From: Parapedobacter defluvii
GTDB taxonomy: Bacteria; Bacteroidota; Bacteroidia; Sphingobacteriales; Sphingobacteriaceae
Assembly (NCBI RefSeq): GCF_014642075.1
Contig: NZ_BMIK01000001.1
Location: 186,001-250,000 of the forward strand
DNA: 64,000 nucleotides
Direction: 5' to 3'
This document shows, piece after piece, positions 1-64,000 of the stretch. Below the pieces are notes generated by a model that ran no database searches, was not told the DNA's origin, and saw nothing but the letters and a program-made list of their open reading frames with translations. Within the stretch, counting starts at the first letter, position 1; each line of letters begins with the position of its first letter. Made by a program: the position numbers and the translations under genes.

Positions 1-1
1 C

Positions 2-376
2 AGCGAATTGGTAGAAGGAATGGATAACCGGGGTATGGACCATACGAAAGACTTGGGCTGGATGATCGATGCATCCCACAACCTCAAAGACCCACTTGAA
101 GATTTATTGCAATCGGTAGAAGCGATTCTGATAGCTTATGCTCAAGCACTGCTGGTCGATCGGGCGGCACTGACGGAAGCGCAGTCTGCCAACGACGTCG
201 TGCGTGCGCAGGAAATATTGCAGCATGCTTTCCGCACCGATGTACGCCCACTCGTCGCAGAGGCCCGTAAAAGGACCGGCGCAGCATTGAATCCTGTTCA
301 ACTTTTTAGGGAGTTGGGCGTGCGTAGCCAGTTGATTAAGGAGCGGGGTGCCAAAACGGTAGCTACCGGGTTATAA
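2..376 (+). CDS. rhaI: L-rhamnose isomerase, RhaI type (C-terminal part, cut by window edge)
   Basis: This is the C-terminal ~124 residues of a TIM-barrel sugar isomerase of the RhaI class (Pseudomonas stutzeri type, not E. coli RhaA), which interconverts L-rhamnose and L-rhamnulose in the cytoplasm. The frame is open to the left edge, so the start lies outside the window. Recognisable segments are GWMIDASHNLKDPLEDL near the metal/substrate site, the AQALLVDRAAL helix and TDVRPLVAEAR towards the C-terminus. The stop lies 12 bp before the kinase ATG, so the two genes are probably co-transcribed. In this phylum the missing upstream partner is often a bifunctional rhamnulose-1-phosphate aldolase/lactaldehyde dehydrogenase; that gene is not visible here. 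The family call is fairly sure; the exact sugar specificity is inferred from the neighbours. Confidence 0.8.
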   Translation, partial: SELVEGMDNRGMDHTKDLGWMIDASHNLKDPLEDLLQSVEAILIAYAQALLVDRAALTEAQSANDVVRAQEILQHAFRTDVRPLVAEARKRTGAALNPVQLFRELGVRSQLIKERGAKTVATGL

Positions 377-388
377 GTTGATTTGAAA

Positions 389-1753
389 ATGCGAACACCA
401 GTCATAGCGATATTTGATGTAGGCAAGACCAATAAGAAACTGTTCCTGTTTAATGAACAGTATAAAATAGTTTTTGAAAGGTCCGCCCGGTTTACCGAAA
501 CCGTGGATGAGGATGGCGATCCGTGTGAGAACCTGGAGAGCCTGCGTCTCTCAGTTTTCGATTCGTTGCACGAAGTGTTCCGGAAATCCGAGTTTGAGGT
601 ACGGGCCATCAATTTTGCAGCATATGGCGCCAGTTTGGTGTATGTGGATGAAGACGGTAAACCGCTGGCTCCTTTGTATAACTACCTCAAACCTTATCCC
701 GAAGCACTGCAGCGTAAGTTTTATGACACATACGGTGGTGAAGATACAGTGGCCTTCGTCACCGCGTCGCCGGTTTTGGGTAGCCTCAATTCGGGAATGC
801 AACTGTACCGTACCAAGTACGAAAAACCAGCGCTGTTTGAACGTATTCACTATGCCTTGCATTTGCCCCAATACCTGAGTTTCCTGGTGTCTGGACAAAT
901 GTATTCGGATATGACGAGCATCGGCTGTCATACCCATCTGTGGGATTTCTCCAAAAACGATTACCACGAATGGGTGTACCAAGAAGGCATCATTGATAAG
1001 TTAGCTCCGATAGCGCTGGGAGATCAGGTATTGCCCGCCTCGTTTCCTGGCAACGGATACGGGGTAGGTGTAGGCTTGCACGATAGTTCGGCAGCATTGA
1101 TCCCCTATCTGGTTTCCTTTCATGAACCTTTTGTCTTGATTTCAACAGGTACTTGGTGTATCAGCCTCAATCCGTTTAACCATACACCACTGACCAAGGA
1201 AGAGCTGGAGTCTGATTGCCTTTGTTATATGCACTATCAGGGAACTCCTGTGAAGGCATCCCGGCTTTTTGCGGGTTACGAACACGAGCAGCAGGTGAAG
1301 CGGATTGCGGAGCATTTCGGGCAACTCTCCAGCAGGTACCGCAACTTGGGCTATAGCCGGAACATTGTAGCCAAGCTGCGTGAGGAAAAAAATGGCCCCA
1401 AACCCATTGGCGGCAAGGTGTCTGCTTTCGCACAACGCAATCTGTCGGATTACCGCACATACGACGAAGCATACCACCGTCTGATTATGGATCTGGTCGA
1501 TCTCCAACAGATCGCTACCCAACGGGTCATTAAAGGCTCTTCAGTAAAGCGTATCTTTGTAGATGGCGGATTTAGCAAGAATACAATTTACATGAATCTG
1601 CTTGCGGATGCCTTCCCGGAAATGGAGGTATTTGCGGCCTCAATGGCGCAAGCTACGGCGGTGGGCGCAGCATTGGCTATTCACTCGGCGTGGAACAATC
1701 GGCCACTGCCCAATGATCTGATCGAATTGCGGTTTTATGCACATAATCCATAA
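389..1753 (+). CDS. FGGY-family carbohydrate kinase (probable L-rhamnulose kinase)
   Basis: This is a 454-residue sugar kinase that would phosphorylate L-rhamnulose (or a related ketose) with ATP in the cytoplasm. The N-terminal phosphate-binding motif IFDVGKTNKKLFLF and the C-terminal FGGY motif FVDGGFSKNTIYMNLLADAF, followed by the nucleotide-pocket stretch QATAVGAALA, are clear. The length fits the family. The start is set at the ATG at 389; a TTG two codons upstream is possible but has no better ribosome site. It sits 12 bp after the isomerase and 13 bp before the FMN dehydrogenase, forming an isomerase-kinase-oxidase operon. It belongs to the divergent FGGY branch found beside RhaI in Bacteroidota rather than the E. 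coli RhaB branch, so substrate assignment rests on context. Confidence 0.82.
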   Translation: MRTPVIAIFDVGKTNKKLFLFNEQYKIVFERSARFTETVDEDGDPCENLESLRLSVFDSLHEVFRKSEFEVRAINFAAYGASLVYVDEDGKPLAPLYNYLKPYPEALQRKFYDTYGGEDTVAFVTASPVLGSLNSGMQLYRTKYEKPALFERIHYALHLPQYLSFLVSGQMYSDMTSIGCHTHLWDFSKNDYHEWVYQEGIIDKLAPIALGDQVLPASFPGNGYGVGVGLHDSSAALIPYLVSFHEPFVLISTGTWCISLNPFNHTPLTKEELESDCLCYMHYQGTPVKASRLFAGYEHEQQVKRIAEHFGQLSSRYRNLGYSRNIVAKLREEKNGPKPIGGKVSAFAQRNLSDYRTYDEAYHRLIMDLVDLQQIATQRVIKGSSVKRIFVDGGFSKNTIYMNLLADAFPEMEVFAASMAQATAVGAALAIHSAWNNRPLPNDLIELRFYAHNP

Positions 1754-1766
1754 AAAAATTAAATAA

Positions 1767-2927
1767 ATGAACCCTGATTTACTGAAATACAATCCTCAAT
1801 ATCCGTCGGTACAGGATCTAAAAAAAAAGGCCAAACGGCGTATTCCGAAATTTGCATTTGACTACCTAGAAGGAGGATGCAACGACGAATTGAACCTCCT
1901 GCGTAATGAAGCGGATTTCAGGGATATCCAGCTCATGCCAAGGTACTTGAGAAAGCACAATGGAGTCGATATGCAGACGGAGCTCTTTGGCCATGTTTAC
2001 GATGCGCCGTTCGGCATATCGCCCATCGGGCTACAGGGATTAATGTGGCCGAATGCGCCGCTTATTTTGGCAGAAGCGGCACGGAAGCATAATGTTCCAT
2101 ACATACTGAGTACCGTGTCTACTGCGAGTATTGAAGAAATTGCAGCAGTTGCCGGATCACAGTTCTGGTTTCAGTTGTATCACCCAACCGAGAATAGACT
2201 ACGCGACGACATCCTCCGGCGATTGGAAACCGTAGGTTGTCCGGTGCTGGTCGTCCTGGTGGATGTTCCGTCGTTTGGCTTGCGTTACCGCGAAATCAAA
2301 GCTGGCTTGTCCATGCCACCGAAAATTACGATTAATAATTTTATCCAGGCAGCCGTACGGCCCGCATGGTCCATCGAATTCCTGAAAACCGGGATGCCCA
2401 CCTTTGCAACATTGAAGCCTTACATGGGAAAAGATTTGGACATCAAGCAGCTCGGTAAGTTTATGAATGCCACATTTACCGGACGGGTAGATTCGGACAA
2501 AGTAAAGGCGATCCGGGATCTTTGGAAAGGTAAACTGGTCGTCAAAGGTGTGGTTAGCGATGAAGACATGGAAGAAAGTATCCGCATCGGTGCCGATGGG
2601 GTTATTGTGTCCAACCATGGCGGTCGGCAGATTGATGCCGGTGAGTCCACCATCAAACCATTGAAAGGCCTCACGGATAAGTACGGCGACAAAATAACCA
2701 TCATGATTGACAGTGGGCTGCGTTCAGGCCCCGATATCGGCCGTTCACTGGCCTGCGGCGCTAAATTTACGTTCATGGGCCGTCCGTTTATGTACGGGGT
2801 ATCCGCATTGGGTAAGCAAGGTGGCGATCATACGATTGCGTTAATGAAGGCGCAATTGAAACAGGTGATGGAGCAGGTCTGTTGTGAAAAAGTAACGGAT
2901 TTTCCGGGGACGTTGATCAATCAATAA
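1767..2927 (+). CDS. lldD: FMN-dependent alpha-hydroxy-acid dehydrogenase (LldD-like)
   Basis: This is a 386-residue member of the L-lactate dehydrogenase / glycolate oxidase family. These FMN beta/alpha-barrel enzymes oxidise L-2-hydroxy acids to 2-keto acids. The active-site signature SNHGGRQIDAG with its catalytic His and Arg, the substrate/FMN segment WFQLYHPTENR, the VVKGVVSDED strand lysine and the phosphate-binding IDSGLRSGPDIGRSLACGA are all present. The N-terminal KRRIPKFAFDYLEGGCNDE is typical of the family. In Bacteroidota rhamnose operons this enzyme would convert L-lactate, made from lactaldehyde after aldol cleavage of rhamnulose-1-phosphate, to pyruvate; that role is inferred from position. 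The ATG follows the kinase stop by 13 bp. No clear terminator follows it before lacI. Confidence 0.85.
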   Translation: MNPDLLKYNPQYPSVQDLKKKAKRRIPKFAFDYLEGGCNDELNLLRNEADFRDIQLMPRYLRKHNGVDMQTELFGHVYDAPFGISPIGLQGLMWPNAPLILAEAARKHNVPYILSTVSTASIEEIAAVAGSQFWFQLYHPTENRLRDDILRRLETVGCPVLVVLVDVPSFGLRYREIKAGLSMPPKITINNFIQAAVRPAWSIEFLKTGMPTFATLKPYMGKDLDIKQLGKFMNATFTGRVDSDKVKAIRDLWKGKLVVKGVVSDEDMEESIRIGADGVIVSNHGGRQIDAGESTIKPLKGLTDKYGDKITIMIDSGLRSGPDIGRSLACGAKFTFMGRPFMYGVSALGKQGGDHTIALMKAQLKQVMEQVCCEKVTDFPGTLINQ

Positions 2928-2970
2928 AATAACTGTTTTCTTTGCATAGCCTACTTACAGACTTGAATAT

Positions 2971-2982
2971 GAATTCGTATTC
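2971..2982. promoter_or_regulatory. Candidate LacI operator O1 (variant site)
   Basis: The 12-mer GAATTCGTATTC lies between lldD and lacI, 131 bp before the lacI ATG. It is the exact reverse complement of the site at 3086-3097 and differs by one base from the perfect palindrome GAATACGTATTC found twice downstream of lacI. An additional half-site GAATA lies immediately upstream at 2965. Four such sites within 1.3 kb around one LacI gene make operator function likely; binding is inferred. Confidence 0.6.
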
Positions 2983-3085
2983 TTTTAATAAAACGCTTTT
3001 TTTTGTATTTAAAAGCTAATATTAAGCCTTTTAGCAACTTTATTTTCTAAAATATTTGCTACTCTGAAGCTTTGTTTTTATTTTT

Positions 3086-3097
3086 GAATACGAATTC
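3086..3097. promoter_or_regulatory. Candidate LacI operator O2 at the lacI start
   Basis: GAATACGAATTC ends 4 bp before the lacI ATG, overlapping the expected leader and ribosome-binding region. It is an inverted copy of the site at 2971-2982. Its position would allow the regulator to repress its own expression. The spacing between the two sites, 115 bp centre to centre (about 11 helical turns), would permit looping; this is inference. Confidence 0.6.
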
Positions 3098-3101
3098 AGA
3101 A

Positions 3102-4121
3102 ATGAGTAATCCGAAAACAGAGAAAAGAAACTTTACGTCGCATGATGTGGCTGAGCTGGCCGGGGTTTCCCAGGCTACCGTATCACGCGTATTTGCAGGC
3201 AATACAAAGGTGTCTGAAAAAAAACGTAAACGGATTATGGAAGCTGCTCAGAAACTGAATTATCGGCCGAATGCGCATGCGCGAAGCCTGATTACCCGAA
3301 GGAGCATGTTGATCGGTATCGTCATGCGGACAATCCGTAATCCTTTTTACTCTGCCGTACTCGAAATTTTTCACGATCGCTTTTCCAAGCTGGGCTATCA
3401 TTTGATTTTCATTAATTCGGAAAATGAAAACGTCGAAGAGTGGGAAATTCATAAACTATTGGAGTATAATGTCGCTGGGGTAATTATCTCGGATGCACTG
3501 CTCACACAAGAAGCGGAAGATCGGTTTAGGGAAAATGGAATTGCGGTTGTGCTATTTAACCGGTATACGGAAAATTCGGAAAATAGTGTGGTGTTTTGCG
3601 ATAATTACTTGTCTGCAAAACAGATAGCTACCTATTTGGTAAAAACGGGGCATCGTAATTTTGCATATATATCAGGTCCTTCCCACACGTCAATTACCAT
3701 GGACCGCTTGCGTGGTTTCAGGGAAGTACTAGATGGAAGAGGAATAAGCAATCTTCATATAGAATCGGGTGACTATACGTATGAGAGTGGCTTTGAGCTG
3801 GCTCAGGAATTGATGACTAAAAATAAGGATATCGACTGCATTTTTGGGGGAAATGATATCATCGCCCTCGGTGTAATGGATGCGGTGAGGATGTTAGGGT
3901 TTGAGGTTCCAAATGATGTCTCGATCATTGGCTTTGATAATATCCGGATGACCAATTGGGCATCCTATAATCTCACAACGTGGGAGCAACCCCTTGAAGG
4001 CATGGTGGATAATACCGTGGCCATTCTGCTTGATGAGATAAATGGAAAGGAAAGCAGGTCAAAAATGCTGGTGATGAAAGGTCGACTGGTTATCCGGAAT
4101 ACGGTGAAAAGTAGAAAATAG
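3102..4121 (+). CDS. LacI/GalR-family transcriptional regulator
   Basis: This is a 339-residue one-component sugar regulator. The N-terminal helix-turn-helix is unmistakable: FTSHDVAELAGVSQATVSRV followed by the hinge segment KLNYRPNAHARSL. The rest is a periplasmic-binding-protein-like sensor domain containing MLIGIVMRTIRNPFYSAVL and the C-terminal VSIIGFDNIRMTNW. I chose the ATG at 3102; a TTG ten codons upstream would include the operator-like sequence and adds no conserved residues. It follows the rhamnose operon and precedes the SusC/SusD block on the same strand, with palindromic candidate operators on both sides, so it may control both. The effector is unknown; a sugar or sugar phosphate from rhamnose or from the region B substrate is plausible. 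Confidence 0.92.
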   Translation: MSNPKTEKRNFTSHDVAELAGVSQATVSRVFAGNTKVSEKKRKRIMEAAQKLNYRPNAHARSLITRRSMLIGIVMRTIRNPFYSAVLEIFHDRFSKLGYHLIFINSENENVEEWEIHKLLEYNVAGVIISDALLTQEAEDRFRENGIAVVLFNRYTENSENSVVFCDNYLSAKQIATYLVKTGHRNFAYISGPSHTSITMDRLRGFREVLDGRGISNLHIESGDYTYESGFELAQELMTKNKDIDCIFGGNDIIALGVMDAVRMLGFEVPNDVSIIGFDNIRMTNWASYNLTTWEQPLEGMVDNTVAILLDEINGKESRSKMLVMKGRLVIRNTVKSRK

Positions 4122-4144
4122 TATAATTTTAAATTTTTCAATTG

Positions 4145-4158
4145 TGAATACGTATTCT
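4145..4158. promoter_or_regulatory. Candidate LacI operator O3 (perfect palindrome)
   Basis: TGAATACGTATTCT contains the perfect 12-bp palindrome GAATACGTATTC at 4146-4157, 24 bp after the lacI stop. An identical 12-mer occurs at 4211-4222, 65 bp away centre to centre. Between them lie a TTTG (4173-4176) and a TATTTTTT (4194-4201), an imperfect match to the Bacteroidota TTTG / TAnnTTTG promoter; with that promoter the second operator would cover the transcription start. Confidence 0.68.
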
Positions 4159-4209
4159 TTGTATATTAACTTTTTGAATTAAAAGACCGCTTTTATTTTT
4201 TTAATACAA

Positions 4210-4223
4210 TGAATACGTATTCA
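4210..4223. promoter_or_regulatory. Candidate LacI operator O4 (perfect palindrome, upstream of susC)
   Basis: TGAATACGTATTCA is a perfect 14-bp palindrome 70 bp before the susC ATG at 4294. It repeats the 12-bp core of the site at 4146. With its paired copy it is the most convincing operator in the window for control of the SusC-led operon by the adjacent LacI protein. Confidence 0.7.
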
Positions 4224-4293
4224 TTATTAATTAACTAATGAAAATATGATTTAGATGTTTATTAACTGACTGATTAATTAATTTTTAACCATT

Positions 4294-7200
4294 ATGAATG
4301 TTTTTCTTAAAATCAAAAGATTAAGGCCAGCAGTGGACTTCTTATCGCTGGGGAAGTCGCTTGCACGCCTTATCCACAGGCGCCGATTACTGACGTTTGC
4401 ATGTTGTTGTGCGGCGGTATTATTTGTAGCTGGTCATGCAAACGGCAGTGGAGGCAAAAACTGGCAAACCCTACAACAGTCTTTTGTAGTAAGGGGCTTG
4501 GTAACCGACAAGGCAGGAAGTCCATTGGCTGATGCTTCCGTTCGGGTTTTACCGTCGTCACGGGAAGTGAAGACAGATATCGAGGGGAAATTTTTGGTGG
4601 AAGCCGATAGTAAACAGGATTCGCTGATTATCAGTTTTGTGGGGTATATAACCTATGCACTTGTTATCGGTGATCAGCGGGATTTCGTTATCCAATTGGA
4701 AATCGATGAAGAACAGCAGAAGCTGGATGAGGTGGTCGTGGTTGGATTCGGGACACAGAAGAAAACAACCATGGTCGGTGCGGTTTCATCTGTTTCGGTC
4801 GGCGAAATCAGGAAGGTTTCTACGCCTTCGCTGAGTAACACAATCGGTGGAAAAATCGCAGGTGTAATTACGAGGCAAGCGTCCGGCGAACCGGGTTATG
4901 ATGCGGCCAGTGTGTATATACGCGGTATTGCCTCAATCAGCGGAGGCAGGAACCCCCTTGTTATCGTAGATGGCGTGGAACGCGAACTCCAAACCTATTG
5001 GAATACCATAAACATTGAAGAAATAGCTGATTTCACTGTATTGAAAGACGCTACTGCAACAGCCGTATACGGAAATAGGGGAGCAAACGGCGTCATTGTG
5101 ATCACGACAAAACGCGGTGCGGTTGGCAAACCGAGGGTGACGTTCCGGTCTGAATTTGCTACGGTATCGCCTTTAAGGGTGCCCAAGGTTATTGATGCAT
5201 ACGAGTATGCTTCGTTACACAACGAGGCGCTGGCCAATATTGGAGAGGCGCCGAGGTATACCTCAGAAGAACTGAACAAGTTTAAAGATGGTTCAGACCC
5301 TTATATCTATCCAAATGTAGATTGGTATGATGTCGTACTGAAAAAAAATACAAAACAGACCATCAATAACCTGGGGGTTTCGGGAGGCACGGAATACGTA
5401 AAATACTATGTGAACCTGGGTTATACACTTCAGGAGGGAATCTACAATGAGAGCTCGCTGAATAACTTCAAAACAAACGCACTCTTAAACAGGTATCAAT
5501 TCAGGTCTAACGTCGATATGCAGCTCGCCCCTGATTTCACGCTGAATCTGGGACTGTCAGGCATTGTATCAGGGACGAATTATCCGGGGGTTGGTACCCA
5601 ATCGGCATTCGCAATCATGGAATTGGTGACTCCACTGATGTACCCGCTGACTAATCCGGATGGTTCTGCGCCCGGTGCCATTGGCGTGGACGGTGCGGTC
5701 AACCCATATACCTTGCTTACCCAAATGGGTTATACCAAGCAATTTTATAATACGCTCGTAAGTAACCTGAATTTTAAATGGGATCTGTCTTCGTGGCTCC
5801 CCGGCTTGGCGGTCAGGGGGTTGGTTGCGTATGACGTAGTTGATATTACACAGAATATCCGGACAAAATCCCCCGAGACGTACCATTATACACGAGACGT
5901 TGCAACAGGGGAAGATATCTATACGCTTGTGAGTTCGGAATCGGCGTTGGGTTATGGCCTGGCAAATGAGAATTATAAGACCCTGTACGGTGATTTGAGC
6001 ATCACCTACGATAAAGCCATAGGCGCCCATAGCCTCTCGGCGCTTCTTTTGGGGAATAAACGAGAATTCACCAATGTCAACGCGGGAAGTTCGATAGCGA
6101 ATCTCCCGGAACGGAGGCAGGGACTCGTCGGCCGACTGACCTATAACTATGATATGCGGTACCTGTTGGAATTGAATGCGGGATACAATGGTTCTGAGAA
6201 TTTCCCCAAAGGCAAGCAGTATGGGCTTTTCCCCTCTGTAGGAGCTGGGTGGGTCGTTTCCAATGAACATTTCTGGAATAAAAGTATCGTAAATATGCTC
6301 AAACTGAGGGCTTCATACGGTTTGGTGGGCAATGACCAGATTGGTGGGGGTAGGTTCCTGTTTTTATCTTCTTACAACAAATCTGCAGCGGGTTACGTCT
6401 ATGGGTTGAACCAAAACAACAGTATAGGTGGGAAGAGCGAAGGGAGTGTAGGAAACCTGAATGTGACCTGGGAAAAAGCTTATAAGTCAAATGTCGGCGC
6501 TGATATTGAACTGTTTAATTCGGCAGTAAGTTTTCAAGGGGATTATTTTTATGAATTGAGAAAAGACCAGTTGTTAAGGCGATCATCGGTGCCTTGGTAT
6601 TCCGGTTATCCTACCGGCGTGATTCCCTACGGAAACATCGGAACTACATCGAATTGGGGGGTAGAAGGTAGTCTACAGGTAAGGAAAACCACGGGTTCTG
6701 GCTTTTATTACTCGTTTCTTGGAAATTTCACGTATACCAAAAATAAGGTCATCGAAAACGATGTCCCGTACATTTATGAACACCAAAATCCGAGGGGTCA
6801 CGCCATTGGGGCTTCGTCAGGCTATATCGCCACCGGTTTCTTCCGTGACGAAGCAGATATTGCCAACAGTCCATCTCAGTCCATTTTCGGAACGTACGGA
6901 CCCGGAGACATCAAATATCAGGACCTCAATGAAAATGGCCGGATAGATCTTGAGGACATCACCTTTTTTGGTGAATATGGACCTGAACCGTTGGTGATGT
7001 ATGGATTTGGGACCACCTTGGCATGGAAGGGTTTTGATGCGTCTGTCTTTTTTACCGGGGCTGCCAATCGTGATTTCTTTTACGGTGCTGGATGGCCGAT
7101 GCGCCCATTCTTTGCAGGAGTTGGCAAGTATAATGTTTTACGCGAATATTACGACAACAGGTGGGTGCCTGGGGAAAACAATGCAGATGCCATTTATCCG

Positions 7201-7473
7201 GCAATCAGGGCGGCGAGCGAGAACAATTACATCTCTTCAAGCCTATGGCGTAAAAATGGAAATTACCTGCGCATAAAAAATGCGGAAGTAGGATACACCT
7301 TTGATTCCCATATCACTTCAAGGGTGGGTGTTTCTAACCTGAGGTTGTTTGTCCAGGGAACCAACCTGCATACGTGGGACCATATCAAAGCGATTGATCC
7401 TGAATCCAATTACGGTACGGGTGCACACCCAATTTCCAGGAACATTAATTTTGGTATTAACGTCATTTTTTAA
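4294..7473 (+). CDS. SusC/RagA-like TonB-dependent outer-membrane receptor (region B)
   Basis: This is a 1059-residue TonB-dependent transporter of the SusC family that imports oligosaccharides across the outer membrane with its SusD partner. The order is: an extended basic N-terminus (RRR near residue 30) and hydrophobic signal LTFACCCAAVLFVAGHANG; a carboxypeptidase-regulatory-like domain (~65-145, VVRGLVTDKAGSPLADASVR); the family motif DEVVVVGFGTQKKTTMVGAV; the plug with ATAVYGNRGANGVIVITTKR; then a long beta-barrel ending in INFGINVIF. There is no STN domain, so it is not obviously coupled to an anti-sigma factor, consistent with control by the LacI next door. The SusD gene follows by 20 bp. 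The signal peptide is unusually far from the first Met; the internal start options are less good. Confidence 0.95.
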   Translation: MNVFLKIKRLRPAVDFLSLGKSLARLIHRRRLLTFACCCAAVLFVAGHANGSGGKNWQTLQQSFVVRGLVTDKAGSPLADASVRVLPSSREVKTDIEGKFLVEADSKQDSLIISFVGYITYALVIGDQRDFVIQLEIDEEQQKLDEVVVVGFGTQKKTTMVGAVSSVSVGEIRKVSTPSLSNTIGGKIAGVITRQASGEPGYDAASVYIRGIASISGGRNPLVIVDGVERELQTYWNTINIEEIADFTVLKDATATAVYGNRGANGVIVITTKRGAVGKPRVTFRSEFATVSPLRVPKVIDAYEYASLHNEALANIGEAPRYTSEELNKFKDGSDPYIYPNVDWYDVVLKKNTKQTINNLGVSGGTEYVKYYVNLGYTLQEGIYNESSLNNFKTNALLNRYQFRSNVDMQLAPDFTLNLGLSGIVSGTNYPGVGTQSAFAIMELVTPLMYPLTNPDGSAPGAIGVDGAVNPYTLLTQMGYTKQFYNTLVSNLNFKWDLSSWLPGLAVRGLVAYDVVDITQNIRTKSPETYHYTRDVATGEDIYTLVSSESALGYGLANENYKTLYGDLSITYDKAIGAHSLSALLLGNKREFTNVNAGSSIANLPERRQGLVGRLTYNYDMRYLLELNAGYNGSENFPKGKQYGLFPSVGAGWVVSNEHFWNKSIVNMLKLRASYGLVGNDQIGGGRFLFLSSYNKSAAGYVYGLNQNNSIGGKSEGSVGNLNVTWEKAYKSNVGADIELFNSAVSFQGDYFYELRKDQLLRRSSVPWYSGYPTGVIPYGNIGTTSNWGVEGSLQVRKTTGSGFYYSFLGNFTYTKNKVIENDVPYIYEHQNPRGHAIGASSGYIATGFFRDEADIANSPSQSIFGTYGPGDIKYQDLNENGRIDLEDITFFGEYGPEPLVMYGFGTTLAWKGFDASVFFTGAANRDFFYGAGWPMRPFFAGVGKYNVLREYYDNRWVPGENNADAIYPAIRAASENNYISSSLWRKNGNYLRIKNAEVGYTFDSHITSRVGVSNLRLFVQGTNLHTWDHIKAIDPESNYGTGAHPISRNINFGINVIF

Positions 7474-7493
7474 CTATTTATTAGCTAAGGATT

Positions 7494-9308
7494 ATGAAAA
7501 GATCTAACTATAAAGCCATAGTCATGATGACGATGCTTTTCGTCATGCAATCCTGCGTGAAGGATTTCCTGGACAAGACGCCAGATGAAGACCTGACTTC
7601 CGAACAGGTGTTTACGAACCCCGGTTTTACCAGGGAATTTTTGGCAAATATCTATTCGTATTTGCCAAATGAAGCCATGATGGTGGACAACACGGGTGTA
7701 ATTAATGCGTTCAACGGTGCTGCCGATGAAATGGAAATTACGCACGAACCCTTTTTCTCGAACCTGATGAATGCGGGAAATTGGAGCTCGAATACCTACA
7801 CCTCCAGCGGTTGGAGTCCGTACTATCAAGCAATCCGGAACTGCAATATTTTCCTCGAAAATATTCACCTGTTGAAACCTAATGAGTTTTTTCCCGAAGC
7901 GACAATCAACCAGTGGGTTGGTGAGGTGTATTTTTTGAGGGCGTTCTATTATTTTTTACTGGTGCGTATTTATGGTCCGGTTCCGGTTTTTGACCGCACC
8001 GTCGGACTTAACGAGGACTTCAAGTTGTTCAAGCGGGTACCAATTGACCAGTGCGTCCAGTTCATCGTCGCAGACTGCAATCGGGCAGCGGAAATACTGC
8101 CGCCGCGGATTACCCAGCAAAACGAATTGGGAAGGCCATCTAAAGTTTCTGCACTGGCACTCAAGGGCAGGACGCTGCTTTATATGGCCAGCCCATTTTG
8201 GAATGGCAATCCGGATTATGCGAGTTTCACAGACCGCGATGGTGTCCGATTGTTTCCGGATTTTTCGAGTGAGCGTTGGCAAGAAGCAGCATCGGCAGCC
8301 AAGGAGTGTATCGATATCGCTGAAGCGGCAGGCCATCGGCTCCACCGATCTGCATCAAATAACCCGATTGCAAATTATCAAGAGACTTTCTATGTGAACT
8401 TTAACGACGAGGTGTTTTTTACCAGAAATGATCCGTCCTATATCCACTTGGATACCTATAGTGAACCCTGGGGAATTCCGGGAGCCTTTTTTCCGCACCA
8501 GGGCGTAACACAAGATCAGGTTGACGCCTATCACATGGCCAATGGTGAAGTGCCAATTTTGGGGTATAACCCAGATAAAACGCCTATTATCAATCCAGCA
8601 TCGGGATATTCCGAAAACGGAAACACCGCGAAAGAGACACCGTTTTATGTAGCCGGAACCCGTGATATGTATGTAGGTAGGGAACCGAGGTTTTACGCCA
8701 GTATTAACTTCACCGGGGCTAAATATAAAATGGTTACCGATGGCCTTAAGTTTTGGTTCGGAGGGCCGAATGGGCGCCAACCGGGTCAGTCGGCGTTTAC
8801 AAGAACCGGATATTTGATGAAAAAATTGACCCACCCCGATTACGATATGGCGACACGTAGCGGTACTGCTCGGACGTGGATATTTTTCAGACTGGGGGAA
8901 CAGTATCTCAATTACGCGGAGGCACTGAATGAGGTTTCCGGTCCGGTAGCGGATGTTTATAAATATGTAAATCTGATCAGGGAACGTTCGGGTATCCCCG
9001 GTCTGCCAGCTGGACTGACCAAAGAGCAAATGCGAGCGCGTATCCGGCATGAACGTAGAATTGAGCTGGCTTTCGAAACGCATAGGTATTTTGATTGTAT
9101 CCGCTGGAAAATCGCGGAACAGGTGAATGAAGGACCGATATATGGCCTGGATATCAGCACACCGGGATATACCATGGATAGTGATGATTTTTATCGGCGA
9201 ACATTGGTTGAATCAAGGGTATTTGAAAAGAAACACAATCTTTGGCCAATACCATTCATTGAAACCGAAAAGAATATCAACCTGGTTCAGAATCCAGGTT
9301 GGGATTAA
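7494..9308 (+). CDS. SusD/RagB-like surface glycan-binding lipoprotein (region B)
   Basis: This is a 604-residue lipoprotein that caps the adjacent SusC and binds glycan at the cell surface. The N-terminus MKRSNYKAIVMMTMLFVMQSC gives a lipobox with Cys at residue ~18, followed by VKDFLDKTPDEDLTSEQVF, the characteristic start of SusD proteins. TPR-like helices (EVYFLRAFYYFLLVRIYGPV) and the C-terminal RHERRIELAFETHRYFDCIR, with the ending INLVQNPGWD, are diagnostic. It lies 20 bp after susC, and the symporter ribosome site begins just after its stop. Ligand cannot be deduced from sequence. Confidence 0.95.
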   Translation: MKRSNYKAIVMMTMLFVMQSCVKDFLDKTPDEDLTSEQVFTNPGFTREFLANIYSYLPNEAMMVDNTGVINAFNGAADEMEITHEPFFSNLMNAGNWSSNTYTSSGWSPYYQAIRNCNIFLENIHLLKPNEFFPEATINQWVGEVYFLRAFYYFLLVRIYGPVPVFDRTVGLNEDFKLFKRVPIDQCVQFIVADCNRAAEILPPRITQQNELGRPSKVSALALKGRTLLYMASPFWNGNPDYASFTDRDGVRLFPDFSSERWQEAASAAKECIDIAEAAGHRLHRSASNNPIANYQETFYVNFNDEVFFTRNDPSYIHLDTYSEPWGIPGAFFPHQGVTQDQVDAYHMANGEVPILGYNPDKTPIINPASGYSENGNTAKETPFYVAGTRDMYVGREPRFYASINFTGAKYKMVTDGLKFWFGGPNGRQPGQSAFTRTGYLMKKLTHPDYDMATRSGTARTWIFFRLGEQYLNYAEALNEVSGPVADVYKYVNLIRERSGIPGLPAGLTKEQMRARIRHERRIELAFETHRYFDCIRWKIAEQVNEGPIYGLDISTPGYTMDSDDFYRRTLVESRVFEKKHNLWPIPFIETEKNINLVQNPGWD

Positions 9309-9323
9309 TTGGGAGGGCAGCAC

Positions 9324-11129
9324 ATGGCTTGGAGCCAACTTGACATCTGGATCGTCATCGCGTACTTCATTTTCATGATAGGGCTTTCGCTGTGGCACCG
9401 GAAATTTGCCTCAGGGGGTATGGAAAATTTCTTTTTGGGTGGGCGTAAGGTACCAGGTTGGCTAAATGGGGTTTCTTACACCGCAGCGTTGGTGAGCCCC
9501 GATGCGGCTACGGGATATGGGGGACTAGCGGTGGTTACCGGTGCATTTATCTCCTGGTGGTACCTTAGCAGGTTTGGGTTAGCTTTATTCTTGGCTGGGG
9601 TACTGTTTGCATTTTTTTGGAGAAAACTTAACCTATTTACCTCGCTGGAATTTTACGACCTGCGGTTCAAACCCCGCACGGCCCAGGTTATGCGTTTCTG
9701 GATCGCCATCCGGACATCGTTTATTGCCATGCCCGCTTGGACAGGGATTACCCTACTTGCCGCGTGTAAGATCATGGAGCCGGCGTTCGGGTTCAGTAAA
9801 ATGGAAACGCTCGCACTGATTGTTCCGGTATCATTTGCGTTTGTATTTTTCTCGGGCTACAAAGGAGTGGTGATCTCAAACCTGATCCAGATGAGCATTT
9901 TTATTGTTGGTGCGTTGGTGTTGGCATTCTTCACCTTAGAACATTTTGGAGGACCTGAGCATATGGCAGCTACGATCCAAAACACCTTTGGAATGACAAA
10001 TCCGGAAATCATGCAGGTTATTCCTCCCATAGACCATGAGGTATTTCCGATGATGGCGGCTATGGCTTGGATGGTTGGGCAAAGTATTGGCTACGGAGGG
10101 GACGCAGCTCCTATGGGAGGGGCTATGGAAGGTCAGCGGATATTGTCTACACGAAGCCCGAAAGAAGCCCTTACGATGTATGTGGTGACTGCGGTGACTA
10201 TGTTCATCTTGCTTTTACTGGTAACGTTGCCCAGCGTGTCAGCCGCCGTGATTTGGCCGGAACTGAGAGAGCCGGGGGCGGATCGGGAACAAGTCTATGG
10301 AATGCTGATGAAGGAGATGCTGCCAGCAGGTGCAATGGGTATTTTGGTGGCGGCTATGTTGGCCGCCACCATGTCTACGGTGGCCGATAACCTGAATTTC
10401 GGCGCTCAGGTGCTGGTGAGTGATGTATACAGGAAATGGTTGGTGGGTAATAGAGGGGAGAAACACTACCTGGCAATGGGTAAAGTGGCGATGGGATTGA
10501 TTCTCAGTCTATCCTTGATGGTCGTGTTCAACGTAGATTTTATCGTCGATGTTGCCATTTTCATGCTTCAGCTCAGCGCAGCTGAATTACCGGCTAATTG
10601 GGCGCAATGGTGGTGGTGGCGGTTTAACGGAAAGGCCCGCATTGCCGCTTCGTTTGGCGGCGCACTGTTTTTTTGCCTGGTTGTTTTGGTGCCCAAGATG
10701 CTGGTGCATTTCAATGTTCCCTGGGGAGCGGAGTTAGTGTTGCCCTGGTGGTGGCAGACGCTTCTGGTCATGGGTGCGACTACGCTTTTATGGATAATTG
10801 TCGCTTGTTTTACGAAGCCCGACCCGGACGGGTTGTTACGAAATTTCCATGAAAAAGCTAAACCATTGGGATATTGGGGTGCATATGCGCATCGCAACAC
10901 GCATGTGCGCAAATCGGCCGATACAAGACCCATCGTCAATGGAATCGTGCTGGCGATTATCGGTTTTGTCGCCACCTGCCTGTTGGTAATCGGACTGACG
11001 GATTTTTGGTTTGCAAACTATTCTCGGGGTGGCAGCGAACTTTTAGCCTCGGCTGTATTGTTTTGGATCTTCCGAAAAGGAATAACAAAATACCTCCATT
11101 TTCTTGAGAACAGGGATAGAAATTTTTAA
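9324..11129 (+). CDS. Sodium:solute symporter (SSS family)
   Basis: This is a ~601-residue inner-membrane transporter of the SSS family that moves a sugar or organic acid inward with sodium. Roughly 13 hydrophobic segments are visible. Family features include the N-terminal helix IVIAYFIFMIGLSLWHRKF, FFLGGRKVPGWLNGVSY and the PAGAMGILVAAMLAATMSTV segment corresponding to the conserved TM8 region. A GGAGGG ribosome site at 9312-9317 is well placed for the ATG at 9324, so I prefer it over the TTG at 9309. It follows SusD by 15 bp and precedes the ceramidase-like gene by 15 bp, so it probably carries the monomer released in the periplasm by the enzymes of this block. SSS transporters for sialic acid and other amino sugars exist, but no specificity motif can be read here. 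Confidence 0.9.
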   Translation: MAWSQLDIWIVIAYFIFMIGLSLWHRKFASGGMENFFLGGRKVPGWLNGVSYTAALVSPDAATGYGGLAVVTGAFISWWYLSRFGLALFLAGVLFAFFWRKLNLFTSLEFYDLRFKPRTAQVMRFWIAIRTSFIAMPAWTGITLLAACKIMEPAFGFSKMETLALIVPVSFAFVFFSGYKGVVISNLIQMSIFIVGALVLAFFTLEHFGGPEHMAATIQNTFGMTNPEIMQVIPPIDHEVFPMMAAMAWMVGQSIGYGGDAAPMGGAMEGQRILSTRSPKEALTMYVVTAVTMFILLLLVTLPSVSAAVIWPELREPGADREQVYGMLMKEMLPAGAMGILVAAMLAATMSTVADNLNFGAQVLVSDVYRKWLVGNRGEKHYLAMGKVAMGLILSLSLMVVFNVDFIVDVAIFMLQLSAAELPANWAQWWWWRFNGKARIAASFGGALFFCLVVLVPKMLVHFNVPWGAELVLPWWWQTLLVMGATTLLWIIVACFTKPDPDGLLRNFHEKAKPLGYWGAYAHRNTHVRKSADTRPIVNGIVLAIIGFVATCLLVIGLTDFWFANYSRGGSELLASAVLFWIFRKGITKYLHFLENRDRNF

Positions 11130-11144
11130 ACATAAATTAATTAG

Positions 11145-12383
11145 ATGAATCAAACCGTGTTAAAAGTAGGGACAGGTGTATCGGATATTACCCCTGCTTT
11201 GGAAGTTGGCTTTCTTACTTCATCTGTAAGGGGGACATATGCTCCGTTTAAATCCGTAAGGTCACCGTTGAAGGCAAGAGCTATTGCCCTGGAAGTTGGT
11301 GCGCATGTTGTTGTATTGGTGTCCTTGGATTTACTGGGGCTCAGTGAAGATGCCGTTTATGGGTGGGAACGGTTTAAAGCCGCTTCATGCGGTACGGTTC
11401 CGGTTGATAACGTCATTATTACTTGCACCCATACTCATTCAGCCCCCGAATCGCTCGCATTGTCCGATCTGTATACCGCCGATTCCTACAAGCAATGGCT
11501 TGGTCAGCTGGAAGGCGCCATACGGAAGACCATTTCCCATGCCTTAAACACGTTAAAACCCGTATCGACAGTAGAAATATCCTCATCGGAATTGGATGGG
11601 TTTTCGCTGCTGCGCCGCATCGCTTTACCGCAGGGCATTGTTATGTCCGATACCATGCAACCCGTCGCCGCTGATCTATTCGCGAGGAGACCGATAGATC
11701 GCAGAGTCCGGGTATTACGGTTCTTATCAACGGATGGAAATTCTCTTGCATCCATTGTTCACTTCGTCTGCCATCCCGTACACGAAATGCTTTTCCCCAG
11801 TGTATCCCCCGATTTTCCGGGAGAATTATGTGCCATACTGGAATCGGAACCTACAAACGGTTTCCCGATGTTTTTAAACGGTGCGGCGGGCAACATCAAT
11901 CCACCTACCGTGTCGTGGGGCGTGGAGTATACCCTGAAGCATGCGGAAGCCCTCGCAAAAAAAATAGTGGAGCAAACCGATGCGGAGCGTGAAACGGTGA
12001 CGGATCTAATGCAGATGAGCCAATCCATGGATTTTGATATCCGGCAGGAGGCCGACCTACCCATTTCGGATGCCCGGGCTGTCATTCGGCTCGTTCGGAT
12101 TGGTCGGGTGGCCATGGTATTTATTCCCGGTGAGCCATTCGTGGAAACTGCCCTGCGGATTGAGCAACATTCCCCATTTGAGCATACCATCGTGGTGGGT
12201 TATTCGGAATGTTCGGTCGGCTATATCCCAACTATCCATGCATTTGAAGAGGGCGGATACGAAGTCGGTCCTGGAAAATGGTCGTATTTGGAAGCCGATG
12301 CAGAGGAGCGGATTTATCGGGAAGCAGTCAGTATGCTTAATCGCTTATATGAAAATGAAATAAACTTGGCAAACAGTATTTAA
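11145..12383 (+). CDS. Neutral-ceramidase-like metalloamidase, no signal peptide
   Basis: This 412-residue protein resembles the N-terminal catalytic domain of neutral/alkaline non-lysosomal ceramidases (zinc amidases). The opening VGTGVSDITPALEVGF matches the family start. Apparent zinc and catalytic positions are retained: TCTHTHSAPE (His-X-His), FVCHPVHE (His) with SPDFPGELCA, FIPGEPFVETALRIEQ (Glu) and VVGYSECSVGYIPT (Tyr). Unlike secreted ceramidases it lacks both a signal peptide and the C-terminal immunoglobulin-like domain and is therefore predicted cytoplasmic. It sits directly after the SSS symporter, suggesting that it hydrolyses an imported small amide rather than membrane ceramide. 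A second, secreted homologue lies at 17615-19570. The actual substrate is unknown; ceramidase should be read as a fold name only. Confidence 0.78.
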   Translation: MNQTVLKVGTGVSDITPALEVGFLTSSVRGTYAPFKSVRSPLKARAIALEVGAHVVVLVSLDLLGLSEDAVYGWERFKAASCGTVPVDNVIITCTHTHSAPESLALSDLYTADSYKQWLGQLEGAIRKTISHALNTLKPVSTVEISSSELDGFSLLRRIALPQGIVMSDTMQPVAADLFARRPIDRRVRVLRFLSTDGNSLASIVHFVCHPVHEMLFPSVSPDFPGELCAILESEPTNGFPMFLNGAAGNINPPTVSWGVEYTLKHAEALAKKIVEQTDAERETVTDLMQMSQSMDFDIRQEADLPISDARAVIRLVRIGRVAMVFIPGEPFVETALRIEQHSPFEHTIVVGYSECSVGYIPTIHAFEEGGYEVGPGKWSYLEADAEERIYREAVSMLNRLYENEINLANSI

Positions 12384-12408
12384 ATATCATCATTATTGAT
12401 TTCTCATT

Positions 12409-14538
12409 ATGGTACGAGTAAAATTAGTTGCATGTTGGCTGATGCTGGTTTCATTCAGCGTGGTGCAGGCTCAGGAGCTGTTTTTTTATGGGGAGACCCA
12501 AAACGACCTCTATAAGCTTTTGATTAAGGAAGGGTATAAGGTACGGCATTTTAATGATCCCGAAAAAGCGGTACGAGCGGCCGGAAAAAATGATCCCGTA
12601 TTCCTCATTGCAAAAAATTACCCTGAGCTGGATCCGCAGATGCACGTGTCGGCCGATCTGCTGAAAACGATCAAGCGGAAAAAACTGCGCGCATATATCG
12701 AATATCCCAGTGTATACGAAGGATTGGATATTCAGGGGCCGCCGATTGAAACCCGCTTAGAACGGGGTGTGGTCACAACAGATGGGCTTGCCCCGGTATT
12801 GCCCCGTATGGGGTTGCTGGGACTTCACAACAGTTATGTCCTTCCGGTCGAAATACCGGATCCACTCATCGTGCTCGCAAAAGTGGTTGGCTATGACAAG
12901 GCGGAATATGGCCTCACCGATACCAAGGTATATCCAGCACTGTTTAAGAAAGACGGAATATTGATCAGTACCACGGGCCTGACCAATTTCCAAAAAGGAC
13001 GTTACGGACCTGCACGGTCCGTCAAGGCGGTGTGGGAGTATATCCTGTCTGACAGGTTTGGCGGGCCAGCAGTCCGGCTGGGCGATTGGCCCCAGGATGT
13101 AAAACCGGCATTTCCCAAGGACGGAGCGCTGCCGAATGATGCCCGCCTCGAAAGTATTAAAAAAGGTGCGGAGTGGTATAAAAAGGGAAACTTCTTTCTG
13201 CATGCGTCGTGGAAAGACAACTGGCTGAAATACCAAGGTGATGGTACCATGCCGGTGGGGCCTCCTTTATCGCCCAACTTAGCCCAGGGTGATGGCAGCA
13301 TGGGTATTCTGGAAGGGCATACATCTACAATCAACTACGACGGAAGCCAGCAGTACCGTTATTGGATGCGGGCAGATGTTCAGGGGGAAGCGAGCATGGC
13401 ACTCGCTGCGGCGGGACAGCTTTTGGGCAATCAAGAATTCAAAAACAAATCGACGAACCTGCTTGATTTCGTTTTTCACACGTCCAATCTGCGGGCAGCT
13501 GAAAAAGATAATCCGGCTAGTCCATCGTATGGCATGATCGGTTGGGCTGTTACGCACCCGGGCAGCTTTTATGCCGATGACAATGCCCGGACCCTGCTGG
13601 GAGCGATTGCTGCTTCGTCGTATTTGGAAACCGATAAATGGGATAAGGAAATCGCTGAAGGAATCCTGGCAAATTTTAGGCTTACAGGCAAAAAAGGCTT
13701 CCAAGGAGAGCGGTTGGAAGAAGTCGCCATCCTGCAGGAAGGGTGGAAGGCCTATGCAGATAGGGACTTTGTTCACATTTCGCCGCATTTTGAATCGTGG
13801 ATGTGGGCATGTTATCTGTGGCTTTACGACAAAACAGGGTATAAGCCCCTGTTTGAAAAGACCAAAGAAGCAATCCGTATCACCATGGAAGCCTATCCCC
13901 AGGATTGGTTATGGGGAAGCAGTATGCAGATGCAACGCGCTCGGATGATCTTGCCCCTGGCCTGGTTGGTCCGGGTCGAAGATACCCAGGAGCATCGGCA
14001 ATGGTTGGACCAGCTGGTGACGGAAATCACGAAATATCAGGACGAATGTGGGGCTATCCGGGAGGAAATAGGCGGTGACAAAGGGCGTAAGTTCAGGGCG
14101 TTGAATAGTAATTCCGATTACGGACTGGACGAAGGATCCCTGATTTTCAGGAATGGCGAAACGGCTTCTTGCCTCTTATATACCTGCAATTTTGCCCTGT
14201 TCGGTCTCGCTGAAGCTGCCGCGGCCACCCAGGATGAAAAATACATAAATGCCGTTAATAAGCTTTCCGATTTTATGACCCGCGTACAGGTCACGAGTAG
14301 TGTACATCCCGATTTGGATGGAGCCTGGTTCAGGGGTTTTGATTATACCCGGTGGGATTATTGGGCGTCAAATTCGGATATCGGCTGGGGTACTTGGTGT
14401 ACGCTTACCGGATGGATACAGAGTTGGATTGTGACCACGCAGATTCAACTCGAAACAGGAAAGAGTTTTTGGGACCTAACCAAAACATCTGCCATAGCAG
14501 GCGATGCAGAAAAGGCTGTTGAAAACATGTTGGATTAG
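12409..14538 (+). CDS. Secreted two-domain protein: class-I-amidotransferase-like N-terminus plus alpha/alpha-barrel
   Basis: This 709-residue protein starts with a signal peptide (residues 1-21, CWLMLVSFSVVQAQ). Residues ~22-225 read like an alternating alpha/beta domain (LFFYGETQNDLYKLLIKEG; later GPARSVKAVWEYILSDRFG) reminiscent of ThuA or glutamine-amidotransferase-like folds used non-catalytically. Residues ~240-700 are helix-rich with repeated aromatic segments (SFYADDNARTLLGAIAA, HFESWMWACYLWLYDKTGY, DYTRWDYWASNSDIGWGTW), typical of six-hairpin glycosidases or related uronyl hydrolases. Conserved acids around YADDNAR and the ISPHFESW region could be catalytic, but I cannot assign a GH family. 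It lies 25 bp after the ceramidase-like gene and 12 bp before murQ, so it is part of the operon and probably acts on the glycan in the periplasm. Confidence 0.6.
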   Translation: MVRVKLVACWLMLVSFSVVQAQELFFYGETQNDLYKLLIKEGYKVRHFNDPEKAVRAAGKNDPVFLIAKNYPELDPQMHVSADLLKTIKRKKLRAYIEYPSVYEGLDIQGPPIETRLERGVVTTDGLAPVLPRMGLLGLHNSYVLPVEIPDPLIVLAKVVGYDKAEYGLTDTKVYPALFKKDGILISTTGLTNFQKGRYGPARSVKAVWEYILSDRFGGPAVRLGDWPQDVKPAFPKDGALPNDARLESIKKGAEWYKKGNFFLHASWKDNWLKYQGDGTMPVGPPLSPNLAQGDGSMGILEGHTSTINYDGSQQYRYWMRADVQGEASMALAAAGQLLGNQEFKNKSTNLLDFVFHTSNLRAAEKDNPASPSYGMIGWAVTHPGSFYADDNARTLLGAIAASSYLETDKWDKEIAEGILANFRLTGKKGFQGERLEEVAILQEGWKAYADRDFVHISPHFESWMWACYLWLYDKTGYKPLFEKTKEAIRITMEAYPQDWLWGSSMQMQRARMILPLAWLVRVEDTQEHRQWLDQLVTEITKYQDECGAIREEIGGDKGRKFRALNSNSDYGLDEGSLIFRNGETASCLLYTCNFALFGLAEAAAATQDEKYINAVNKLSDFMTRVQVTSSVHPDLDGAWFRGFDYTRWDYWASNSDIGWGTWCTLTGWIQSWIVTTQIQLETGKSFWDLTKTSAIAGDAEKAVENMLD

Positions 14539-14550
14539 TAAAAAATCAGT

Positions 14551-15357
14551 ATGGAAAAAATTACGGAACGTCCGTCGCCATATAGGCATCTGGAGAAAAA
14601 GCAGATAGCAGAAATCACAAGGGATATCAATACAGAAGACAAGACTGTCGCTCAAGCCATAGAAAAGGCCTTGCCGCAGATTAATACACTGATCGGAGCC
14701 ATCGTTGAAAAGATCAAAAAAGGAGGAAGGCTGTTTTATGTAGGGGCAGGTAGCGGTGGAAGACTATCGGTACTCGACGTTATCGAATTGCCTACGACAT
14801 ATGGCATTGAGAAAGGTGTGTTCAATGCAGTGCTTGCCGGAGGCATTGACCGGTTAGCCGATGCGCTCGAAGAAAAAGAAGATGAAGTATACGCGGGTTG
14901 GGAAGCGTTGGTTGGGTATCGGTTGTCGGATAAAGATATGGTGGTAGGCATATCGGCAAGTGGCACGACTCCCTTTGTTCTGGGAGCATTGGGACAGTGC
15001 AATCAGCATGGAATTACAACAGGATGCATCGTGAGTAACCTAGGGTCGCCGATAGCAGAGATCGTGGAATTTCCGGTTGAGGTCATTACAGGCAACGAAT
15101 TTATCACCGGAAGCACACGGATGAAGTGCGGTACTGCACAAAAAATGATATTTGACATGATAAGTACCACAGCCATGATCCAATTAGGTCGTGTCATAGA
15201 CAATCGTATGGTAAACGTAAAATTAATTAACGATAAAATCATCGATCGTGCAGTGAGAATGGTAATGGAACTCGGCGGCATCGCAGTGTATGGAGATGCA
15301 AAGGCATTGTTGATCCAGCACGGAAGTGTCAAAAAAGTATTGGATCATCTGAATTAA
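14551..15357 (+). CDS. murQ: N-acetylmuramic acid 6-phosphate etherase (MurQ-like)
   Basis: This is a 268-residue SIS-domain lyase. MurQ cleaves the D-lactyl ether of MurNAc-6-phosphate to give GlcNAc-6-phosphate and D-lactate. Diagnostic elements are the SIS motif GRLFYVGAGSGGRLSVLD, then the catalytic-glutamate region VIELPTTYGI, VVGISASGTTPFVLGAL and the MurQ signature ITGSTRMKCGTAQKMIFDMI. It is about 30 residues shorter than typical ~300-residue MurQ, ending soon after IAVYGDAKALLIQHGSVKKV, and IELPTTYG replaces the usual AECPPTFG, so it belongs to a divergent branch. Placement inside a SusC/SusD operon with an AGE epimerase, away from cell-wall recycling genes, suggests a catabolic role on an imported lactyl-ether or related amino sugar phosphate. 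No amino-sugar kinase is visible in the window. Confidence 0.85.
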   Translation: MEKITERPSPYRHLEKKQIAEITRDINTEDKTVAQAIEKALPQINTLIGAIVEKIKKGGRLFYVGAGSGGRLSVLDVIELPTTYGIEKGVFNAVLAGGIDRLADALEEKEDEVYAGWEALVGYRLSDKDMVVGISASGTTPFVLGALGQCNQHGITTGCIVSNLGSPIAEIVEFPVEVITGNEFITGSTRMKCGTAQKMIFDMISTTAMIQLGRVIDNRMVNVKLINDKIIDRAVRMVMELGGIAVYGDAKALLIQHGSVKKVLDHLN

Positions 15358-15381
15358 ATCAATTCGTACGCATTTATAGTA

Positions 15382-16578
15382 ATGATGAAAGACCTTTCAA
15401 CGTATAAAAATTTTTACCTGGACCAGTTGCTTGGCGATACCCTGCCTTTTTGGTTCCCCCGTTCAATAGACCACCAATATGGAGGGTATCTGCTGATGAG
15501 GGATCGCGATGGTTCCTTAATAGACGATGATAAAGCGGTATGGATACAGGGACGGTTTTGCTGGCTGCTGGCTACCCTATATAATACGGTGGAGAAAAAA
15601 GAAGAATGGTTACTGGGGGCAAAAACAGGTATTGAGTTTCTTGAAAAATTTGGTTTTGACACAGATGGGCAGATGTTTTTCCATCTTACGCGGGATGGTA
15701 AGCCAATCAGGAAGCGAAGGTATTTCTTTTCGGAAACGTTTGCAGTCATCGGGTATGCAGCTTACGCCAAAGCTAGCGGTGACGCCCAAATAGCGGATAA
15801 GGCGCGTCAGCTTTTTGGCAAGTGCATCGAATATGCAGAACAGCCCGGCTTGCTGACACCTAAATTTACGGACGTACGGCCAGCTAAAGGGATCGGTGTG
15901 CCTATGATACTGATCAATACAGCCCAGCAGCTTCGTGATACCATAGGAGATCCGAGATGTGACACATACATTATGAAGTGGATCGAAGAAATCGAGCGGG
16001 ACTTCGTTAAAGACGATTTGCGTTGTGTGATGGAACAAGTGGCGCCCGATGGAAGCATCATTGACCACATTGACGGTCGCACCCATCTGCCCGGGCATGC
16101 GATAGAAGCAGCATGGTTTATTTTGAACCAGGCACAGCATCTTGATAACGATGAAAGGCTGATAGCGCTCGGAACCAAAATCATTGATTACATATGGGAA
16201 CGTGCTTGGGATACGGACTACGGTGGCATCTATTATTTCAGGGATGTATTCGGCAAGCCCGTACAGGAATATTACCATGATATGAAGTTCTGGTGGCCGC
16301 ATAATGAACTGATTATCGCGGCGCTGTTGGCCTATTTGCTTACCAGTAACGAGAAGTATGCAAAAATACACGAACAGGTACATAATTATGCGTATGGCCA
16401 TTTCCATGATAAAGAATATGGCGAATGGTTTGGTTACCTGCATCGCGATGGCACACTGGCGCAGACCGCGAAGGGGAATTTGTTCAAGGGGCCATTCCAT
16501 TTGCCGAGACAGGAATGGTTCTGCTGGTGGATGATTGATCGTTTTGAAAAAAATAAGTTATTAAGTCAGGAAGTATAA
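15382..16578 (+). CDS. N-acylglucosamine 2-epimerase (AGE) family enzyme
   Basis: This 398-residue cytoplasmic (alpha/alpha)6-barrel enzyme resembles the AGE family, whose members epimerise GlcNAc/ManNAc, cellobiose or mannose at C2. Conserved elements include DHQYGGYLLMRDRDGS, GRFCWLLATLYN, the His-containing HLPGHAIEAAWFI and KFWWPHNELIIAAL, and the C-terminal GNLFKGPFHLPRQEW that carries the second catalytic histidine. Length is normal. The ATG at 15382 is followed directly by a second ATG; either could be used. Its TAA overlaps the ATG of the next gene by one base (TAATG), implying translational coupling. Next to murQ, a GlcNAc/ManNAc-type activity is plausible, but family members with other substrates are not distinguishable by eye. 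Confidence 0.85.
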   Translation: MMKDLSTYKNFYLDQLLGDTLPFWFPRSIDHQYGGYLLMRDRDGSLIDDDKAVWIQGRFCWLLATLYNTVEKKEEWLLGAKTGIEFLEKFGFDTDGQMFFHLTRDGKPIRKRRYFFSETFAVIGYAAYAKASGDAQIADKARQLFGKCIEYAEQPGLLTPKFTDVRPAKGIGVPMILINTAQQLRDTIGDPRCDTYIMKWIEEIERDFVKDDLRCVMEQVAPDGSIIDHIDGRTHLPGHAIEAAWFILNQAQHLDNDERLIALGTKIIDYIWERAWDTDYGGIYYFRDVFGKPVQEYYHDMKFWWPHNELIIAALLAYLLTSNEKYAKIHEQVHNYAYGHFHDKEYGEWFGYLHRDGTLAQTAKGNLFKGPFHLPRQEWFCWWMIDRFEKNKLLSQEV

Positions 16579-17561
16579 TGAACAAGATAAAATCGCAGTT
16601 AGCTGATCACATCCTAGCTTTTTTGGCATGGGGTGTCGTATCAGTATTGATAAGTTCCCCGGCTATGGGGCAAAAAGGCAGGGATAAGAATCCCGCTGAG
16701 ATTATAAAACTGGGAACCATCGATTGCGATCTGGTGGAAACAACCCCCGTTGTATTTAATAAGAAAGTCTACCGTTTTGAATATGTTAGGGAGCGGTATT
16801 GGGATAACCATACAGGCGATTCTTATTTCAGATTTGTATCGCACAAAACACGGAAACCTACTGCATCGTTTGCTGCCGGATTTCATCTTGGCAGTGCATA
16901 CGTACACCGGAATAACGTGATCGTAACAGGAGTAGACGATTGGGGCGCAGACAAAATCCACATTTTCACATCCAACAATTTGGATGCATGGGAAGAATGG
17001 GTTGCTTTTGAATTGCCAGGTTACCAGATTTTCAATACGTCACTCATACACGATGGAAAACGATATGTGCTGATGTTTGAAATCGGTGGGCCACCTGCCG
17101 GTGTCGGTTTTACGGCACGGTTTGCCACCTCGCCAGACCTAAAGCATTGGGATATACTGCCCGAAATCCATAACTATGCCATGGATCGGTATACGGCTCC
17201 CCATTGTTTGCGTTATCTTGATGGATATTATTATAATTTCTATTTGGAAATGTATAATGGATTCGAGATGAGGGTGGTCCGTTCGCAGGATTTTATTCAC
17301 TGGGAAGCCAGCCCGTTGAACCCGGTATTGCGTTCGTCACCCGAAGACAAGAAGATTTTCAATACGGCTTTGGACATGCAATTCCGTCCGAAGATTGCCG
17401 AAGCCGACAACACGAATAATTCGGATCTTGATTTCTGTGAGTATCGCGGAAAGCTAATCATCAATTACTCATGGGGTAACCAAATGGGAGCCGAGTTTCT
17501 TGCAGAAGCATATTACAACGGCACAACCGAGCAATTTCTTAGATCATGGTTTCCGGAATAG
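16578..17561 (+). CDS. Secreted five-bladed beta-propeller protein, GH43/GH130-like
   Basis: This 327-residue protein has an N-terminal hydrophobic signal (ILAFLAWGVVSVLISSPAMG) and then a repeated short-strand pattern typical of five-bladed propeller glycosidases: VETTPVVFNKKVYRFEYVR, FNTSLIHDGKRYVLMFEI, TAPHCLRYLDGYYYNFYLEM and WEASPLNPVL. Several aspartates/glutamates near blade starts could form the catalytic set, but I cannot match GH32, GH43 or GH130 unambiguously. It begins on the last base of the epimerase stop codon, so the two genes are tightly coupled. Its secreted location suggests it trims the glycan before SSS-mediated uptake. An annotation of glycoside-hydrolase-like protein is the most that can be supported. 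Confidence 0.6.
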   Translation: MNKIKSQLADHILAFLAWGVVSVLISSPAMGQKGRDKNPAEIIKLGTIDCDLVETTPVVFNKKVYRFEYVRERYWDNHTGDSYFRFVSHKTRKPTASFAAGFHLGSAYVHRNNVIVTGVDDWGADKIHIFTSNNLDAWEEWVAFELPGYQIFNTSLIHDGKRYVLMFEIGGPPAGVGFTARFATSPDLKHWDILPEIHNYAMDRYTAPHCLRYLDGYYYNFYLEMYNGFEMRVVRSQDFIHWEASPLNPVLRSSPEDKKIFNTALDMQFRPKIAEADNTNNSDLDFCEYRGKLIINYSWGNQMGAEFLAEAYYNGTTEQFLRSWFPE

Positions 17562-17614
17562 CCGAATCGCCTATACAGTAAATCCAGGGGATCAGCACTG
17601 AAAAAATACCAAAA

Positions 17615-19570
17615 ATGTGTAAGAACGGAAAATTCAGATTCAAAGTCACGGGTTGCCTGTGGTTGCTAGGGCTGGTGGGAGTTCACTCAGTTTCATTCGC
17701 TCAATATGAGTACCGGGTGGGAAAAGGCGAATCATCCATCGAGCCGGGTGAAAATATCCTTTCCTTGGCGCTTGCAGGCTATGGTATACCAAGAGGGGGG
17801 CGGTTCTCCCTTGAGTGGAAGGAGCGAGGTAGGTTGGGTGCTGTTTCTGATGCCGCCATGATTTCAGGCAAGTTGTATACCCTGGTGGGAGGTAATGTGG
17901 GTGAGGTTGACTTGGACAAATTTGAAAGCGGAGCTTTTGTGCTCCGCCAAGATAGGTATATCAAGCTGCTGACCGCAGGAAACAACCGGCTGTTTGCGTT
18001 GGATGCACGCAATGAATTACTAGAAGCTGCCGCGCCGCGCGGGGGTAACATCCGTTGGAGGCGGGTGGGCAGTGTGCAGATGGCGCCGCAGGCCTTGTCT
18101 TACCATGACGGCCGATTTGTACTGCTGGATACGGCCGGAGTGTTATGGACGGCTGAAGACCGTGATGGATCCCTGGTATGGCATCCACTGGTAACATGCA
18201 GTGGGGCCATAGATGTGATGTCCGACCAACGTCAACTGTATGCACTTACTGACAAGCAGGAGATACTTCGCTATATGCCGGATACTGATTGGGTACGGAT
18301 TGCGATATCGAACGGCATCACATATCGCCAGGACATTCAGCTCCTGATAGCATCAGGAAGCGGATATTGGGCGTTGGATCATGCAGGTGTATTGTACCAG
18401 GCGCGTCATAGCAGCGTGAACCAACTCACCGTAGGTGCGTTGCTTGTACAGCAGGACAAACAGCGGGTTGCCATATTGGGAGCAGATGTCTGCGGGTTTG
18501 ATGCCGACTTTGTGAACGCCGTCAAACGAGATATCCAACAGACATTCGGGATATCACCCGCTGCGGTGATGGTGAATGCATCGCACACCCATTTTGCACC
18601 CGTTACGCAGCGATGGCTAACGTGGGGGCCGCATTGCCAAAAGCCAGACAGCACTTACCTGTATACCGTAGTAAAAGCCGGCATCATGGATGCCCTCCGG
18701 CAAGCTGAACGGTCTCTGCAACCGGCAAATCTATATGTGGGGAGATCAGCGGCTCAAATCGGCCGTAATCGAAGCCTACCGGAAGCTGATCCCCCTTATG
18801 ACCAAGCCCTTGACGTGATCCGTGTAGATTACGAACATCTTGATCAAGACGATATTGTGTTTCTGGCGGGATGCCATCCGGTTTCGGATAACTCGGGCAA
18901 AGAAGACATCACAATCAGTCCGAATTATCCCGGCGTTGCCCGTGAATTGCTGCTGCACCATTCGCAGGTCCGATCGGCCATGTTTCTGCAGGGGTGCGGC
19001 GGTGATATCAATCCCATTGACGTCGATCACCGGGTTACGGCAAAAAAAGTCGCGGCAACCGTAACCGGGCTGCTTGACCAAGGCACCATGCAGCAAATCG
19101 AGGGGAGCATTACCTTTTATCTAGATACCGTGCAGTTCGACAGCCGGCCTTGGCCTGAAGATAAAATCAAGGAGTTCCGGGCAGCCAATGAAGGATCGGA
19201 AGGCAATGTGGGCGCGGAAAAAAATGTCCGCTGGGCAGATCTGATGCTACAAAACATTCAGAAAGGCGAAATGCCGAAGACAATGCCGGTGTTTATCCAA
19301 ACGTTCAACATCGGTAATTGGAAATTAGTAGGAATTTCGCGCGAAACCACCACCGAATACAGCTTGGGTGTTAAGGCAATTTGGCCTGATAAAATGGTTT
19401 CGGTAGCTGGTTATTGTAATGACATATCCAGCTACCTGCCCACTAATAGGCACATCAGAGCCGGTACGTATGAAGGTCATGATTCATTCTTTTGGTATGG
19501 ACAACCAAATGTATTCCCTGAGAACGTATACGAAACAATCGTTGAAGCCATCAGGTCTAAAAACCGGTAA
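17615..19570 (+). CDS. Secreted neutral-ceramidase-like amidase with inserted beta-propeller
   Basis: This 651-residue protein has a signal peptide (residues ~1-30, LWLLGLVGVHSVSFAQ). Residues 33-60 (VGKGESSIEPGENILSLALA) match the very start of a ceramidase-like domain. Residues ~65-270 instead show repeated propeller-like blades (SGKLYTLVGGNVGEVDLDKF, NNRLFALDARNELLEAA, DGRFVLLDTAGVLWTAEDRD, SGYWALDHAGVLYQA). The ceramidase-like sequence then resumes with RVAILGADVCGFD, NASHTHFAPVTQRW (His-X-His), LAGCHPVSDNSG (His), ISPNYPGVARELL, VGISRETTTEYSLGVK (Glu) and VAGYCNDISSYLPT (Tyr). Compared with the single-domain homologue at 11145-12383 the propeller is nested inside the amidase domain. It is the last gene of the co-directional region B block; a hairpin follows at 19581-19617. 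Confidence 0.72.
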   Translation: MCKNGKFRFKVTGCLWLLGLVGVHSVSFAQYEYRVGKGESSIEPGENILSLALAGYGIPRGGRFSLEWKERGRLGAVSDAAMISGKLYTLVGGNVGEVDLDKFESGAFVLRQDRYIKLLTAGNNRLFALDARNELLEAAAPRGGNIRWRRVGSVQMAPQALSYHDGRFVLLDTAGVLWTAEDRDGSLVWHPLVTCSGAIDVMSDQRQLYALTDKQEILRYMPDTDWVRIAISNGITYRQDIQLLIASGSGYWALDHAGVLYQARHSSVNQLTVGALLVQQDKQRVAILGADVCGFDADFVNAVKRDIQQTFGISPAAVMVNASHTHFAPVTQRWLTWGPHCQKPDSTYLYTVVKAGIMDALRQAERSLQPANLYVGRSAAQIGRNRSLPEADPPYDQALDVIRVDYEHLDQDDIVFLAGCHPVSDNSGKEDITISPNYPGVARELLLHHSQVRSAMFLQGCGGDINPIDVDHRVTAKKVAATVTGLLDQGTMQQIEGSITFYLDTVQFDSRPWPEDKIKEFRAANEGSEGNVGAEKNVRWADLMLQNIQKGEMPKTMPVFIQTFNIGNWKLVGISRETTTEYSLGVKAIWPDKMVSVAGYCNDISSYLPTNRHIRAGTYEGHDSFFWYGQPNVFPENVYETIVEAIRSKNR

Positions 19571-19580
19571 TAGGAATGCC

Positions 19581-19617
19581 CTGGACTTTCCACGATCCCA
19601 TCGTGAAAGAATACCAG
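19581..19617 (+). terminator. Hairpin after region B operon (possible terminator)
   Basis: CTGG-A-CTTT-C-CACGAT, loop CCC, ATCGTG-AAAG-AATA-CCAG forms an interrupted stem ten bases after the ceramidase-like stop. It lacks a good downstream T-run, so factor-independent termination is uncertain; it may mark the 3' end of the region B transcript. Confidence 0.4.
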
Positions 19618-19726
19618 TCTTAGTCCCCTTCAATCGGTATATATGGTTGATTATTAATGTGTTGATAGGTGTTTTGAAAGAATATACTGACAGGACAGTG
19701 CAGTATGGCTACTCGAATCTTATTGT

Positions 19727-19734
19727 TATATTTG
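19727..19734 (+). promoter_or_regulatory. Possible -7 promoter element for the GH78 gene
   Basis: TATATTTG fits the Bacteroidota TAnnTTTG -7 consensus. Transcription would begin near 19741, upstream of the ATG at 19759 but downstream of the ATG at 19705, which supports the shorter GH78 start. No convincing TTTG lies 18-20 bases upstream, so confidence is modest. Confidence 0.4.
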
Positions 19735-19758
19735 ACCAATTGTATAGACCTTTCGCGT

Positions 19759-22386
19759 ATGCTTTTTCGTTTTTCTCAGGCGGTTGTTATCATGCTTTCT
19801 TATATATCCGTTTCCGCCGCCGAGGGGATTGTGTATGATCTTCGCTGTGAGTATCTGGACAATCCTATCGGAATAGATGCGCCCAATCCACGCTTTACAT
19901 GGAAGATCCGTGACGATCGTATGGGTGCCCGGCAAACCACCTATCGTATCGTTGTTGGATTGGATTCTGTGGCGGTGGGTGAGGGAAAAGCTGACCAATG
20001 GGACAGCGGGGAAAGGGCTTCCGATGTAAACTTGGTTTGCTATGACGGAAAAATGTTAAAACCATTTACCCGTTATTACTGGACGATCCAAGGAAAGGAT
20101 GCCACCGGTCGACTGTATTCGGATGCATCGGTAGCTTCTTTTGAAACCGGCCTGATGGGCTCGAAATGGAAAGGTGCCTGGATTTCGGATGGGCACGGCA
20201 TAGACCACAGGCCTGCACCTTATTTCCGGAAAACTTTTCAGGCAGGCAAACCGATCAAGCAAGCCCGTGCATATATGGCAGTTGCGGGACTCTATGAATT
20301 GTTCCTGAACGGCGAACGTGTGGGGAATCACCGGTTGGACCCGATGTATACACGTTTTGATAGACGTACGCTCTATGTCACTCATGATGTCACAGCATTG
20401 ATTAAGCAGGGTGCAAATGCGGTGGGCGTCGTATTGGGCAATGGATGGTACAATCACCAGGCCATGGCGGTATGGAACTTTGACAGGGCGCCCTGGCGTA
20501 ACCGCCCGGCATTCTGCCTGGATCTCCACATTACCTATGAAGATGGGACCACGGAAACCATCGTATCGGAGCGGGATTGGAAAACGAGCAGCGGAGCCAT
20601 TGTATCAAACAACATTTACACGGCCGAACACTACGACGGAAGATTGGAACAAGCCGGATGGAATACGGTCGATTTTGACGACAGCAAATGGCGAGGTGTT
20701 TCCTATCGTTCCGCACCCTCCCGACAGGTGGTTGCCCAAACACTCCATCCCATCCGGAATGTGGAAGAAATCCGGCCGAAAGCGGTAACCCGCTTTGATG
20801 ATACGACGTATCTGTTTGATTTGGGCAGAAATATAGCAGGCGTGAGTAAACTCACGGTCTCGGGTGCTGCTGGTACCGTATTGCGACTCAAACATGGCGA
20901 ACGCTTGGGCAAAGACGGGCGGGTAGACCTATCGAATATCGATGTATATTACCGGCCGGTGGATGACACCGATCCGTTCCAGACGGACATTGTCACGCTG
21001 AAAGGCGAAGGACCGGAGACCTTTATGCCGAGTTTTAATTATAAAGGCTTCCGGTATGTAGAGGTAACCAGCAGTCAACCGATACAACTTGACACGACTG
21101 ATTTGGTCGGGTATTTTATGCACAGCGACGTCCCCGCAGTTGGGCAGATCCGTTCGTCAAATCCCTTGATAGACCGCATCGCATGGGCTACCAATAATGC
21201 ATACCTATCCAATCTTTTCGGCTATCCGACGGATTGCCCCCAGCGCGAAAAAAACGGCTGGACGGGCGACGGTCACTTTGCCATCGAAACAGCCCTGTAC
21301 AACTTTGATGGAATTACAGTTTACGAAAAGTGGATGGCTGACCACCGCGACGAGCAACAGCCCAATGGGGTATTACCCGATATCATTCCCACGGGAGGAT
21401 GGGGATATGGGACGGCGAATGGCACAGACTGGACCAGCACCATTGCCATCATTCCCTGGAACCTGTATCTTTTCTATGGCGATACCAAGCCTTTATCGGA
21501 AAACTACGAGGCCATCAAGCGTTATGTGGATTACGTCACTCAGATCAGTCCCAATGGACTGACAACCTGGGGCAGAGGCGACTGGGTTCCGGTAAAGTCG
21601 CAGTCTTCACTCGAACTTACATCGTCCATTTATTATTATGTGGATGCGGTTATTTTGTCTAAGGCTGCCGGATTACTTGGAAAAAAAGACGACCACGAAC
21701 AATACAAGCGGTTGGCTGATTTTATCAAACAGGCCATTAACGACAAATACCTGAATCAGGAAACGGGTATTTACGCCTCCGGTACCCAAACAGAACTCAG
21801 CATGCCGTTGATGTGGCATGTCGTTCCCGAGGCGTTGGTAGCTAAAGTTGCCCAACGGTTGGCCGAGCGCGTGGAGGTGGATGGTAACCACATTGATGTG
21901 GGCGTACTGGGCGCGAAGGCCGTTCTCAACGCACTGAGCGAAAACGGCTACGCGGATCTTGCCTATACACTGGCTTCCCGGGATACCTATCCTTCCTGGG
22001 GAGCGTGGGTTGCTGCAGGGGCAACAACCCTGCTTGAAAACTGGGACTTGAATGCCACGCGTGATATTTCGGACAACCACATGATGTTCGGCGAGATCGG
22101 TGCTTGGTTTTTCAAGGGGTTGGGAGGTATTAAGCCCGACGAAAACCAGCCGGGATTCAAACATGTACGCATTGAACCTCATTTCGTGAAAGGGTTGGAT
22201 CATTTCGAGGCGACGTTTGAAGGACCTTACGGTGCAATTACCAGCCGATGGAAGAAAAAAGGCAAGGGAGTGGATATAGAAATTATTCTCCCTGCCAACA
22301 GTACGGCTACTTTGGTATTGCCCAATGGCGAGCAGCGCGTACTACCTGCCGGAAGCCATCGTATTGCATGGCGTACTAAAAGCTGA
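19759..22386 (+). CDS. Alpha-L-rhamnosidase, GH78
   Basis: This ~875-residue secreted glycosidase would release terminal alpha-L-rhamnose from glycans or plant glycosides. Using the ATG at 19759 gives a compact signal peptide (LFRFSQAVVIMLSYISVSAA); an in-frame ATG at 19705 would add 18 residues. Domains in order: N-terminal fibronectin-like region (LDNPIGIDAPNPRFTWKI), beta-sandwich accessory domains (YFRKTFQAGKPIKQARAYMA; GVVLGNGWYNHQAMA), then the (alpha/alpha)6 barrel with the GH78 hallmark DCPQREKNGWTGDGH, and a C-terminal domain with GFKHVRIEPHFVKGLDHFEA. The gene ends 5 bp before the sigma factor gene, so the enzyme and the FecI/FecR regulators are probably co-transcribed. It ties region C to rhamnose-containing glycans. 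Confidence 0.93.
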   Translation: MLFRFSQAVVIMLSYISVSAAEGIVYDLRCEYLDNPIGIDAPNPRFTWKIRDDRMGARQTTYRIVVGLDSVAVGEGKADQWDSGERASDVNLVCYDGKMLKPFTRYYWTIQGKDATGRLYSDASVASFETGLMGSKWKGAWISDGHGIDHRPAPYFRKTFQAGKPIKQARAYMAVAGLYELFLNGERVGNHRLDPMYTRFDRRTLYVTHDVTALIKQGANAVGVVLGNGWYNHQAMAVWNFDRAPWRNRPAFCLDLHITYEDGTTETIVSERDWKTSSGAIVSNNIYTAEHYDGRLEQAGWNTVDFDDSKWRGVSYRSAPSRQVVAQTLHPIRNVEEIRPKAVTRFDDTTYLFDLGRNIAGVSKLTVSGAAGTVLRLKHGERLGKDGRVDLSNIDVYYRPVDDTDPFQTDIVTLKGEGPETFMPSFNYKGFRYVEVTSSQPIQLDTTDLVGYFMHSDVPAVGQIRSSNPLIDRIAWATNNAYLSNLFGYPTDCPQREKNGWTGDGHFAIETALYNFDGITVYEKWMADHRDEQQPNGVLPDIIPTGGWGYGTANGTDWTSTIAIIPWNLYLFYGDTKPLSENYEAIKRYVDYVTQISPNGLTTWGRGDWVPVKSQSSLELTSSIYYYVDAVILSKAAGLLGKKDDHEQYKRLADFIKQAINDKYLNQETGIYASGTQTELSMPLMWHVVPEALVAKVAQRLAERVEVDGNHIDVGVLGAKAVLNALSENGYADLAYTLASRDTYPSWGAWVAAGATTLLENWDLNATRDISDNHMMFGEIGAWFFKGLGGIKPDENQPGFKHVRIEPHFVKGLDHFEATFEGPYGAITSRWKKKGKGVDIEIILPANSTATLVLPNGEQRVLPAGSHRIAWRTKS

Positions 22387-22391
22387 CTTTT

Positions 22392-22955
22392 ATGTCATCG
22401 GTAAAGCAACATACAGATTCCGAACTACTTGTTTTACTCAAAGAGAACGATGAACTTGCTTTTACCGAGCTTTACAAACGATACTGGAAGAAGTTATTCG
22501 CCATCGCCGCCAACCGCTTGGGCTATCCGGAAGATGCCGAGGAAATCGTGCAGGATATCTTCGCTTCACTGTGGCGGAGGCGCATCACCCTCAAAGACGA
22601 CCTGGATGTCGGGGTTTATTTGAGCGTTTCGGTAAAATACCGCGTGATTAAAACGCTTGGAAAACATTATCTCCAGAAACGATACATCGATTCATTGGTA
22701 ACCCGTGATCAGATCGATGATTCAACCCAGGAATGGCTGGCATTTGAGGAGCTGCGCGACCAATTGGCGCTATCCGTTGCACAACTCCCTCGAAAATGCC
22801 GCCTGGTATTCCAACTAAGCCGCGATAAGGGTCTATCGCAGAAACAGATTGCCACAGAACTCGGTATTTCCGAGAAAACCGTGGAGGCACATCTCGGCAA
22901 AGCGTTCAAAATCTTACGTACAAAGCTGGCCAGCTTTCTCATGACCTTGCTTTAA
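22392..22955 (+). CDS. ECF RNA polymerase sigma factor (FecI-like)
   Basis: This is a 187-residue extracytoplasmic-function sigma-70 factor. Region 2 is visible as ELAFTELYKRYWKKLFAIA and DAEEIVQDIFASLWRR. Region 4 carries the helix-turn-helix LSQKQIATELGISEKTVEAH. Length matches Bacteroidota FecI-like regulators paired with FecR and STN-type SusC proteins. The gene starts 5 bp after the GH78 stop and is followed 61 bp later by fecR. It is expected to be held by the FecR protein until the STN domain of the downstream SusC signals substrate, then to drive the susC promoter. That wiring is inferred from family knowledge and synteny. Confidence 0.95.
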   Translation: MSSVKQHTDSELLVLLKENDELAFTELYKRYWKKLFAIAANRLGYPEDAEEIVQDIFASLWRRRITLKDDLDVGVYLSVSVKYRVIKTLGKHYLQKRYIDSLVTRDQIDDSTQEWLAFEELRDQLALSVAQLPRKCRLVFQLSRDKGLSQKQIATELGISEKTVEAHLGKAFKILRTKLASFLMTLL

Positions 22956-23016
22956 TTTTTTTGAGAAGACTAAGGGATTAAGCTCACTGCGGGTATCTAC
23001 AGTAAAGGACCCAATT

Positions 23017-24174
23017 ATGAGCGGAAAAGAGCACTACGAAAAGTTGGCGCTGAAGTGGCTGGAAGGTACGATCACCGAAGCCGAAAAAGCTGAATTTACG
23101 GCTTGGTATAACAGCTATTACGACGATAAAAGCTTTCTTCCGAGTTCGTTTGCTGAAAGTGAACAGGATTTAGAGGACCGTATTTTTGATAAGGTCAGGC
23201 AACTCATGAAACAACCTGAGCATATCCCGGTAAAAAGAAGCAACCTGTCCTGGCCGAGAGCAATCGCTGCTGCTGCGATACTGTTTGTCTGTTGCTCGCT
23301 CGGTTTCTTTTGGTGGCAAGCGAAATTCCAAGACAGAAACGATACACGTGACGTGGCACACGATGTACAACCGGGGGGTAACCGGGCAACATTGACGCTA
23401 TCCGATGGCCGCGTTGTTGAGCTCAGTGACGCACAGAGGGGTATTGTGCTGGCCAACGGAAAAATCCAATACGAAGATGGTTCACAATTGATTGCCGCAC
23501 CCTCCGCATCACCCGACGGCGATCAAACTGCCTCGCTGCTTGAGATGACCACGCCCAAAGGTGGCAAGTATCGGGTTACGTTGTCCGATGGTACCTCCGT
23601 GTGGCTGAATTCGGCTTCTACGCTGCGATATCCTTCACCATTCGGAAAAGGAAAGCGTATCGTCGAGCTAGATGGCGAAGGTTATTTTGATGTTTCGCCT
23701 GACACGGATCATCCATTTGTTGTCCTGTGTAATGGTCAGGAAGTCGAAGTGCTGGGCACCGCGTTCAATATCAATTCTTATGCAGATGAAGAAGGGATCC
23801 GTACAACACTGGTGCATGGAAAAGTAAGCGTGCGGGCAGCCCGTGCCAATTCGAAAAGCCGGATGTTACTGCCTGGTCAACAGGCAGTATTGCAGGATGA
23901 CAATTTTGAGGTCAGTGAAGTCGATACAGCTGAAATAACGGCGTGGAGGGAAGGTTTTTTCTATTTTAACAATACCGATCTCCACACAGTCATGAGGCAG
24001 TTTGCGCGTTGGTATGATCTTAAAGTGTCCTATGAGGGCATGCCTACCAATGAAAAATTTATGGGAAGGATTCCAATGGATATGACATTGAATTCGGTAT
24101 TTAAGGTGTTGGCTGCAACGGGTGTAGATTTCGAAATCAAAGCAGATCGCCAATTGGTGGTTAAAGGAAAATAA
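23017..24174 (+). CDS. FecR-family anti-sigma factor
   Basis: This is a 385-residue single-pass inner-membrane regulator. A cytoplasmic N-terminal segment (~1-80, YEKLALKWLEGTITEAEKAE) precedes one transmembrane helix near residue 85-103 (AIAAAAILFVCCSLGFFWW). The periplasmic FecR domain follows, with TTPKGGKYRVTLSDGTSVWL, RIVELDGEGYFDVSPD and FVVLCNGQEVEVLGTAFNIN, and a C-terminal DUF4974-like stretch (FNNTDLHTVMRQFARWYDL). The architecture is standard for sensors that transmit signal from an STN-bearing TonB receptor to the ECF sigma factor. It lies between the sigma gene and the STN-SusC gene on the same strand. Confidence 0.95.
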   Translation: MSGKEHYEKLALKWLEGTITEAEKAEFTAWYNSYYDDKSFLPSSFAESEQDLEDRIFDKVRQLMKQPEHIPVKRSNLSWPRAIAAAAILFVCCSLGFFWWQAKFQDRNDTRDVAHDVQPGGNRATLTLSDGRVVELSDAQRGIVLANGKIQYEDGSQLIAAPSASPDGDQTASLLEMTTPKGGKYRVTLSDGTSVWLNSASTLRYPSPFGKGKRIVELDGEGYFDVSPDTDHPFVVLCNGQEVEVLGTAFNINSYADEEGIRTTLVHGKVSVRAARANSKSRMLLPGQQAVLQDDNFEVSEVDTAEITAWREGFFYFNNTDLHTVMRQFARWYDLKVSYEGMPTNEKFMGRIPMDMTLNSVFKVLAATGVDFEIKADRQLVVKGK

Positions 24175-24241
24175 CGATTTAAATTGATTTACTAACCTTA
24201 AATAAACCCATTATGAATACGACAATCACATAAGCATGAAC

Positions 24242-24300
24242 GGAATACCAAGGAAAGGTCGGAAGTGCTGGTAACACTGCCGACCGGTATTTGGTATGCC
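24242..24300 (+). ncRNA. Two-stem hairpin in the susC leader (structured leader RNA candidate)
   Basis: Within the 163-bp fecR-susC gap, GGAATACCAA (24242-24251) pairs with TTGGTATGCC (24291-24300), 9 of 10 positions. Inside it GGTCGG (24257-24262) pairs with CCGACC (24280-24285), and AGTG pairs with CACT around a 7-nt loop. There is no T-run, so it is not an ordinary terminator. Two tiny frames start at 24213 (6 codons) and 24237 (12 codons); the second stops in the hairpin loop. A role as a leader regulatory structure or small-RNA target is inference. Confidence 0.45.
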
Positions 24301-24361
24301 TGAATCTTCAAGAGTAGTTTCAAATTAATCTTATTGAATGACAACCAAACAATGCAAAATT

Positions 24362-27300
24362 ATGCAATTAAAACGATTATCAAGTTTTAGCAAAGGAGTT
24401 ATCATGCGCATAAACCTAACCATCGCCATACTAACCCTCTGCTGTGTGCAGCTTTCGGCCGAAGTATTCGGCCAGCGTGTTACACTGAGAATGCGTAATA
24501 CCCCATTTTTAGAAGCCATCCGCAGTATCGAAAGGCAGAGTGGATACACCTTTTTTTTCAAAATGCGGGATGTCGACGGGCTGGGCCCGGTGACCGTTTC
24601 CATTACCGATAAACCAATCACGGAAGTATTGGATAAGTTGCTGGACAATAAAACGTATAGTTTTCAAATCCAGGAAAAAGTCATCGTGTTGACAAAAAAG
24701 CCGATGGCAGCTACATCCACGGGCGTAAAAGCGACACATCTTTCTCCGCAGCTGATCATGCAACGCGAGGTCCGGGGCCAAGTCACCGATTCGCTTGGAA
24801 CTCCGATTGCAGGGGTTTCCGTGTTAATCAAGGGCACAACCACGGGCATATCCACCGACGACCAGGGGCGGTTCCAACTTCTTGCGGTAGATGGTCAGGT
24901 GCTTGAATTCCGTGCAGTAGGTTATCTTCCCAAAGAGGTTACAATAGCTAATCAACCTTTGATTACTGTTATTTTGAAGGAAGAAACTATCGGGATTGAA
25001 GAAGTAGTTGCCGTAGGTTATGGTACTCAAAGGAAAGTGACAAGTACGGGGTCAATTTCTACGGCGTTAGGCAGTGATATAAAGACCTCGCCAACAACCA
25101 ATCTTACCAATAATCTAGCAGGACGCATATCGGGGCTAACTTCCATTACAAGAAGCGGTCAACCTGGGGCTGATGGGTCTACCTTGCTCATCCGTGGTTC
25201 CAACACACTTGGAAATAACAGCCCGTTGATTGTTGTGGATGGTATTGCTGGCCGTGAGTTTGCCCGCCTTAACCCAGCCGATATTGAGTCAATCACAGTT
25301 TTAAAGGATGCCTCTGCTGCAATTTATGGTGCACAGGCTGCCAATGGTGTCATATTGATTACAACAAAACGCGGGAAAGTGGGTAGTTCCAGCATTTCCG
25401 TGAATATAGGTGGTGGGGTAAATCAGCCTACCCGTATTCCCGATATGGCTGATGCGGCAACTTATGCAACAATGATTAATGAGCTTCATTATTACCAAGA
25501 CGAATCAAAAGGCCGTTTTCAACAATTTTCGGAAGAAGACATAGTGAAATATAGGGATGGCTCCGATCCATGGGGGCATCCGAATACCGATTGGTTCGAT
25601 GAAACATTAAAGAAATTTGCAAAACAATACAGTGCGGACATTAGGATTACCGGCGGCAGCGAAGCCTTAAAATATTATATTTCCGGAGCAACTAAATATT
25701 CGGATGCGTATTACAAAAAAAGCGCGAATGATTACAAGCAGTATAATTTCCGTAGTAATTTAGATGGAAAAATAAGTAAATCTGTTACCATTTCGGTTGA
25801 CGTTGCAGCCAGTCGGGAAGAGTATAATAATCCGGGTTACGGAGGAGGTGCCGGTGGAATTTGGCGTTCATTAATGAGAGGAATGCCTACACGCCCCGCA
25901 TATTATCCTACCGGAGAACCCGGCCCTGACCTTGAGTTTGGGGATCAACCCGTAGTTACCACTACCGATGCTACCGGTTACGACAGAAGTGTATGGGATA
26001 AATTGGAAACCAACGCCAGGATCGTCGTTGATATTCCTTGGATTGATGGATTGTCTGTACAAGGGAATGCTTCATATGATAAACATGTAAACCTGAGCAA
26101 ACGATTCCAAAAACCTTGGATATTATATTCTTGGGATGGGGGTGATGATCACCAGCTGACAGCCGCAACGAAAGGAATTACCTCTGCCCAGCTAACGGAA
26201 TCAACCGTTAACCGATATCGATCAACCATTAACCTGTTTGCCACCTACGAAAATACATTTGCGGATGCGCATAAAATGAAGATTATGTTTGGGGCTGAAA
26301 GACAGTCAGGTTTCTCCGATGACTTTTCGGCCTTCCGAAGAAATTATCTTTCGACAGCCATCGATCAATTATTTGCAGGGGCTGACGATGAATATATGTC
26401 TAATAACGGATCTGCATCCTTATACAAGCGGGCTAATTATTTTGGCCGTATTAATTACGATTTCCATCAGAAATATCTGCTGGAAGCCCTGTTTAGGTAT
26501 GATGGTTCATATATTTTTGCTCCCGGCAAACAATTTGGATTTTTTCCTGGTTTTTCGGCCGGATGGCGTATCTCCGAAGAAAAGTTTTGGAAGGAAAGAG
26601 TCAGTCTTTTTGATGAATTGAAACTGCGGGCCTCTTGGGGCCAAACGGGTAACGACCGAATCAATGAATATCAATATTTATCATCCTATGCCTTTCTTCC
26701 TCAGGCTTATACGTTTGGTGGCACAAACGATGAAAAAATGATTTACGAAAGTCGTATTCCTAACCCAGATGTAACTTGGGAAGTAGCAACCCAACGTAAC
26801 ATCGGATTAGATGCTACCTTATTAAACCACAAATTATCTTTTTCGTTGGATTACTTCATGAACGACCGTTCAAATATTCTTTGGACCCGGAACGCTTCTG
26901 TACCTAAATCCAGCGGGTTAAGCCTACCGAGGGAGAATATCGGTGAAGTAAGTAATAATGGTTTTGAAGCGACTATATCATACGGTAACAGAGAGGGGAA
27001 TTTCAACTATCACATCTCGCTTAATGGTAGTTATTCAAAAAATAAGATTGATTTCTGGGATGAAGCTCCGGGTGCCCCGGTATGGCAACAATCGACGGGA
27101 CACCCTATGAATACGGGTTTGTATTACCGGGCAATCGGAATATTTAAAGACCAGGCTGCGGTGGACGCTTATCCACACTGGGAAGGGGCACGTGCAGGTG
27201 ATGTCATTTTTGAGGATTACAATAAAGACGGGATCATCGACGGATTAGATCGTGTGAGGGACGATTTTAATACAGTACCCCGTTTTACGGGCGGTATGAA

Positions 27301-27742
27301 TATTAACTTGCAATATGGAAACTTTGATTTATCTCTTCTTATTCAAGGTGCTGCCGGGGCAAAAATGTACATCAAACCTGAGTCGGGCATACTTGGCAAT
27401 TATTATCAGGAGTTTGCCGACAACAGGTGGACGCCTGAAAATACCGGTGCTACTTATCCCAGAAGCTTTGATGGGGATACACAATATTGGAGATCACAAA
27501 CTAATACTTTCTGGCTTAGAAACTCAGACTATATTCGCTTAAAAAGTGTAGAACTTGGTTATAATATCTCCATATTTAACAGTAAAATAGGACCGAAAAC
27601 TTTGCGATTGTATGTCAACGGATCTAATTTATTATTAGTAGATAAAGCAAAGATTGTTGATCCTGAATCTGATCCCAGTACTATTTCTTTGCCTTATCCG
27701 TTGCAACGAGTTTTAAATGCTGGTTTAATGTTGGATTTTTAA
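24362..27742 (+). CDS. SusC-like TonB-dependent receptor with STN signalling domain (region C)
   Basis: This is a ~1126-residue outer-membrane transporter. I prefer the ATG at 24362 because SFSKGVIMRINLTIAILTLC is the usual signal-peptide start of this subfamily; an ATG at 24338 adds 8 residues. After the signal comes an STN domain (~residues 40-110, TLRMRNTPFLEAIRSIERQS and KPITEVLDKLLDNKTY) that contacts FecR. Then follow a carboxypeptidase-regulatory-like domain (REVRGQVTDSLGTPIAGVSV), EEVVAVGYGTQRKVTSTGSI, the plug (AAIYGAQAANGVILITTKRG) and a beta-barrel ending LNAGLMLDF. Presence of STN, unlike the other two SusC proteins in this window, fits the sigma/anti-sigma genes immediately upstream. 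SusD follows by 10 bp. Confidence 0.95.
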   Translation: MQLKRLSSFSKGVIMRINLTIAILTLCCVQLSAEVFGQRVTLRMRNTPFLEAIRSIERQSGYTFFFKMRDVDGLGPVTVSITDKPITEVLDKLLDNKTYSFQIQEKVIVLTKKPMAATSTGVKATHLSPQLIMQREVRGQVTDSLGTPIAGVSVLIKGTTTGISTDDQGRFQLLAVDGQVLEFRAVGYLPKEVTIANQPLITVILKEETIGIEEVVAVGYGTQRKVTSTGSISTALGSDIKTSPTTNLTNNLAGRISGLTSITRSGQPGADGSTLLIRGSNTLGNNSPLIVVDGIAGREFARLNPADIESITVLKDASAAIYGAQAANGVILITTKRGKVGSSSISVNIGGGVNQPTRIPDMADAATYATMINELHYYQDESKGRFQQFSEEDIVKYRDGSDPWGHPNTDWFDETLKKFAKQYSADIRITGGSEALKYYISGATKYSDAYYKKSANDYKQYNFRSNLDGKISKSVTISVDVAASREEYNNPGYGGGAGGIWRSLMRGMPTRPAYYPTGEPGPDLEFGDQPVVTTTDATGYDRSVWDKLETNARIVVDIPWIDGLSVQGNASYDKHVNLSKRFQKPWILYSWDGGDDHQLTAATKGITSAQLTESTVNRYRSTINLFATYENTFADAHKMKIMFGAERQSGFSDDFSAFRRNYLSTAIDQLFAGADDEYMSNNGSASLYKRANYFGRINYDFHQKYLLEALFRYDGSYIFAPGKQFGFFPGFSAGWRISEEKFWKERVSLFDELKLRASWGQTGNDRINEYQYLSSYAFLPQAYTFGGTNDEKMIYESRIPNPDVTWEVATQRNIGLDATLLNHKLSFSLDYFMNDRSNILWTRNASVPKSSGLSLPRENIGEVSNNGFEATISYGNREGNFNYHISLNGSYSKNKIDFWDEAPGAPVWQQSTGHPMNTGLYYRAIGIFKDQAAVDAYPHWEGARAGDVIFEDYNKDGIIDGLDRVRDDFNTVPRFTGGMNINLQYGNFDLSLLIQGAAGAKMYIKPESGILGNYYQEFADNRWTPENTGATYPRSFDGDTQYWRSQTNTFWLRNSDYIRLKSVELGYNISIFNSKIGPKTLRLYVNGSNLLLVDKAKIVDPESDPSTISLPYPLQRVLNAGLMLDF

Positions 27743-27752
27743 ACAGTGAATT

Positions 27753-29621
27753 ATGAAAAGAAAATTGTATATCGGTTTGATGGTGTTTTTTACTGTGGCT
27801 TTTTTACCTTCCTGTAACGACAGCTCTTTCTTGGACACGAAACCCATAAATGAATACTCTGAGTTAGATGTTTTTACGGATATAGCACTTGCGGAAACAT
27901 TCATCAATACTATCTATAGGGAATCATTGGGATTTCCATTTAATTACCTTAGGCTTTCGGGGACCACTGATGAAGCCTTTTACGGTGGTTTTGCGAATTT
28001 TTTCAATTTCAATAAATCGCTGGTGACTCCCGACGGACTAGCCGAGTGGTGGGACGGCGCCATTGGCATCGGATGGGGAGCCCAGCATACGCAGCATCTT
28101 ACTTGGGACCCACTGTTTGCGGCTGTCAGGAAAACAAATATCTTTTTGGTAAAAACCGAAAATTCTCCTGCTGAAGATAGAGCGTGGAACCGGTTAAAGG
28201 GAGAAGCCCATTTTCTTCGTGCCTATACGTATCATCTTTTGATTTCTCTGTACGGCGGAGTACCCCTAATTGATAAGCCATTTGAACGTATCAATGAAGA
28301 TCACCAATTGCCACGCAATACTTACGAAGAATGCATCAATTTTATTGTGCAAGATCTTGAAGAAGCAGTTGCGCTATTGCCTCTTCCCGCAGAGCTGTCG
28401 GCTGATCAAATCGGCCGTGCAACGAAAGGTGCTGCATTGGCGCTGAGAGCAAGAATATTGCTTTTCGCTGCCAGTGATTTGCATAACCCCGAAAGAAATG
28501 GTGTCCTAACCAGTGGTTATGCCCATCCTGAATTACTCGGCTATACAACGGCAAAAACCCAAGAACGATGGGTCCTAGCCCGGGATGCCGCCAAAAATTT
28601 AATGGATTTGGGGTATTATGACTTGTACCTGAAAGATCCGTCACCGACCGATAGCATCGCGGATAACATGGCCAAATATTTCTATTCAATGACAAGTACC
28701 ACCGAAGATATTTTGTTGCAATACTTTCCTAAGAAAGCGCAAGACGATTATACCCCCGGATTACGCGTTGCGCCTAATGGCTATAACGGCCACGGGGCAA
28801 ATAATCCGCTCCCTGAGCTGGTTGATGATTATGAAATGAAAGATGGAAGTAAGTTTGATTGGTCTAATCCGATACACAAAGCTAACCCGTATGTTAATCG
28901 GGATGCACGTTTTTATGCTACGATTTTGTATGAAGGAGCTGATTGGCTGCAACGTCCCGATAATACAAAAAGTGAAGATCCTTTCAATAAAATACAGGTG
29001 GGCTCCGTTTTCAAATCAAATGGAACTACAAGGCAAAAAGGGGGGTTGGATACGGAGTATGGTAGTACAAATCAGTCAAATGCCGGAAAAACAGGGTATT
29101 ATCTTAGAAAAGCGATTGATCCCACAGTCGACTTTGAATATGAAGTGCAAACGGTACCTTTCCGTCACATACGTTACGCTGAGGTGTTGATGAATTATGC
29201 AGAAGCTTGTATTGAACTAGGGGATGACCTTGAAGCGCGCCGATGTATCAACCTGATCCGCAAAAGAGCTGGACAGCCCGAATTGAGTAGTTCGATAACG
29301 GGCGAAAAACTAAAACAGGCATACCGTCACGAACGCCGTATTGAATTTGCTTTTGAGGAATTCCGTCATTGGGATGTTCGTCGTTGGATGATTGCCGATG
29401 AAATCACACATCAAATGAAAAGAATGGATATCAAATATTTAACAGATGAGAATGTTACAAGATATCTCCGGCCGGATGGAACGACATGGAGTGCCCCCGT
29501 ATATACTGTAATTAATAACAGTTTAGATGTAAGAATATGGGATGACAAAATGTACTTTTTCCCCATCATGCGGGATGAAATGAACAGAAATGAAAACCTA
29601 GTTCAAAACCCGGGTTATTGA
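27753..29621 (+). CDS. SusD/RagB-like surface glycan-binding lipoprotein (region C)
   Basis: This is a 622-residue partner of the STN-SusC. The lipobox VAFLPSC places the lipidated Cys at residue 22, followed by NDSSFLDTKPINEYSELDVF. The SusD helical core (KGEAHFLRAYTYHLLISLYG) and the C-terminal RHERRIEFAFEEFRHWDVRR with the ending ENLVQNPGY are diagnostic. It starts 10 bp after susC, and a strong hairpin 20 bp after its stop probably attenuates transcription into the enzyme genes. Base composition of this pair is visibly more AT-rich than flanking genes, which may reflect a separate origin. Confidence 0.95.
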   Translation: MKRKLYIGLMVFFTVAFLPSCNDSSFLDTKPINEYSELDVFTDIALAETFINTIYRESLGFPFNYLRLSGTTDEAFYGGFANFFNFNKSLVTPDGLAEWWDGAIGIGWGAQHTQHLTWDPLFAAVRKTNIFLVKTENSPAEDRAWNRLKGEAHFLRAYTYHLLISLYGGVPLIDKPFERINEDHQLPRNTYEECINFIVQDLEEAVALLPLPAELSADQIGRATKGAALALRARILLFAASDLHNPERNGVLTSGYAHPELLGYTTAKTQERWVLARDAAKNLMDLGYYDLYLKDPSPTDSIADNMAKYFYSMTSTTEDILLQYFPKKAQDDYTPGLRVAPNGYNGHGANNPLPELVDDYEMKDGSKFDWSNPIHKANPYVNRDARFYATILYEGADWLQRPDNTKSEDPFNKIQVGSVFKSNGTTRQKGGLDTEYGSTNQSNAGKTGYYLRKAIDPTVDFEYEVQTVPFRHIRYAEVLMNYAEACIELGDDLEARRCINLIRKRAGQPELSSSITGEKLKQAYRHERRIEFAFEEFRHWDVRRWMIADEITHQMKRMDIKYLTDENVTRYLRPDGTTWSAPVYTVINNSLDVRIWDDKMYFFPIMRDEMNRNENLVQNPGY

Positions 29622-29641
29622 CAATGTTCTAACGTAAATTT

Positions 29642-29675
29642 AATAAGGAGGCAGTTTATTTACTGCTTCCTTATT
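29642..29675 (+). terminator. Intrinsic terminator/attenuator after susD
   Basis: AATAAGGAGGCAGT (29642-29655) pairs along all 14 positions (one G-U) with ACTGCTTCCTTATT (29662-29675) around a 6-nt loop and is followed by TTAATAAA. It lies between susD and the downstream enzyme genes on the same strand, so it should lower expression of the enzymes relative to SusC/SusD or mark the end of the transport transcript. Confidence 0.7.
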
Positions 29676-29691
29676 TTAATAAACCCTATAT

Positions 29692-31944
29692 ATGAAAGTG
29701 AAACTTCTTTATACAAAAGCCATTATGATACTGCTGTTTCTATTCGCAGTAGTTAATGCGCATGCACAGTCTGTTAAAATAGAAAACGATAACTTCAGGC
29801 TGAAGGTAGATACACAAACCGGTGCCATTTCTTCTTTTTTTGTTAAAAAGAACCAAAGTGAGTTGATTGGGGAGAACCAACTTGAAGCGAATTTTAGAAT
29901 TTGCCTTCCACTAAAAGATTATGCCAGCAATTACATAGACGGTATGGAACAGAAACCTGTATCTGTTACAAAAGACGGGCATCAGATTACGGTTGTTTTT
30001 ACGGGAATGAAATCACCCAAAGGAACTTATCCAGTTGACTTGACGTATTGGATTACCTTGCATGGAGATTATGTGTCTTTTAAGGCGAAGCTGACCAATC
30101 ACGACAGCCACCCGATTTCTGAATTCTGGTTTCCTCGCATTGGTGGTATGACAGGTTTTGGTAATGATCGAGATGCAAAGTTAGCAATTCCGAACTATTC
30201 ATCCGACAGTCGGCATACCATTGGTTTGTTTCAGAATTACCCGGGTAGCCGAGGGCTTGGAGCGGAGGCTGCTGAATGGTCGGTGGATTATCCCGGTATG
30301 CCAATGCCTTGGTGGGATATTTACGATGCAAAGAATGAATTGGGCCTGTATATGGGATACCACGATCCGGTATGCCGCTACAGTACCTGGCATACTTATT
30401 TGATGCCCGATGTTACGGGGGAAAATGATCCCTGGTTTACCAAAGAACAGGCAGCGGGGAAACCCGTTGGCTTGGTGTTTTCACACGTTCGTTATCCTTT
30501 TATCAAATCAGGTGAAACGCTCGAATCAGGTGAATTTATTGTCCGCGCACATGAAGGAGATTGGCATGAAGGTTCACAATTCTACCGTGAGTGGTTCCTG
30601 TCGCACTTCCCGTTTGATAAAACAGATAGCTGGCTTCGGAAGGAAAAAACTTGGTTCACATCGATTATTTACCAGCCCGAAGACCGAATAGTAACCGATT
30701 TTGAAGGCTACAACCAATGGACTAAGGAAGCGAAGGAATACGGGATCAATTGCTATGAACTGATCGGTTGGGACAGCGGTGGATTAGAAAGGAATTACCC
30801 ATTATACGTTCCTGAGGAGAAGTTAGGCGGGCATGCCGGGTTTAAGGATTTGCTGAAATCCATAAAGGCAAGAGGCGGTCGTAGCCTTGTTTTCAATAAT
30901 TATAACATATTGGACAAAAGTACCGATTGGTACAAACAGGAGTTGCATAAATACATGGCACAGGATGAATTTGGGAATCAGGGGATATGGATGGCCTGGG
31001 GTGAAGGTACGTTACTGGCTCGACGTTCGCTGAACGCCCGTTACCATGTCCGTTCATCGGTTACCTCGCGGATAGAGGAAATACTGGAGGGTTACTTCCT
31101 TCAACTTGTAAAAGACGGTGCTTCAGGATTCCAGATCGACAAATTGGTAGTAGGCACTTCGCTCGATTTTAACCCTTTGAACAAATTAAAACCTGATGTC
31201 GCCTTATGTGAAGGCTTAGTGCAAGCCATTGATCGATTGTATGCAAAATGCTTGGAGATCAATCCCGATTTTCGGATGGCTTCCGAGTTCGGGCTAGACC
31301 GATTGCTACCGTATTTTGATGTGGGTTACCGGAATTCAAACAGATATGGTGTCTCCACGTTACGTTATGTATTCCCAGAGTGGACATCGTGCCAGCATAT
31401 TTCAGCCCCCCGTGATTTCAAGGGAGTGAATGGAGCGGTTCTCACCGGCTCTGTTATTTGTGTAGAGCCTGATTCATATCAAGGATCTTTAAAGCAACCC
31501 ATATACAATGATTTGGCAAATTATATCAAAGAAGTCGGACGGATCAGAGAAATACTGGCAGCAGATATCTTCCTGAGCCGTTACCACGACGACCAATTTG
31601 CCAGTGTACTGGAATATGAAACACCGGATGCGGACAACCAACCTGCCTCTGCGATCCAAAGGACCAACCCCGGAGAAATGCCCGGGACAAAATTGGTACA
31701 GGGCAGCAACCTCAAACCATCAAGTGCCTTGATTTACAAAGTTCATGAAAATTTAAAGACAGGGAGGCAAACACTGGTTGTGGCTAACGATGCTGCCGAC
31801 ACGAAACAATACGCTTGGGAGTTTACCAGTAGAAAAGTTAAACAAGTCACTTTGTATGCACCGTTTGAGGAGCCTAAAACAGTTAAAAACGGAGAGATTT
31901 TGACCATCAAGGGCAATGGGCTGCATATTCTTGTTGAGGAATAG
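29692..31944 (+). CDS. Secreted TIM-barrel glycosidase-like protein (DUF6259-like)
   Basis: This 750-residue protein has a signal peptide (MILLFLFAVVNAHAQ, residues ~12-26). The N-terminal ~300 residues form a beta-sandwich-like region (NFRLKVDTQTGAISSFFVKK; ITLHGDYVSFKAKLTNHDSH) resembling the N-terminal domain of GH36-type galactosidases. A barrel-like region follows, with YELIGWDSGGLERNYP, GRSLVFNNYNILDKST, DGASGFQIDKLVVGTSL and FRMASEFGLDRLLPYFDV; the last two place an Asp and a Glu where nucleophile and acid/base residues occur in related clans. The family resembles DUF6259 proteins of Bacteroidota, which have no settled activity. It follows the susD hairpin and lies 116 bp before the next enzyme gene. 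Confidence 0.6.
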   Translation: MKVKLLYTKAIMILLFLFAVVNAHAQSVKIENDNFRLKVDTQTGAISSFFVKKNQSELIGENQLEANFRICLPLKDYASNYIDGMEQKPVSVTKDGHQITVVFTGMKSPKGTYPVDLTYWITLHGDYVSFKAKLTNHDSHPISEFWFPRIGGMTGFGNDRDAKLAIPNYSSDSRHTIGLFQNYPGSRGLGAEAAEWSVDYPGMPMPWWDIYDAKNELGLYMGYHDPVCRYSTWHTYLMPDVTGENDPWFTKEQAAGKPVGLVFSHVRYPFIKSGETLESGEFIVRAHEGDWHEGSQFYREWFLSHFPFDKTDSWLRKEKTWFTSIIYQPEDRIVTDFEGYNQWTKEAKEYGINCYELIGWDSGGLERNYPLYVPEEKLGGHAGFKDLLKSIKARGGRSLVFNNYNILDKSTDWYKQELHKYMAQDEFGNQGIWMAWGEGTLLARRSLNARYHVRSSVTSRIEEILEGYFLQLVKDGASGFQIDKLVVGTSLDFNPLNKLKPDVALCEGLVQAIDRLYAKCLEINPDFRMASEFGLDRLLPYFDVGYRNSNRYGVSTLRYVFPEWTSCQHISAPRDFKGVNGAVLTGSVICVEPDSYQGSLKQPIYNDLANYIKEVGRIREILAADIFLSRYHDDQFASVLEYETPDADNQPASAIQRTNPGEMPGTKLVQGSNLKPSSALIYKVHENLKTGRQTLVVANDAADTKQYAWEFTSRKVKQVTLYAPFEEPKTVKNGEILTIKGNGLHILVEE

Positions 31945-32060
31945 AAAGAATGATATGAGTTTGTCAAACCTGGTTGCCGGGGTTTGTTGAAGCACGGTAT
32001 TGCTGAATTAGGTGCATATTAATTATGTTTGTCCAGTTGTAAGGAATAAGGAAAAGTGAT

Positions 32061-33779
32061 ATGCTAGTTAGAAATCCAGTATTAGTGAAAGGTGGGGTGA
32101 CCTCAGGTAAACTTGTAAGGGTTGCATGTATGATGCTTGCACTATGGGCCGGAAAAACTTTTCCGGTCCTCGGCGCGGAGCGCTCCAATCCCAATATCGT
32201 AAACATCGTCAATTTCATCCGTTTGCTCGAACCCAGGGATCCAAAAATCACCGAAGAAGTGCTGTATGAAACAGTAGTTAACCAAGTAAAACTCATGGAC
32301 GCCTATAATTTGAAGGGTACATTTCTGCTCCAATACGATGCGTTGATGGACGGACGTTACCAGAAATTGCTGGGCGGGTTACCGAAAGACCAATATGAAA
32401 TCGGTGCCTGGTGGGAGATTCCCCAACCTTTGGTGGAGAAGGCCGGGTTAAAATGGCGGGGCCGTTATCCCTGGGACTGGCATGCCGACGTGGGCTTTGC
32501 TACAGGATATACGCCCGAAGAGCGCGAGAAGCTTGTGGATGTATACATGGCCGACTTCAAAGCCGTCTTCGGGGATTACCCCAAGTCGGTAGCCTCTTGG
32601 TTTATCGATGCGCATACACTCAATTACTTGTATGAAAAATACCACATTGTGGCTTCCGCCAATTGCAAGGACCAATACGGAACAGATGGCTACACGCTGT
32701 GGGGCGGCTATTGGAATCAAGCGTATTACCCCAGTAAGATCAATTCCTATATGCCCGCCCAAACGATAGAAAACCAAACTCCCGTACCGATTTTCAGGAT
32801 GTTGGGAAGCGACCCCGTACGCCAATACGATACCGGCGTAGGCCACAATCGGCAGGGTGTGATTACGCTGGAACCTGTATACCATTTCGGTGGTGGCGAT
32901 AAGGAATGGGTCGATTGGTTTTTCCGGGAATTGGTCGAAGGGGAATCCATGGAATTTGCCTACACCCAAGCCGGGCAGGAAAATTCGTTTACGTGGGACG
33001 CCATGGCACGGGGCCTGGAGATCCAGTTTCCCTTGATCGCCAAACTGAGGGACGAAGGAAAGCTGGAGGTACAGACGCTTGGCGAATCAGGAACGTGGTT
33101 CAGGGAAAACTATAAGGTAACACCGGCAACCGCCATGACCGTCAAGGATGATTTGGGAGATAGTAAACTAAAAACAGTCTGGTTCAACAGCCGGTTTTAC
33201 CGTACAAACCTGCTTTGGGAAGAAGACGGCTCGCTCCGGATACGCGATATTCACCTGTTCAATGAGGATTTTCCTTCCATTTATACAACGGGCGTGACCA
33301 CCACCAACGAATGTCAGTTTTTCACGCTTCCTGTTGTTGATGGCTATCTGTGGAGCGATCAGGAACGGTTGGCAGGACTGCGCTTAAAAGCAGTGATTTC
33401 GGGTGAAGAAGTATCGATAACGGGAGGAACACCGGTAATCCGCAGCCGTAAACGGGGAAGGCTTGACATTTCATGGCCGCTTACCAATGTGTCAGGCACA
33501 CTGACCTTGGTATTAACGGAAGACGCATTACATGTAGCGCTTAAGGGAAACAATCAGCTGGACTGGTTTTTCGAGCTGGATGCGCCGAAGCGGGAGGCTT
33601 TGCCTTTTAAAAACGTAGAAAAACAGACGGTTACAGGTGTCTTCGAAGGATACCAGTATTCGGTGCAGGCACTGGTCGGTGGTATTTCCGAATCCATGGG
33701 CCAAACAGGCATGTTCCGCATCCTCCCGCACAAAAATGTAATAAAACTGGATTTGGCAACAGATATACAGAAACAATAG
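32061..33779 (+). CDS. Secreted polysaccharide-deacetylase-like / barrel hydrolase of unknown specificity
   Basis: This is a 572-residue protein with a signal peptide near residues 1-39 (LVRVACMMLALWAGKTFPVL). Residues ~45-330 read like a deformed beta/alpha barrel of the glycoside hydrolase/deacetylase superfamily: VNIVNFIRLLEPRDPKITEE, LKGTFLLQYDALMDG, YEIGAWWEIPQP, WDWHADVGFATGYTPEE and VASWFIDAHTLNYLYEKYHI. Acidic and His residues in DWHADVGF and FIDAH could bind metal. A C-terminal beta-rich region (~400-570) follows. The classical NodB motifs are not intact, so a deacetylase call is tentative. It is the last gene of region C before the gnd promoter. Confidence 0.5.
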   Translation: MLVRNPVLVKGGVTSGKLVRVACMMLALWAGKTFPVLGAERSNPNIVNIVNFIRLLEPRDPKITEEVLYETVVNQVKLMDAYNLKGTFLLQYDALMDGRYQKLLGGLPKDQYEIGAWWEIPQPLVEKAGLKWRGRYPWDWHADVGFATGYTPEEREKLVDVYMADFKAVFGDYPKSVASWFIDAHTLNYLYEKYHIVASANCKDQYGTDGYTLWGGYWNQAYYPSKINSYMPAQTIENQTPVPIFRMLGSDPVRQYDTGVGHNRQGVITLEPVYHFGGGDKEWVDWFFRELVEGESMEFAYTQAGQENSFTWDAMARGLEIQFPLIAKLRDEGKLEVQTLGESGTWFRENYKVTPATAMTVKDDLGDSKLKTVWFNSRFYRTNLLWEEDGSLRIRDIHLFNEDFPSIYTTGVTTTNECQFFTLPVVDGYLWSDQERLAGLRLKAVISGEEVSITGGTPVIRSRKRGRLDISWPLTNVSGTLTLVLTEDALHVALKGNNQLDWFFELDAPKREALPFKNVEKQTVTGVFEGYQYSVQALVGGISESMGQTGMFRILPHKNVIKLDLATDIQKQ

Positions 33780-33808
33780 CCAGTTTACAAATTTTCCTCA
33801 TTTTTCTA

Positions 33809-33838
33809 TTTGTTCTTCGTATGTAAAGTATAACTTTG
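33809..33838 (+). promoter_or_regulatory. Bacteroidota-type promoter for gnd
   Basis: TTTG at 33809-33812 and TAACTTTG at 33831-33838 are separated by 18 bases, matching the TTTG / TAnnTTTG pattern of the primary sigma factor in this phylum. The start would fall near 33845, about 14 bases before the gnd ATG. Confidence 0.65.
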
Positions 33839-33858
33839 GGAGCAAATTGAGAAGGAAT

Positions 33859-35313
33859 ATGCAAGCAAAATCTGACATAGGCGTTATTGGTATCGCCGTG
33901 ATGGGGGAAAACCTCATCCTGAATATGGAAAGCAAAGGCTTTCATGTGTCTGCTTACAACCGTACGGTAGACAAGGTAGAACGTTTTGTAAACGGCCGGG
34001 CAAAAGGTAAAAACATCTATGGAGCTACCTCCATTGAAGATTTGATCCAGTCGTTGAAAAGTCCACGGAAGGTTATGCTGATGGTAAAAGCCGGTAAACC
34101 TGTGGATGATTTCATCGAATTGCTTATTCCGCATTTAGATCAAGGAGACATCATTATCGACGGGGGGAATTCCCATTTCCCGGATACCGAACGGCGGACA
34201 AAATATGTCGAGAGCAAGGGATTATACTACATCGGAACCGGTGTATCCGGAGGAGAAGAAGGTGCCTTGCTGGGCCCGTCTATTATGCCGGGAGGTTCTC
34301 CCGCTGCGTGGCCCGCGGTGAAGCCGATTTTCCAGTCGATTGCCGCTAAGGTTGCCGACGGCACCCCGTGTTGCGATTGGGTAGGTGACGGCGGTGCGGG
34401 CCATTTCGTCAAAATGGTGCACAACGGCATTGAATACGGCGACATGCAGCTGATCAATGAGACTTACCAAATCATGAAAGATGTGCTGGGTATGACACCC
34501 GATGAAATGCATGAGGTATTCAAGGAATGGAACGAAGGGGAGTTGGATAGCTACCTGATTGAGATTACCCGCGATATCTTGGCATTTAAGGATGAAGATG
34601 GACAGCCGTTAGTGGATAAGATCCTCGATACCGCCGGCCAGAAGGGTACGGGTAAATGGACCGGAACGGTGGCGCTTGACTTGGGAGTTCCCCTCACGCT
34701 GATTGCGGAGGCGGTATTTGCCCGCTGTCTTTCGGCCCTGAAAGAAGAACGGGTAGCTGCTTCGAAAGTACTGCACGGACCCACGCCTTCTTTCAACGGA
34801 GATCGGCAAGCGTTTATTAACGACCTGCGCGACGCGTTGTACGCCGCAAAGGTGATCTCCTATGCACAGGGATATCAAATGATGGCTGCAGCGGCCAAAG
34901 AATACGGCTGGAAACTGAACTATGGCAGCATTGCGCTTATGTGGCGCGAAGGATGCATCATCCGTTCCGCATTTTTGGGAAAAATCAAGGAGGCGTTTGA
35001 TAAAAATCCGGATTTGCAGAACCTGATTCTGGATGATTTCTTCAAAGAGAAAATTGAAGCTGCACAAGGGGGTTGGAGAAAAGTAATTGCGTCTGCTGTC
35101 ACAAACGGGATTCCCGTTCCTTGCTTAAGTGCCGGATTGATTTATTACGATGGCTACCGTTGCGAACGGCTACCTGCCAACTTATTGCAGGCACAGCGCG
35201 ACTATTTCGGTGCGCATACCTACGAGCGCCTGGATAGACCGCGTGGTGAATTTTTCCATACCAACTGGACGGGACGTGGCGGAGAGACTTCTTCAACCAC
35301 CTACGACGTCTGA
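33859..35313 (+). CDS. gnd: 6-phosphogluconate dehydrogenase, decarboxylating
   Basis: This is a 484-residue cytoplasmic enzyme of the oxidative pentose phosphate pathway, converting 6-phosphogluconate to ribulose-5-phosphate, CO2 and NAD(P)H. The Rossmann motif IGVIGIAVMGENLILNM, the substrate motif GVSGGEEGALLGPSIMPGG, the catalytic Lys signature GGAGHFVKMVHNGIEYGDMQ and the C-terminal GRGGETSSTTYDV are all present, and length is that of the long homodimeric type. I chose the ATG at 33859, placed just downstream of a good promoter; TTG at 33847 is less likely. It stands alone without zwf, and is followed by a clear intrinsic terminator. Confidence 0.97.
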   Translation: MQAKSDIGVIGIAVMGENLILNMESKGFHVSAYNRTVDKVERFVNGRAKGKNIYGATSIEDLIQSLKSPRKVMLMVKAGKPVDDFIELLIPHLDQGDIIIDGGNSHFPDTERRTKYVESKGLYYIGTGVSGGEEGALLGPSIMPGGSPAAWPAVKPIFQSIAAKVADGTPCCDWVGDGGAGHFVKMVHNGIEYGDMQLINETYQIMKDVLGMTPDEMHEVFKEWNEGELDSYLIEITRDILAFKDEDGQPLVDKILDTAGQKGTGKWTGTVALDLGVPLTLIAEAVFARCLSALKEERVAASKVLHGPTPSFNGDRQAFINDLRDALYAAKVISYAQGYQMMAAAAKEYGWKLNYGSIALMWREGCIIRSAFLGKIKEAFDKNPDLQNLILDDFFKEKIEAAQGGWRKVIASAVTNGIPVPCLSAGLIYYDGYRCERLPANLLQAQRDYFGAHTYERLDRPRGEFFHTNWTGRGGETSSTTYDV

Positions 35314-35349
35314 TTTTTTTTACGCAAAGTGCATAAAGGTTTTTACGTT

Positions 35350-35380
35350 AAGTGCGCGGAGGTTTGTCCTTCGCGCACTT
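35350..35380 (+). terminator. Intrinsic terminator after gnd
   Basis: AAGTGCGCGGAGG (35350-35362) pairs along its full length, with one G-T wobble, with CCTTCGCGCACTT (35368-35380) around the loop TTTGT, and is followed by TTTCTTGTTTTCT. A strong factor-independent terminator 36 bp after the gnd stop. Confidence 0.88.
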
Positions 35381-35564
35381 TTTCTTGTTTTCTATCGTAA
35401 AGCCTTTTCTTTAAAGCACAAATTTGGCGATCTAAATTAATTTAGTACCTTAGTCTAATCTGACGGGAATCCTTCCTCTTTTTTGGACAATAGATTGCTT
35501 CTTGGTTAGCCCCTGGCTTAGACCAAGTTCGTGCTTACTTCACTATGAATCTATATTGTATCCG

Positions 35565-35648
35565 ACTTGAATCCAGGGTGAGTCCAGTTTTTTATGGAAA
35601 AAGGTGGACTCACCCTGGACTTAAGGTGGACTCACCGTGGACTCACTC
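35565..35648. repeat. 11-bp phased repeat array with inverted arm and hairpin
   Basis: Four contiguous 11-mers run from 35605: TGGACTCACCC, TGGACTTAAGG, TGGACTCACCG, TGGACTCACTC. Upstream, 35565-35586 carries two 11-mers in inverted order (reverse complement TGGACTCACCC then TGGATTCAAGT). The arms 35573-35586 and 35605-35618 are exact 14-bp inverted complements, and the spacer between them also pairs (T5/A5) leaving an ATGG loop. Function is unknown; options are a cooperative protein-binding array, a REP-like dispersed element or a transcription barrier. Confidence 0.7.
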
Positions 35649-35802
35649 CGAAGAAAGTATAAAGAAGGTTCCCGGTTAGTATAGCTATCGTACATAAAGG
35701 AAAATAAAAGGTTTTGACCGAAAGATCGGATGATAAGACTAAGTTAATTAAAAGGAATGGGAATTCCAAATATATCCTATCGCCGAAAGTAATCCTTCCC
35801 GG

Positions 35803-35834
35803 TTTGTAAATAAAAGCAACTTTACCTAAGTTTG
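35803..35834 (+). promoter_or_regulatory. Bacteroidota-type promoter for the prolyl oligopeptidase gene
   Basis: TTTG at 35803-35806 and TAAGTTTG at 35827-35834 are separated by 20 bases. The start would fall near 35841, ~17 bases before the ATG at 35858. Confidence 0.6.
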
Positions 35835-35857
35835 TTTCGCACATATTGCCTGCAAAC

Positions 35858-38011
35858 ATGAATAGAACCGTAAACATCCTTGTGCTGGCAGCGATGGTTG
35901 CCACCGCTTGCCAGGAACAAAAAAAAACGATTGACCCAGCATCAAATATGACGTTATTACCTTATCCTGAAACCCAAAAGGGGAATGTAGTGGACAACCA
36001 CTTCGGTACCGAAGTGCCCGATCCGTATCGTTGGCTCGAAAATGACACCGCAGCCGATACCAAGGCGTGGGTGGAAGCCGAAAACAAGGTGACCCAGAAC
36101 TACCTCGAACAGATCCCCTTCCGCGATGCAATTTATAAGCGATTGGAGAAATTGTGGAACTACGAAAAGTTTTCCGCACCCTTCAAAGAGGGAAACTATA
36201 CTTATTTCTATAAAAACGACGGATTGCAAAACCAAAGCGTACTGTATCGGCAGAAAGGAGACGATGGTGAGGTGGAAGTTTTTTTGGATCCCAATAAATT
36301 TTCCGCTGACGGTACCACGTCGTTGGCTGGTATCGCATTCAGTAAAGATGGCAGCTTAGTGGCTTATCAGCTGTCCGAGGGTGGATCCGACTGGCGCAAA
36401 GTGGTGGTAATCCGGGCGGACGACAAGTCCATTGTGGGCGATACACTGAAGGATGTCAAGTTCAGCGGCTTGGCATGGCGCGGCAACGATGGGTTTTATT
36501 ACAGCAGCTATGACAAACCCAAGGAAGGGAGTACGCTCTCTGGCATCACCGACCAGCATAAATTATACTTCCACAAGCTCAATACGCCACAGGATAACGA
36601 TGTGTTGGTCTTTGGCGGAGCCAGCACGCCCCGCCGTTACATCGGAGGATACCTAACCGAAGATGAGCGGTTTCTGGTTATCACGGCGGCGAATACCACC
36701 AGCGGTGGCGAACTGTACATCCAGGATCTTTCCAGCGCAGGTAGTCCGATCGTGAACGTGGTGGATAATTTTGAGAAGGATCATGCAATCATCGATAACG
36801 ACGGCTCAACACTTTTCATTTATACCAACTTAAATGCACCGAATGGGAAAATTGTAACGGTAGATGCAGCCAATCCTAAGCCGGAAAACTGGGTTGACCT
36901 GATCCCCGAAACCGAAAACGTGCTGGAGCCAGGTACAGGTGGGGGAAAGATTTTCGCAAGTTACCTAAAAGATGCAACCTCATTGGTACAGCAATTCGAT
37001 CGGTCGGGTAAACTGGAACGGACCATCGAATTACCGGATGTAGGGTCTGCCAGCGGTTTCGGAGCCAAAAGGGCAGAAACGGAATTATATTATTCCTTTA
37101 CATCGTATGTATACCCACCCACGATTTTCAAGTATGACATTGCTTCCGGCAAGTCAACACTGTTCAGAGCGTCCGGAGTGGATTTCGACCCGACCAAATA
37201 CGAATCCAAGCAGGTTTTCTATACCTCAAAAGACGGCACCAAAATTCCCATGATCATTACGCATAAGAAGGGGCTGGAACTGAATGGAAATAACCCAACC
37301 CTGTTGTATGGGTATGGCGGATTTAACATCAGCCTGACACCCTCTTTCAGCACGTCTAATATCATCCTGCTGGAACAGGGAGGCGTATATGCGGTGGCCA
37401 ACCTGCGGGGTGGAGGAGAGTACGGCGAGAAATGGCACCTGGCCGGCACAAAGTTTCAGAAGCAAAATGTGTTTGACGATTTTATTGCCGCTGCGGAATA
37501 CCTGATCAACGAAAAGTACACTTCTTCGGAAAAACTGGGTATTGCAGGCGGTTCAAACGGTGGCCTGTTGGTGGGTGCAGCGATGACACAGCGGCCTGAG
37601 TTATTTAAAGTGGCCTTCCCGGCAGTCGGGGTGTTGGACATGCTGCGCTACCACAAGTTTACGGCCGGAGCCGGTTGGGCGTTTGATTACGGCACCGCTG
37701 ATGACAACGAACAGATGTTTCACTACTTGTACACGTATTCGCCTTATCATGCGTTGAAAGACGGGACAGCTTACCCGGCTACAATGGTCACTACTGCCGA
37801 CCACGACGACCGGGTGGTGCCCGCACATTCCTTTAAGTTTGCGGCGCGTCTGCAGGAATACCACGCTGGAACAAATCCGGTGCTGATCCGCATCGAGACC
37901 AAGGCAGGACACGGGGCAGGCAAGCCGACGGCAATGGTCATTGCCGAGCAGACGGATAAATGGGCATTTTTATTTCAGAACACCGGGACTTCTTATCGAG
38001 AACAACCTTAA
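35858..38011 (+). CDS. Prolyl oligopeptidase family serine peptidase, lipoprotein
   Basis: This is a 717-residue S9A peptidase that cleaves short peptides after proline. The N-terminus (VLAAMVATAC, Cys at residue 18) is a lipobox, so the enzyme is exported and lipid-anchored. Residues ~30-430 form the seven-bladed propeller that gates the active site, beginning with TEVPDPYRWLENDTAADTKA. The alpha/beta-hydrolase domain holds the nucleophile in AGGSNGGLLVGAAMTQRPEL (Ser ~566), the Asp in TADHDDRVVPAHS (~648-651) and the His in ETKAGHGAGKPT. The ATG at 35858 fits the promoter; an upstream TTG at 35846 is less likely. The small GNAT gene follows by 10 bp. Confidence 0.95.
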   Translation: MNRTVNILVLAAMVATACQEQKKTIDPASNMTLLPYPETQKGNVVDNHFGTEVPDPYRWLENDTAADTKAWVEAENKVTQNYLEQIPFRDAIYKRLEKLWNYEKFSAPFKEGNYTYFYKNDGLQNQSVLYRQKGDDGEVEVFLDPNKFSADGTTSLAGIAFSKDGSLVAYQLSEGGSDWRKVVVIRADDKSIVGDTLKDVKFSGLAWRGNDGFYYSSYDKPKEGSTLSGITDQHKLYFHKLNTPQDNDVLVFGGASTPRRYIGGYLTEDERFLVITAANTTSGGELYIQDLSSAGSPIVNVVDNFEKDHAIIDNDGSTLFIYTNLNAPNGKIVTVDAANPKPENWVDLIPETENVLEPGTGGGKIFASYLKDATSLVQQFDRSGKLERTIELPDVGSASGFGAKRAETELYYSFTSYVYPPTIFKYDIASGKSTLFRASGVDFDPTKYESKQVFYTSKDGTKIPMIITHKKGLELNGNNPTLLYGYGGFNISLTPSFSTSNIILLEQGGVYAVANLRGGGEYGEKWHLAGTKFQKQNVFDDFIAAAEYLINEKYTSSEKLGIAGGSNGGLLVGAAMTQRPELFKVAFPAVGVLDMLRYHKFTAGAGWAFDYGTADDNEQMFHYLYTYSPYHALKDGTAYPATMVTTADHDDRVVPAHSFKFAARLQEYHAGTNPVLIRIETKAGHGAGKPTAMVIAEQTDKWAFLFQNTGTSYREQP

Positions 38012-38021
38012 CATAGCAAAC

Positions 38022-38306
38022 ATGGAAATCCAACGAGACGACAACGGCAAAAAAGGACAATTCAGCGCATGGGTTGATGGCGAAGAGGCAGGCTTGATGA
38101 CCTACACCTGGGCGGGGGATCATAAGTTTATCATCGACCATACCGAGGTGAAACCGGATTTTTCGGGAAAAGGAATCGGGAAGCAATTGGTAATGGCTGC
38201 GGTCGCGTTTGCTCGCGAAAACAACCTCAAGATATTACCACTTTGCCCGTATGCCAAGCAGGTGTTTGAGCGGACACCGGATATACAGGATGTCCGTTAC
38301 CGCTGA
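38022..38306 (+). CDS. Small GNAT-fold N-acetyltransferase (YjdJ/YidJ-like)
   Basis: This 94-residue protein belongs to the small single-domain GCN5-related acetyltransferase-like group. The acetyl-CoA loop FSGKGIGKQLVMAAVAFARE and the C-terminal LKILPLCPYAKQVFERTP, with the conserved CPYA tetrapeptide, are diagnostic. A longer frame from 37941 overlaps the peptidase gene; the ATG at 38022, 10 bp after that stop, gives the normal family length. The substrate of these proteins is unknown. It ends 10 bp from the convergent terC gene. Confidence 0.9.
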   Translation: MEIQRDDNGKKGQFSAWVDGEEAGLMTYTWAGDHKFIIDHTEVKPDFSGKGIGKQLVMAAVAFARENNLKILPLCPYAKQVFERTPDIQDVRYR

Positions 38307-38316
38307 TCTAAAAAGG

Positions 38317-39366
38317 TTACCCGGTTTTTGCTTTCTTCGGGAAAACCAATGACGCTATTACGCTGACGGCGAGAATAGAGACAATCACAATCAGAGAATG
38401 CGACGTGGTAAAGCCCCACTCGTCCAGCCAATGGTGCAGCAACATCTTGGCCCCGATAAACACCAATAGAAACGACAGACCGGTTTTGAGGTAATGAAAC
38501 TTGTGGATGATGTTGACCAGTAGGAAAAACATCGATCGCAACCCTAAGATGGCAAAGATATTGGAGAAAAAGACGATATACGGGTCTTTCGTCACGGCAA
38601 AAATAGCCGGAATGGAATCCACTGCAAAAATTAGATCGGTAAATTCAATAACCAGCAATACGAGGAAAAGTGGGGTAATATACTTTTTGCCTGCTTCTTT
38701 GTGAAAAAAATCCCCCCCGACGAAAGTGGGGTATACCGAAAAATATTTGGAAGCGAATTTCACCACCGTATGATTCTGGGGGTCAATTTCTTCTTCCTCG
38801 CTCCGGTGCAGGAACATATTGATTCCCGTGTAGACCAGGAAAAAGCCAAAGATGTAGAGTATCCACCCGAACTGACTGATCAGTGCAGCGCCGAGAAATA
38901 TAAATAGAAAACGTAGGATGATGGCACCGATGATGCCCCAAACTAATACTTTATGGTAATATTTTGCGGGCACTCCGAATGAGCTGAAAATCAAAACCAT
39001 CACAAAGATATTGTCTACGGATAAGGCGTATTCGACCACATAGCCCGTGAGGTATTCCAGCGCCAGGTTATTTTTATAGATGGTCAGGCTGGCGGCGAAA
39101 TCGTCCGGTATCAGGCGGATGTTATGCAGGTGTTTCTGGGTGATTTCAGCCAATCGGGTGAAGTCGTGGACATCGTGCAGCTCATGCCCCCATATGCGCA
39201 GCACTACGTAAAATACCAGCGCGAAGGTTACCCACACGGCACTCATGATGGCGGCTTGCGTAAGACTTACCGCTTTATTGCTTTTGCTGAAAAGCCCTAG
39301 GTCAATGGCCAGCATGAGCACGATAAAGATTAAAAAGCCACCAAAGAATAAAAGTTCGTTGCTCAT
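38317..39366 (-). CDS. TerC/Alx-family integral membrane protein
   Basis: This is a 349-residue inner-membrane protein with about nine hydrophobic segments. TerC signatures are clear: YALSVDNIFVMVLIFSSF and IEFTDLIFAVDSIPAIFAVT, each with an acidic residue buried in a helix, as expected for a metal-ion exporter. Known relatives (Alx, TerC) are linked to manganese export and to tellurite resistance; here no ter genes are nearby. Its start lies 1 bp after the polyprenyl synthase stop, and it is the last gene of a five-gene minus-strand operon that begins with the DUF2480 gene. Confidence 0.93.
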   Translation of the reverse strand: MSNELLFFGGFLIFIVLMLAIDLGLFSKSNKAVSLTQAAIMSAVWVTFALVFYVVLRIWGHELHDVHDFTRLAEITQKHLHNIRLIPDDFAASLTIYKNNLALEYLTGYVVEYALSVDNIFVMVLIFSSFGVPAKYYHKVLVWGIIGAIILRFLFIFLGAALISQFGWILYIFGFFLVYTGINMFLHRSEEEEIDPQNHTVVKFASKYFSVYPTFVGGDFFHKEAGKKYITPLFLVLLVIEFTDLIFAVDSIPAIFAVTKDPYIVFFSNIFAILGLRSMFFLLVNIIHKFHYLKTGLSFLLVFIGAKMLLHHWLDEWGFTTSHSLIVIVSILAVSVIASLVFPKKAKTG

Positions 39367-39367
39367 G

Positions 39368-40339
39368 TTATTTATTTCGTTCAGTTGTGTATCTTACCAA
39401 TTGCTCCAACCCGTTGCGATGGCTGTTCGCAGTAAAACGGGTCAGAATATCAAATGCTTCCTGTTGATATGTCAGCATCTTTGACGCCGCGTATTCCATC
39501 CCTCCATTTGCTTTTACAAATGCAATGACCTCATGCACCTTTTTCGGGTCTTCACTGTGGTTTTTTACCAAATTGATAATGTATCGTTTTTCGGACTTGC
39601 TTACCTGCTTCAATGCATAAATCAGTGGGAGGGTAATCTTTTTCTCTTTGATATCGTTTCCCAGCGGTTTGCCTACGTCATCGATACCGAAATCAAATAG
39701 GTCGTCTTTAATCTGGAAGGCGATGCCTACTTTCTCCCCGAATTGCCGCATCTGGTCGATCATCGATGCGTCGGCTCCGGCCGATGCCGCACCACACGCG
39801 CAGCAGGAGGCGATGAGTGATGCTGTTTTTTGGCGGATGACTTCAAAATAGACGGCTTCTTCGATGTCCATCCGACGGGCTTTCTCAATTTGAAGTAATT
39901 CGCCTTCGCTCATCTGTTCCACAGCATGGGTAACGATTTCGAGTAAACTGAAGTCGTGATTACGGATTGAAAGCGACAGTCCCTTAGCAAGCAAAAAATC
40001 CCCGACAAGCACGGCAATTTTATTTTTCCATAAGGCGTTTACCGAAAAGAAGCCGCGCCGCACGTTCGCATTGTCCACTACGTCGTCATGTACCAGGGTT
40101 GCGGTATGGAGTAACTCCACCAAAGCGGCACCCCGGTGTGTAGCATCGTTGATGCTCCCGCACAACCCTGCTGAAAAAAAGACAAACATCGGGCGCATTT
40201 GTTTGCCTTTCCGCTTAACGATATAATGTGTAATGCGGTCGAGCAACGGAACGGAACTCCGCATCGACTCTTTGAATTTATCTTCAAAAATTGCCAACTC
40301 GTTGGCAATGGGTTTTTGTATTTCGCTTAGTTTGAGCAT
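39368..40339 (-). CDS. Trans-polyprenyl diphosphate synthase
   Basis: This is a 323-residue isoprenoid chain-elongating enzyme, condensing isopentenyl diphosphate onto allylic diphosphates, probably to make the menaquinone side chain. The first aspartate-rich motif LVHDDVVDNANVRRG and the second FQIKDDLFDFGID, plus KGKQMRPMFVFFSAGL for diphosphate binding, are present. The ATG at 40339 starts MLKLSEIQKPIANELAIFED, typical of Bacteroidota homologues; the frame extends 13 codons upstream without support. It lies 43 bp after DUF3109 and 1 bp before terC in the same operon. Product chain length cannot be read safely. Confidence 0.93.
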   Translation of the reverse strand: MLKLSEIQKPIANELAIFEDKFKESMRSSVPLLDRITHYIVKRKGKQMRPMFVFFSAGLCGSINDATHRGAALVELLHTATLVHDDVVDNANVRRGFFSVNALWKNKIAVLVGDFLLAKGLSLSIRNHDFSLLEIVTHAVEQMSEGELLQIEKARRMDIEEAVYFEVIRQKTASLIASCCACGAASAGADASMIDQMRQFGEKVGIAFQIKDDLFDFGIDDVGKPLGNDIKEKKITLPLIYALKQVSKSEKRYIINLVKNHSEDPKKVHEVIAFVKANGGMEYAASKMLTYQQEAFDILTRFTANSHRNGLEQLVRYTTERNK

Positions 40340-40382
40340 GTGCGTAAAACCGGCGCAAGATACTAAGATATTCCACAATAAC

Positions 40383-40949
40383 CTATAGCAGTGCGATGGA
40401 TTCTTCTAACTCATCGTACCACTTCTGTCCGTATTTACGGATGAGCGGTTCTTTAACGAATGCATAGACCGGCACTTTCAGTTCCCTGCCCAGCGAGCAA
40501 GCCGAATGGCAGATATGCCAGCGGTCGTAATGCAGCACGTCAAACTCGGGGTAGGCGGTAGTCCGGATGGGATAAAGATGACAGGAAATGGGTTTTTTCC
40601 AGTTGATTTCCCCGCGTTCATAGGCTTTTTCAATCGCACATTTGGTAATGCCGTTTTCCCAGGTGACGTATGCGCATTCTTTATTGCCGTCTACACACGG
40701 CGTGGTGAGATCGCCATCCACGTCGACAACATGCGTGCCCTGTTCCTCCACTGCTGCGATGCCCTTTTCGGTCATGTAGGGTTTTACGTTGGGATACACC
40801 GAAGCGAGTACCGCCAGTTCATCCCGCTGCAGCGGTGCCCCTGCATCGCCTTCTACACAGCAGGCACCATGGCATTTGCCGAGGTTGCATACAAACTCTT
40901 CTTTGATTAACTCCTCACTGACCAATACGGGACCTACTTCAATCATCAT
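40383..40949 (-). CDS. DUF3109 family cysteine-rich protein
   Basis: This is a 188-residue cytoplasmic protein of the DUF3109 family (related to YkgJ-type Fe-S or zinc-binding proteins). Eleven cysteines are arranged as CNLGKCHGACC near residue 21, CVDGNKEC, CAIEKAYERG, CHLYPIRT and CHSACSLG, the pattern of a metal or Fe-S site. Two consecutive ATG codons begin the frame. It sits 9 bp after DUF3108 and 43 bp before the prenyl synthase. The biochemical role is not established. Confidence 0.88.
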   Translation of the reverse strand: MMIEVGPVLVSEELIKEEFVCNLGKCHGACCVEGDAGAPLQRDELAVLASVYPNVKPYMTEKGIAAVEEQGTHVVDVDGDLTTPCVDGNKECAYVTWENGITKCAIEKAYERGEINWKKPISCHLYPIRTTAYPEFDVLHYDRWHICHSACSLGRELKVPVYAFVKEPLIRKYGQKWYDELEESIALL

Positions 40950-40958
40950 GGCGGGTTA

Positions 40959-41756
40959 CTATTTGGATACACCGGCTAATTTTTCGCCCAAGGGATATTT
41001 CAGCCCCTCGGCGTCGGCAAGTTCCAACGTCACAGAGCCAATTAATATCTCGACCTGTGCTTTTACCGGAATGCGATTGCCGTCGTTGGTAACCCAAAGG
41101 TACAGTCGGCTGTCTTTCCGGAAGATCCGGCCGGGTGTTATCTCGGGACTGAATTTCAAGCACTCTAACGTGCCGATAGGGGTTTTTATGCTTTCTATTC
41201 CAATGTATTCAATACCTAACGTGGCGATCTCATCATTCAGGAAATAGGTCATTTTGAAAGACTGCCCCGGTTTCACATTCGTCAGATCGAGGTTACGGGA
41301 AAAATAGTAAGCTGAAAGCAGATCGAATGTCTGGGCAGATTGGCTCTTAAAGGTTCCTTTGTTTCCCTGTACGGTTTGGTTGCGGTGATCAAACCGAACG
41401 ATATCCGTACGGCGGTAATTTCCTTCCCGTATGTTTTCTGTATAATAATGTGGCAGAAACGTCCGTGAATCAATGTACGAATCGTAACGGTTGTCTACGG
41501 TATAAAAAACACTGAATGCTTTGGAGGTTTGGCCCCGTGCAGTCAGGTGGAAGGAGTGCGGGCTGCTGAATTTGATTTTTGAATCTTCGACCTTAAGTGT
41601 GCCCACAGCAGCCGAAATGACCCCATAACGCAGGCGGTAGTGCAACTCCTCGCCAGCTTTGAATGCCGGTTCTTTCAGGAAAGGAAGGGTTTGCCCCTGG
41701 GCAAAGAACACCAGACCCAAAAAAAGGTTTATCAATAGAACGCCGCTTTTGGTCAT
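40959..41756 (-). CDS. DUF3108 domain-containing exported protein
   Basis: This is a 265-residue protein with an N-terminal signal (LLINLFLGLVFFAQGQ) followed by a beta-rich DUF3108 domain: FKAGEELHYRLRYGVISAAV, YYTENIREGNYRRTDIVRFD, CLKFSPEITPGRIFRKDSRL and YLWVTNDGNRIPVKAQVEIL. Predicted location is periplasm or inner face of the outer membrane. The LolA/LptA-like beta pattern suggests binding of a hydrophobic ligand, but no function is known. It is 3 bp after DUF2480 and 9 bp before DUF3109. Confidence 0.88.
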   Translation of the reverse strand: MTKSGVLLINLFLGLVFFAQGQTLPFLKEPAFKAGEELHYRLRYGVISAAVGTLKVEDSKIKFSSPHSFHLTARGQTSKAFSVFYTVDNRYDSYIDSRTFLPHYYTENIREGNYRRTDIVRFDHRNQTVQGNKGTFKSQSAQTFDLLSAYYFSRNLDLTNVKPGQSFKMTYFLNDEIATLGIEYIGIESIKTPIGTLECLKFSPEITPGRIFRKDSRLYLWVTNDGNRIPVKAQVEILIGSVTLELADAEGLKYPLGEKLAGVSK

Positions 41757-41759
41757 GTG

Positions 41760-42275
41760 TCAGGCCTTACGCTTAAAAACAGGAACCGTGGAACAAGGTT
41801 CTCCGTATAGAATACTTTTCGCTACTTTACTCAGTTGGGTGGTAAATTTGACAAAGGCCGATTCGGGAATGGCAACGTCGCCACAACCTTTAACGACCAC
41901 ACGTTGATCCCGGTAGGCCTCCATATCCAGCTCGGACAGTGCACGTTCGTACAGTACCGTCTCTAAGGCATTCAGGTCACCAAACACGATGTCTTTTGCG
42001 TAAGGCTCCAGCCGGTTAGCCAGCAACATATAAGCCCATGTCGGCACGATCGCATCTGCCGTGCAGGTGATGGCCACATATTTATCGGTATACTGCGACC
42101 AGTCGTGTGTTTTTACAAATTCCCTGAATTCCTTCTCGCGCAGGATAAGGCCATGGAATAAATTATCTTTTATATCGTATACCACGCGCTCACCCTGCGG
42201 AGCAAAGCGGGCAAGGTCTACGGTAACCAAGCCACTTTGTGCCACTTTATTGATAATGGTTTCTTGTATTTCCAT
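41760..42275 (-). CDS. DUF2480 family protein
   Basis: This is a 171-residue cytoplasmic protein restricted to Bacteroidota, beginning MEIQETIINKVAQSGLVTVD and containing LKDNLFHGLILREKEFREF-like sequence (here IKDNLFHGLILREKEFREF), YVAITCTADAIVPTWAYMLL and VVVKGCGDVAIPESAFVKFT. The function is unknown. I chose the ATG at 42275; a frame start at 42305 would lie inside the upstream hairpin. It leads a tight five-gene cluster with DUF3108, DUF3109, polyprenyl synthase and terC. A TAACTTTG element and a hairpin lie directly upstream. Confidence 0.88.
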   Translation of the reverse strand: MEIQETIINKVAQSGLVTVDLARFAPQGERVVYDIKDNLFHGLILREKEFREFVKTHDWSQYTDKYVAITCTADAIVPTWAYMLLANRLEPYAKDIVFGDLNALETVLYERALSELDMEAYRDQRVVVKGCGDVAIPESAFVKFTTQLSKVAKSILYGEPCSTVPVFKRKA

Positions 42276-42278
42276 AAC

Positions 42279-42311
42279 AAAAATCCGGATGGCGTTGTTA
42301 ACCATCCGGAT
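42279..42311 (-). terminator. Intrinsic terminator of the ppiD-like gene, abutting the DUF2480 start
   Basis: Read on the minus strand, ATCCGGATGG pairs perfectly over 10 bp with CCATCCGGAT around a 9-nt loop, followed by TTTTTG. The T-run ends 3 bases before the DUF2480 ATG. It serves the upstream chaperone gene and must also sit at the 5' end of any DUF2480 mRNA made from the adjacent -7 element. Confidence 0.85.
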
Positions 42312-42312
42312 A

Positions 42313-42320
42313 CAAAGTTA
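42313..42320 (-). promoter_or_regulatory. -7 promoter element upstream of DUF2480
   Basis: TAACTTTG on the minus strand matches TAnnTTTG, 37 bases before the DUF2480 ATG and next to the terminator stem. No clear TTTG partner lies 18-20 bases upstream. Confidence 0.4.
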
Positions 42321-42346
42321 CGAAATAAATATGACTGATGGTTCCG

Positions 42347-44458
42347 TTAAAAGAACCTCGCCCGGTTGTCTACGATATCGGCCTTGTCCTGCAACGCACG
42401 GAATACGCGGGACCAAGTGCGCTGTACCTGGGCCTGAGTCATCTGCTTTTTCTGGGCGCTCAGATCACCCGGCGCTTCCGGATTTACAAAACCGGTTACC
42501 TCCACTACGTATACACCCTGCGAACCTCGGATGGGTTTTGAGGGTTGTTTGGGCTGTAAGCCGAATACGGTACCTACGACGGCATTTTCCTGGGCAACCC
42601 CCGGAATAACGGGATTTGCGAACACGATATTTTCAGCAGATGCAGGTGTTTTTCCTAGTTTTTCCCCGATTTGAGCGATGGTGGTTGCCCCATTGGCAGC
42701 TTCGGCAACCTGCGCAATCAGTTTTTTGGCCTTTACACGGTTGCGTACAATCGGCTCAATTTCACTTTTTACCGCTTCCAGCGGTAATTGGCCCTTTTCA
42801 CGGATACCCGTAACCCGGGCAACTACGTATTTGGTTTCCGATTCGTAGATTTTGTCGGAAACATCGCCCTTGTCGGCTTCAAAAGCCCAGCGGACTAACT
42901 CGCGCGGCACTTCCGTACCCATCAGCATCGTCTCCATGGCGGTGATGTTATCTGCTTTCAATACCGAAACACCCTGCTGTGTGGCAACTTCCTGGAAATT
43001 GTTCTTATTAAGCGCGCCGAAGAACTGGGTTGCTTTGTTGTAAGCGGCATTCATGGTTTCCTTTCCGCTGTTTATCTGTTTGTCGATTACAGCAGCTTTC
43101 ACCACGCGCGACGAACCGATCTGATCTTCTACCTTGATGATGTGAATACCGAATTGGGAGTTTGCTACCACAACATCTCCCTTTTTGGCGTCAAATGCAG
43201 CATTTTCAAATGCGGGAACCATCATGCCACGGGCGAATGTGCCGAGCTCACCGCCATTTATTTTGCTGCCCTCGTCTACACTGAATTGAACGGCCAATGC
43301 GGCGAAACTCTCTCCTTTTTCGATAAGCCCTTTAATGGAGTCGGCCTTGGCTTTGGCTTTGTCCATGCCGCCTTCAGTGGCCGGGTTAAGCAGGATATGG
43401 CTGGCTTTGACCGAGTCAGGCCCTACTTTCGTATCAATGATCTTCGCAATTTCAAACCGGCCATTCGTTAATACCGGCCCTACCGTTGTGCCGGCCGGCG
43501 CACGGAACACCAACGTATCCAATGCCGGGCTAAATTCACCTTGTTTGCGGAAAATATAGGGGTACTTTGTGTCCGAATTGACAGCCGCAAAGAGGGAGTC
43601 GGTGGTCGATTCGGCGAGTTGGGCTTTCAGCTCTTCGATGGTCGTCCGGACCCGTGCCGTATCCTGAGCCGTGGGGCTTGCGTCAAATACGACATATTCG
43701 AGGTTGCGTGTTTCTTCTTCGTTTTTGAATACTCCTTTGTTTTCGTCGTAGTACGCTTTGTAGTCCTGATCGGAGAGGGTTACTGAACTGTCGGGTACCG
43801 ACTCGTAATCCAGCAAAACATATTCAAAATTGGCCAATTTATTCCGTTGGCTGTACTCTTCGTTGGCTTCCAGTGCCGTTACGTATATGCTGTTATTAAT
43901 CAGGTTGGTGTACTTGGTGCTCAACTGTTCATCCATCACGCTTTGCAGCAGTGCATCCCATTGTGCATGCGCTTCATGCCCCGGAGGCAACGTGCCCACC
44001 TGTGAAATGAAGCCGTTGAGTTGGCCGCGGTCAAATTGACCGGTTTGCGGATTGCGGAATGCCTGTTGAATTTGCATGGAAGGATTATCGCCCTGAACCA
44101 GGTCATTCAGTTCGGTTTTACCTACAGTCAGACCAATGCGTCCGACCTCATTTTTCAATAATTCACGGTTCAGGTATTGACCCCACACTTGTTGAACGGC
44201 ATAAGATTTCATTTGTGGGTTCAGCGTACCCCCGCCCATCTGCTGGCGGAACATTTCCGAAGTTTGGTCTACCTGCGCGTTAAATTCATTGATATCGATG
44301 GTTTCTCCGTTGATGCTACCCACCTGATTCTGATGGCGTGCCCAAAAGGGCGTGCCATAGTTGATCACGTCTCCCAATAAAAACGCGAAAATCGCGAAAC
44401 CGATAAAAATGACGATCACCAAGCCCGCCCGGTTGCGCAAGTAATTCATTAATCCCAT
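42347..44458 (-). CDS. ppiD: Peptidyl-prolyl isomerase / chaperone, PpiD-like (SurA_N plus parvulin)
   Basis: This is a 703-residue inner-membrane-anchored periplasmic folding factor. The N-terminal helix AGLVIVIFIGFAIFAFLLG anchors it. A SurA/PpiD N-terminal chaperone domain follows (FNAQVDQTSEMFRQQMGGG, QVWGQYLNRELLKNEVGRIG). A parvulin domain lies near residues 340-450 (VKASHILLNPATEGGMDKA, FSVDEGSKINGGELGTFARG, FGIHIIKVED). A C-terminal chaperone extension continues to YVVEVTGFVNPEAPGDLSAQ. It helps outer-membrane proteins fold, fitting its place just downstream of lptC and an outer-membrane protein gene on the same strand. It ends in a strong terminator. Confidence 0.94.
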   Translation of the reverse strand: MGLMNYLRNRAGLVIVIFIGFAIFAFLLGDVINYGTPFWARHQNQVGSINGETIDINEFNAQVDQTSEMFRQQMGGGTLNPQMKSYAVQQVWGQYLNRELLKNEVGRIGLTVGKTELNDLVQGDNPSMQIQQAFRNPQTGQFDRGQLNGFISQVGTLPPGHEAHAQWDALLQSVMDEQLSTKYTNLINNSIYVTALEANEEYSQRNKLANFEYVLLDYESVPDSSVTLSDQDYKAYYDENKGVFKNEEETRNLEYVVFDASPTAQDTARVRTTIEELKAQLAESTTDSLFAAVNSDTKYPYIFRKQGEFSPALDTLVFRAPAGTTVGPVLTNGRFEIAKIIDTKVGPDSVKASHILLNPATEGGMDKAKAKADSIKGLIEKGESFAALAVQFSVDEGSKINGGELGTFARGMMVPAFENAAFDAKKGDVVVANSQFGIHIIKVEDQIGSSRVVKAAVIDKQINSGKETMNAAYNKATQFFGALNKNNFQEVATQQGVSVLKADNITAMETMLMGTEVPRELVRWAFEADKGDVSDKIYESETKYVVARVTGIREKGQLPLEAVKSEIEPIVRNRVKAKKLIAQVAEAANGATTIAQIGEKLGKTPASAENIVFANPVIPGVAQENAVVGTVFGLQPKQPSKPIRGSQGVYVVEVTGFVNPEAPGDLSAQKKQMTQAQVQRTWSRVFRALQDKADIVDNRARFF

Positions 44459-44607
44459 AACCTATCTAAAACTGTTTCTTTAAGCTGTTATTTTATATTG
44501 ATACTATCTTGCCTTTTCGGGTGATTGTGCACCCTTTTTCAAAATGAGGCGCAAGATACAACTTTTATCAAAAAAAGAGTAAAATAATTGGAGATGAGCC
44601 TTTATTC

Positions 44608-45195
44608 CTAACGGAATGCGGGGCCTTCTCCGGGTAAGAAGACGTGAACACCTGTCATGTGTTGCACGTCAATCACTTCGAAGTTCCCATCTGAATGAAA
44701 TGAGGAACCCATGATGTGCCCCCTTCCATCCTTGAACTGCGCTTCAATAGGCACATGGTTATAAAACGTATTGGCTTTCTGATCGTGGATAACTTCTTCG
44801 GTTTTTATGACAGAACCATCGGCCCGCGTAATGACCACATTATCCCGGAATTCGGTCAGCTCTTCGGCCTCCTTCTGGATGGCATAGTTGGATGTGATGC
44901 GTTGGGTTTCCACTCCATTTTCATCGAAAAAAACGATGGTAACTCCCTTTTGGAATTCGTAGTACGGTTTTTCTACGTTATAATGCCGCATCTCCGGCGC
45001 GGTCATTTTTGCCTTTACCAGTGCGGAATCGCTGTAGACGACCGTGACGTGCAGGGAGATGTCTACCGGTTCTTCGGCCTGAATGGCGGCTATCCGGTCC
45101 ACTTCCTTCAGGTCGGTTTCACAGGATGAAAACAGTAGGGTGCCGATGCAGGCACACGCTGCAAAACGAAAGATATTTCTGCCAATTAACCGCAT
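44608..45195 (-). CDS. lptC: LPS export protein LptC, lipoprotein form
   Basis: This is a 195-residue periplasmic component of the Lpt lipopolysaccharide bridge. The N-terminus from the ATG at 45195 is IFRFAACACIGTLLFSSC, a lipobox, instead of the transmembrane helix of E. coli LptC; this is usual in Bacteroidota. The beta-jellyroll repeat is seen in VVYSDSALVKAKMTAPEMRH, YYEFQKGVTIVFFDENGV and ITSNYAIQKEAEELTEFRDN. A TTG at 45216 would extend it by seven residues into the gap after the upstream stop. It lies 24 bp after the outer-membrane protein gene. Confidence 0.9.
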   Translation of the reverse strand: MRLIGRNIFRFAACACIGTLLFSSCETDLKEVDRIAAIQAEEPVDISLHVTVVYSDSALVKAKMTAPEMRHYNVEKPYYEFQKGVTIVFFDENGVETQRITSNYAIQKEAEELTEFRDNVVITRADGSVIKTEEVIHDQKANTFYNHVPIEAQFKDGRGHIMGSSFHSDGNFEVIDVQHMTGVHVFLPGEGPAFR

Positions 45196-45219
45196 CGCTG
45201 ACCATCCTGAATCCAATCG

Positions 45220-46515
45220 CTAATCATAGCGGTTGCGCCTGAACCAACGTTCGTTGAGCGTAAACCCTAAGTTGAAGTTAATGTAGCGCTCGCGCACCAG
45301 GTTGTTGGACAGGGTACCCATCTGACCAAATTCGGTCGAGAAATTGATTTTATAAAAGGATGTTCCGAACAGGGAAGGCAGGGGAAAACCAAAACCTACC
45401 GTCAATGCCATTTGCTTGATATCCTGATTAGCGATGTTGATGTAAGACTTGTTATATTTAAAACCGAGCCGGTAATCCACTACGCCCAAGTAATTCACTG
45501 AGGTGATATCCGGAGTGATCTGGCCGCCGACCGAAAACCCATAACTGTCTGTGAGTCCCGGATTGTCTCCACCGATCCGGAAATCGCTCCATTTTGCATA
45601 ATTGAAATCGCCACCGATCATCCAATGATTGCCCTTAGCAAAGCTGAAACCCACGCTGTGCTTCATTGGCATGCTGATTTGTTGTTTTTGACCTTCGTAC
45701 GTATCAATGGAATCAACAGGTAGGTTTTCAAAGTCGTCTTTCACACTGGTTGGAGTACGGGTTACAACACGTGATGCCGTGGTGTTAAGTGGATTACCCG
45801 CGGTTCCGGTATAACCGATGGTCAGGCTTAGGTTGTTGCCAAGTGGCTGGAAATATTGGGCCCCATAATCAAAACTGAACCCCTTGATGTACTGGCTGCT
45901 ATCTATCCGCACATTTAGGCCACCCACATCGTTTGGAAATTCAATGGATCGGATGTTGTTCAGCGTACCGAAAAGGTAGGATACATTGGCTCCTACACTG
46001 AAATTTTTGTTTAATTGGACTCCGTAGCCCAAATACGCTTTCGTGGCGCCTCCGGCTCCTGCATATACGGTCCGGATGTCTGTGGTATCAATGGATCCGG
46101 GGATGGCGTAACTAAACCCTACATCCGAAAAAGGCATGATGCCAAAGCTGATGCCGCCGGGGCGCCCCAATGGGATACCGAAGTTGATGTGGCTGAGTGC
46201 GAAATTGTAGGAATTTTCAGAAAGCTGGCTCCGGCTCAATTGTGTGACATTTCCAAATACACCGACATCTACTGTGGTAAGTCCCAAAGCGGAGTAGGAT
46301 GCCGGATTGCCCACATTGATGTTGCCATAGCCGCTCAGGTAGCGTACGCCGGTTGCAATGCCACCCATCGCCCGTGTTTGAGGTAACAGATCCCCACGGA
46401 TCTCTCCCAAACCAAAACGTGAATAAGGAGAACTGGTGGTAGAACGCTGACCGTATATCAGGGTACTTGACAAAAGGAAGACAAGAAAAACAAAAGCTTT
46501 CAGGGTATGCTGCAT
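45220..46515 (-). CDS. Predicted outer-membrane beta-barrel protein
   Basis: This is a ~431-residue protein with a signal peptide (LKAFVFLVFLLSSTLIYGQ). The mature part begins SPYSRFGLGEIRGDLLPQTR and has alternating amphipathic strands rich in Gly, Asn and aromatic residues (GNINVGNPASYSALGLTTVD, WMIGGDFNYAKWSDFRIGG), ending with the barrel-like INFNLGFTLNERWFRRNRYD. It looks like a FadL-type or other outer-membrane barrel conserved beside lptC in this group; the transported compound is unknown. An ATG at 46566 overlapping the purQ stop would add 17 residues before the signal; I prefer 46515, which gives a standard signal peptide. Confidence 0.82.
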   Translation of the reverse strand: MQHTLKAFVFLVFLLSSTLIYGQRSTTSSPYSRFGLGEIRGDLLPQTRAMGGIATGVRYLSGYGNINVGNPASYSALGLTTVDVGVFGNVTQLSRSQLSENSYNFALSHINFGIPLGRPGGISFGIMPFSDVGFSYAIPGSIDTTDIRTVYAGAGGATKAYLGYGVQLNKNFSVGANVSYLFGTLNNIRSIEFPNDVGGLNVRIDSSQYIKGFSFDYGAQYFQPLGNNLSLTIGYTGTAGNPLNTTASRVVTRTPTSVKDDFENLPVDSIDTYEGQKQQISMPMKHSVGFSFAKGNHWMIGGDFNYAKWSDFRIGGDNPGLTDSYGFSVGGQITPDITSVNYLGVVDYRLGFKYNKSYINIANQDIKQMALTVGFGFPLPSLFGTSFYKINFSTEFGQMGTLSNNLVRERYINFNLGFTLNERWFRRNRYD

Positions 46516-46565
46516 GATAATGTTCGGGTACTTTGGAATGGGGAAGTGATGCTGCATGTGCGTCA

Positions 46566-47267
46566 TTAAATCGGATGCGATAAAGCCGTGGAGAGAATGG
46601 ACTCGAAAATAACCAACCCATCCGTATTGCCCAATAGGTTATCCGCGGCACGTTCCGGATGTGGCATCATGCCAAATACATTCCGTGCACGGTTGCATAC
46701 GCCGGCGATGTTTTCCACAGATCCATTGGGGTTTGCCGCGTCGGTTACGTGACCAGCCGCATCACAATAACGGAGTAATACTTGGTCGTTGTCATGTAGG
46801 GACTTCAGCGTATCGTTGTCAACAAAATAATTTCCCTCACCATGCGCAACCGGGATTTTATAGGCACGTCCGGTTTCCATTTGTGAGGTAATCAGGGACT
46901 GGGTGGTTTGAGGGGTTAAGTATATGTTTTCGCAAATAAATTTCCGTTGCCGGTTGTGTAACAGTGCTCCGGGTACCAAGCCCGCCTCGGCTAATATCTG
47001 GAAGCCATTACAGATGCCTAAGAGGTAACCTCCGTTGTTTGCATAGGCGATAATCTCCTGCATGATGGGGGAGAAACGTGCAATGGCACCGGAACGTAAA
47101 TAGTCGCCATACGAAAATCCTCCCGGCAACACGATAAATTCCGCACCCTGTAAGTCGTGGTCTTTGTGCCACAGGCGGACCACTTCTTGTCCCATAATGT
47201 GTTCCAATACATAGATGATGTCCTCATCACAATTGGAACCCGGAAATATAACGACACCAAACTTCAT
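46566..47267 (-). CDS. purQ: Phosphoribosylformylglycinamidine synthase subunit PurQ
   Basis: This is a 233-residue class-I glutamine amidotransferase that supplies ammonia for conversion of FGAR to FGAM in purine synthesis. The start MKFGVVIFPGSNCDEDIIYV, the nucleophile elbow YLLGICNGFQILAEAGLVPG with the catalytic Cys, and FGMMPHPERAADNLLGNTDG with catalytic His/Glu are diagnostic, and length matches the separate small-subunit type. Its stop overlaps the ATG of a possible long form of the next gene (TAATG). PurL and PurS are not in the window. Confidence 0.96.
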   Translation of the reverse strand: MKFGVVIFPGSNCDEDIIYVLEHIMGQEVVRLWHKDHDLQGAEFIVLPGGFSYGDYLRSGAIARFSPIMQEIIAYANNGGYLLGICNGFQILAEAGLVPGALLHNRQRKFICENIYLTPQTTQSLITSQMETGRAYKIPVAHGEGNYFVDNDTLKSLHDNDQVLLRYCDAAGHVTDAANPNGSVENIAGVCNRARNVFGMMPHPERAADNLLGNTDGLVIFESILSTALSHPI

Positions 47268-47293
47268 GCAACGCTGTAAATTAAAAATGTATG

Positions 47294-47301
47294 CAAAGCT
47301 A
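47294..47301 (-). promoter_or_regulatory. -7 promoter element upstream of purQ
   Basis: TAGCTTTG on the minus strand fits TAnnTTTG, 26 bases before the purQ ATG. The matching TTTG element about 20 bases further upstream is not clear. Confidence 0.4.
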
Positions 47302-47368
47302 TCTAATTTTTAGTTGCCACAGGATACCCTTTTTGTTAAAAAAGGTTAAAACGCTGTTTATAAATTGC

Positions 47369-48349
47369 TTAGAAAAACTGAAAATAGATGATTGTGAGGA
47401 CCAAAAGGACGTAAACGCTTTCATAGAACCATCTCGTGGTTGCGTAGTTAAAATAATACGTCATGCAAATGGCGATAGGGGGAACCGCCAAAAGAAAATG
47501 GCTTATGGACCAATCTGCATTGAGGTAAAAAGATACAACAGCGAGCATAAACATGCAGAAAAGCAATTGAAACGACTTACGGATATGCACAACGCTTTTA
47601 AAGAGATTCTGACGCAGCGAAAGGAAAAACAATACGAGGATAAAGATTACGGGAAGCAATACCAGGTAGTCGTAGATATCGATGTGTACGGATGTTGGGA
47701 AGGGATAAGCCAACGGGAGCCAGATTTCATAAAATTCTGCCATCCGGTCAAACCAGAGGTATACCACACCCAATAGAAAATAGACCGTAGCAAAGCCGAT
47801 CGGCGCGGCCAGCCATTCACGCCAGTTGAAGGGACGAAAAATGATCAGGCTGCACCAGAGCAATAGCAGCATGACAATGAAGGGAAAATATACCAGACTT
47901 CCCAATGCGACAATCATGCCCAAGTCGAACATCAATGGCTTGATTTCGGCGTGTCGGTAGATGCTGAATAATTTATCCAGCATCCATATGGAAAGGAAGT
48001 TGCAAATGAGAATCGGCGATAGCACCAGGAATGGCAGGAAGAGGCTGGCCAGGGTCATGTACAGCAGCGCTGGCAGAAAGCTCGATCGGCCTACCAAGTT
48101 GAAGCGATTGACCGTCCGGTTAATCAACAGGGCTTGAAAGATGGTGAGTACCAACGTGATCAATACGTTGGCTTGCGGGGTAATGTTTTCCGGAGAAAGC
48201 TTGCCTGTGAAATTGGCAATGGCGGGCTCAAAAAAGACCGGCATCAGGTTTCTCGGTAAATGCATAAACACACCCAAGCACAGTACAAGGCCCGTTACGG
48301 ATAATAGCAGGATGTTTAACGGCGTGTATTTCCGAAACTGATTAATCAC
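47369..48349 (-). CDS. DUF6427 family integral membrane protein
   Basis: This is a 326-residue inner-membrane protein with about eight to nine hydrophobic segments, for example LNILLLSVTGLVLCLGVFMH, VYFPFIVMLLLLWCSLIIF and LVLLPVIFILVLFFLSL. FRPFNWREWLAAPIGF is typical of the family. The frame opens with GTG at 48349; no better ATG is present nearby. The function of this Bacteroidota family is not known; its usual association with cell-envelope genes is consistent with neighbours here. The region directly upstream of the start is filled by two heptanucleotide repeat arrays, which could influence its expression. Confidence 0.85.
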   Translation of the reverse strand: MINQFRKYTPLNILLLSVTGLVLCLGVFMHLPRNLMPVFFEPAIANFTGKLSPENITPQANVLITLVLTIFQALLINRTVNRFNLVGRSSFLPALLYMTLASLFLPFLVLSPILICNFLSIWMLDKLFSIYRHAEIKPLMFDLGMIVALGSLVYFPFIVMLLLLWCSLIIFRPFNWREWLAAPIGFATVYFLLGVVYLWFDRMAEFYEIWLPLAYPFPTSVHIDIYDYLVLLPVIFILVLFFLSLRQNLFKSVVHIRKSFQLLFCMFMLAVVSFYLNADWSISHFLLAVPPIAICMTYYFNYATTRWFYESVYVLLVLTIIYFQFF

Positions 48350-48371
48350 GCTGCAATTATAGTGGTTAATT

Positions 48372-48434
48372 TTGACAGTTGACAGTTAATAATTGACAAT
48401 TGATAGTTGACAATTGATAGTTGATAATTGACAG
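48372..48434. repeat. Heptanucleotide tandem repeat array 1 (TTGAYAR, 9 units)
   Basis: Nine contiguous 7-mers: TTGACAG twice, TTAATAA, TTGACAA, TTGATAG, TTGACAA, TTGATAG, TTGATAA, TTGACAG. It begins 22 bp upstream of the DUF6427 GTG (minus strand) and is separated from array 2 by TTG. Confidence 0.9.
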
Positions 48435-48437
48435 TTG

Positions 48438-48528
48438 TCCACTATCCACTATCCACTATCCATTATCCACTATCCACTATCCACTATCCATTATCCACTA
48501 TCCATTATCCACTATCCACTATCCACTA
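48438..48528. repeat. Heptanucleotide tandem repeat array 2 (TCCAYTA, 13 units)
   Basis: Thirteen contiguous 7-mers: TCCACTA x3, TCCATTA, TCCACTA x3, TCCATTA, TCCACTA, TCCATTA, TCCACTA x3. It ends one base from the stop codon of the phosphoesterase gene. The two unit variants are arranged in a partly regular pattern, suggesting expansion by slippage or unequal exchange. Plus-strand frames through it encode a repetitive peptide that is not credible. Confidence 0.92.
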
Positions 48529-48529
48529 T

Positions 48530-49381
48530 CTAAGCCATCGGTTCCGATTTAAGCAGGTCGAGCAACCGGCGGATGTCAAGCTTGCCGTCCAGGCTGTCAT
48601 TGTCGGATGTATCTGGATCCAGATCGGCAGTGAGGTAGTCGGCTGCTTGGTAGCGGTATACCTGCCAATTTCCTTTGTGATATTCAAGTGCGGTAAGGTT
48701 TTCCACCCAATCGCCGGAATTAAGATAGGTTACCGTTCCTTTTTCGGTCTCGATTTGCCGGATTTCGGGTTGATGTATGTGGCCACAGATGACGTATTGA
48801 TACCCCTTTTCAATGGCCAACGTAGCGGCCGTTACTTCAAAGTTATTGATGAATTTAACGGCATTTTTGATGCTGTTTTTGATTTTTTTTGACAGGCTCA
48901 TTTTTTCCCGGCCCAACTTCATCAGGATCCAATTAACCAAACTATTGAGCAAGATCAGGGTGTCGTATCCAATGGCACCGAGGCGCGCAAGCCACTTGGA
49001 ATGTTGCATGGTGACGTCGAAAATGTCGCCGTGGAAAACCCATGCGCGTTTTTTTCCGACGCGTAAGGACAGTTTGTTGGTGATGGTCAGTGACCCCAAT
49101 TGGAAATCGGCAAATTTACGTAGCATTTCATCGTGGTTGCCGGTCAGGTATGTCACCGGAACTCCTTCGGCTACGAACTTGAGGATTTTCCGGATTACCT
49201 TCATGTGCGATTCGGGCCAGTAGCGTTTGCTGAATTGCCAAATATCGATGATGTCCCCATTCAAAAGGATTTTTTTGGGTTTGATGCTCTTCAGATACCG
49301 TAGCAGTTCTTTGGCGTGGCATCCATAGGTGCCCAAATGTACGTCTGATAGGACGACCAGATCTACTTCCCGTTTGTTCAT
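48530..49381 (-). CDS. Metallophosphoesterase, UDP-2,3-diacylglucosamine hydrolase-like
   Basis: This is a 283-residue calcineurin-like phosphoesterase resembling the LpxH-like branch (LpxH2-type) that removes UMP from UDP-2,3-diacylglucosamine in lipid A synthesis. Metal-binding motifs are intact: LVVLSDVHLGTYG (DxH), ILLNGDIIDIW (GDxxD), VTYLTGNHDEML (GNHD/E), WVFHGDIFD and VICGHIHQPEIRQ (GHxH). Length is slightly above E. coli LpxH. It sits near lptC and other envelope genes. Which lipid A phosphoesterase role it has cannot be proven from sequence alone. Its 3' end is immediately adjacent to the heptamer array. Confidence 0.9.
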   Translation of the reverse strand: MNKREVDLVVLSDVHLGTYGCHAKELLRYLKSIKPKKILLNGDIIDIWQFSKRYWPESHMKVIRKILKFVAEGVPVTYLTGNHDEMLRKFADFQLGSLTITNKLSLRVGKKRAWVFHGDIFDVTMQHSKWLARLGAIGYDTLILLNSLVNWILMKLGREKMSLSKKIKNSIKNAVKFINNFEVTAATLAIEKGYQYVICGHIHQPEIRQIETEKGTVTYLNSGDWVENLTALEYHKGNWQVYRYQAADYLTADLDPDTSDNDSLDGKLDIRRLLDLLKSEPMA

Positions 49382-49397
49382 AGGCTGCGGGTATTAC

Positions 49398-49508
49398 TTA
49401 ATCTTCTTCCTCTTCAAACCGCACGTCGATGTATTTGGTAACTAAATAAGACAATCCACCGAGACACAGGATGATGATGCAACTGGTTAATTCTAATGTG
49501 TATACCAT
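49398..49508 (-). CDS. 36-residue predicted single-pass membrane microprotein
   Basis: This frame codes for 36 residues starting MVYTLELTSCIIILCLGGLS, then YLVTKYIDVR and an acidic tail FEEEED. One hydrophobic helix spans about residues 9-24, with the charged C-terminus presumably cytoplasmic or periplasmic. It lies 16 bp upstream of the phosphoesterase ATG on the same strand and could be its operon partner. The membrane-helix-plus-acidic-tail design resembles small regulatory membrane proteins, but I do not recognise a family. Confidence 0.5.
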   Translation of the reverse strand: MVYTLELTSCIIILCLGGLSYLVTKYIDVRFEEEED

Positions 49509-49599
49509 ATTGCACACAAATGTGATGAATAAACATTACCTGAATATTATTAATGGGTTAAATAATATCCTGTATTTTTTGGAGTTTGAAAGATCACAG

Positions 49600-50247
49600 T
49601 TATTTTTTCCGGCTGATCGCGATACCTGAATTGCTCGACCGGTCTACCGTGGTTTCGTAGCCCGGCTGGCTGCTCACAAAATCCATATATTCCTTTATGC
49701 CGCCGATGGATTGCAGCACATTGTGGGCGGTGAAGGTACCGCCTGTTTTGAGTTTTGGGTCAACGTCTTTGAAATATTGGATGTACCAGTCCTTGTCTGC
49801 GTCCGAAAAGACAAAATCGAGCGGCCCCTCCACTCCCTTTACCAGCTGATGGGCATCGCCCAGCCGGAAATCCACAAGATCAGCCAGCCCCAGGAATTTT
49901 AGGTTTTCGATGGCCTCCCGTTGCCTGTTTTCGTCGATTTCAAGGGTGACGAGCCTACCGCCCGTTTTGCTGAGTGCCCAGGCAATCCAAACGGTAGAAT
50001 GACCTGTGGATGTACCGATTTCCAGTGCAGACTGATAGTGGTTGTTTACGATGAGATCATGCAGTACCTTCCCGTCTTCATACGGCACATTGAGGTCCTG
50101 CCATGCCGACCGTTTTTCTGTCAGGAATTTTTCCACGCGTTTGTCCAATTCGCTTCGGGTCTCGGTGACCTGGGCCATGCATCCCGCCACTAGGCTAAAC
50201 AAAAAGATGCACGACAGTGCTGGTTTGATTCGAAGAGCAACTTTCAT
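49600..50247 (-). CDS. O-methyltransferase-like protein with predicted export signal
   Basis: This 215-residue class-I SAM-dependent methyltransferase of the catechol/caffeoyl-CoA O-methyltransferase type has the SAM-binding ALEIGTSTGHSTVWIAWAL, then VTLEIDENRQREAIENLKFL and the metal/substrate region LDFVFSDADKDWYIQYF. The odd feature is an N-terminal hydrophobic stretch ALSCIFLFSLVAGCMAQ resembling a signal peptide or lipobox (Cys ~23), which would send a SAM enzyme out of the cytoplasm. An internal start would remove it, but no in-frame ATG follows soon enough. It is divergent from the exonuclease-family gene. Confidence 0.82.
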   Translation of the reverse strand: MKVALRIKPALSCIFLFSLVAGCMAQVTETRSELDKRVEKFLTEKRSAWQDLNVPYEDGKVLHDLIVNNHYQSALEIGTSTGHSTVWIAWALSKTGGRLVTLEIDENRQREAIENLKFLGLADLVDFRLGDAHQLVKGVEGPLDFVFSDADKDWYIQYFKDVDPKLKTGGTFTAHNVLQSIGGIKEYMDFVSSQPGYETTVDRSSNSGIAISRKK

Positions 50248-50326
50248 GGCAATAACCGGTATATATGTGTAAAAACATATGGTGTCAGGTTTTATTTAGA
50301 GAATCCGGTTAATAATTAAAAAATGA

Positions 50327-50334
50327 TAGCTTTG
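50327..50334 (+). promoter_or_regulatory. -7 promoter element upstream of the EEP-family gene
   Basis: TAGCTTTG fits TAnnTTTG in the divergent intergenic region, 46 bases before the ATG at 50381. No strong TTTG partner is seen. Confidence 0.4.
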
Positions 50335-50380
50335 CAGGGGAGCATACTAGCAGGTTTTTGTGCATTTTTTAATACATCGT

Positions 50381-51235
50381 ATGATATTCCGTCGACAACT
50401 GCTGAAATACATTGTTTATCTGCCAATCCTTGTGGTGACCTTGTTGGTGTCCGCCAAAAATGATGTAGAACCAATTGAAGGTCAATCGGCACCGGGGCAG
50501 GAATGGAAAGGTCCCGAATTGAAAGTAATGGCTTATAACATTCACCACTGCAATCCGCCCAGTCAGCCAGATTTGATTGACGTTGAAGCGATCGCCAAGG
50601 TCATTCAAAACGAGTCGCCAGATTTGGTGGCCCTGCAGGAAGTGGATGTGCATACGCGCCGGTCAGGCGAGGATCTGCACCAGGCAAAAGCGCTGGCAGA
50701 ATTGACCGATATGCACTATTATTTCAGGAAAGCTATCGACTATGAAGGCGGTGAATACGGTATTGCCGTGCTTTCGAGGTTTCCGATTGAAGATACACTG
50801 GGTTTTGCATTGCCCATGGCACCCGGCCTTAACGCCGAACCCAGGGCTGTCGCAGCTGTCAAAGTGAAACTGCCGGATGGCCAAATGCTGATAGTTGCTA
50901 GCACACATCTTGATCTGGCTACACAGCATCGTTCTTTGCAGGCACAAAAAATTGTGGAATCCTTTACGAAAGACAATTACCCGGTGATCGTGGCCGGCGA
51001 TTTCAATGATGTAGTGGGAAGCGAACCCATCGAAATCATGGATCAGGCATTCCGCCGGACCTGCGTAGGAGACAATTGCCCGGGGACGATTCCTGTAACA
51101 ACTCCCAACCGAATTATCGACTATGTTTTTTATCGCCCATCTTCAGCGATGCGTGTGACCGAACACCGGGTTGTGGCAGAAACCTATGCGTCTGATCACC
51201 GTCCGGTGGTAGCTGTATTACAGCTAAAGGATTGA
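50381..51235 (+). CDS. Endonuclease/exonuclease/phosphatase family protein, exported
   Basis: This is a ~284-residue metal-dependent phosphodiesterase/nuclease-fold protein. The ATG at 50381 gives a signal anchor (YIVYLPILVVTLLVSA); a GTG at 50360 would add seven residues. EEP motifs are complete: LKVMAYNIHHC (Asn), DLVALQEVDVHTRRSG (catalytic Glu), TRHLDLATQH-like region (here STHLDLATQHRS), VIVAGDFNDVVGSEPIE (GDFND) and the C-terminal ASDHRPVVAVL (DH). Substrates in this fold range from DNA to sphingomyelin and phosphoinositides. Exported location suggests a phospholipid or nucleic-acid nutrient substrate. Its stop lies 14 bp from the convergent ilvD-family gene. Confidence 0.9.
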   Translation: MIFRRQLLKYIVYLPILVVTLLVSAKNDVEPIEGQSAPGQEWKGPELKVMAYNIHHCNPPSQPDLIDVEAIAKVIQNESPDLVALQEVDVHTRRSGEDLHQAKALAELTDMHYYFRKAIDYEGGEYGIAVLSRFPIEDTLGFALPMAPGLNAEPRAVAAVKVKLPDGQMLIVASTHLDLATQHRSLQAQKIVESFTKDNYPVIVAGDFNDVVGSEPIEIMDQAFRRTCVGDNCPGTIPVTTPNRIIDYVFYRPSSAMRVTEHRVVAETYASDHRPVVAVLQLKD

Positions 51236-51249
51236 CCGGTCCGCTCGTT

Positions 51250-52941
51250 TTATGCCGTGATTTTGCTATCAGTGATACATCCGATGGATGCAGATGATAC
51301 CATCTGCGCATACTTGAATAATACACCCTGGGTGATTTTCGGAACAGGCTTGGTCCATTGTGACCGCCGCAGACTGATTTCGTCTTCGCTCAGTTTGGCA
51401 TCTACCCGATTGTTGCGGACATCGATGGTCAGCGTATCGCCGTCCTTTAGCAGTGCAATGAGTCCTCCTTCTGCCGCTTCCGGTGAAATGTGGCCCACGA
51501 CAAATCCGTGTGTGCCACCCGAGAAGCGGCCGTCCGTAATCAGTGCCACTTCCTTGCCGAGGCCCGCACCCATGATGGCAGCGGTCACCTTCAGCATCTC
51601 CGGCATGCCGGGACCACCTTTGGGCCCCACATAGCGAATGACGATCACGTCTCCTTTGCGGATTAGCCCTTTCTTTACGGTGTCGACGGTTTCATCTTCG
51701 CTGTCGAATACCCTTGCCGTACCTTCAAAGAACTCACCTTCTTTGCCGGTTATCTTCGCTACGGCACCTTGGGGGGCGATGTTCCCATAGAGGATTTGTA
51801 AGTGCCCGGTAGGTTTCAGGGGTTTATCCAGCGGCGTCAGAATATTCAGCTCGTTGTTCCAGGGCTGAATGTCTTCGAGGTTTTCACGAAGTGTTTTACC
51901 GGTAACGGTCAGGCAGTCGCCGTCAAGTAGTCCTTCTTCCAACAGAATTTTTAACACGGCGGGTGTACCGCCACTATCGTGTACGTCTTCCATCATGTAT
52001 TTGCCGCTTGGTTTCAAGTCGGCAATCAGTGGCGTATGGTTACTGATGTACTGGAAATCATCCAATGTTAGGGGAAGGCCAAAAGCCTGTGCGATGGCCA
52101 GGTAATGCAAAACGGCATTGGTGGAACCGCCTAATGCCATCACGACCACCAATGCATTTTCCAGCGACCTGCGGGTAACGATGTCACGCGGCTTCAAATC
52201 CAATTGGAGCAGGTTTTTGATCGCTGCTGCGGCCGCAACGCATTCCTGCTTCTTTTCGTCGCTGGTAGCGGGGTTGGACGAGCTATAGGGGAGTGAGAGA
52301 CCGAGTGCTTCGATGGATGAAGACATGGTGTTCGCCGTATACATGCCGCCGCATGCGCCTGCACCGGGGCATGCGTTGCGGATAATCTGACTCAGCTCTT
52401 CCTCATCTATGAGGCCCGCCACCTTAGCGCCATAGGCTTCAAACGTGGAAAGAACATTGATTTTTTTTCCTTTGTGCCGGCCGGAATGAATACTTCCGCC
52501 ATAAATCATCAGTGCAGGACGGTTAAGCCGTCCCATGGCAATTGCCGCTCCGGGCATGTTTTTGTCGCATCCCATGATGGTGACCATCCCGTCATACCAT
52601 TGGCCACCCATAACGGTTTCGATGCAATCCGCAATAAGGTCGCGCGAGGGCAGTGAGAAGTTCATGCCGAAGGTGCCCATGCTGATGGCATCGCTTACAC
52701 CGATGGTGTTGAAGGTGAGTCCGTTCAAGTCGACTGTTTTGAGCGCGTCGGTGACAATCGCCGCGAGGTCATTGAGGTGCATGTTGCACGGATTTCCTGC
52801 CCAGCCCGCACTGGCAACGCCTATCTGCGGCAGCTTGATGGTCCGTTCGTCCAAGCCGATGGCATGCAGCATGGCCCGTGAGCCTGGCTGGTCTTCGTTT
52901 TCAGTAAGTTTACGGCTAAATTTATTTAATACAGTATCCAT
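51250..52941 (-). CDS. ilvD: IlvD/Edd family dehydratase (dihydroxy-acid dehydratase)
   Basis: This is a 563-residue iron-sulfur dehydratase. Sequence is that of canonical dihydroxy-acid dehydratase: cluster cysteines in [18 protein letters not shown] and [16 protein letters not shown], and the C-terminal [20 protein letters not shown]. By default it makes 2-keto acids in valine/isoleucine synthesis. No other ilv or leu genes are present. Instead it follows a Gfo/Idh/MocA oxidoreductase by 39 bp and a COG3618 lactonase on the same strand, a context where IlvD/Edd proteins can act as sugar-acid dehydratases. Both readings remain open; the high similarity to biosynthetic DHAD motifs favours the first, the neighbours the second. 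Confidence 0.9.
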
Positions 52942-52980
52942 TAAGTACTTAGTAGTATGTTAGTAATTGCTAAACAGGGG

Positions 52981-54054
52981 TCATTCGGGAAGGATCGTAC
53001 CACCTCCATCGTTTGATAAATACGCGGCTTCTACGAGGCGCATGGTATCATATGCGTGTTTCACCGAGGTAATGTGGGCAGCATCGGGATCTTCAATGGC
53101 GCATTGCAAATCGGCCATGGTGGCCATGAAGGCATCGGGGTACCAGGCACCGGGAATAGGTTCTTCCACCCAACCCTTGTCCGGATGTTCCGAAAGGAAA
53201 TACGCAAAATGATCCGCTTCACCTTTCGGAAAATTGATGTTTTTTCCCAGTGTTGCCTTGATTGCACCTTTCGTTCCTTCCCATTTCACGAAAGAATCCT
53301 GGTGTTCCAATCCGAAGTCATGCCCATGATTGGTATTGACAAATGCACGGATGGGCCTGTCGTAGTCGAAAACAATGATGGAACGGGTGGAAGCCAATTG
53401 CATCTGTTTGGGATGCTGGAACGTTTTGGCATAAATCTGCTTCGGCATTCCCAAGAAGTATTTGATCATGTCCATATAGTGGATGCTGTGGTAAAGCATT
53501 TCCATGCGGGGGATACCGAATAGAAACTCCCACAGCTCCCAGGGATGATAGATATTCATCCGTATTTCCATATCATGCAAATCGCCGATGGCACCCTGGT
53601 CGATGAGGTGTTTGGCAGCAATGATGGAGGGAATCAATTTCATCTGGAAATTCACGCTGGCTGTGAACTGTTTGGATTCACAGATGCGGAGAATTTCTTT
53701 GGCCTCTTCCAATGTTTCGCCCATCGGTTTCTGCATCATCACGTTGGAGCCCCGGGGCAGTTGGCTGAGAATATCAATCAGCCGGGATGCCGGTACGGCG
53801 ATGTCGAATACGGCACCCGGTGGGGTGCTGTGGATCAGTGCATCCAAGGAGCTATGTACTTCGGGGATCTCAAACAACGAGGCCACCCGTTTTGCCTTTT
53901 CGGGCTGTAGGTCATAGATACCAAGAACGGGCCAGTTTGCTTTCCGATAAGCCGGGAGATGGGCTTCTTCCATGATACCTCCGGCGCCGATGACGACGAT
54001 CGGCCGGGGATGCGAGGGCAACCTAAAGTCGGCAGAAAGTTTATATTGTGTCAT
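52981..54054 (-). CDS. Gfo/Idh/MocA family oxidoreductase
   Basis: This is a ~357-residue NAD(P)-dependent dehydrogenase. The Rossmann motif PIVVIGAGGIMEEAHLPAY near the N-terminus, VLGIYDLQPEKAKRVASLF, then the family EKP-type motif VMMQKPMGETLEEAKEIL (catalytic Lys), NFQMKLIPSIIAAKHLID and the C-terminal beta-sheet domain (HYMDMIKYFLGMPKQIYAK) are visible. The ATG at 54054 overlaps the end of the upstream lactonase gene by 14 bp, so the two are translationally linked. With the lactonase and IlvD-type dehydratase it may oxidise a sugar to its lactone, or act further down the pathway. Confidence 0.9.
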   Translation of the reverse strand: MTQYKLSADFRLPSHPRPIVVIGAGGIMEEAHLPAYRKANWPVLGIYDLQPEKAKRVASLFEIPEVHSSLDALIHSTPPGAVFDIAVPASRLIDILSQLPRGSNVMMQKPMGETLEEAKEILRICESKQFTASVNFQMKLIPSIIAAKHLIDQGAIGDLHDMEIRMNIYHPWELWEFLFGIPRMEMLYHSIHYMDMIKYFLGMPKQIYAKTFQHPKQMQLASTRSIIVFDYDRPIRAFVNTNHGHDFGLEHQDSFVKWEGTKGAIKATLGKNINFPKGEADHFAYFLSEHPDKGWVEEPIPGAWYPDAFMATMADLQCAIEDPDAAHITSVKHAYDTMRLVEAAYLSNDGGGTILPE

Positions 54055-54931
54055 GTGGATCGTATGAATCAATTTGATAGAAATCAAGTGCATTTTGATA
54101 AAACACCCGGGTTAGTTCATCCGGCGAGAGCCCCCGGCACAATTGCAGGGCGGTGTCAAACCAACGCGCGTAGTCGGATGCGAGTGTCACGACGGGCCAG
54201 TCCCCGCCGAACGCCATGCGAGCCGGTCCGAAATGTTCCATGACCACCTCCACATAAGGCTGGAGATCGGCCACGGTCCACCGGTCCCAATCGGCTTCGG
54301 TAACCAAGCCCGAAAGCTTGCAATGGACACGAGGATTTTTTGCCAGTTCCGTTATGTGGTGTTTCCATTGCGAGAACGCGTTGGTTCGGATAGCAGGTTT
54401 GCCAAAGTGATCGAGCATATAGCGTACATCCGGAGCCGCCTCTACCAGCTTCACCGCAGCAAGTAGCTGGTGGGCTTTCACGCATAGATCAAAACTCAGA
54501 TTGTGCTGGCATAACAACTCCATATGGGCAATGAAACGCGGATTACCATATAATGAGATGGATTCTTCTTCCAGCCGACGGATGCCCTTTACCAATTTGT
54601 TCGTTGTGAGCGCCTTCAATTTTTCGAGTGCCTGATCGGATTCCAATGGAAAATAGGCGACAATGCCGCAGATACGGGAGTCCTGTGTGGCTAGCTGTGT
54701 CACATAGTCGACCTCGGTTTGATATTCATCGGGCAGGCATTCACATTGAAGAAAGATCAAATTCGAAATAGGTATCTCTTTGGTCGCTTCCCGGTATTCG
54801 GCAAGTCCCAACGTTTTTTTTATGGCCGGTACGTCATCCAACCACGGATAGCTCATTTTGGAAAGGTCCCAAAAATGCACATGCGCATCTGTAATTCGAA
54901 GGCTACTATAACTGGTGTTTAACGGTGTCAT
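54041..54931 (-). CDS. Amidohydrolase-family lactonase (COG3618; L-rhamnono/L-fuconolactonase-like)
   Basis: This is a 296-residue TIM-barrel metal hydrolase of COG3618. The family opens with ITDAHVHFWDLSKMSYPWL, a DxHxH metal motif, and continues with VKGIRRLEE, MLDHFGKPAI, VHCKLSGLVTEADWDRW and RMAFGGDWPVVTLA (final Asp). Characterised members open L-rhamnono-1,4-lactone or L-fucono-1,5-lactone. It is the first gene of a three-gene minus-strand unit and is divergent from the araC gene across 173 bp, so AraC-controlled expression is likely. A role in deoxyhexose oxidation fits the FucP-type permease and GH78 gene nearby. Confidence 0.85.
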   Translation of the reverse strand: MTPLNTSYSSLRITDAHVHFWDLSKMSYPWLDDVPAIKKTLGLAEYREATKEIPISNLIFLQCECLPDEYQTEVDYVTQLATQDSRICGIVAYFPLESDQALEKLKALTTNKLVKGIRRLEEESISLYGNPRFIAHMELLCQHNLSFDLCVKAHQLLAAVKLVEAAPDVRYMLDHFGKPAIRTNAFSQWKHHITELAKNPRVHCKLSGLVTEADWDRWTVADLQPYVEVVMEHFGPARMAFGGDWPVVTLASDYARWFDTALQLCRGLSPDELTRVFYQNALDFYQIDSYDPHDTI

Positions 54932-55104
54932 AAAATTTTTTTAAAGGTATACGAAAAATTACCGTAGCGATGGTATTGGATTAGCCAGTATCTGTACGAA
55001 TTTGATTTATTGCTATTTTATTGATCTTTTTATCTTATTTTCGGTATTTAATTGACATTATAGTTGTGAATTTATAAAATTCCTGTCAAAAAAATATATA
55101 TCCA
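54932..55104. promoter_or_regulatory. Divergent control region lactonase / araC
   Basis: This 173-bp AT-rich region must carry promoters for both directions. It contains GAATTT-ATA-AAATTC (55068-55082), a perfect inverted repeat with a 3-bp centre, 23 bp before the araC ATG, which is a candidate regulator site. A near-match TAGTTGTG to the -7 consensus lies just upstream. Assignments are tentative. Confidence 0.4.
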
Positions 55105-55992
55105 ATGAAACCCATTTATGCCAAACCCCCATTAGGTAGTCGCGCAGCCTTCCAGGTCAGAAAGGATTATTTTGATGTGCTGGATACAAAATGGCATTAT
55201 CATTCGGAATATGAGTTGGCCTATATTAACTATCCGCATGGCAAGCGGATAGCGGGCAATAGCATTGCTACCTTTGAAGGGGGCGATTTGGTGTTTTACG
55301 GTCCCAACCTTCCGCACGCCTGGTCGCACGAGCCCGTCGCAGAAGAACAGAAAGGTTATAATAAAGGCCTTTTATACGATGCCATTGTGGTTCACTTCAG
55401 TGAGTCGTGTTTTGGTGAATCTTTTTTTGCCATTCCGGAAATGAGTGCCATACAAGCGATCCTTAAGAAAAGCACACGGGGTTTACTGGTGCACGGTACG
55501 TCGCGAAAACGTATTGCACAATGGATGACACAGCTGGTGGATGATACGGGATCGAAGCGGGTTATTTTATTGCTCCAAATATTGGAAGAGTTGTCTACCT
55601 CAAAGGAATATGGTCTCCTGTCATCGGCGGGGTACTGGGATAACCTCAACGATCACGATGCGGTACGGATGAGCAGCATCTATGAGTATATCATTCAAAA
55701 TTTCACCAAAGAGATCGCATTGGAGGAGATTGCTACCCAGGCGCATATTTCCCCTTCGGCTTTTTGCCGGTATTTCAAAGCGCGTACCAAGCGAACGCTT
55801 AAAGAATTTGTAAATGACCTGCGTATCAATTATGCGTGTCAACTGCTGGAGGAAAACCGGCATAGCATCACCCAGATCTGCTTTGAAGCGGGATTCAATA
55901 ACATTTCCAATTTTAACCGCCGGTTTAAAGAAATCAAGGGAATTACCCCGCAACAGTACCGAACCAATATATTAGGTATCTATCATAAATAA
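55105..55992 (+). CDS. AraC-family transcriptional regulator
   Basis: This is a 295-residue regulator with an N-terminal cupin-like sensor (KWHYHSEYELAYINYPHG, FEGGDLVFYGPNLPHAW) and a C-terminal double helix-turn-helix: IALEEIATQAHISPSAFCRY and ITQICFEAGFNNISNFNRRF with KGITPQQYR. The His-rich WHYHSEYEL and LPHAW are usual in AraC sensors that bind sugars. It lies between the divergent lactonase/oxidoreductase/dehydratase unit and the SusC/SusD/permease/GH78 unit, so it probably activates both in response to L-rhamnose, L-fucose or a derived acid. The inducer is inferred, not shown. Confidence 0.94.
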   Translation: MKPIYAKPPLGSRAAFQVRKDYFDVLDTKWHYHSEYELAYINYPHGKRIAGNSIATFEGGDLVFYGPNLPHAWSHEPVAEEQKGYNKGLLYDAIVVHFSESCFGESFFAIPEMSAIQAILKKSTRGLLVHGTSRKRIAQWMTQLVDDTGSKRVILLLQILEELSTSKEYGLLSSAGYWDNLNDHDAVRMSSIYEYIIQNFTKEIALEEIATQAHISPSAFCRYFKARTKRTLKEFVNDLRINYACQLLEENRHSITQICFEAGFNNISNFNRRFKEIKGITPQQYRTNILGIYHK

Positions 55993-56100
55993 CCACAAAC
56001 AAGTCAGACTGGGCTTGATTCAATCCTAAGCAAGGTCAAAAGCGTATTGATAGTAGCCAAATCCGTACTGGTCTGGATAGCTATTTACGGCTTTTTTTGT

Positions 56101-56116
56101 GTTTATAATTATAAAC
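56101..56116. promoter_or_regulatory. Perfect 16-bp palindrome upstream of region F susC
   Basis: GTTTATAATTATAAAC is a perfect 16-bp palindrome, 114 bp before the susC ATG. It lies in the 238-bp araC-susC gap, which otherwise shows only a short GTGG/CCAC hairpin (56146-56160). It could be a regulator site or simply an AT-rich palindrome. Confidence 0.4.
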
Positions 56117-56230
56117 CCTGATAATCGATGCAGTATCAAGGACCCGTGGTATTTTTCCACATAAAGCTAACCAGTATCCGCTTGCTACTTGGACCGGCAG
56201 GCTTGCGCTAAACGATTAAATTAAACCTTT

Positions 56231-59200
56231 ATGAAAAAGTTATGTATGTGTAGATGTTTACTCTTAACCTTACTTCTTGGGACACTAGTCAATTTTTCCC
56301 TTTATGCCCAGAACGCGGTTACAGGTTCCGTGAAGGATGAAAGCAGTAATCCACTTGCGGGTGTGTCTGTACAGGTCGAGGGAACCACGATCGGTACGAA
56401 AACCGACGAAAATGGTCAATATACCATTTCTGTTCCAGACGGCGACGCGGTGCTTGTTTTTTCATTTGTGGGGTATTCACCGGAAAAGGTGACTGTGGGA
56501 ACACAACGGCGTGTTGACGTCACACTGCTGGGGTCTGCAACGGAGTTGGAAGAGGCCGTCATTGTGGGTTACGGAACTCAAAAGAAAGTAAGTGTGGTGG
56601 CTGCTATTTCGACGATGAAAGCCACGGCCCTGCGGCAAACGCCTGCCTCTAACATAGGTATTGCATTAGCCGGGCGTTTACCCGGATTGAGCGTACTTCA
56701 GCGGTCGGGGGTTCCGGGGGGTGAGCAATTGGATTTTTATATACGTGGCCGCAGCACGATCAATGGGCAGCAACCCCTGATGCTTGTTGACGGTGTGGAA
56801 CGTGATTTTACAGCATTGGATCCCCGGGAAGTCGAAACCATCTCGATTTTGAAGGATGCTTCGGCTACCGCTGTGTATGGTGTACGCGGTGCAAATGGTG
56901 TCATCATGGTGACCACCCGGCGGGGACATTCGGGCAAACCGGTCATTGATATTACAACAGAACAATCCTTTCAGGCACCGACCCGTCTGCCGGCAATTGT
57001 GAACGCTTATGACTATGCCCGTTTATACAATCAGGTGGAGCTGCAAAACGGACGTGCACCGGTCTATGACGATGTTGCGCTGGAGCATTACCGGTTGGGC
57101 GATCGTCCGGAATTGTATCCGGTACGGGACTTTGTCCATGAATTTATGAAAGACGCATTTCCTATGCGGAGAGTTAACGTGAACGTAGGTGGTGGAAACG
57201 ACCGGATGCGTTATTTCACTACGGTTGGATATCTCTTTCAGGATGGTATTTTCAAAACAGAGAAATTTGATGAATACGATTACGATCCCTCTTCGAAGGC
57301 CAATCGTGTCAACTTCCGGTCTAATTTTGACATCGATATCAATTCGTCGTTGAGCATGTTTCTCAACGTGAGCGGTTATATGCAAAAGAAGAACGATCCG
57401 GTCGTAGTGCCAAACAACGGAGCTTACCTAGATGATGTCAATGCATATTCCGTTGTAATCGGTTCGTTGCTGCAAACCCCCAGTAATTATCACAACGATA
57501 TCACCCCCGACGGTGAGGTGCTTTCCACTCCTTTGAAAGGTGGGAACATTAACAATGTTCCTTACGGCATGCTGAACCGTTCGGGCTTCCGCAATACATT
57601 AACCAATCAGGTAACCGCAACATTGGGTGCGGAACAAAAGCTTGAATTTATCACGCCGGGCTTATCGGCAAAGGTGGTTGCTTCTTACGATGCCACTTCG
57701 ATTAATCAGCAGATAAGGCAAAGAACCTTCCAGCTGTATGAGGCGAAACGGGATCCGAACGACCCGGACGGCGTGGTGTATGAACCGACGGGGACGATGA
57801 CAAACAGTTCTTTATCTGACTCACAGGCCCAATCACAATGGAATTTGATGAATATCGATGCGTCGGTGAATTATTCCCGTACATTCGGCATGCACGATGT
57901 AACGGGTATGCTCCTGTTTAATCGGTATCAGCGGGTAATCAATATCGATCTTCCTTATAATTACGTGGGGTATGTCGGGCGTGCTACCTACGGCTACGAT
58001 AACCGGTATCTTGCTGAAGTCAATTTTGGGTACAACGGTTCCGAACAGTTTGCACCCGGCCACAAAATGGGCTTTTTTCCTTCCTTCTCTGTGGGCTGGG
58101 TTGCCTCAGAGGAAGATTTTATAAAGGATGCGATGCCGTGGCTTTCATTTGCGAAGATCAGGGCCTCTTATGGGCAAGTGGGCAATGATAACATGAACGG
58201 AGCCCGCTTTGCGTTCCTTACTTTGTGGAACGGCAGTTATGAATCGCAAATTGGTAATACCGAACTTGAATGGGAGAAAGCCAGTAAGGCCAATATCGGA
58301 TTGGAAACCCGCTTCTTCAACGATTTCAGTTTTGATGCAGACGTTTTTTATGAAAGGCGTAATAATATTTTGATTCCTGCCGATGGACTTGTCCCTACCG
58401 GAGTTTTTGGAACGGGAGGGGTGTTTGTTTCGGGAATCATTCCGAAGGTGAATGCAGGTGAAATCGAAAATAAGGGGTTTGAACTTGTGGGTGGCTATCA
58501 AAAGAGTTTCAATCCGGATACACGTCTTGACATCAAAGTGAATGGTGCTTTTAACCGCAACAAGGTGCTTTACCTGAGTGAAGTCTTGCTTCCCGAAGAT
58601 TATACCTATCGCCTGCGTAGCACCGGTTATCGCTTAGGGCAGCAATGGGGATACAAAACCGCCGGTTTTTTTAACTCGGAAGACGAAATTCAGAACTGGT
58701 ACGACCAATCAGGCATTGGAGCAACTCCCAAATTGGGCGATCTGAAATATGTGGATACAAACGGCGATGGAGTCGTTACCGAGCAAGATCAGGTACCCAT
58801 TGGTAATCCTGAAATGCCCGAGTGGACATTTGGCGCAGCGTTTAGTTTCCAGATCAAGGGATTCGACTTTAGCATGATGTGGCAGGGAGTTGCGGGTAGA
58901 AGCTATCTTTTGACCGGACAACGAATATGGGAAACCTACAATTTCAACGAGTGGCATAAGGAAGCATGGAGCCAGGAGCGATTTGATGCCGGACTGCCGA
59001 TTACGTATCCGCGCCTGGAACCGGGCAGCAATGCCAGCAAGCTTCCTTCTGATTTCTGGTATACCGATGGAAGTTACATCCGGCTGAAAAATGCGGAGAT
59101 CGGCTATACGCTTCCGCAGCAACTATCAAAACGAATAGGGGCTACTTCTATACGGCTTTATGCCAATGGATTGAACCTGTTTACGTTTGATCGGTATCCG

Positions 59201-59287
59201 GTAAAATACCAGGATCCTGAACAGAATAATGAGTTATTGTATCCGGTTTTCAAAGCGTATAACTTCGGATTGAATGTGTCTTTTTAG
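56231..59287 (+). CDS. SusC/RagA-like TonB-dependent outer-membrane receptor (region F)
   Basis: This is a 1018-residue SusC protein. The signal peptide LLLTLLLGTLVNFSLYAQ is followed directly by a carboxypeptidase-regulatory-like domain (VTGSVKDESSNPLAGVSVQV), the motif EEAVIVGYGTQKKVSVVAAI, the plug with SATAVYGVRGANGVIMVTTR and a barrel ending KAYNFGLNVSF. It has no STN domain, matching regulation by the upstream AraC rather than a sigma/anti-sigma pair. SusD follows by 25 bp. With the permease and GH78 gene it probably imports rhamnose- or fucose-containing oligosaccharides. Confidence 0.95.
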   Translation: MKKLCMCRCLLLTLLLGTLVNFSLYAQNAVTGSVKDESSNPLAGVSVQVEGTTIGTKTDENGQYTISVPDGDAVLVFSFVGYSPEKVTVGTQRRVDVTLLGSATELEEAVIVGYGTQKKVSVVAAISTMKATALRQTPASNIGIALAGRLPGLSVLQRSGVPGGEQLDFYIRGRSTINGQQPLMLVDGVERDFTALDPREVETISILKDASATAVYGVRGANGVIMVTTRRGHSGKPVIDITTEQSFQAPTRLPAIVNAYDYARLYNQVELQNGRAPVYDDVALEHYRLGDRPELYPVRDFVHEFMKDAFPMRRVNVNVGGGNDRMRYFTTVGYLFQDGIFKTEKFDEYDYDPSSKANRVNFRSNFDIDINSSLSMFLNVSGYMQKKNDPVVVPNNGAYLDDVNAYSVVIGSLLQTPSNYHNDITPDGEVLSTPLKGGNINNVPYGMLNRSGFRNTLTNQVTATLGAEQKLEFITPGLSAKVVASYDATSINQQIRQRTFQLYEAKRDPNDPDGVVYEPTGTMTNSSLSDSQAQSQWNLMNIDASVNYSRTFGMHDVTGMLLFNRYQRVINIDLPYNYVGYVGRATYGYDNRYLAEVNFGYNGSEQFAPGHKMGFFPSFSVGWVASEEDFIKDAMPWLSFAKIRASYGQVGNDNMNGARFAFLTLWNGSYESQIGNTELEWEKASKANIGLETRFFNDFSFDADVFYERRNNILIPADGLVPTGVFGTGGVFVSGIIPKVNAGEIENKGFELVGGYQKSFNPDTRLDIKVNGAFNRNKVLYLSEVLLPEDYTYRLRSTGYRLGQQWGYKTAGFFNSEDEIQNWYDQSGIGATPKLGDLKYVDTNGDGVVTEQDQVPIGNPEMPEWTFGAAFSFQIKGFDFSMMWQGVAGRSYLLTGQRIWETYNFNEWHKEAWSQERFDAGLPITYPRLEPGSNASKLPSDFWYTDGSYIRLKNAEIGYTLPQQLSKRIGATSIRLYANGLNLFTFDRYPVKYQDPEQNNELLYPVFKAYNFGLNVSF

Positions 59288-59312
59288 CAGTTTCACGAAA
59301 ATATTAACAATC

Positions 59313-61094
59313 ATGAGGCAGATAATTTTAACGTTACTAGCAGGGTTGGGGCTTGTTTTCCAATATGGCTGCGAAAAGGTGCTGGAGAAAACCCCGGATG
59401 GTCAGACGACCATTGATAAAGTATTGAACAATTACAATCGTACCAAGGGACTGATTGATGTTGCTTACAATGAAATCTACCAAGCCCGTGATCAGATTTC
59501 ATTCGTTCATAACACGATGGAGTGCTTGACCGATAATGCATTTTGGGCAGCTACTTACAATGCCTACGAATGGCACAACGGTGCACTTTCTTTATCCAAT
59601 CCGGTAATCAATTGGCCCTGGGCTTCACCCAGTGAGCAGTTATGGCCCGACTTCTGGCGAGGCATTCGGTTGGCAAATAATGCCATTAAATACCTGCCGC
59701 AGTCAACGGTCATTACCGAACAGGAGCGGCGGACATGGATTGCGGAAGCACGTGTATTGCGTTGCTGGTACTACATGAATCTACTGGAGTTTTACGGTCC
59801 CATGCCTTGGATTGAGGAACCATTTGAGCCGACTTACATGGGATGGAATGAACTGGTACGGCCAACTTACGACGAGCTGGCTTCTAAAATTGAGCAGGAG
59901 TTGCTGGATGTAATTAATTCGCGGGTTTTGCCGGATCGTCAGCCTACGCAGGAAGCCCGCCGTGTGGACAATGGCATTGCGTATTCCATCCGTGCCCGTG
60001 TATTGTTATATAATGCTAGTCCGCTTAATAATCCCGAAAATGACCAAAACAAATGGCGACGGGCAGCTGACGCAGCCCAGGATGTACTAAATATGCCCAA
60101 CTACAGCTTGGTGAGCATGTCCGATTACAAGCGCCTGTTCATCGGTGCATTTTCAACCCCGGTAACAGAGATTATCTGGCGGTCCTGGACCGATAATTCG
60201 CATATTAATAACGCGAATGGTGTAGACGTTGGCAGCTATCCCTATGCAAGTATCAACCACATGTGGAACTGCGGTGAGTCGCCCACACAAGAGTTAGTGG
60301 ATGCCTTTGAAATGACAAATGGTGCCTTGCCTGTAACGTATGACGACGCTACCCGTACCCGTGTAACGGTGACGCCCGAGGCCGCTGAATTAGGTTATAG
60401 CGAGGCTGCCGGCGGCGATCCGTATGCTAACCGCGATGCTCGCTTTTACATCAACATTGTGCACAACATGATGAACTACGGCGTGCCCTATAACTGCACG
60501 GAACCCTACATCATCGAAACCTTTGTGGGTGGGCGTAATGGCTTTAACGACGTGATTTCGCAGGAAACGCAACGCTCCTGTACCGGCTATTACAGTGGTA
60601 AGGACAAGCAGATCAAATATTGGGGGCCGGGAGGCAGCCAAGGTCATGAGCCTACACACTGGGTGTTTTTCCGCCTGGCGGAATTTTACTTGCAAAAGGC
60701 AGAAGCGCTGTGTGAACTCGGTGATTTGGAAGGTGCCATGACCGCGCTGAATGTGATCCGGCAACGTGCCCTGCAGCCCAGACTTCAGGATGTACCCGGA
60801 TTTGTTAATACCCAGGAATTTATCCGCGAGCGGATACGCAATGAGCGCCGTGTGGAATTCTGTCTGGAAGGACAGTACCGTTTTGACGATCAACGCCGGT
60901 GGAAGATTCTCAACGAAACGAACCGCTTCGTTACCGGCATGCGGATCACCAAGGGAGCCGATGGCAAATTCAGTTATGAACGGAAAAAAATCCGTGATTA
61001 CCAATCGTATACCGACAAGTACCTGGTGATGCCGATTCCGCTGGAAGACGCGAAGAAAATGACTGGATTAACCCAGCCTGCGGCATGGCAATAG
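59313..61094 (+). CDS. SusD/RagB-like surface glycan-binding lipoprotein (region F)
   Basis: This is a ~593-residue SusD partner. The ATG at 59313 gives a short lipoprotein signal (LLAGLGLVFQYGC) with Cys at residue 20, then EKVLEKTPDGQTTIDKVLNN. An upstream TTG/ATG-less extension overlapping susC is not needed. The helical core (EARVLRCWYYMNLLEFYGPM) and the C-terminal RNERRVEFCLEGQYRFDDQR are typical. The end overlaps the start of the MFS permease gene by 10 bp, coupling binding protein and inner-membrane uptake in one operon. Confidence 0.95.
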   Translation: MRQIILTLLAGLGLVFQYGCEKVLEKTPDGQTTIDKVLNNYNRTKGLIDVAYNEIYQARDQISFVHNTMECLTDNAFWAATYNAYEWHNGALSLSNPVINWPWASPSEQLWPDFWRGIRLANNAIKYLPQSTVITEQERRTWIAEARVLRCWYYMNLLEFYGPMPWIEEPFEPTYMGWNELVRPTYDELASKIEQELLDVINSRVLPDRQPTQEARRVDNGIAYSIRARVLLYNASPLNNPENDQNKWRRAADAAQDVLNMPNYSLVSMSDYKRLFIGAFSTPVTEIIWRSWTDNSHINNANGVDVGSYPYASINHMWNCGESPTQELVDAFEMTNGALPVTYDDATRTRVTVTPEAAELGYSEAAGGDPYANRDARFYINIVHNMMNYGVPYNCTEPYIIETFVGGRNGFNDVISQETQRSCTGYYSGKDKQIKYWGPGGSQGHEPTHWVFFRLAEFYLQKAEALCELGDLEGAMTALNVIRQRALQPRLQDVPGFVNTQEFIRERIRNERRVEFCLEGQYRFDDQRRWKILNETNRFVTGMRITKGADGKFSYERKKIRDYQSYTDKYLVMPIPLEDAKKMTGLTQPAAWQ

Positions 61095-62353
61095 ATCAAA
61101 TAAGGCAGGAGGACGAAGTACGGAGCATAACTACGCCTCGTAAGCATACGTATGTGCTGCCATTGGTGATGGTTACCACGTTATTTTTCATGTGGGGTTT
61201 GGCCATCAGTATGCTGGATGTGCTGAACAAACATTTCCAGGATGTGTTGCAGGTGTCGAAGGGGCAGTCGGGGTTGGTGCAGTTCGCCGTGTACGGGGCC
61301 TATTTTCTAATGGCCTTGCCGGCGGGATATTTTGTACGGCGTTTCGGCTACCAGCGCGGAATATTACTGGGGCTATCCCTGTACGCGATGGGAGCTTTCT
61401 TATTTTATCCGGCAGCTCAGGTAGCTACGTTCGGTTTTTTCCTTACCGCACTGTTTGTAATTGGCTGCGGCCTGGCAATCATAGAAACAGCCGCTAATCC
61501 GTATGTAACGGTATTAGGAACTCCCGAAGGGGCCGTATTCAGGCTTAACCTTGCCCAATCCTTTAATGGGCTTGGCGTTGTCTTGGGGCCGCTGATCGGC
61601 GGGTTGGTTCTGTTTGCAGCGGACAATGGTTCCGGGTTGGAATCTGTCCGGCTGCCCTATCTGTTAATTGGTGGAGTGGTACTGCTGCTGTTTGTGGTGT
61701 TTTCTTTGGTAAAACTCCCGGAGATTGCCACGGAAAGTACGACAACTGAGGACGAAACGGATGCAGCAGCCGGGCAATCCAAGGGATTATTTCAATACCG
61801 CCATTTTGTGTATGGTTTGATTGCCCAGTTTTTTTACATCGGTGCCCAGGCAGGTGTGTGGGGCTTTTTTATAAACTATGCGGTGGATGATGTAGGAGAT
61901 ATGACCAATCAAACGGCTTCGTTTTATCTTTCGGCAGCGATGGTATTGTATACCGCGGGTCGCTTTATGGGGACCGCCTTGCTGCGGTATGTGTCACCCG
62001 TCAAGCTGTTGACGGTTTATGCGCTGGTCGCGGCGCTGTCTATGGTGCTGGTTATGCTCAACCTTGGGTTTATATCCTTGTATGCATTGATGTTAAGTTG
62101 TTTTTGTATGAGTATCATGTTCCCGACCATCTTTGCACTAGGGTTGAAAGGATTAGGTAAAGAGACGAAGAAAGCAGGATCCTATATGATTATGAGCATA
62201 GTGGGTGGTGCCTTAATTCCGCCAATGATGGGGCTGCTTGCAGATGCCGTGAATACGTCATCCGCTTTCGCATTACCCTGTCTTAGTTTTGTGGTCGTTT
62301 TCTGCTTTGCAAAGTGGGGGTACAAAGAACGTGTAAATGCGAGCGTGAGTTAA
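61085..62353 (+). CDS. fucP: MFS sugar permease, FucP-like
   Basis: This is a 422-residue, 12-helix major facilitator transporter of the FucP (L-fucose:H+ symporter) family, importing a deoxyhexose or related sugar. Family features include MWGLAISMLDVLNKHFQDV, AYFLMALPAGYFVRRFGY, IETAANPYVTVLGTPEGA with LNLAQSFNGLGVVLGPLIGG, and MSIMFPTIFALGLKGLGKET. It overlaps the end of susD by 10 bp and lies 31 bp before the GH78 gene. FucP relatives also carry other sugars, so L-rhamnose, released by the adjacent rhamnosidase, is an equally likely substrate as L-fucose. Confidence 0.9.
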   Translation: MAIDQIRQEDEVRSITTPRKHTYVLPLVMVTTLFFMWGLAISMLDVLNKHFQDVLQVSKGQSGLVQFAVYGAYFLMALPAGYFVRRFGYQRGILLGLSLYAMGAFLFYPAAQVATFGFFLTALFVIGCGLAIIETAANPYVTVLGTPEGAVFRLNLAQSFNGLGVVLGPLIGGLVLFAADNGSGLESVRLPYLLIGGVVLLLFVVFSLVKLPEIATESTTTEDETDAAAGQSKGLFQYRHFVYGLIAQFFYIGAQAGVWGFFINYAVDDVGDMTNQTASFYLSAAMVLYTAGRFMGTALLRYVSPVKLLTVYALVAALSMVLVMLNLGFISLYALMLSCFCMSIMFPTIFALGLKGLGKETKKAGSYMIMSIVGGALIPPMMGLLADAVNTSSAFALPCLSFVVVFCFAKWGYKERVNASVS

Positions 62354-62384
62354 TTGGTTGAAGGTTATAAACGAATAAAAACGA

Positions 62385-64000
62385 ATGAACAAGTTAGGTA
62401 TTGTGGTGGGAGACTTTATAAGGCAGTTTGTGCTATTGATGATTTTATGGAGTGCTCCGGTTTCGTCCGGATGGTGCATGGCCGATTGGCGGGTAGCGGG
62501 ATTGAAGGTGGAGTATGCGGAGCATCCCAAGGGCATAGCTATTGCACGGCCCCAATTCAGTTGGCAAGTTTCCGGTGAACAACGGAATATCAAGCAGCAG
62601 GCTTATCAAATATGGGTAGCCGATTCGCCGGAAAAATTGGCCAGCTCCGAAGGAAATATCTGGGATAGCGGGGTTGTGCAATCGGCTCAGTCTGTGGGCG
62701 TTTTGTTCAATGGTCAAGATTTGGAGAGCCGTAAGGCTTACTACTGGAAAGTGAAAGTATGGGCGGAGCAGGGTGGGGAAGCCGTGGAAAGTGAGGTTGC
62801 ATCTTTTGAAACGGCATTGCTGCATGAATCGGACTGGCAGGCAGACTGGGTAGGGTTTCCTTTTGGCTGGGTAGGCAAGGTGCTTTATTTCCGTCATGTC
62901 TTTCAGTGCCCTGCTGATGTTGTGTCCGGTAAAGTATACCTGGCGGGAATTGGATACCACGAGTTGTCGATCAATGGGCAAAAAATAGGAAAAAATGTCC
63001 TTGATCCTGCAACAAGCGACTATTCCAAGCGGATTTACTATACCACGCTTGACGTAACGGACCACCTCAAAAAGGAGAATGTAATGCTCATTGCAGTCGC
63101 TCCGGGTTGGTACGGTGTACCTAAGCTCCGGTTGCAGATGGAATTGGCATTTGCCGATGGAACAACCAAGCGAATCACCTCCAACGATATCCGGAATGTA
63201 ACCTTGGGCCCAACCGTTCGCTCGGGCATCCTCGACGGCGAATATTACGATGCCCGGAAGGAACAGGAAAATTGGCTGCTTCCTACCGATACCATCATCA
63301 AGGGACTTCCGAATAAAACCTGGGGAGTCGCTCCCATTGTGGAGCCTCCTGGAGGCAAAATGGTATCGCAGCACATTGAACCCATTCAGGTTGTGGAAGA
63401 ATTTCACCCGGTTGACATGAAGGAAGTGTCCCAGGGGGTCTATGTACTGGATGCCGGCCAGAATCTTGCCGGGTGGGTGAAGCTGCATGCAAAAGGAGAA
63501 CGGGGAGATGTAGTGACCCTGAAATTTGCAGAAACAGTTTATCCGGATGGAACCGTAAACCAGGAGAATCTGCGGACGGCAGAAGCGACCGATACCTATG
63601 TGCTGAAGGGTGACCCAAAAGGAGAATCCTGGGAGCCAGCCTTCACCTATCACGGCTTCCGCTATGTGCAGGTGGAAGGGTATCGATCGCCGCCTGCGGT
63701 AACGGACTTTACCGTCAAACGGGTACGGTCTGCCGTGGCCGATGCGGGCCAATTTGCCAGCAGCAACGACCTGCTGAATGCCATCTGGCTTATGGTCAAA
63801 CGTACGGAAGCGAGCAACCTCCATAGCATTCCAACGGATTGCCCGCAGCGCGATGAACGCATGGGCTGGATGAACGACATGACTGTGCGGATTGAGCAGG
63901 CGATCTATAATTTTGATATGTCCAGGTTCTATCCGAAATACTTGGACGACGTTGCAGATACCCAGGACGAATTGGGTAGAATTACCGATACCGCTCCGTT
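62385..64000 (+). CDS. Alpha-L-rhamnosidase, GH78 (cut by right window edge)
   Basis: The frame is open from the ATG at 62385 to the edge, giving 538 residues. A hydrophobic signal lies near residues 13-30 (FVLLMILWSAPVSSGWC), then the N-terminal domain (PKGIAIARPQFSWQV), beta-sandwich domains (YLAGIGYHELSINGQKIGKN; APGWYGVPKLRLQMEL), the linker YVLDAGQNLAGWVKL and the start of the (alpha/alpha)6 barrel with the GH78 hallmark PTDCPQRDERMGWMND and EQAIYNFDMSRFYPKYLDDV. It belongs to a different subtype from the GH78 at 19759 (CPQRDERMGW versus CPQREKNGW). It completes the AraC-SusC-SusD-permease unit and would release L-rhamnose for uptake. A long minus-strand frame opposite it is a shadow. 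Confidence 0.93.
   Translation, partial: MNKLGIVVGDFIRQFVLLMILWSAPVSSGWCMADWRVAGLKVEYAEHPKGIAIARPQFSWQVSGEQRNIKQQAYQIWVADSPEKLASSEGNIWDSGVVQSAQSVGVLFNGQDLESRKAYYWKVKVWAEQGGEAVESEVASFETALLHESDWQADWVGFPFGWVGKVLYFRHVFQCPADVVSGKVYLAGIGYHELSINGQKIGKNVLDPATSDYSKRIYYTTLDVTDHLKKENVMLIAVAPGWYGVPKLRLQMELAFADGTTKRITSNDIRNVTLGPTVRSGILDGEYYDARKEQENWLLPTDTIIKGLPNKTWGVAPIVEPPGGKMVSQHIEPIQVVEEFHPVDMKEVSQGVYVLDAGQNLAGWVKLHAKGERGDVVTLKFAETVYPDGTVNQENLRTAEATDTYVLKGDPKGESWEPAFTYHGFRYVQVEGYRSPPAVTDFTVKRVRSAVADAGQFASSNDLLNAIWLMVKRTEASNLHSIPTDCPQRDERMGWMNDMTVRIEQAIYNFDMSRFYPKYLDDVADTQDELGRITDTAP

Follow-up and report, generated by a model that had tools for sequence, protein, structure and literature searches.

A SusC/SusD-led operon of Parapedobacter defluvii containing a variant MurQ-like protein and two ceramidase-fold hydrolases, with a probable role in amino-sugar use

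The window analysed here, a stretch of 64,000 nucleotides from Parapedobacter defluvii, contains nine co-directional open reading frames on the forward strand at positions 4294-19570, with intergenic gaps of -1 to 53 bp. After lacI, the genes follow in the order given below, from SusC to CerS:

2970..2983 (+), operator-like palindrome upstream of lacI, two mismatches
3072..4121 (+), open reading frame of a LacI-family regulator, likely start ATG 3102 (PF00356, PF13377)
3085..3098 (+), operator-like palindrome immediately ahead of the likely start of lacI
4145..4158 (+), operator-like palindrome before susC, one mismatch
4210..4223 (+), operator-like palindrome before susC, exact
4294..7473 (+), SusC, TonB-dependent outer-membrane transporter (TIGR04056, 909 bits)
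7494..9308 (+), SusD surface lipoprotein (PF07980, 176 bits, 1e-51)
9309..11129 (+), sodium:solute symporter of the SSS family, start probably ATG 9324 (PF00474, 106 bits, 2e-30)
11145..12383 (+), CerC, 412-aa cytosolic ceramidase-fold hydrolase (PF04734, alignments and fold match)
12409..14538 (+), 709-aa secreted barrel protein, signal peptide by eye, no Pfam family
14551..15357 (+), MurQ-like SIS-domain protein of a variant subclade (variant MurQ), signature starting at residue 65
15382..16578 (+), AGE, N-acylglucosamine 2-epimerase (PF07221, 157 bits)
16578..17561 (+), 327-aa secreted protein, signal peptide by eye, no family match
17615..19570 (+), CerS, secreted ceramidase-fold hydrolase (PF04734 and alignments)

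The adjoining SusC and SusD genes, together with degradative genes and a regulator, make this region a polysaccharide utilisation locus (PUL), and the nine genes at 4294-19570 form a true operon for nutrient uptake in a Bacteroidota bacterium of soil type. The palindrome TGAATACGTATTCA, with up to two mismatches, occurs four times in the 64 kb compared with 0.32 occurrences expected, and all four copies lie within 2970-4223, where they flank lacI and precede susC. The LacI protein is 68% identical to that of a locus in the same genus (L076), whose lacI-susC gap holds two related palindromes in the equivalent place. Scans of the sequence for sigma-70 promoters and terminators gave signals at or below shuffle level. 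Rhamnose-type genes further upstream (an FGGY kinase and LldD) were judged to form a separate operon. The coordinates and the Pfam and NCBIfam matches bear out an earlier note on this DNA, which had described a nine-gene co-directional block with short gaps, SusC/SusD first, behind palindromic operators; the AGE-type epimerase and the cytoplasmic and secreted proteins with ceramidase site motifs that it had named were likewise recovered. Its heading leaves out the genes at 12409-14538 and 16578-17561, neither of which has a family match.

Among the uptake genes, SusD has a lipoprotein-like N-terminus as judged by eye, while the SSS symporter has only distant relatives in the PDB and homologues of 66-71% identity in the related loci L036, L038-L041, L043, L056, L058 and L076. 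AGE, in which no signal peptide was seen by eye, is 73% identical over 384 residues to the Pedobacter heparinus enzyme (PDB 8BRY), from which it differs in lying inside a SusCD operon and in scoring below the NCBIfam AGE equivalog cut-off (NF052547, 354 vs 600 bits). The 709-aa protein combines an N-terminal alpha/beta part with an (alpha/alpha)6 barrel at about residues 239-691; its family carries an invariant D390-D391-N392 and matches nothing in PDB or Pfam at the sequence level. Residues 239-691 resemble the barrels of GH76, GH88 and AGE-type proteins in fold (Z up to 25), whereas the identity is about 10% and the N-terminal domain is extra. Many unrelated families match at Z 23-25, and fold hits this generic do not allow an activity to be named. 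Among the 251 genomes, a single other one encodes a homologue of the 327-aa protein, at 32% identity.

In neutral ceramidase, His, Glu and Tyr residues have a zinc role. CerC, which matches the fold of 2ZWS with an E value of 8e-20, retains H96/H98, R157, H210, E330, Y360 and Y372 when aligned with neutral ceramidase, and CerS retains H324/H326, R386, H421, E577, Y607 and Y619; in both proteins HTH, HPV, Glu, Tyr and Tyr+12 line up with 2ZWS and 4WGK. The active site of human neutral ceramidase includes His196, Arg257, Tyr579 and Tyr591 (PMC6952831). CerC and CerS thus share the fold and the His/Glu/Tyr/Arg active-site residues with the enzymes of Pseudomonas aeruginosa (2ZWS) and human (4WGK), but the structural match has only 16-19% identity, CerC is far shorter, and CerS bears a beta-propeller-like insert at about residues 65-265. 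Both pass the PF04734 gathering cut-off of 32.1 with partial matches only (CerC 32.7 bits, CerS 35.6 bits), whereas on the neutral-ceramidase equivalog model NF041649 CerC scores 44.2 vs 1200 bits and CerS gives no match. By eye, a signal peptide is present in CerS and absent from CerC. The amidase motif NLGDVSPN (Ser354) is replaced by GNINP in CerC and GDINP in CerS, a Ser to Asn correspondence read from the motif and not from a computed alignment of that stretch. Because the motif Ser is replaced by Asn, ceramide is unlikely to be the substrate of either protein.

The variant MurQ scores 301.4 bits against the cut-off of 168 of subfamily model NF003915 but only 248.8 bits against the 302 of equivalog model TIGR00274. 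Its Glu79 and Glu110, conserved throughout the clade, align with the catalytic glutamates, for which E83 and E114 were reportedly identified by Hadi in 2008 as the acid/base pair of E. coli MurQ. The protein, without a signal peptide by eye, belongs to a clade separate from canonical MurQ (support 98/99), in which the canonical GAGTSGRLG..DASECPPT has become GAGSGGRLS..DVIELPTT; beside the catalytic Glu, the window protein reads GAGSGGRLSVLDVIELPTT instead of the canonical signature. All 28 clade members (28/28) carry the variant signature, whereas the TS/SEC-PP pattern is found in 26/30 MurQ rows outside the clade, and two more deviate solely at Cys. The P. defluvii genome encodes an additional, separate canonical MurQ, and in three other genomes (L160, L162, L163) canonical MurQ adjoins its own BadF kinase. 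The earlier note had considered a lactyl- or other ether-substituted amino sugar possible; given the altered signature and the canonical MurQ elsewhere in the genome, cleavage of a lactyl ether by the window protein is not established, although both catalytic glutamates remain.

Co-occurrence of MurQ and ceramidase genes in related genomes, on which the earlier note had staked its reading, was examined in 251 genomes of the order and was confirmed: CerS is present in 17, and all of these (17/17) also carry the variant MurQ subclade, which occurs in 22 genomes. Every CerS gene (19/19) lies 14-2291 bp from a variant MurQ gene (Fisher p 2.6e-22), and the linkage recurs in another family in the order variant MurQ-DegT-CerS-kinase-MFS (L159). 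A DegT-type sugar aminotransferase also adjoins variant MurQ in L080, L083, L085, L096 and L101. The order SSS-CerC-barrel is kept in other genera, and in 10 of 44 loci the barrel gene directly follows CerC. The window operon is nevertheless a mosaic that is not conserved whole: L076 consists of LacI-SusCD-SSS-CerC-barrel-AGE and lacks MurQ, the 327-aa gene and CerS. Of the gene combination proposed by the earlier note as one set, the MurQ-CerS pairing stands and the exact nine-gene set does not.

The relatives also indicate the kind of substrate. Their loci add GH20, GH89, GH43 and a BadF kinase, GH84 with NagA, NagB-PIG-L, and a NagP-like MFS transporter (377 bits). A MurK/K1058-family kinase, with 205 and 183 bits to two Tannerella MurNAc kinases, is encoded in sister loci, including one on contig 5, and in Bacteroidales the barrel gene stands beside GH20/GH89 or, in Parabacteroides, beside a ROK-MurQ fusion. 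Because these loci add GH20, GH89, GH84, the NagP-like transporter, the MurK-family kinase, NagA and NagB, an N-acetylhexosamine (HexNAc) glycan is likely, the substrate probably being sugars of the N-acetylglucosamine kind; the catabolic, PUL-type character and the N-acyl amino-sugar class claimed by the earlier note are upheld. Much of the argument rests on neighbours in other genomes, as no kinase, GH20 or GH89 is among the nine window genes.

We consider it rather probable that the operon is a LacI-controlled PUL for a HexNAc-containing glycan or glycoconjugate working as follows. SusC/SusD would import oligomers. Their trimming may fall to the three secreted proteins (the barrel protein, CerS and the 327-aa protein), with CerS as a putative metal-dependent hydrolase of an amide bond. 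A modified HexNAc would enter the cytosol through the SSS symporter; there CerC may remove a further acyl group and AGE would interconvert GlcNAc and ManNAc. Once a kinase encoded outside the operon (one of the MurK family is encoded in the sister locus on contig 5) has added a 6-phosphate, the variant MurQ is predicted to release a C3 substituent by MurQ-type C2-C3 elimination/hydration. The resulting GlcNAc-6-P would pass to NagA and NagB, both of which score above cut-off in the P. defluvii genome.

An ordinary route of peptidoglycan and MurNAc salvage, with a true MurNAc-6-P etherase and the SSS protein as a MurT-like importer, would resemble Tannerella murTKQ, which joins SSS, kinase and MurQ (PMC5790795; PMC10465942). 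We consider this unlikely. Membership of the MurQ family with both catalytic glutamates kept, the MurK-family kinase of sister loci and a published murein-related PUL of a Urechidicola symbiont, in which murQ accompanies deoR, SusCD and a sodium co-transporter (PMC10199937), all support it. Against it stand the clade-wide variant signature, the separate canonical MurQ of the same genome, the canonical MurQ-BadF kinase pairs in other genomes, and a nine-gene set that encodes no murein amidase, no muramidase and no carboxypeptidase. A MurNAc kinase, which murTKQ has, is not among the nine genes; four BadF kinases are encoded elsewhere in the genome. In MurK the lactyl pocket has S-P-L, whereas the nine kinases linked to these loci all carry D-S-L; the same D-S-L is present in unlinked kinases of these genomes, so this pocket does not discriminate, and it was discarded as a specificity test.

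Sphingolipid or N-acyl-lipid degradation, in which CerC and CerS would be true ceramidases and the sugar genes would process a glycosylceramide head group, can draw on the ceramidase fold and the conserved active-site residues. The marginal PF04734 and failing equivalog scores, the Asn in the amidase motif, the cytosolic location and small size of CerC, and neighbourhoods that contained no lipase, glucosylceramidase or sphingosine gene where examined make it highly improbable; the model scores and the gene neighbourhoods led to its rejection. Alternatively, recombination may have joined two unrelated modules, SSS-CerC-barrel-AGE and variant MurQ-CerS, without a joint pathway. L076 holds the first module only, the window MurQ and CerS differ in their closest relatives (the MurQ groups weakly with copies not adjoining CerS), and the 327-aa gene is almost private to this genome. 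However, both modules co-occur in Paradesertivirga (SSS, CerC, barrel and variant MurQ in L043; AGE, barrel, GH20 and CerS in L037), each independently indicates HexNAc (AGE; the ROK-MurQ fusion; GH20/GH89), and the window genes share one strand, short gaps and one clear regulatory region, so that we regard this explanation as quite unlikely.

In comparison with Tannerella forsythia murTKQ, the HexNAc operon proposed here shares a sodium-symporter-superfamily importer, a MurQ-family protein, a same-family kinase (in sister loci) and the theme of amino-sugar salvage, but has a variant MurQ signature and linked kinases with D-S-L, and adds SusCD, ceramidase-fold enzymes and AGE. The Urechidicola symbiont PUL, where MurQ lies beside SusC/D and a sodium co-transporter, is alike at family level (SusCD pairs, DeoR, sodium co-transporter, murQ, nagB, MFS permease), and relatives of the window locus likewise have DeoR, MFS and NagB. 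The Urechidicola PUL differs in having AmpD, DacA, an L-Ala-D/L-Glu epimerase and GH171, and neither AGE nor a ceramidase-fold enzyme has been reported for it (PMC10199937). Since a MurQ-SusC/D PUL (PMC10199937) and an SSS-kinase-MurQ set (PMC5790795) were already published, the theme is not strictly new; the earlier note had not recognised the combination as a described utilisation locus. For the MurQ-ceramidase pairing, no description was found in the literature on MurQ/MurNAc PULs, on PF04734/ceramidase, or on ceramidase with polysaccharide utilisation.

The usual position of this hitherto unrecognised MurQ branch beside ceramidase-shaped enzymes suggests a cell-wall-like sugar chemistry that is so far unassigned. 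A bolder proposal, to which we give little credence, is that the clade is a new catabolic enzyme acting on HexNAc-6-phosphate, from which it removes a C3 group that is not D-lactate; a 3-amino group, for example, might be exposed once a ceramidase-fold enzyme cuts a 3-N-acyl amide, and CerS/CerC, DegT and variant MurQ would then jointly constitute a pathway, not yet described, for diamino or otherwise C3-modified amino sugars of bacterial surface glycans.

What makes the locus valuable is the pairing of this MurQ subclade with CerS. The NCBIfam subfamily model names the variant a MurNAc-6-phosphate etherase, yet the subclade differs along the whole loop around one catalytic Glu and is linked in the genomes to ceramidase-fold enzymes; if our reading is confirmed, annotation transfer would be corrected in Sphingobacteriales and related genomes, and a non-lipid role in glycan use would be indicated for a ceramidase-fold family. 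Variant MurQ, CerS, CerC and the barrel protein would then constitute a short, testable enzyme set for a new amino-sugar pathway.

The window (C1:186001-250000 of the 5.8-Mb draft genome) contains nine co-directional ORFs at 4294-19570, separated by gaps of -1 to 53 bp. Family searches confirmed the SusC, SusD, SSS symporter, MurQ-like and AGE proteins recognized in the earlier note, as well as its two PF04734 (ceramidase-fold) proteins, here called CerC (cytosolic) and CerS (secreted); the genes for a 709-aa and a 327-aa protein had no family match in Pfam or NCBIfam. The palindromes noticed there proved significant (four sites versus 0.32 expected) and are clustered at lacI and before susC. 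Similar sites occupy the same lacI-susC gap in L076, a related locus from another genome of the genus. A different genus of this family likewise has the 12-base palindrome GAATACGTATTC, at L096:17740, where it precedes a DegT gene. Rhamnose genes lie on both sides of the block, with a GH78 alpha-L-rhamnosidase 134 bp behind CerS (window 19705-22386) and rhamnose-type FGGY kinase and LldD genes upstream of lacI (window 383-2927).

The co-occurrence test named by the earlier note, run in 251 genomes of the order, revealed a conserved linkage between CerS and a variant MurQ: each of the 19 CerS genes has such a copy at a distance of 14 to 2291 bp. All 251 genomes have a MurQ-family match, the usual copy being about 50% identical to that of the window, and 22 additionally hold the variant (63-100% identical). 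A profile search detected CerS at E <= 1e-100 in 17 genomes, all within these 22 (Fisher p 2.6e-22, inflated by the relatedness of the genomes); as a further caveat, most members used for the profile were themselves MurQ-linked. Remoter relatives of CerS, which come from other families and score at E about 1e-45, have no MurQ next to them. Outside the order, L166 (G531), L167 and L168 (both G581) hold distant relatives without MurQ; DegT adjoins the one in L166, and L167 contains several ceramidase-fold genes. In L159, from a different family, variant MurQ, DegT, CerS, a BadF kinase and an MFS gene are again adjacent. A DegT-type sugar aminotransferase, usually a biosynthetic enzyme, adjoins variant MurQ and CerS in L080 (8422-9813), L083, L085, L096, L101 and L159, loci which look catabolic and mostly lack GH20/GH89 glycosidases.

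The 28 variant MurQ rows group in a single clade (support 98/99), in which the window protein clusters, with weak support, with copies having no CerS neighbour. Where canonical MurQ has GAGTSGRLG..DASECPPT, the clade has GAGSGGRLS..D(V/A/I/C/T/K)(I/V)E(L/M/I)P(T/N)T (GGRLA in one member), and LNMLST becomes FDMIST in most members. Glu79 and Glu110, the expected acid/base glutamates, are kept; the acid/base roles of two glutamates in E. coli MurQ were reportedly described by Hadi et al. in 2008. Given that a canonical MurQ is also encoded elsewhere in the genome (C1:49479), these changes make an altered leaving group or sugar likely.

The only significant fold matches of the CerC model (pLDDT 73) were neutral ceramidases (2ZWS, E 8e-20). 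In profile alignments, HTH, HPV, Glu, Tyr, Tyr+12 and one Arg of CerC and CerS fall on ceramidase residues. In human neutral ceramidase, His196, Arg257, Tyr579 and Tyr591 are described as critical, and the Ser of NLGDVSPN as positioning Arg257 (PMC6952831); this Ser is replaced by Asn in both proteins. Metal-dependent amide hydrolysis is plausible; there is no support for ceramide as the substrate. CerS additionally has a propeller-like insert, the length of which varies. Another PF04734-like gene lies between two SusC-type gene pairs in L106 of the same genome (C12:93000-112500), so ceramidase-fold proteins may serve several of its PULs.

The secreted (alpha/alpha)6-barrel protein of 709 aa belongs to a family found at 44 genome loci in Bacteroidota, immediately 3' of CerC in 10 and within five genes of AGE in 11. 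At two Parabacteroides loci, the barrel gene directly precedes a fusion:
L047:12081-13817, ROK-type kinase-MurQ domain fusion
L048:12096-13814, ROK-type kinase-MurQ domain fusion
This fusion is predicted to be a kinase and etherase in one protein. In three Bacteroidales loci (L072, L073, L074), the barrel gene lies beside GH20 and GH89. A GDPD-DUF4855 protein is also encoded there, and L072 additionally holds NAGPA (phosphodiester glycosidase); this gene set suggests a GlcNAc-phosphodiester glycan.

The exact nine-gene set is not kept in L076, which has only LacI-SusCD-SSS-CerC-barrel-AGE with a different SusCD pair (28 and 26% identity). In Paradesertivirga, the same set is divided between L037 and L043, which favours joint function over chance assembly. 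The theme itself is not new, as both the murTKQ operon of Tannerella (PMC5790795) and a murQ-containing PUL related to murein (PMC10199937) have been published; the MurQ subclade with its ceramidase-fold partner appears undescribed in the searchable literature.

Near variant MurQ and CerS, relatives encode DeoR, SusCD, a BT_3987-like/tachylectin protein, GH43, GH20, GH89, GH84, NagA, a NagB-PIG-L protein, a BadF kinase and an MFS protein. The latter scores 377 bits against the NagP model (cut-off 625), and the kinase scores 205 and 183 bits against the two MurNAc kinases of Tannerella. The AGE encoded in the window shares 73% identity with its Pedobacter heparinus counterpart. The genome itself exceeds the cut-offs of the NagA and NagB models and encodes four BadF kinases, one in a sister MurQ-CerS locus on contig 5. 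Combined, the gene neighbourhoods of variant MurQ-CerS and of the barrel family, together with the identity of the AGE, point to N-acetylhexosamine metabolism. For the operon, gene content, homology, linkage and residues were observed, and its substrate, step order and regulation are inferences. SusCD would bind and import the glycan at the outside, where the barrel protein, the 327-aa protein and CerS would trim it, and the SSS symporter would provide the inner-membrane step. In the cytosol, CerC, AGE, a kinase encoded elsewhere and the variant MurQ may then act, followed by NagA/NagB.
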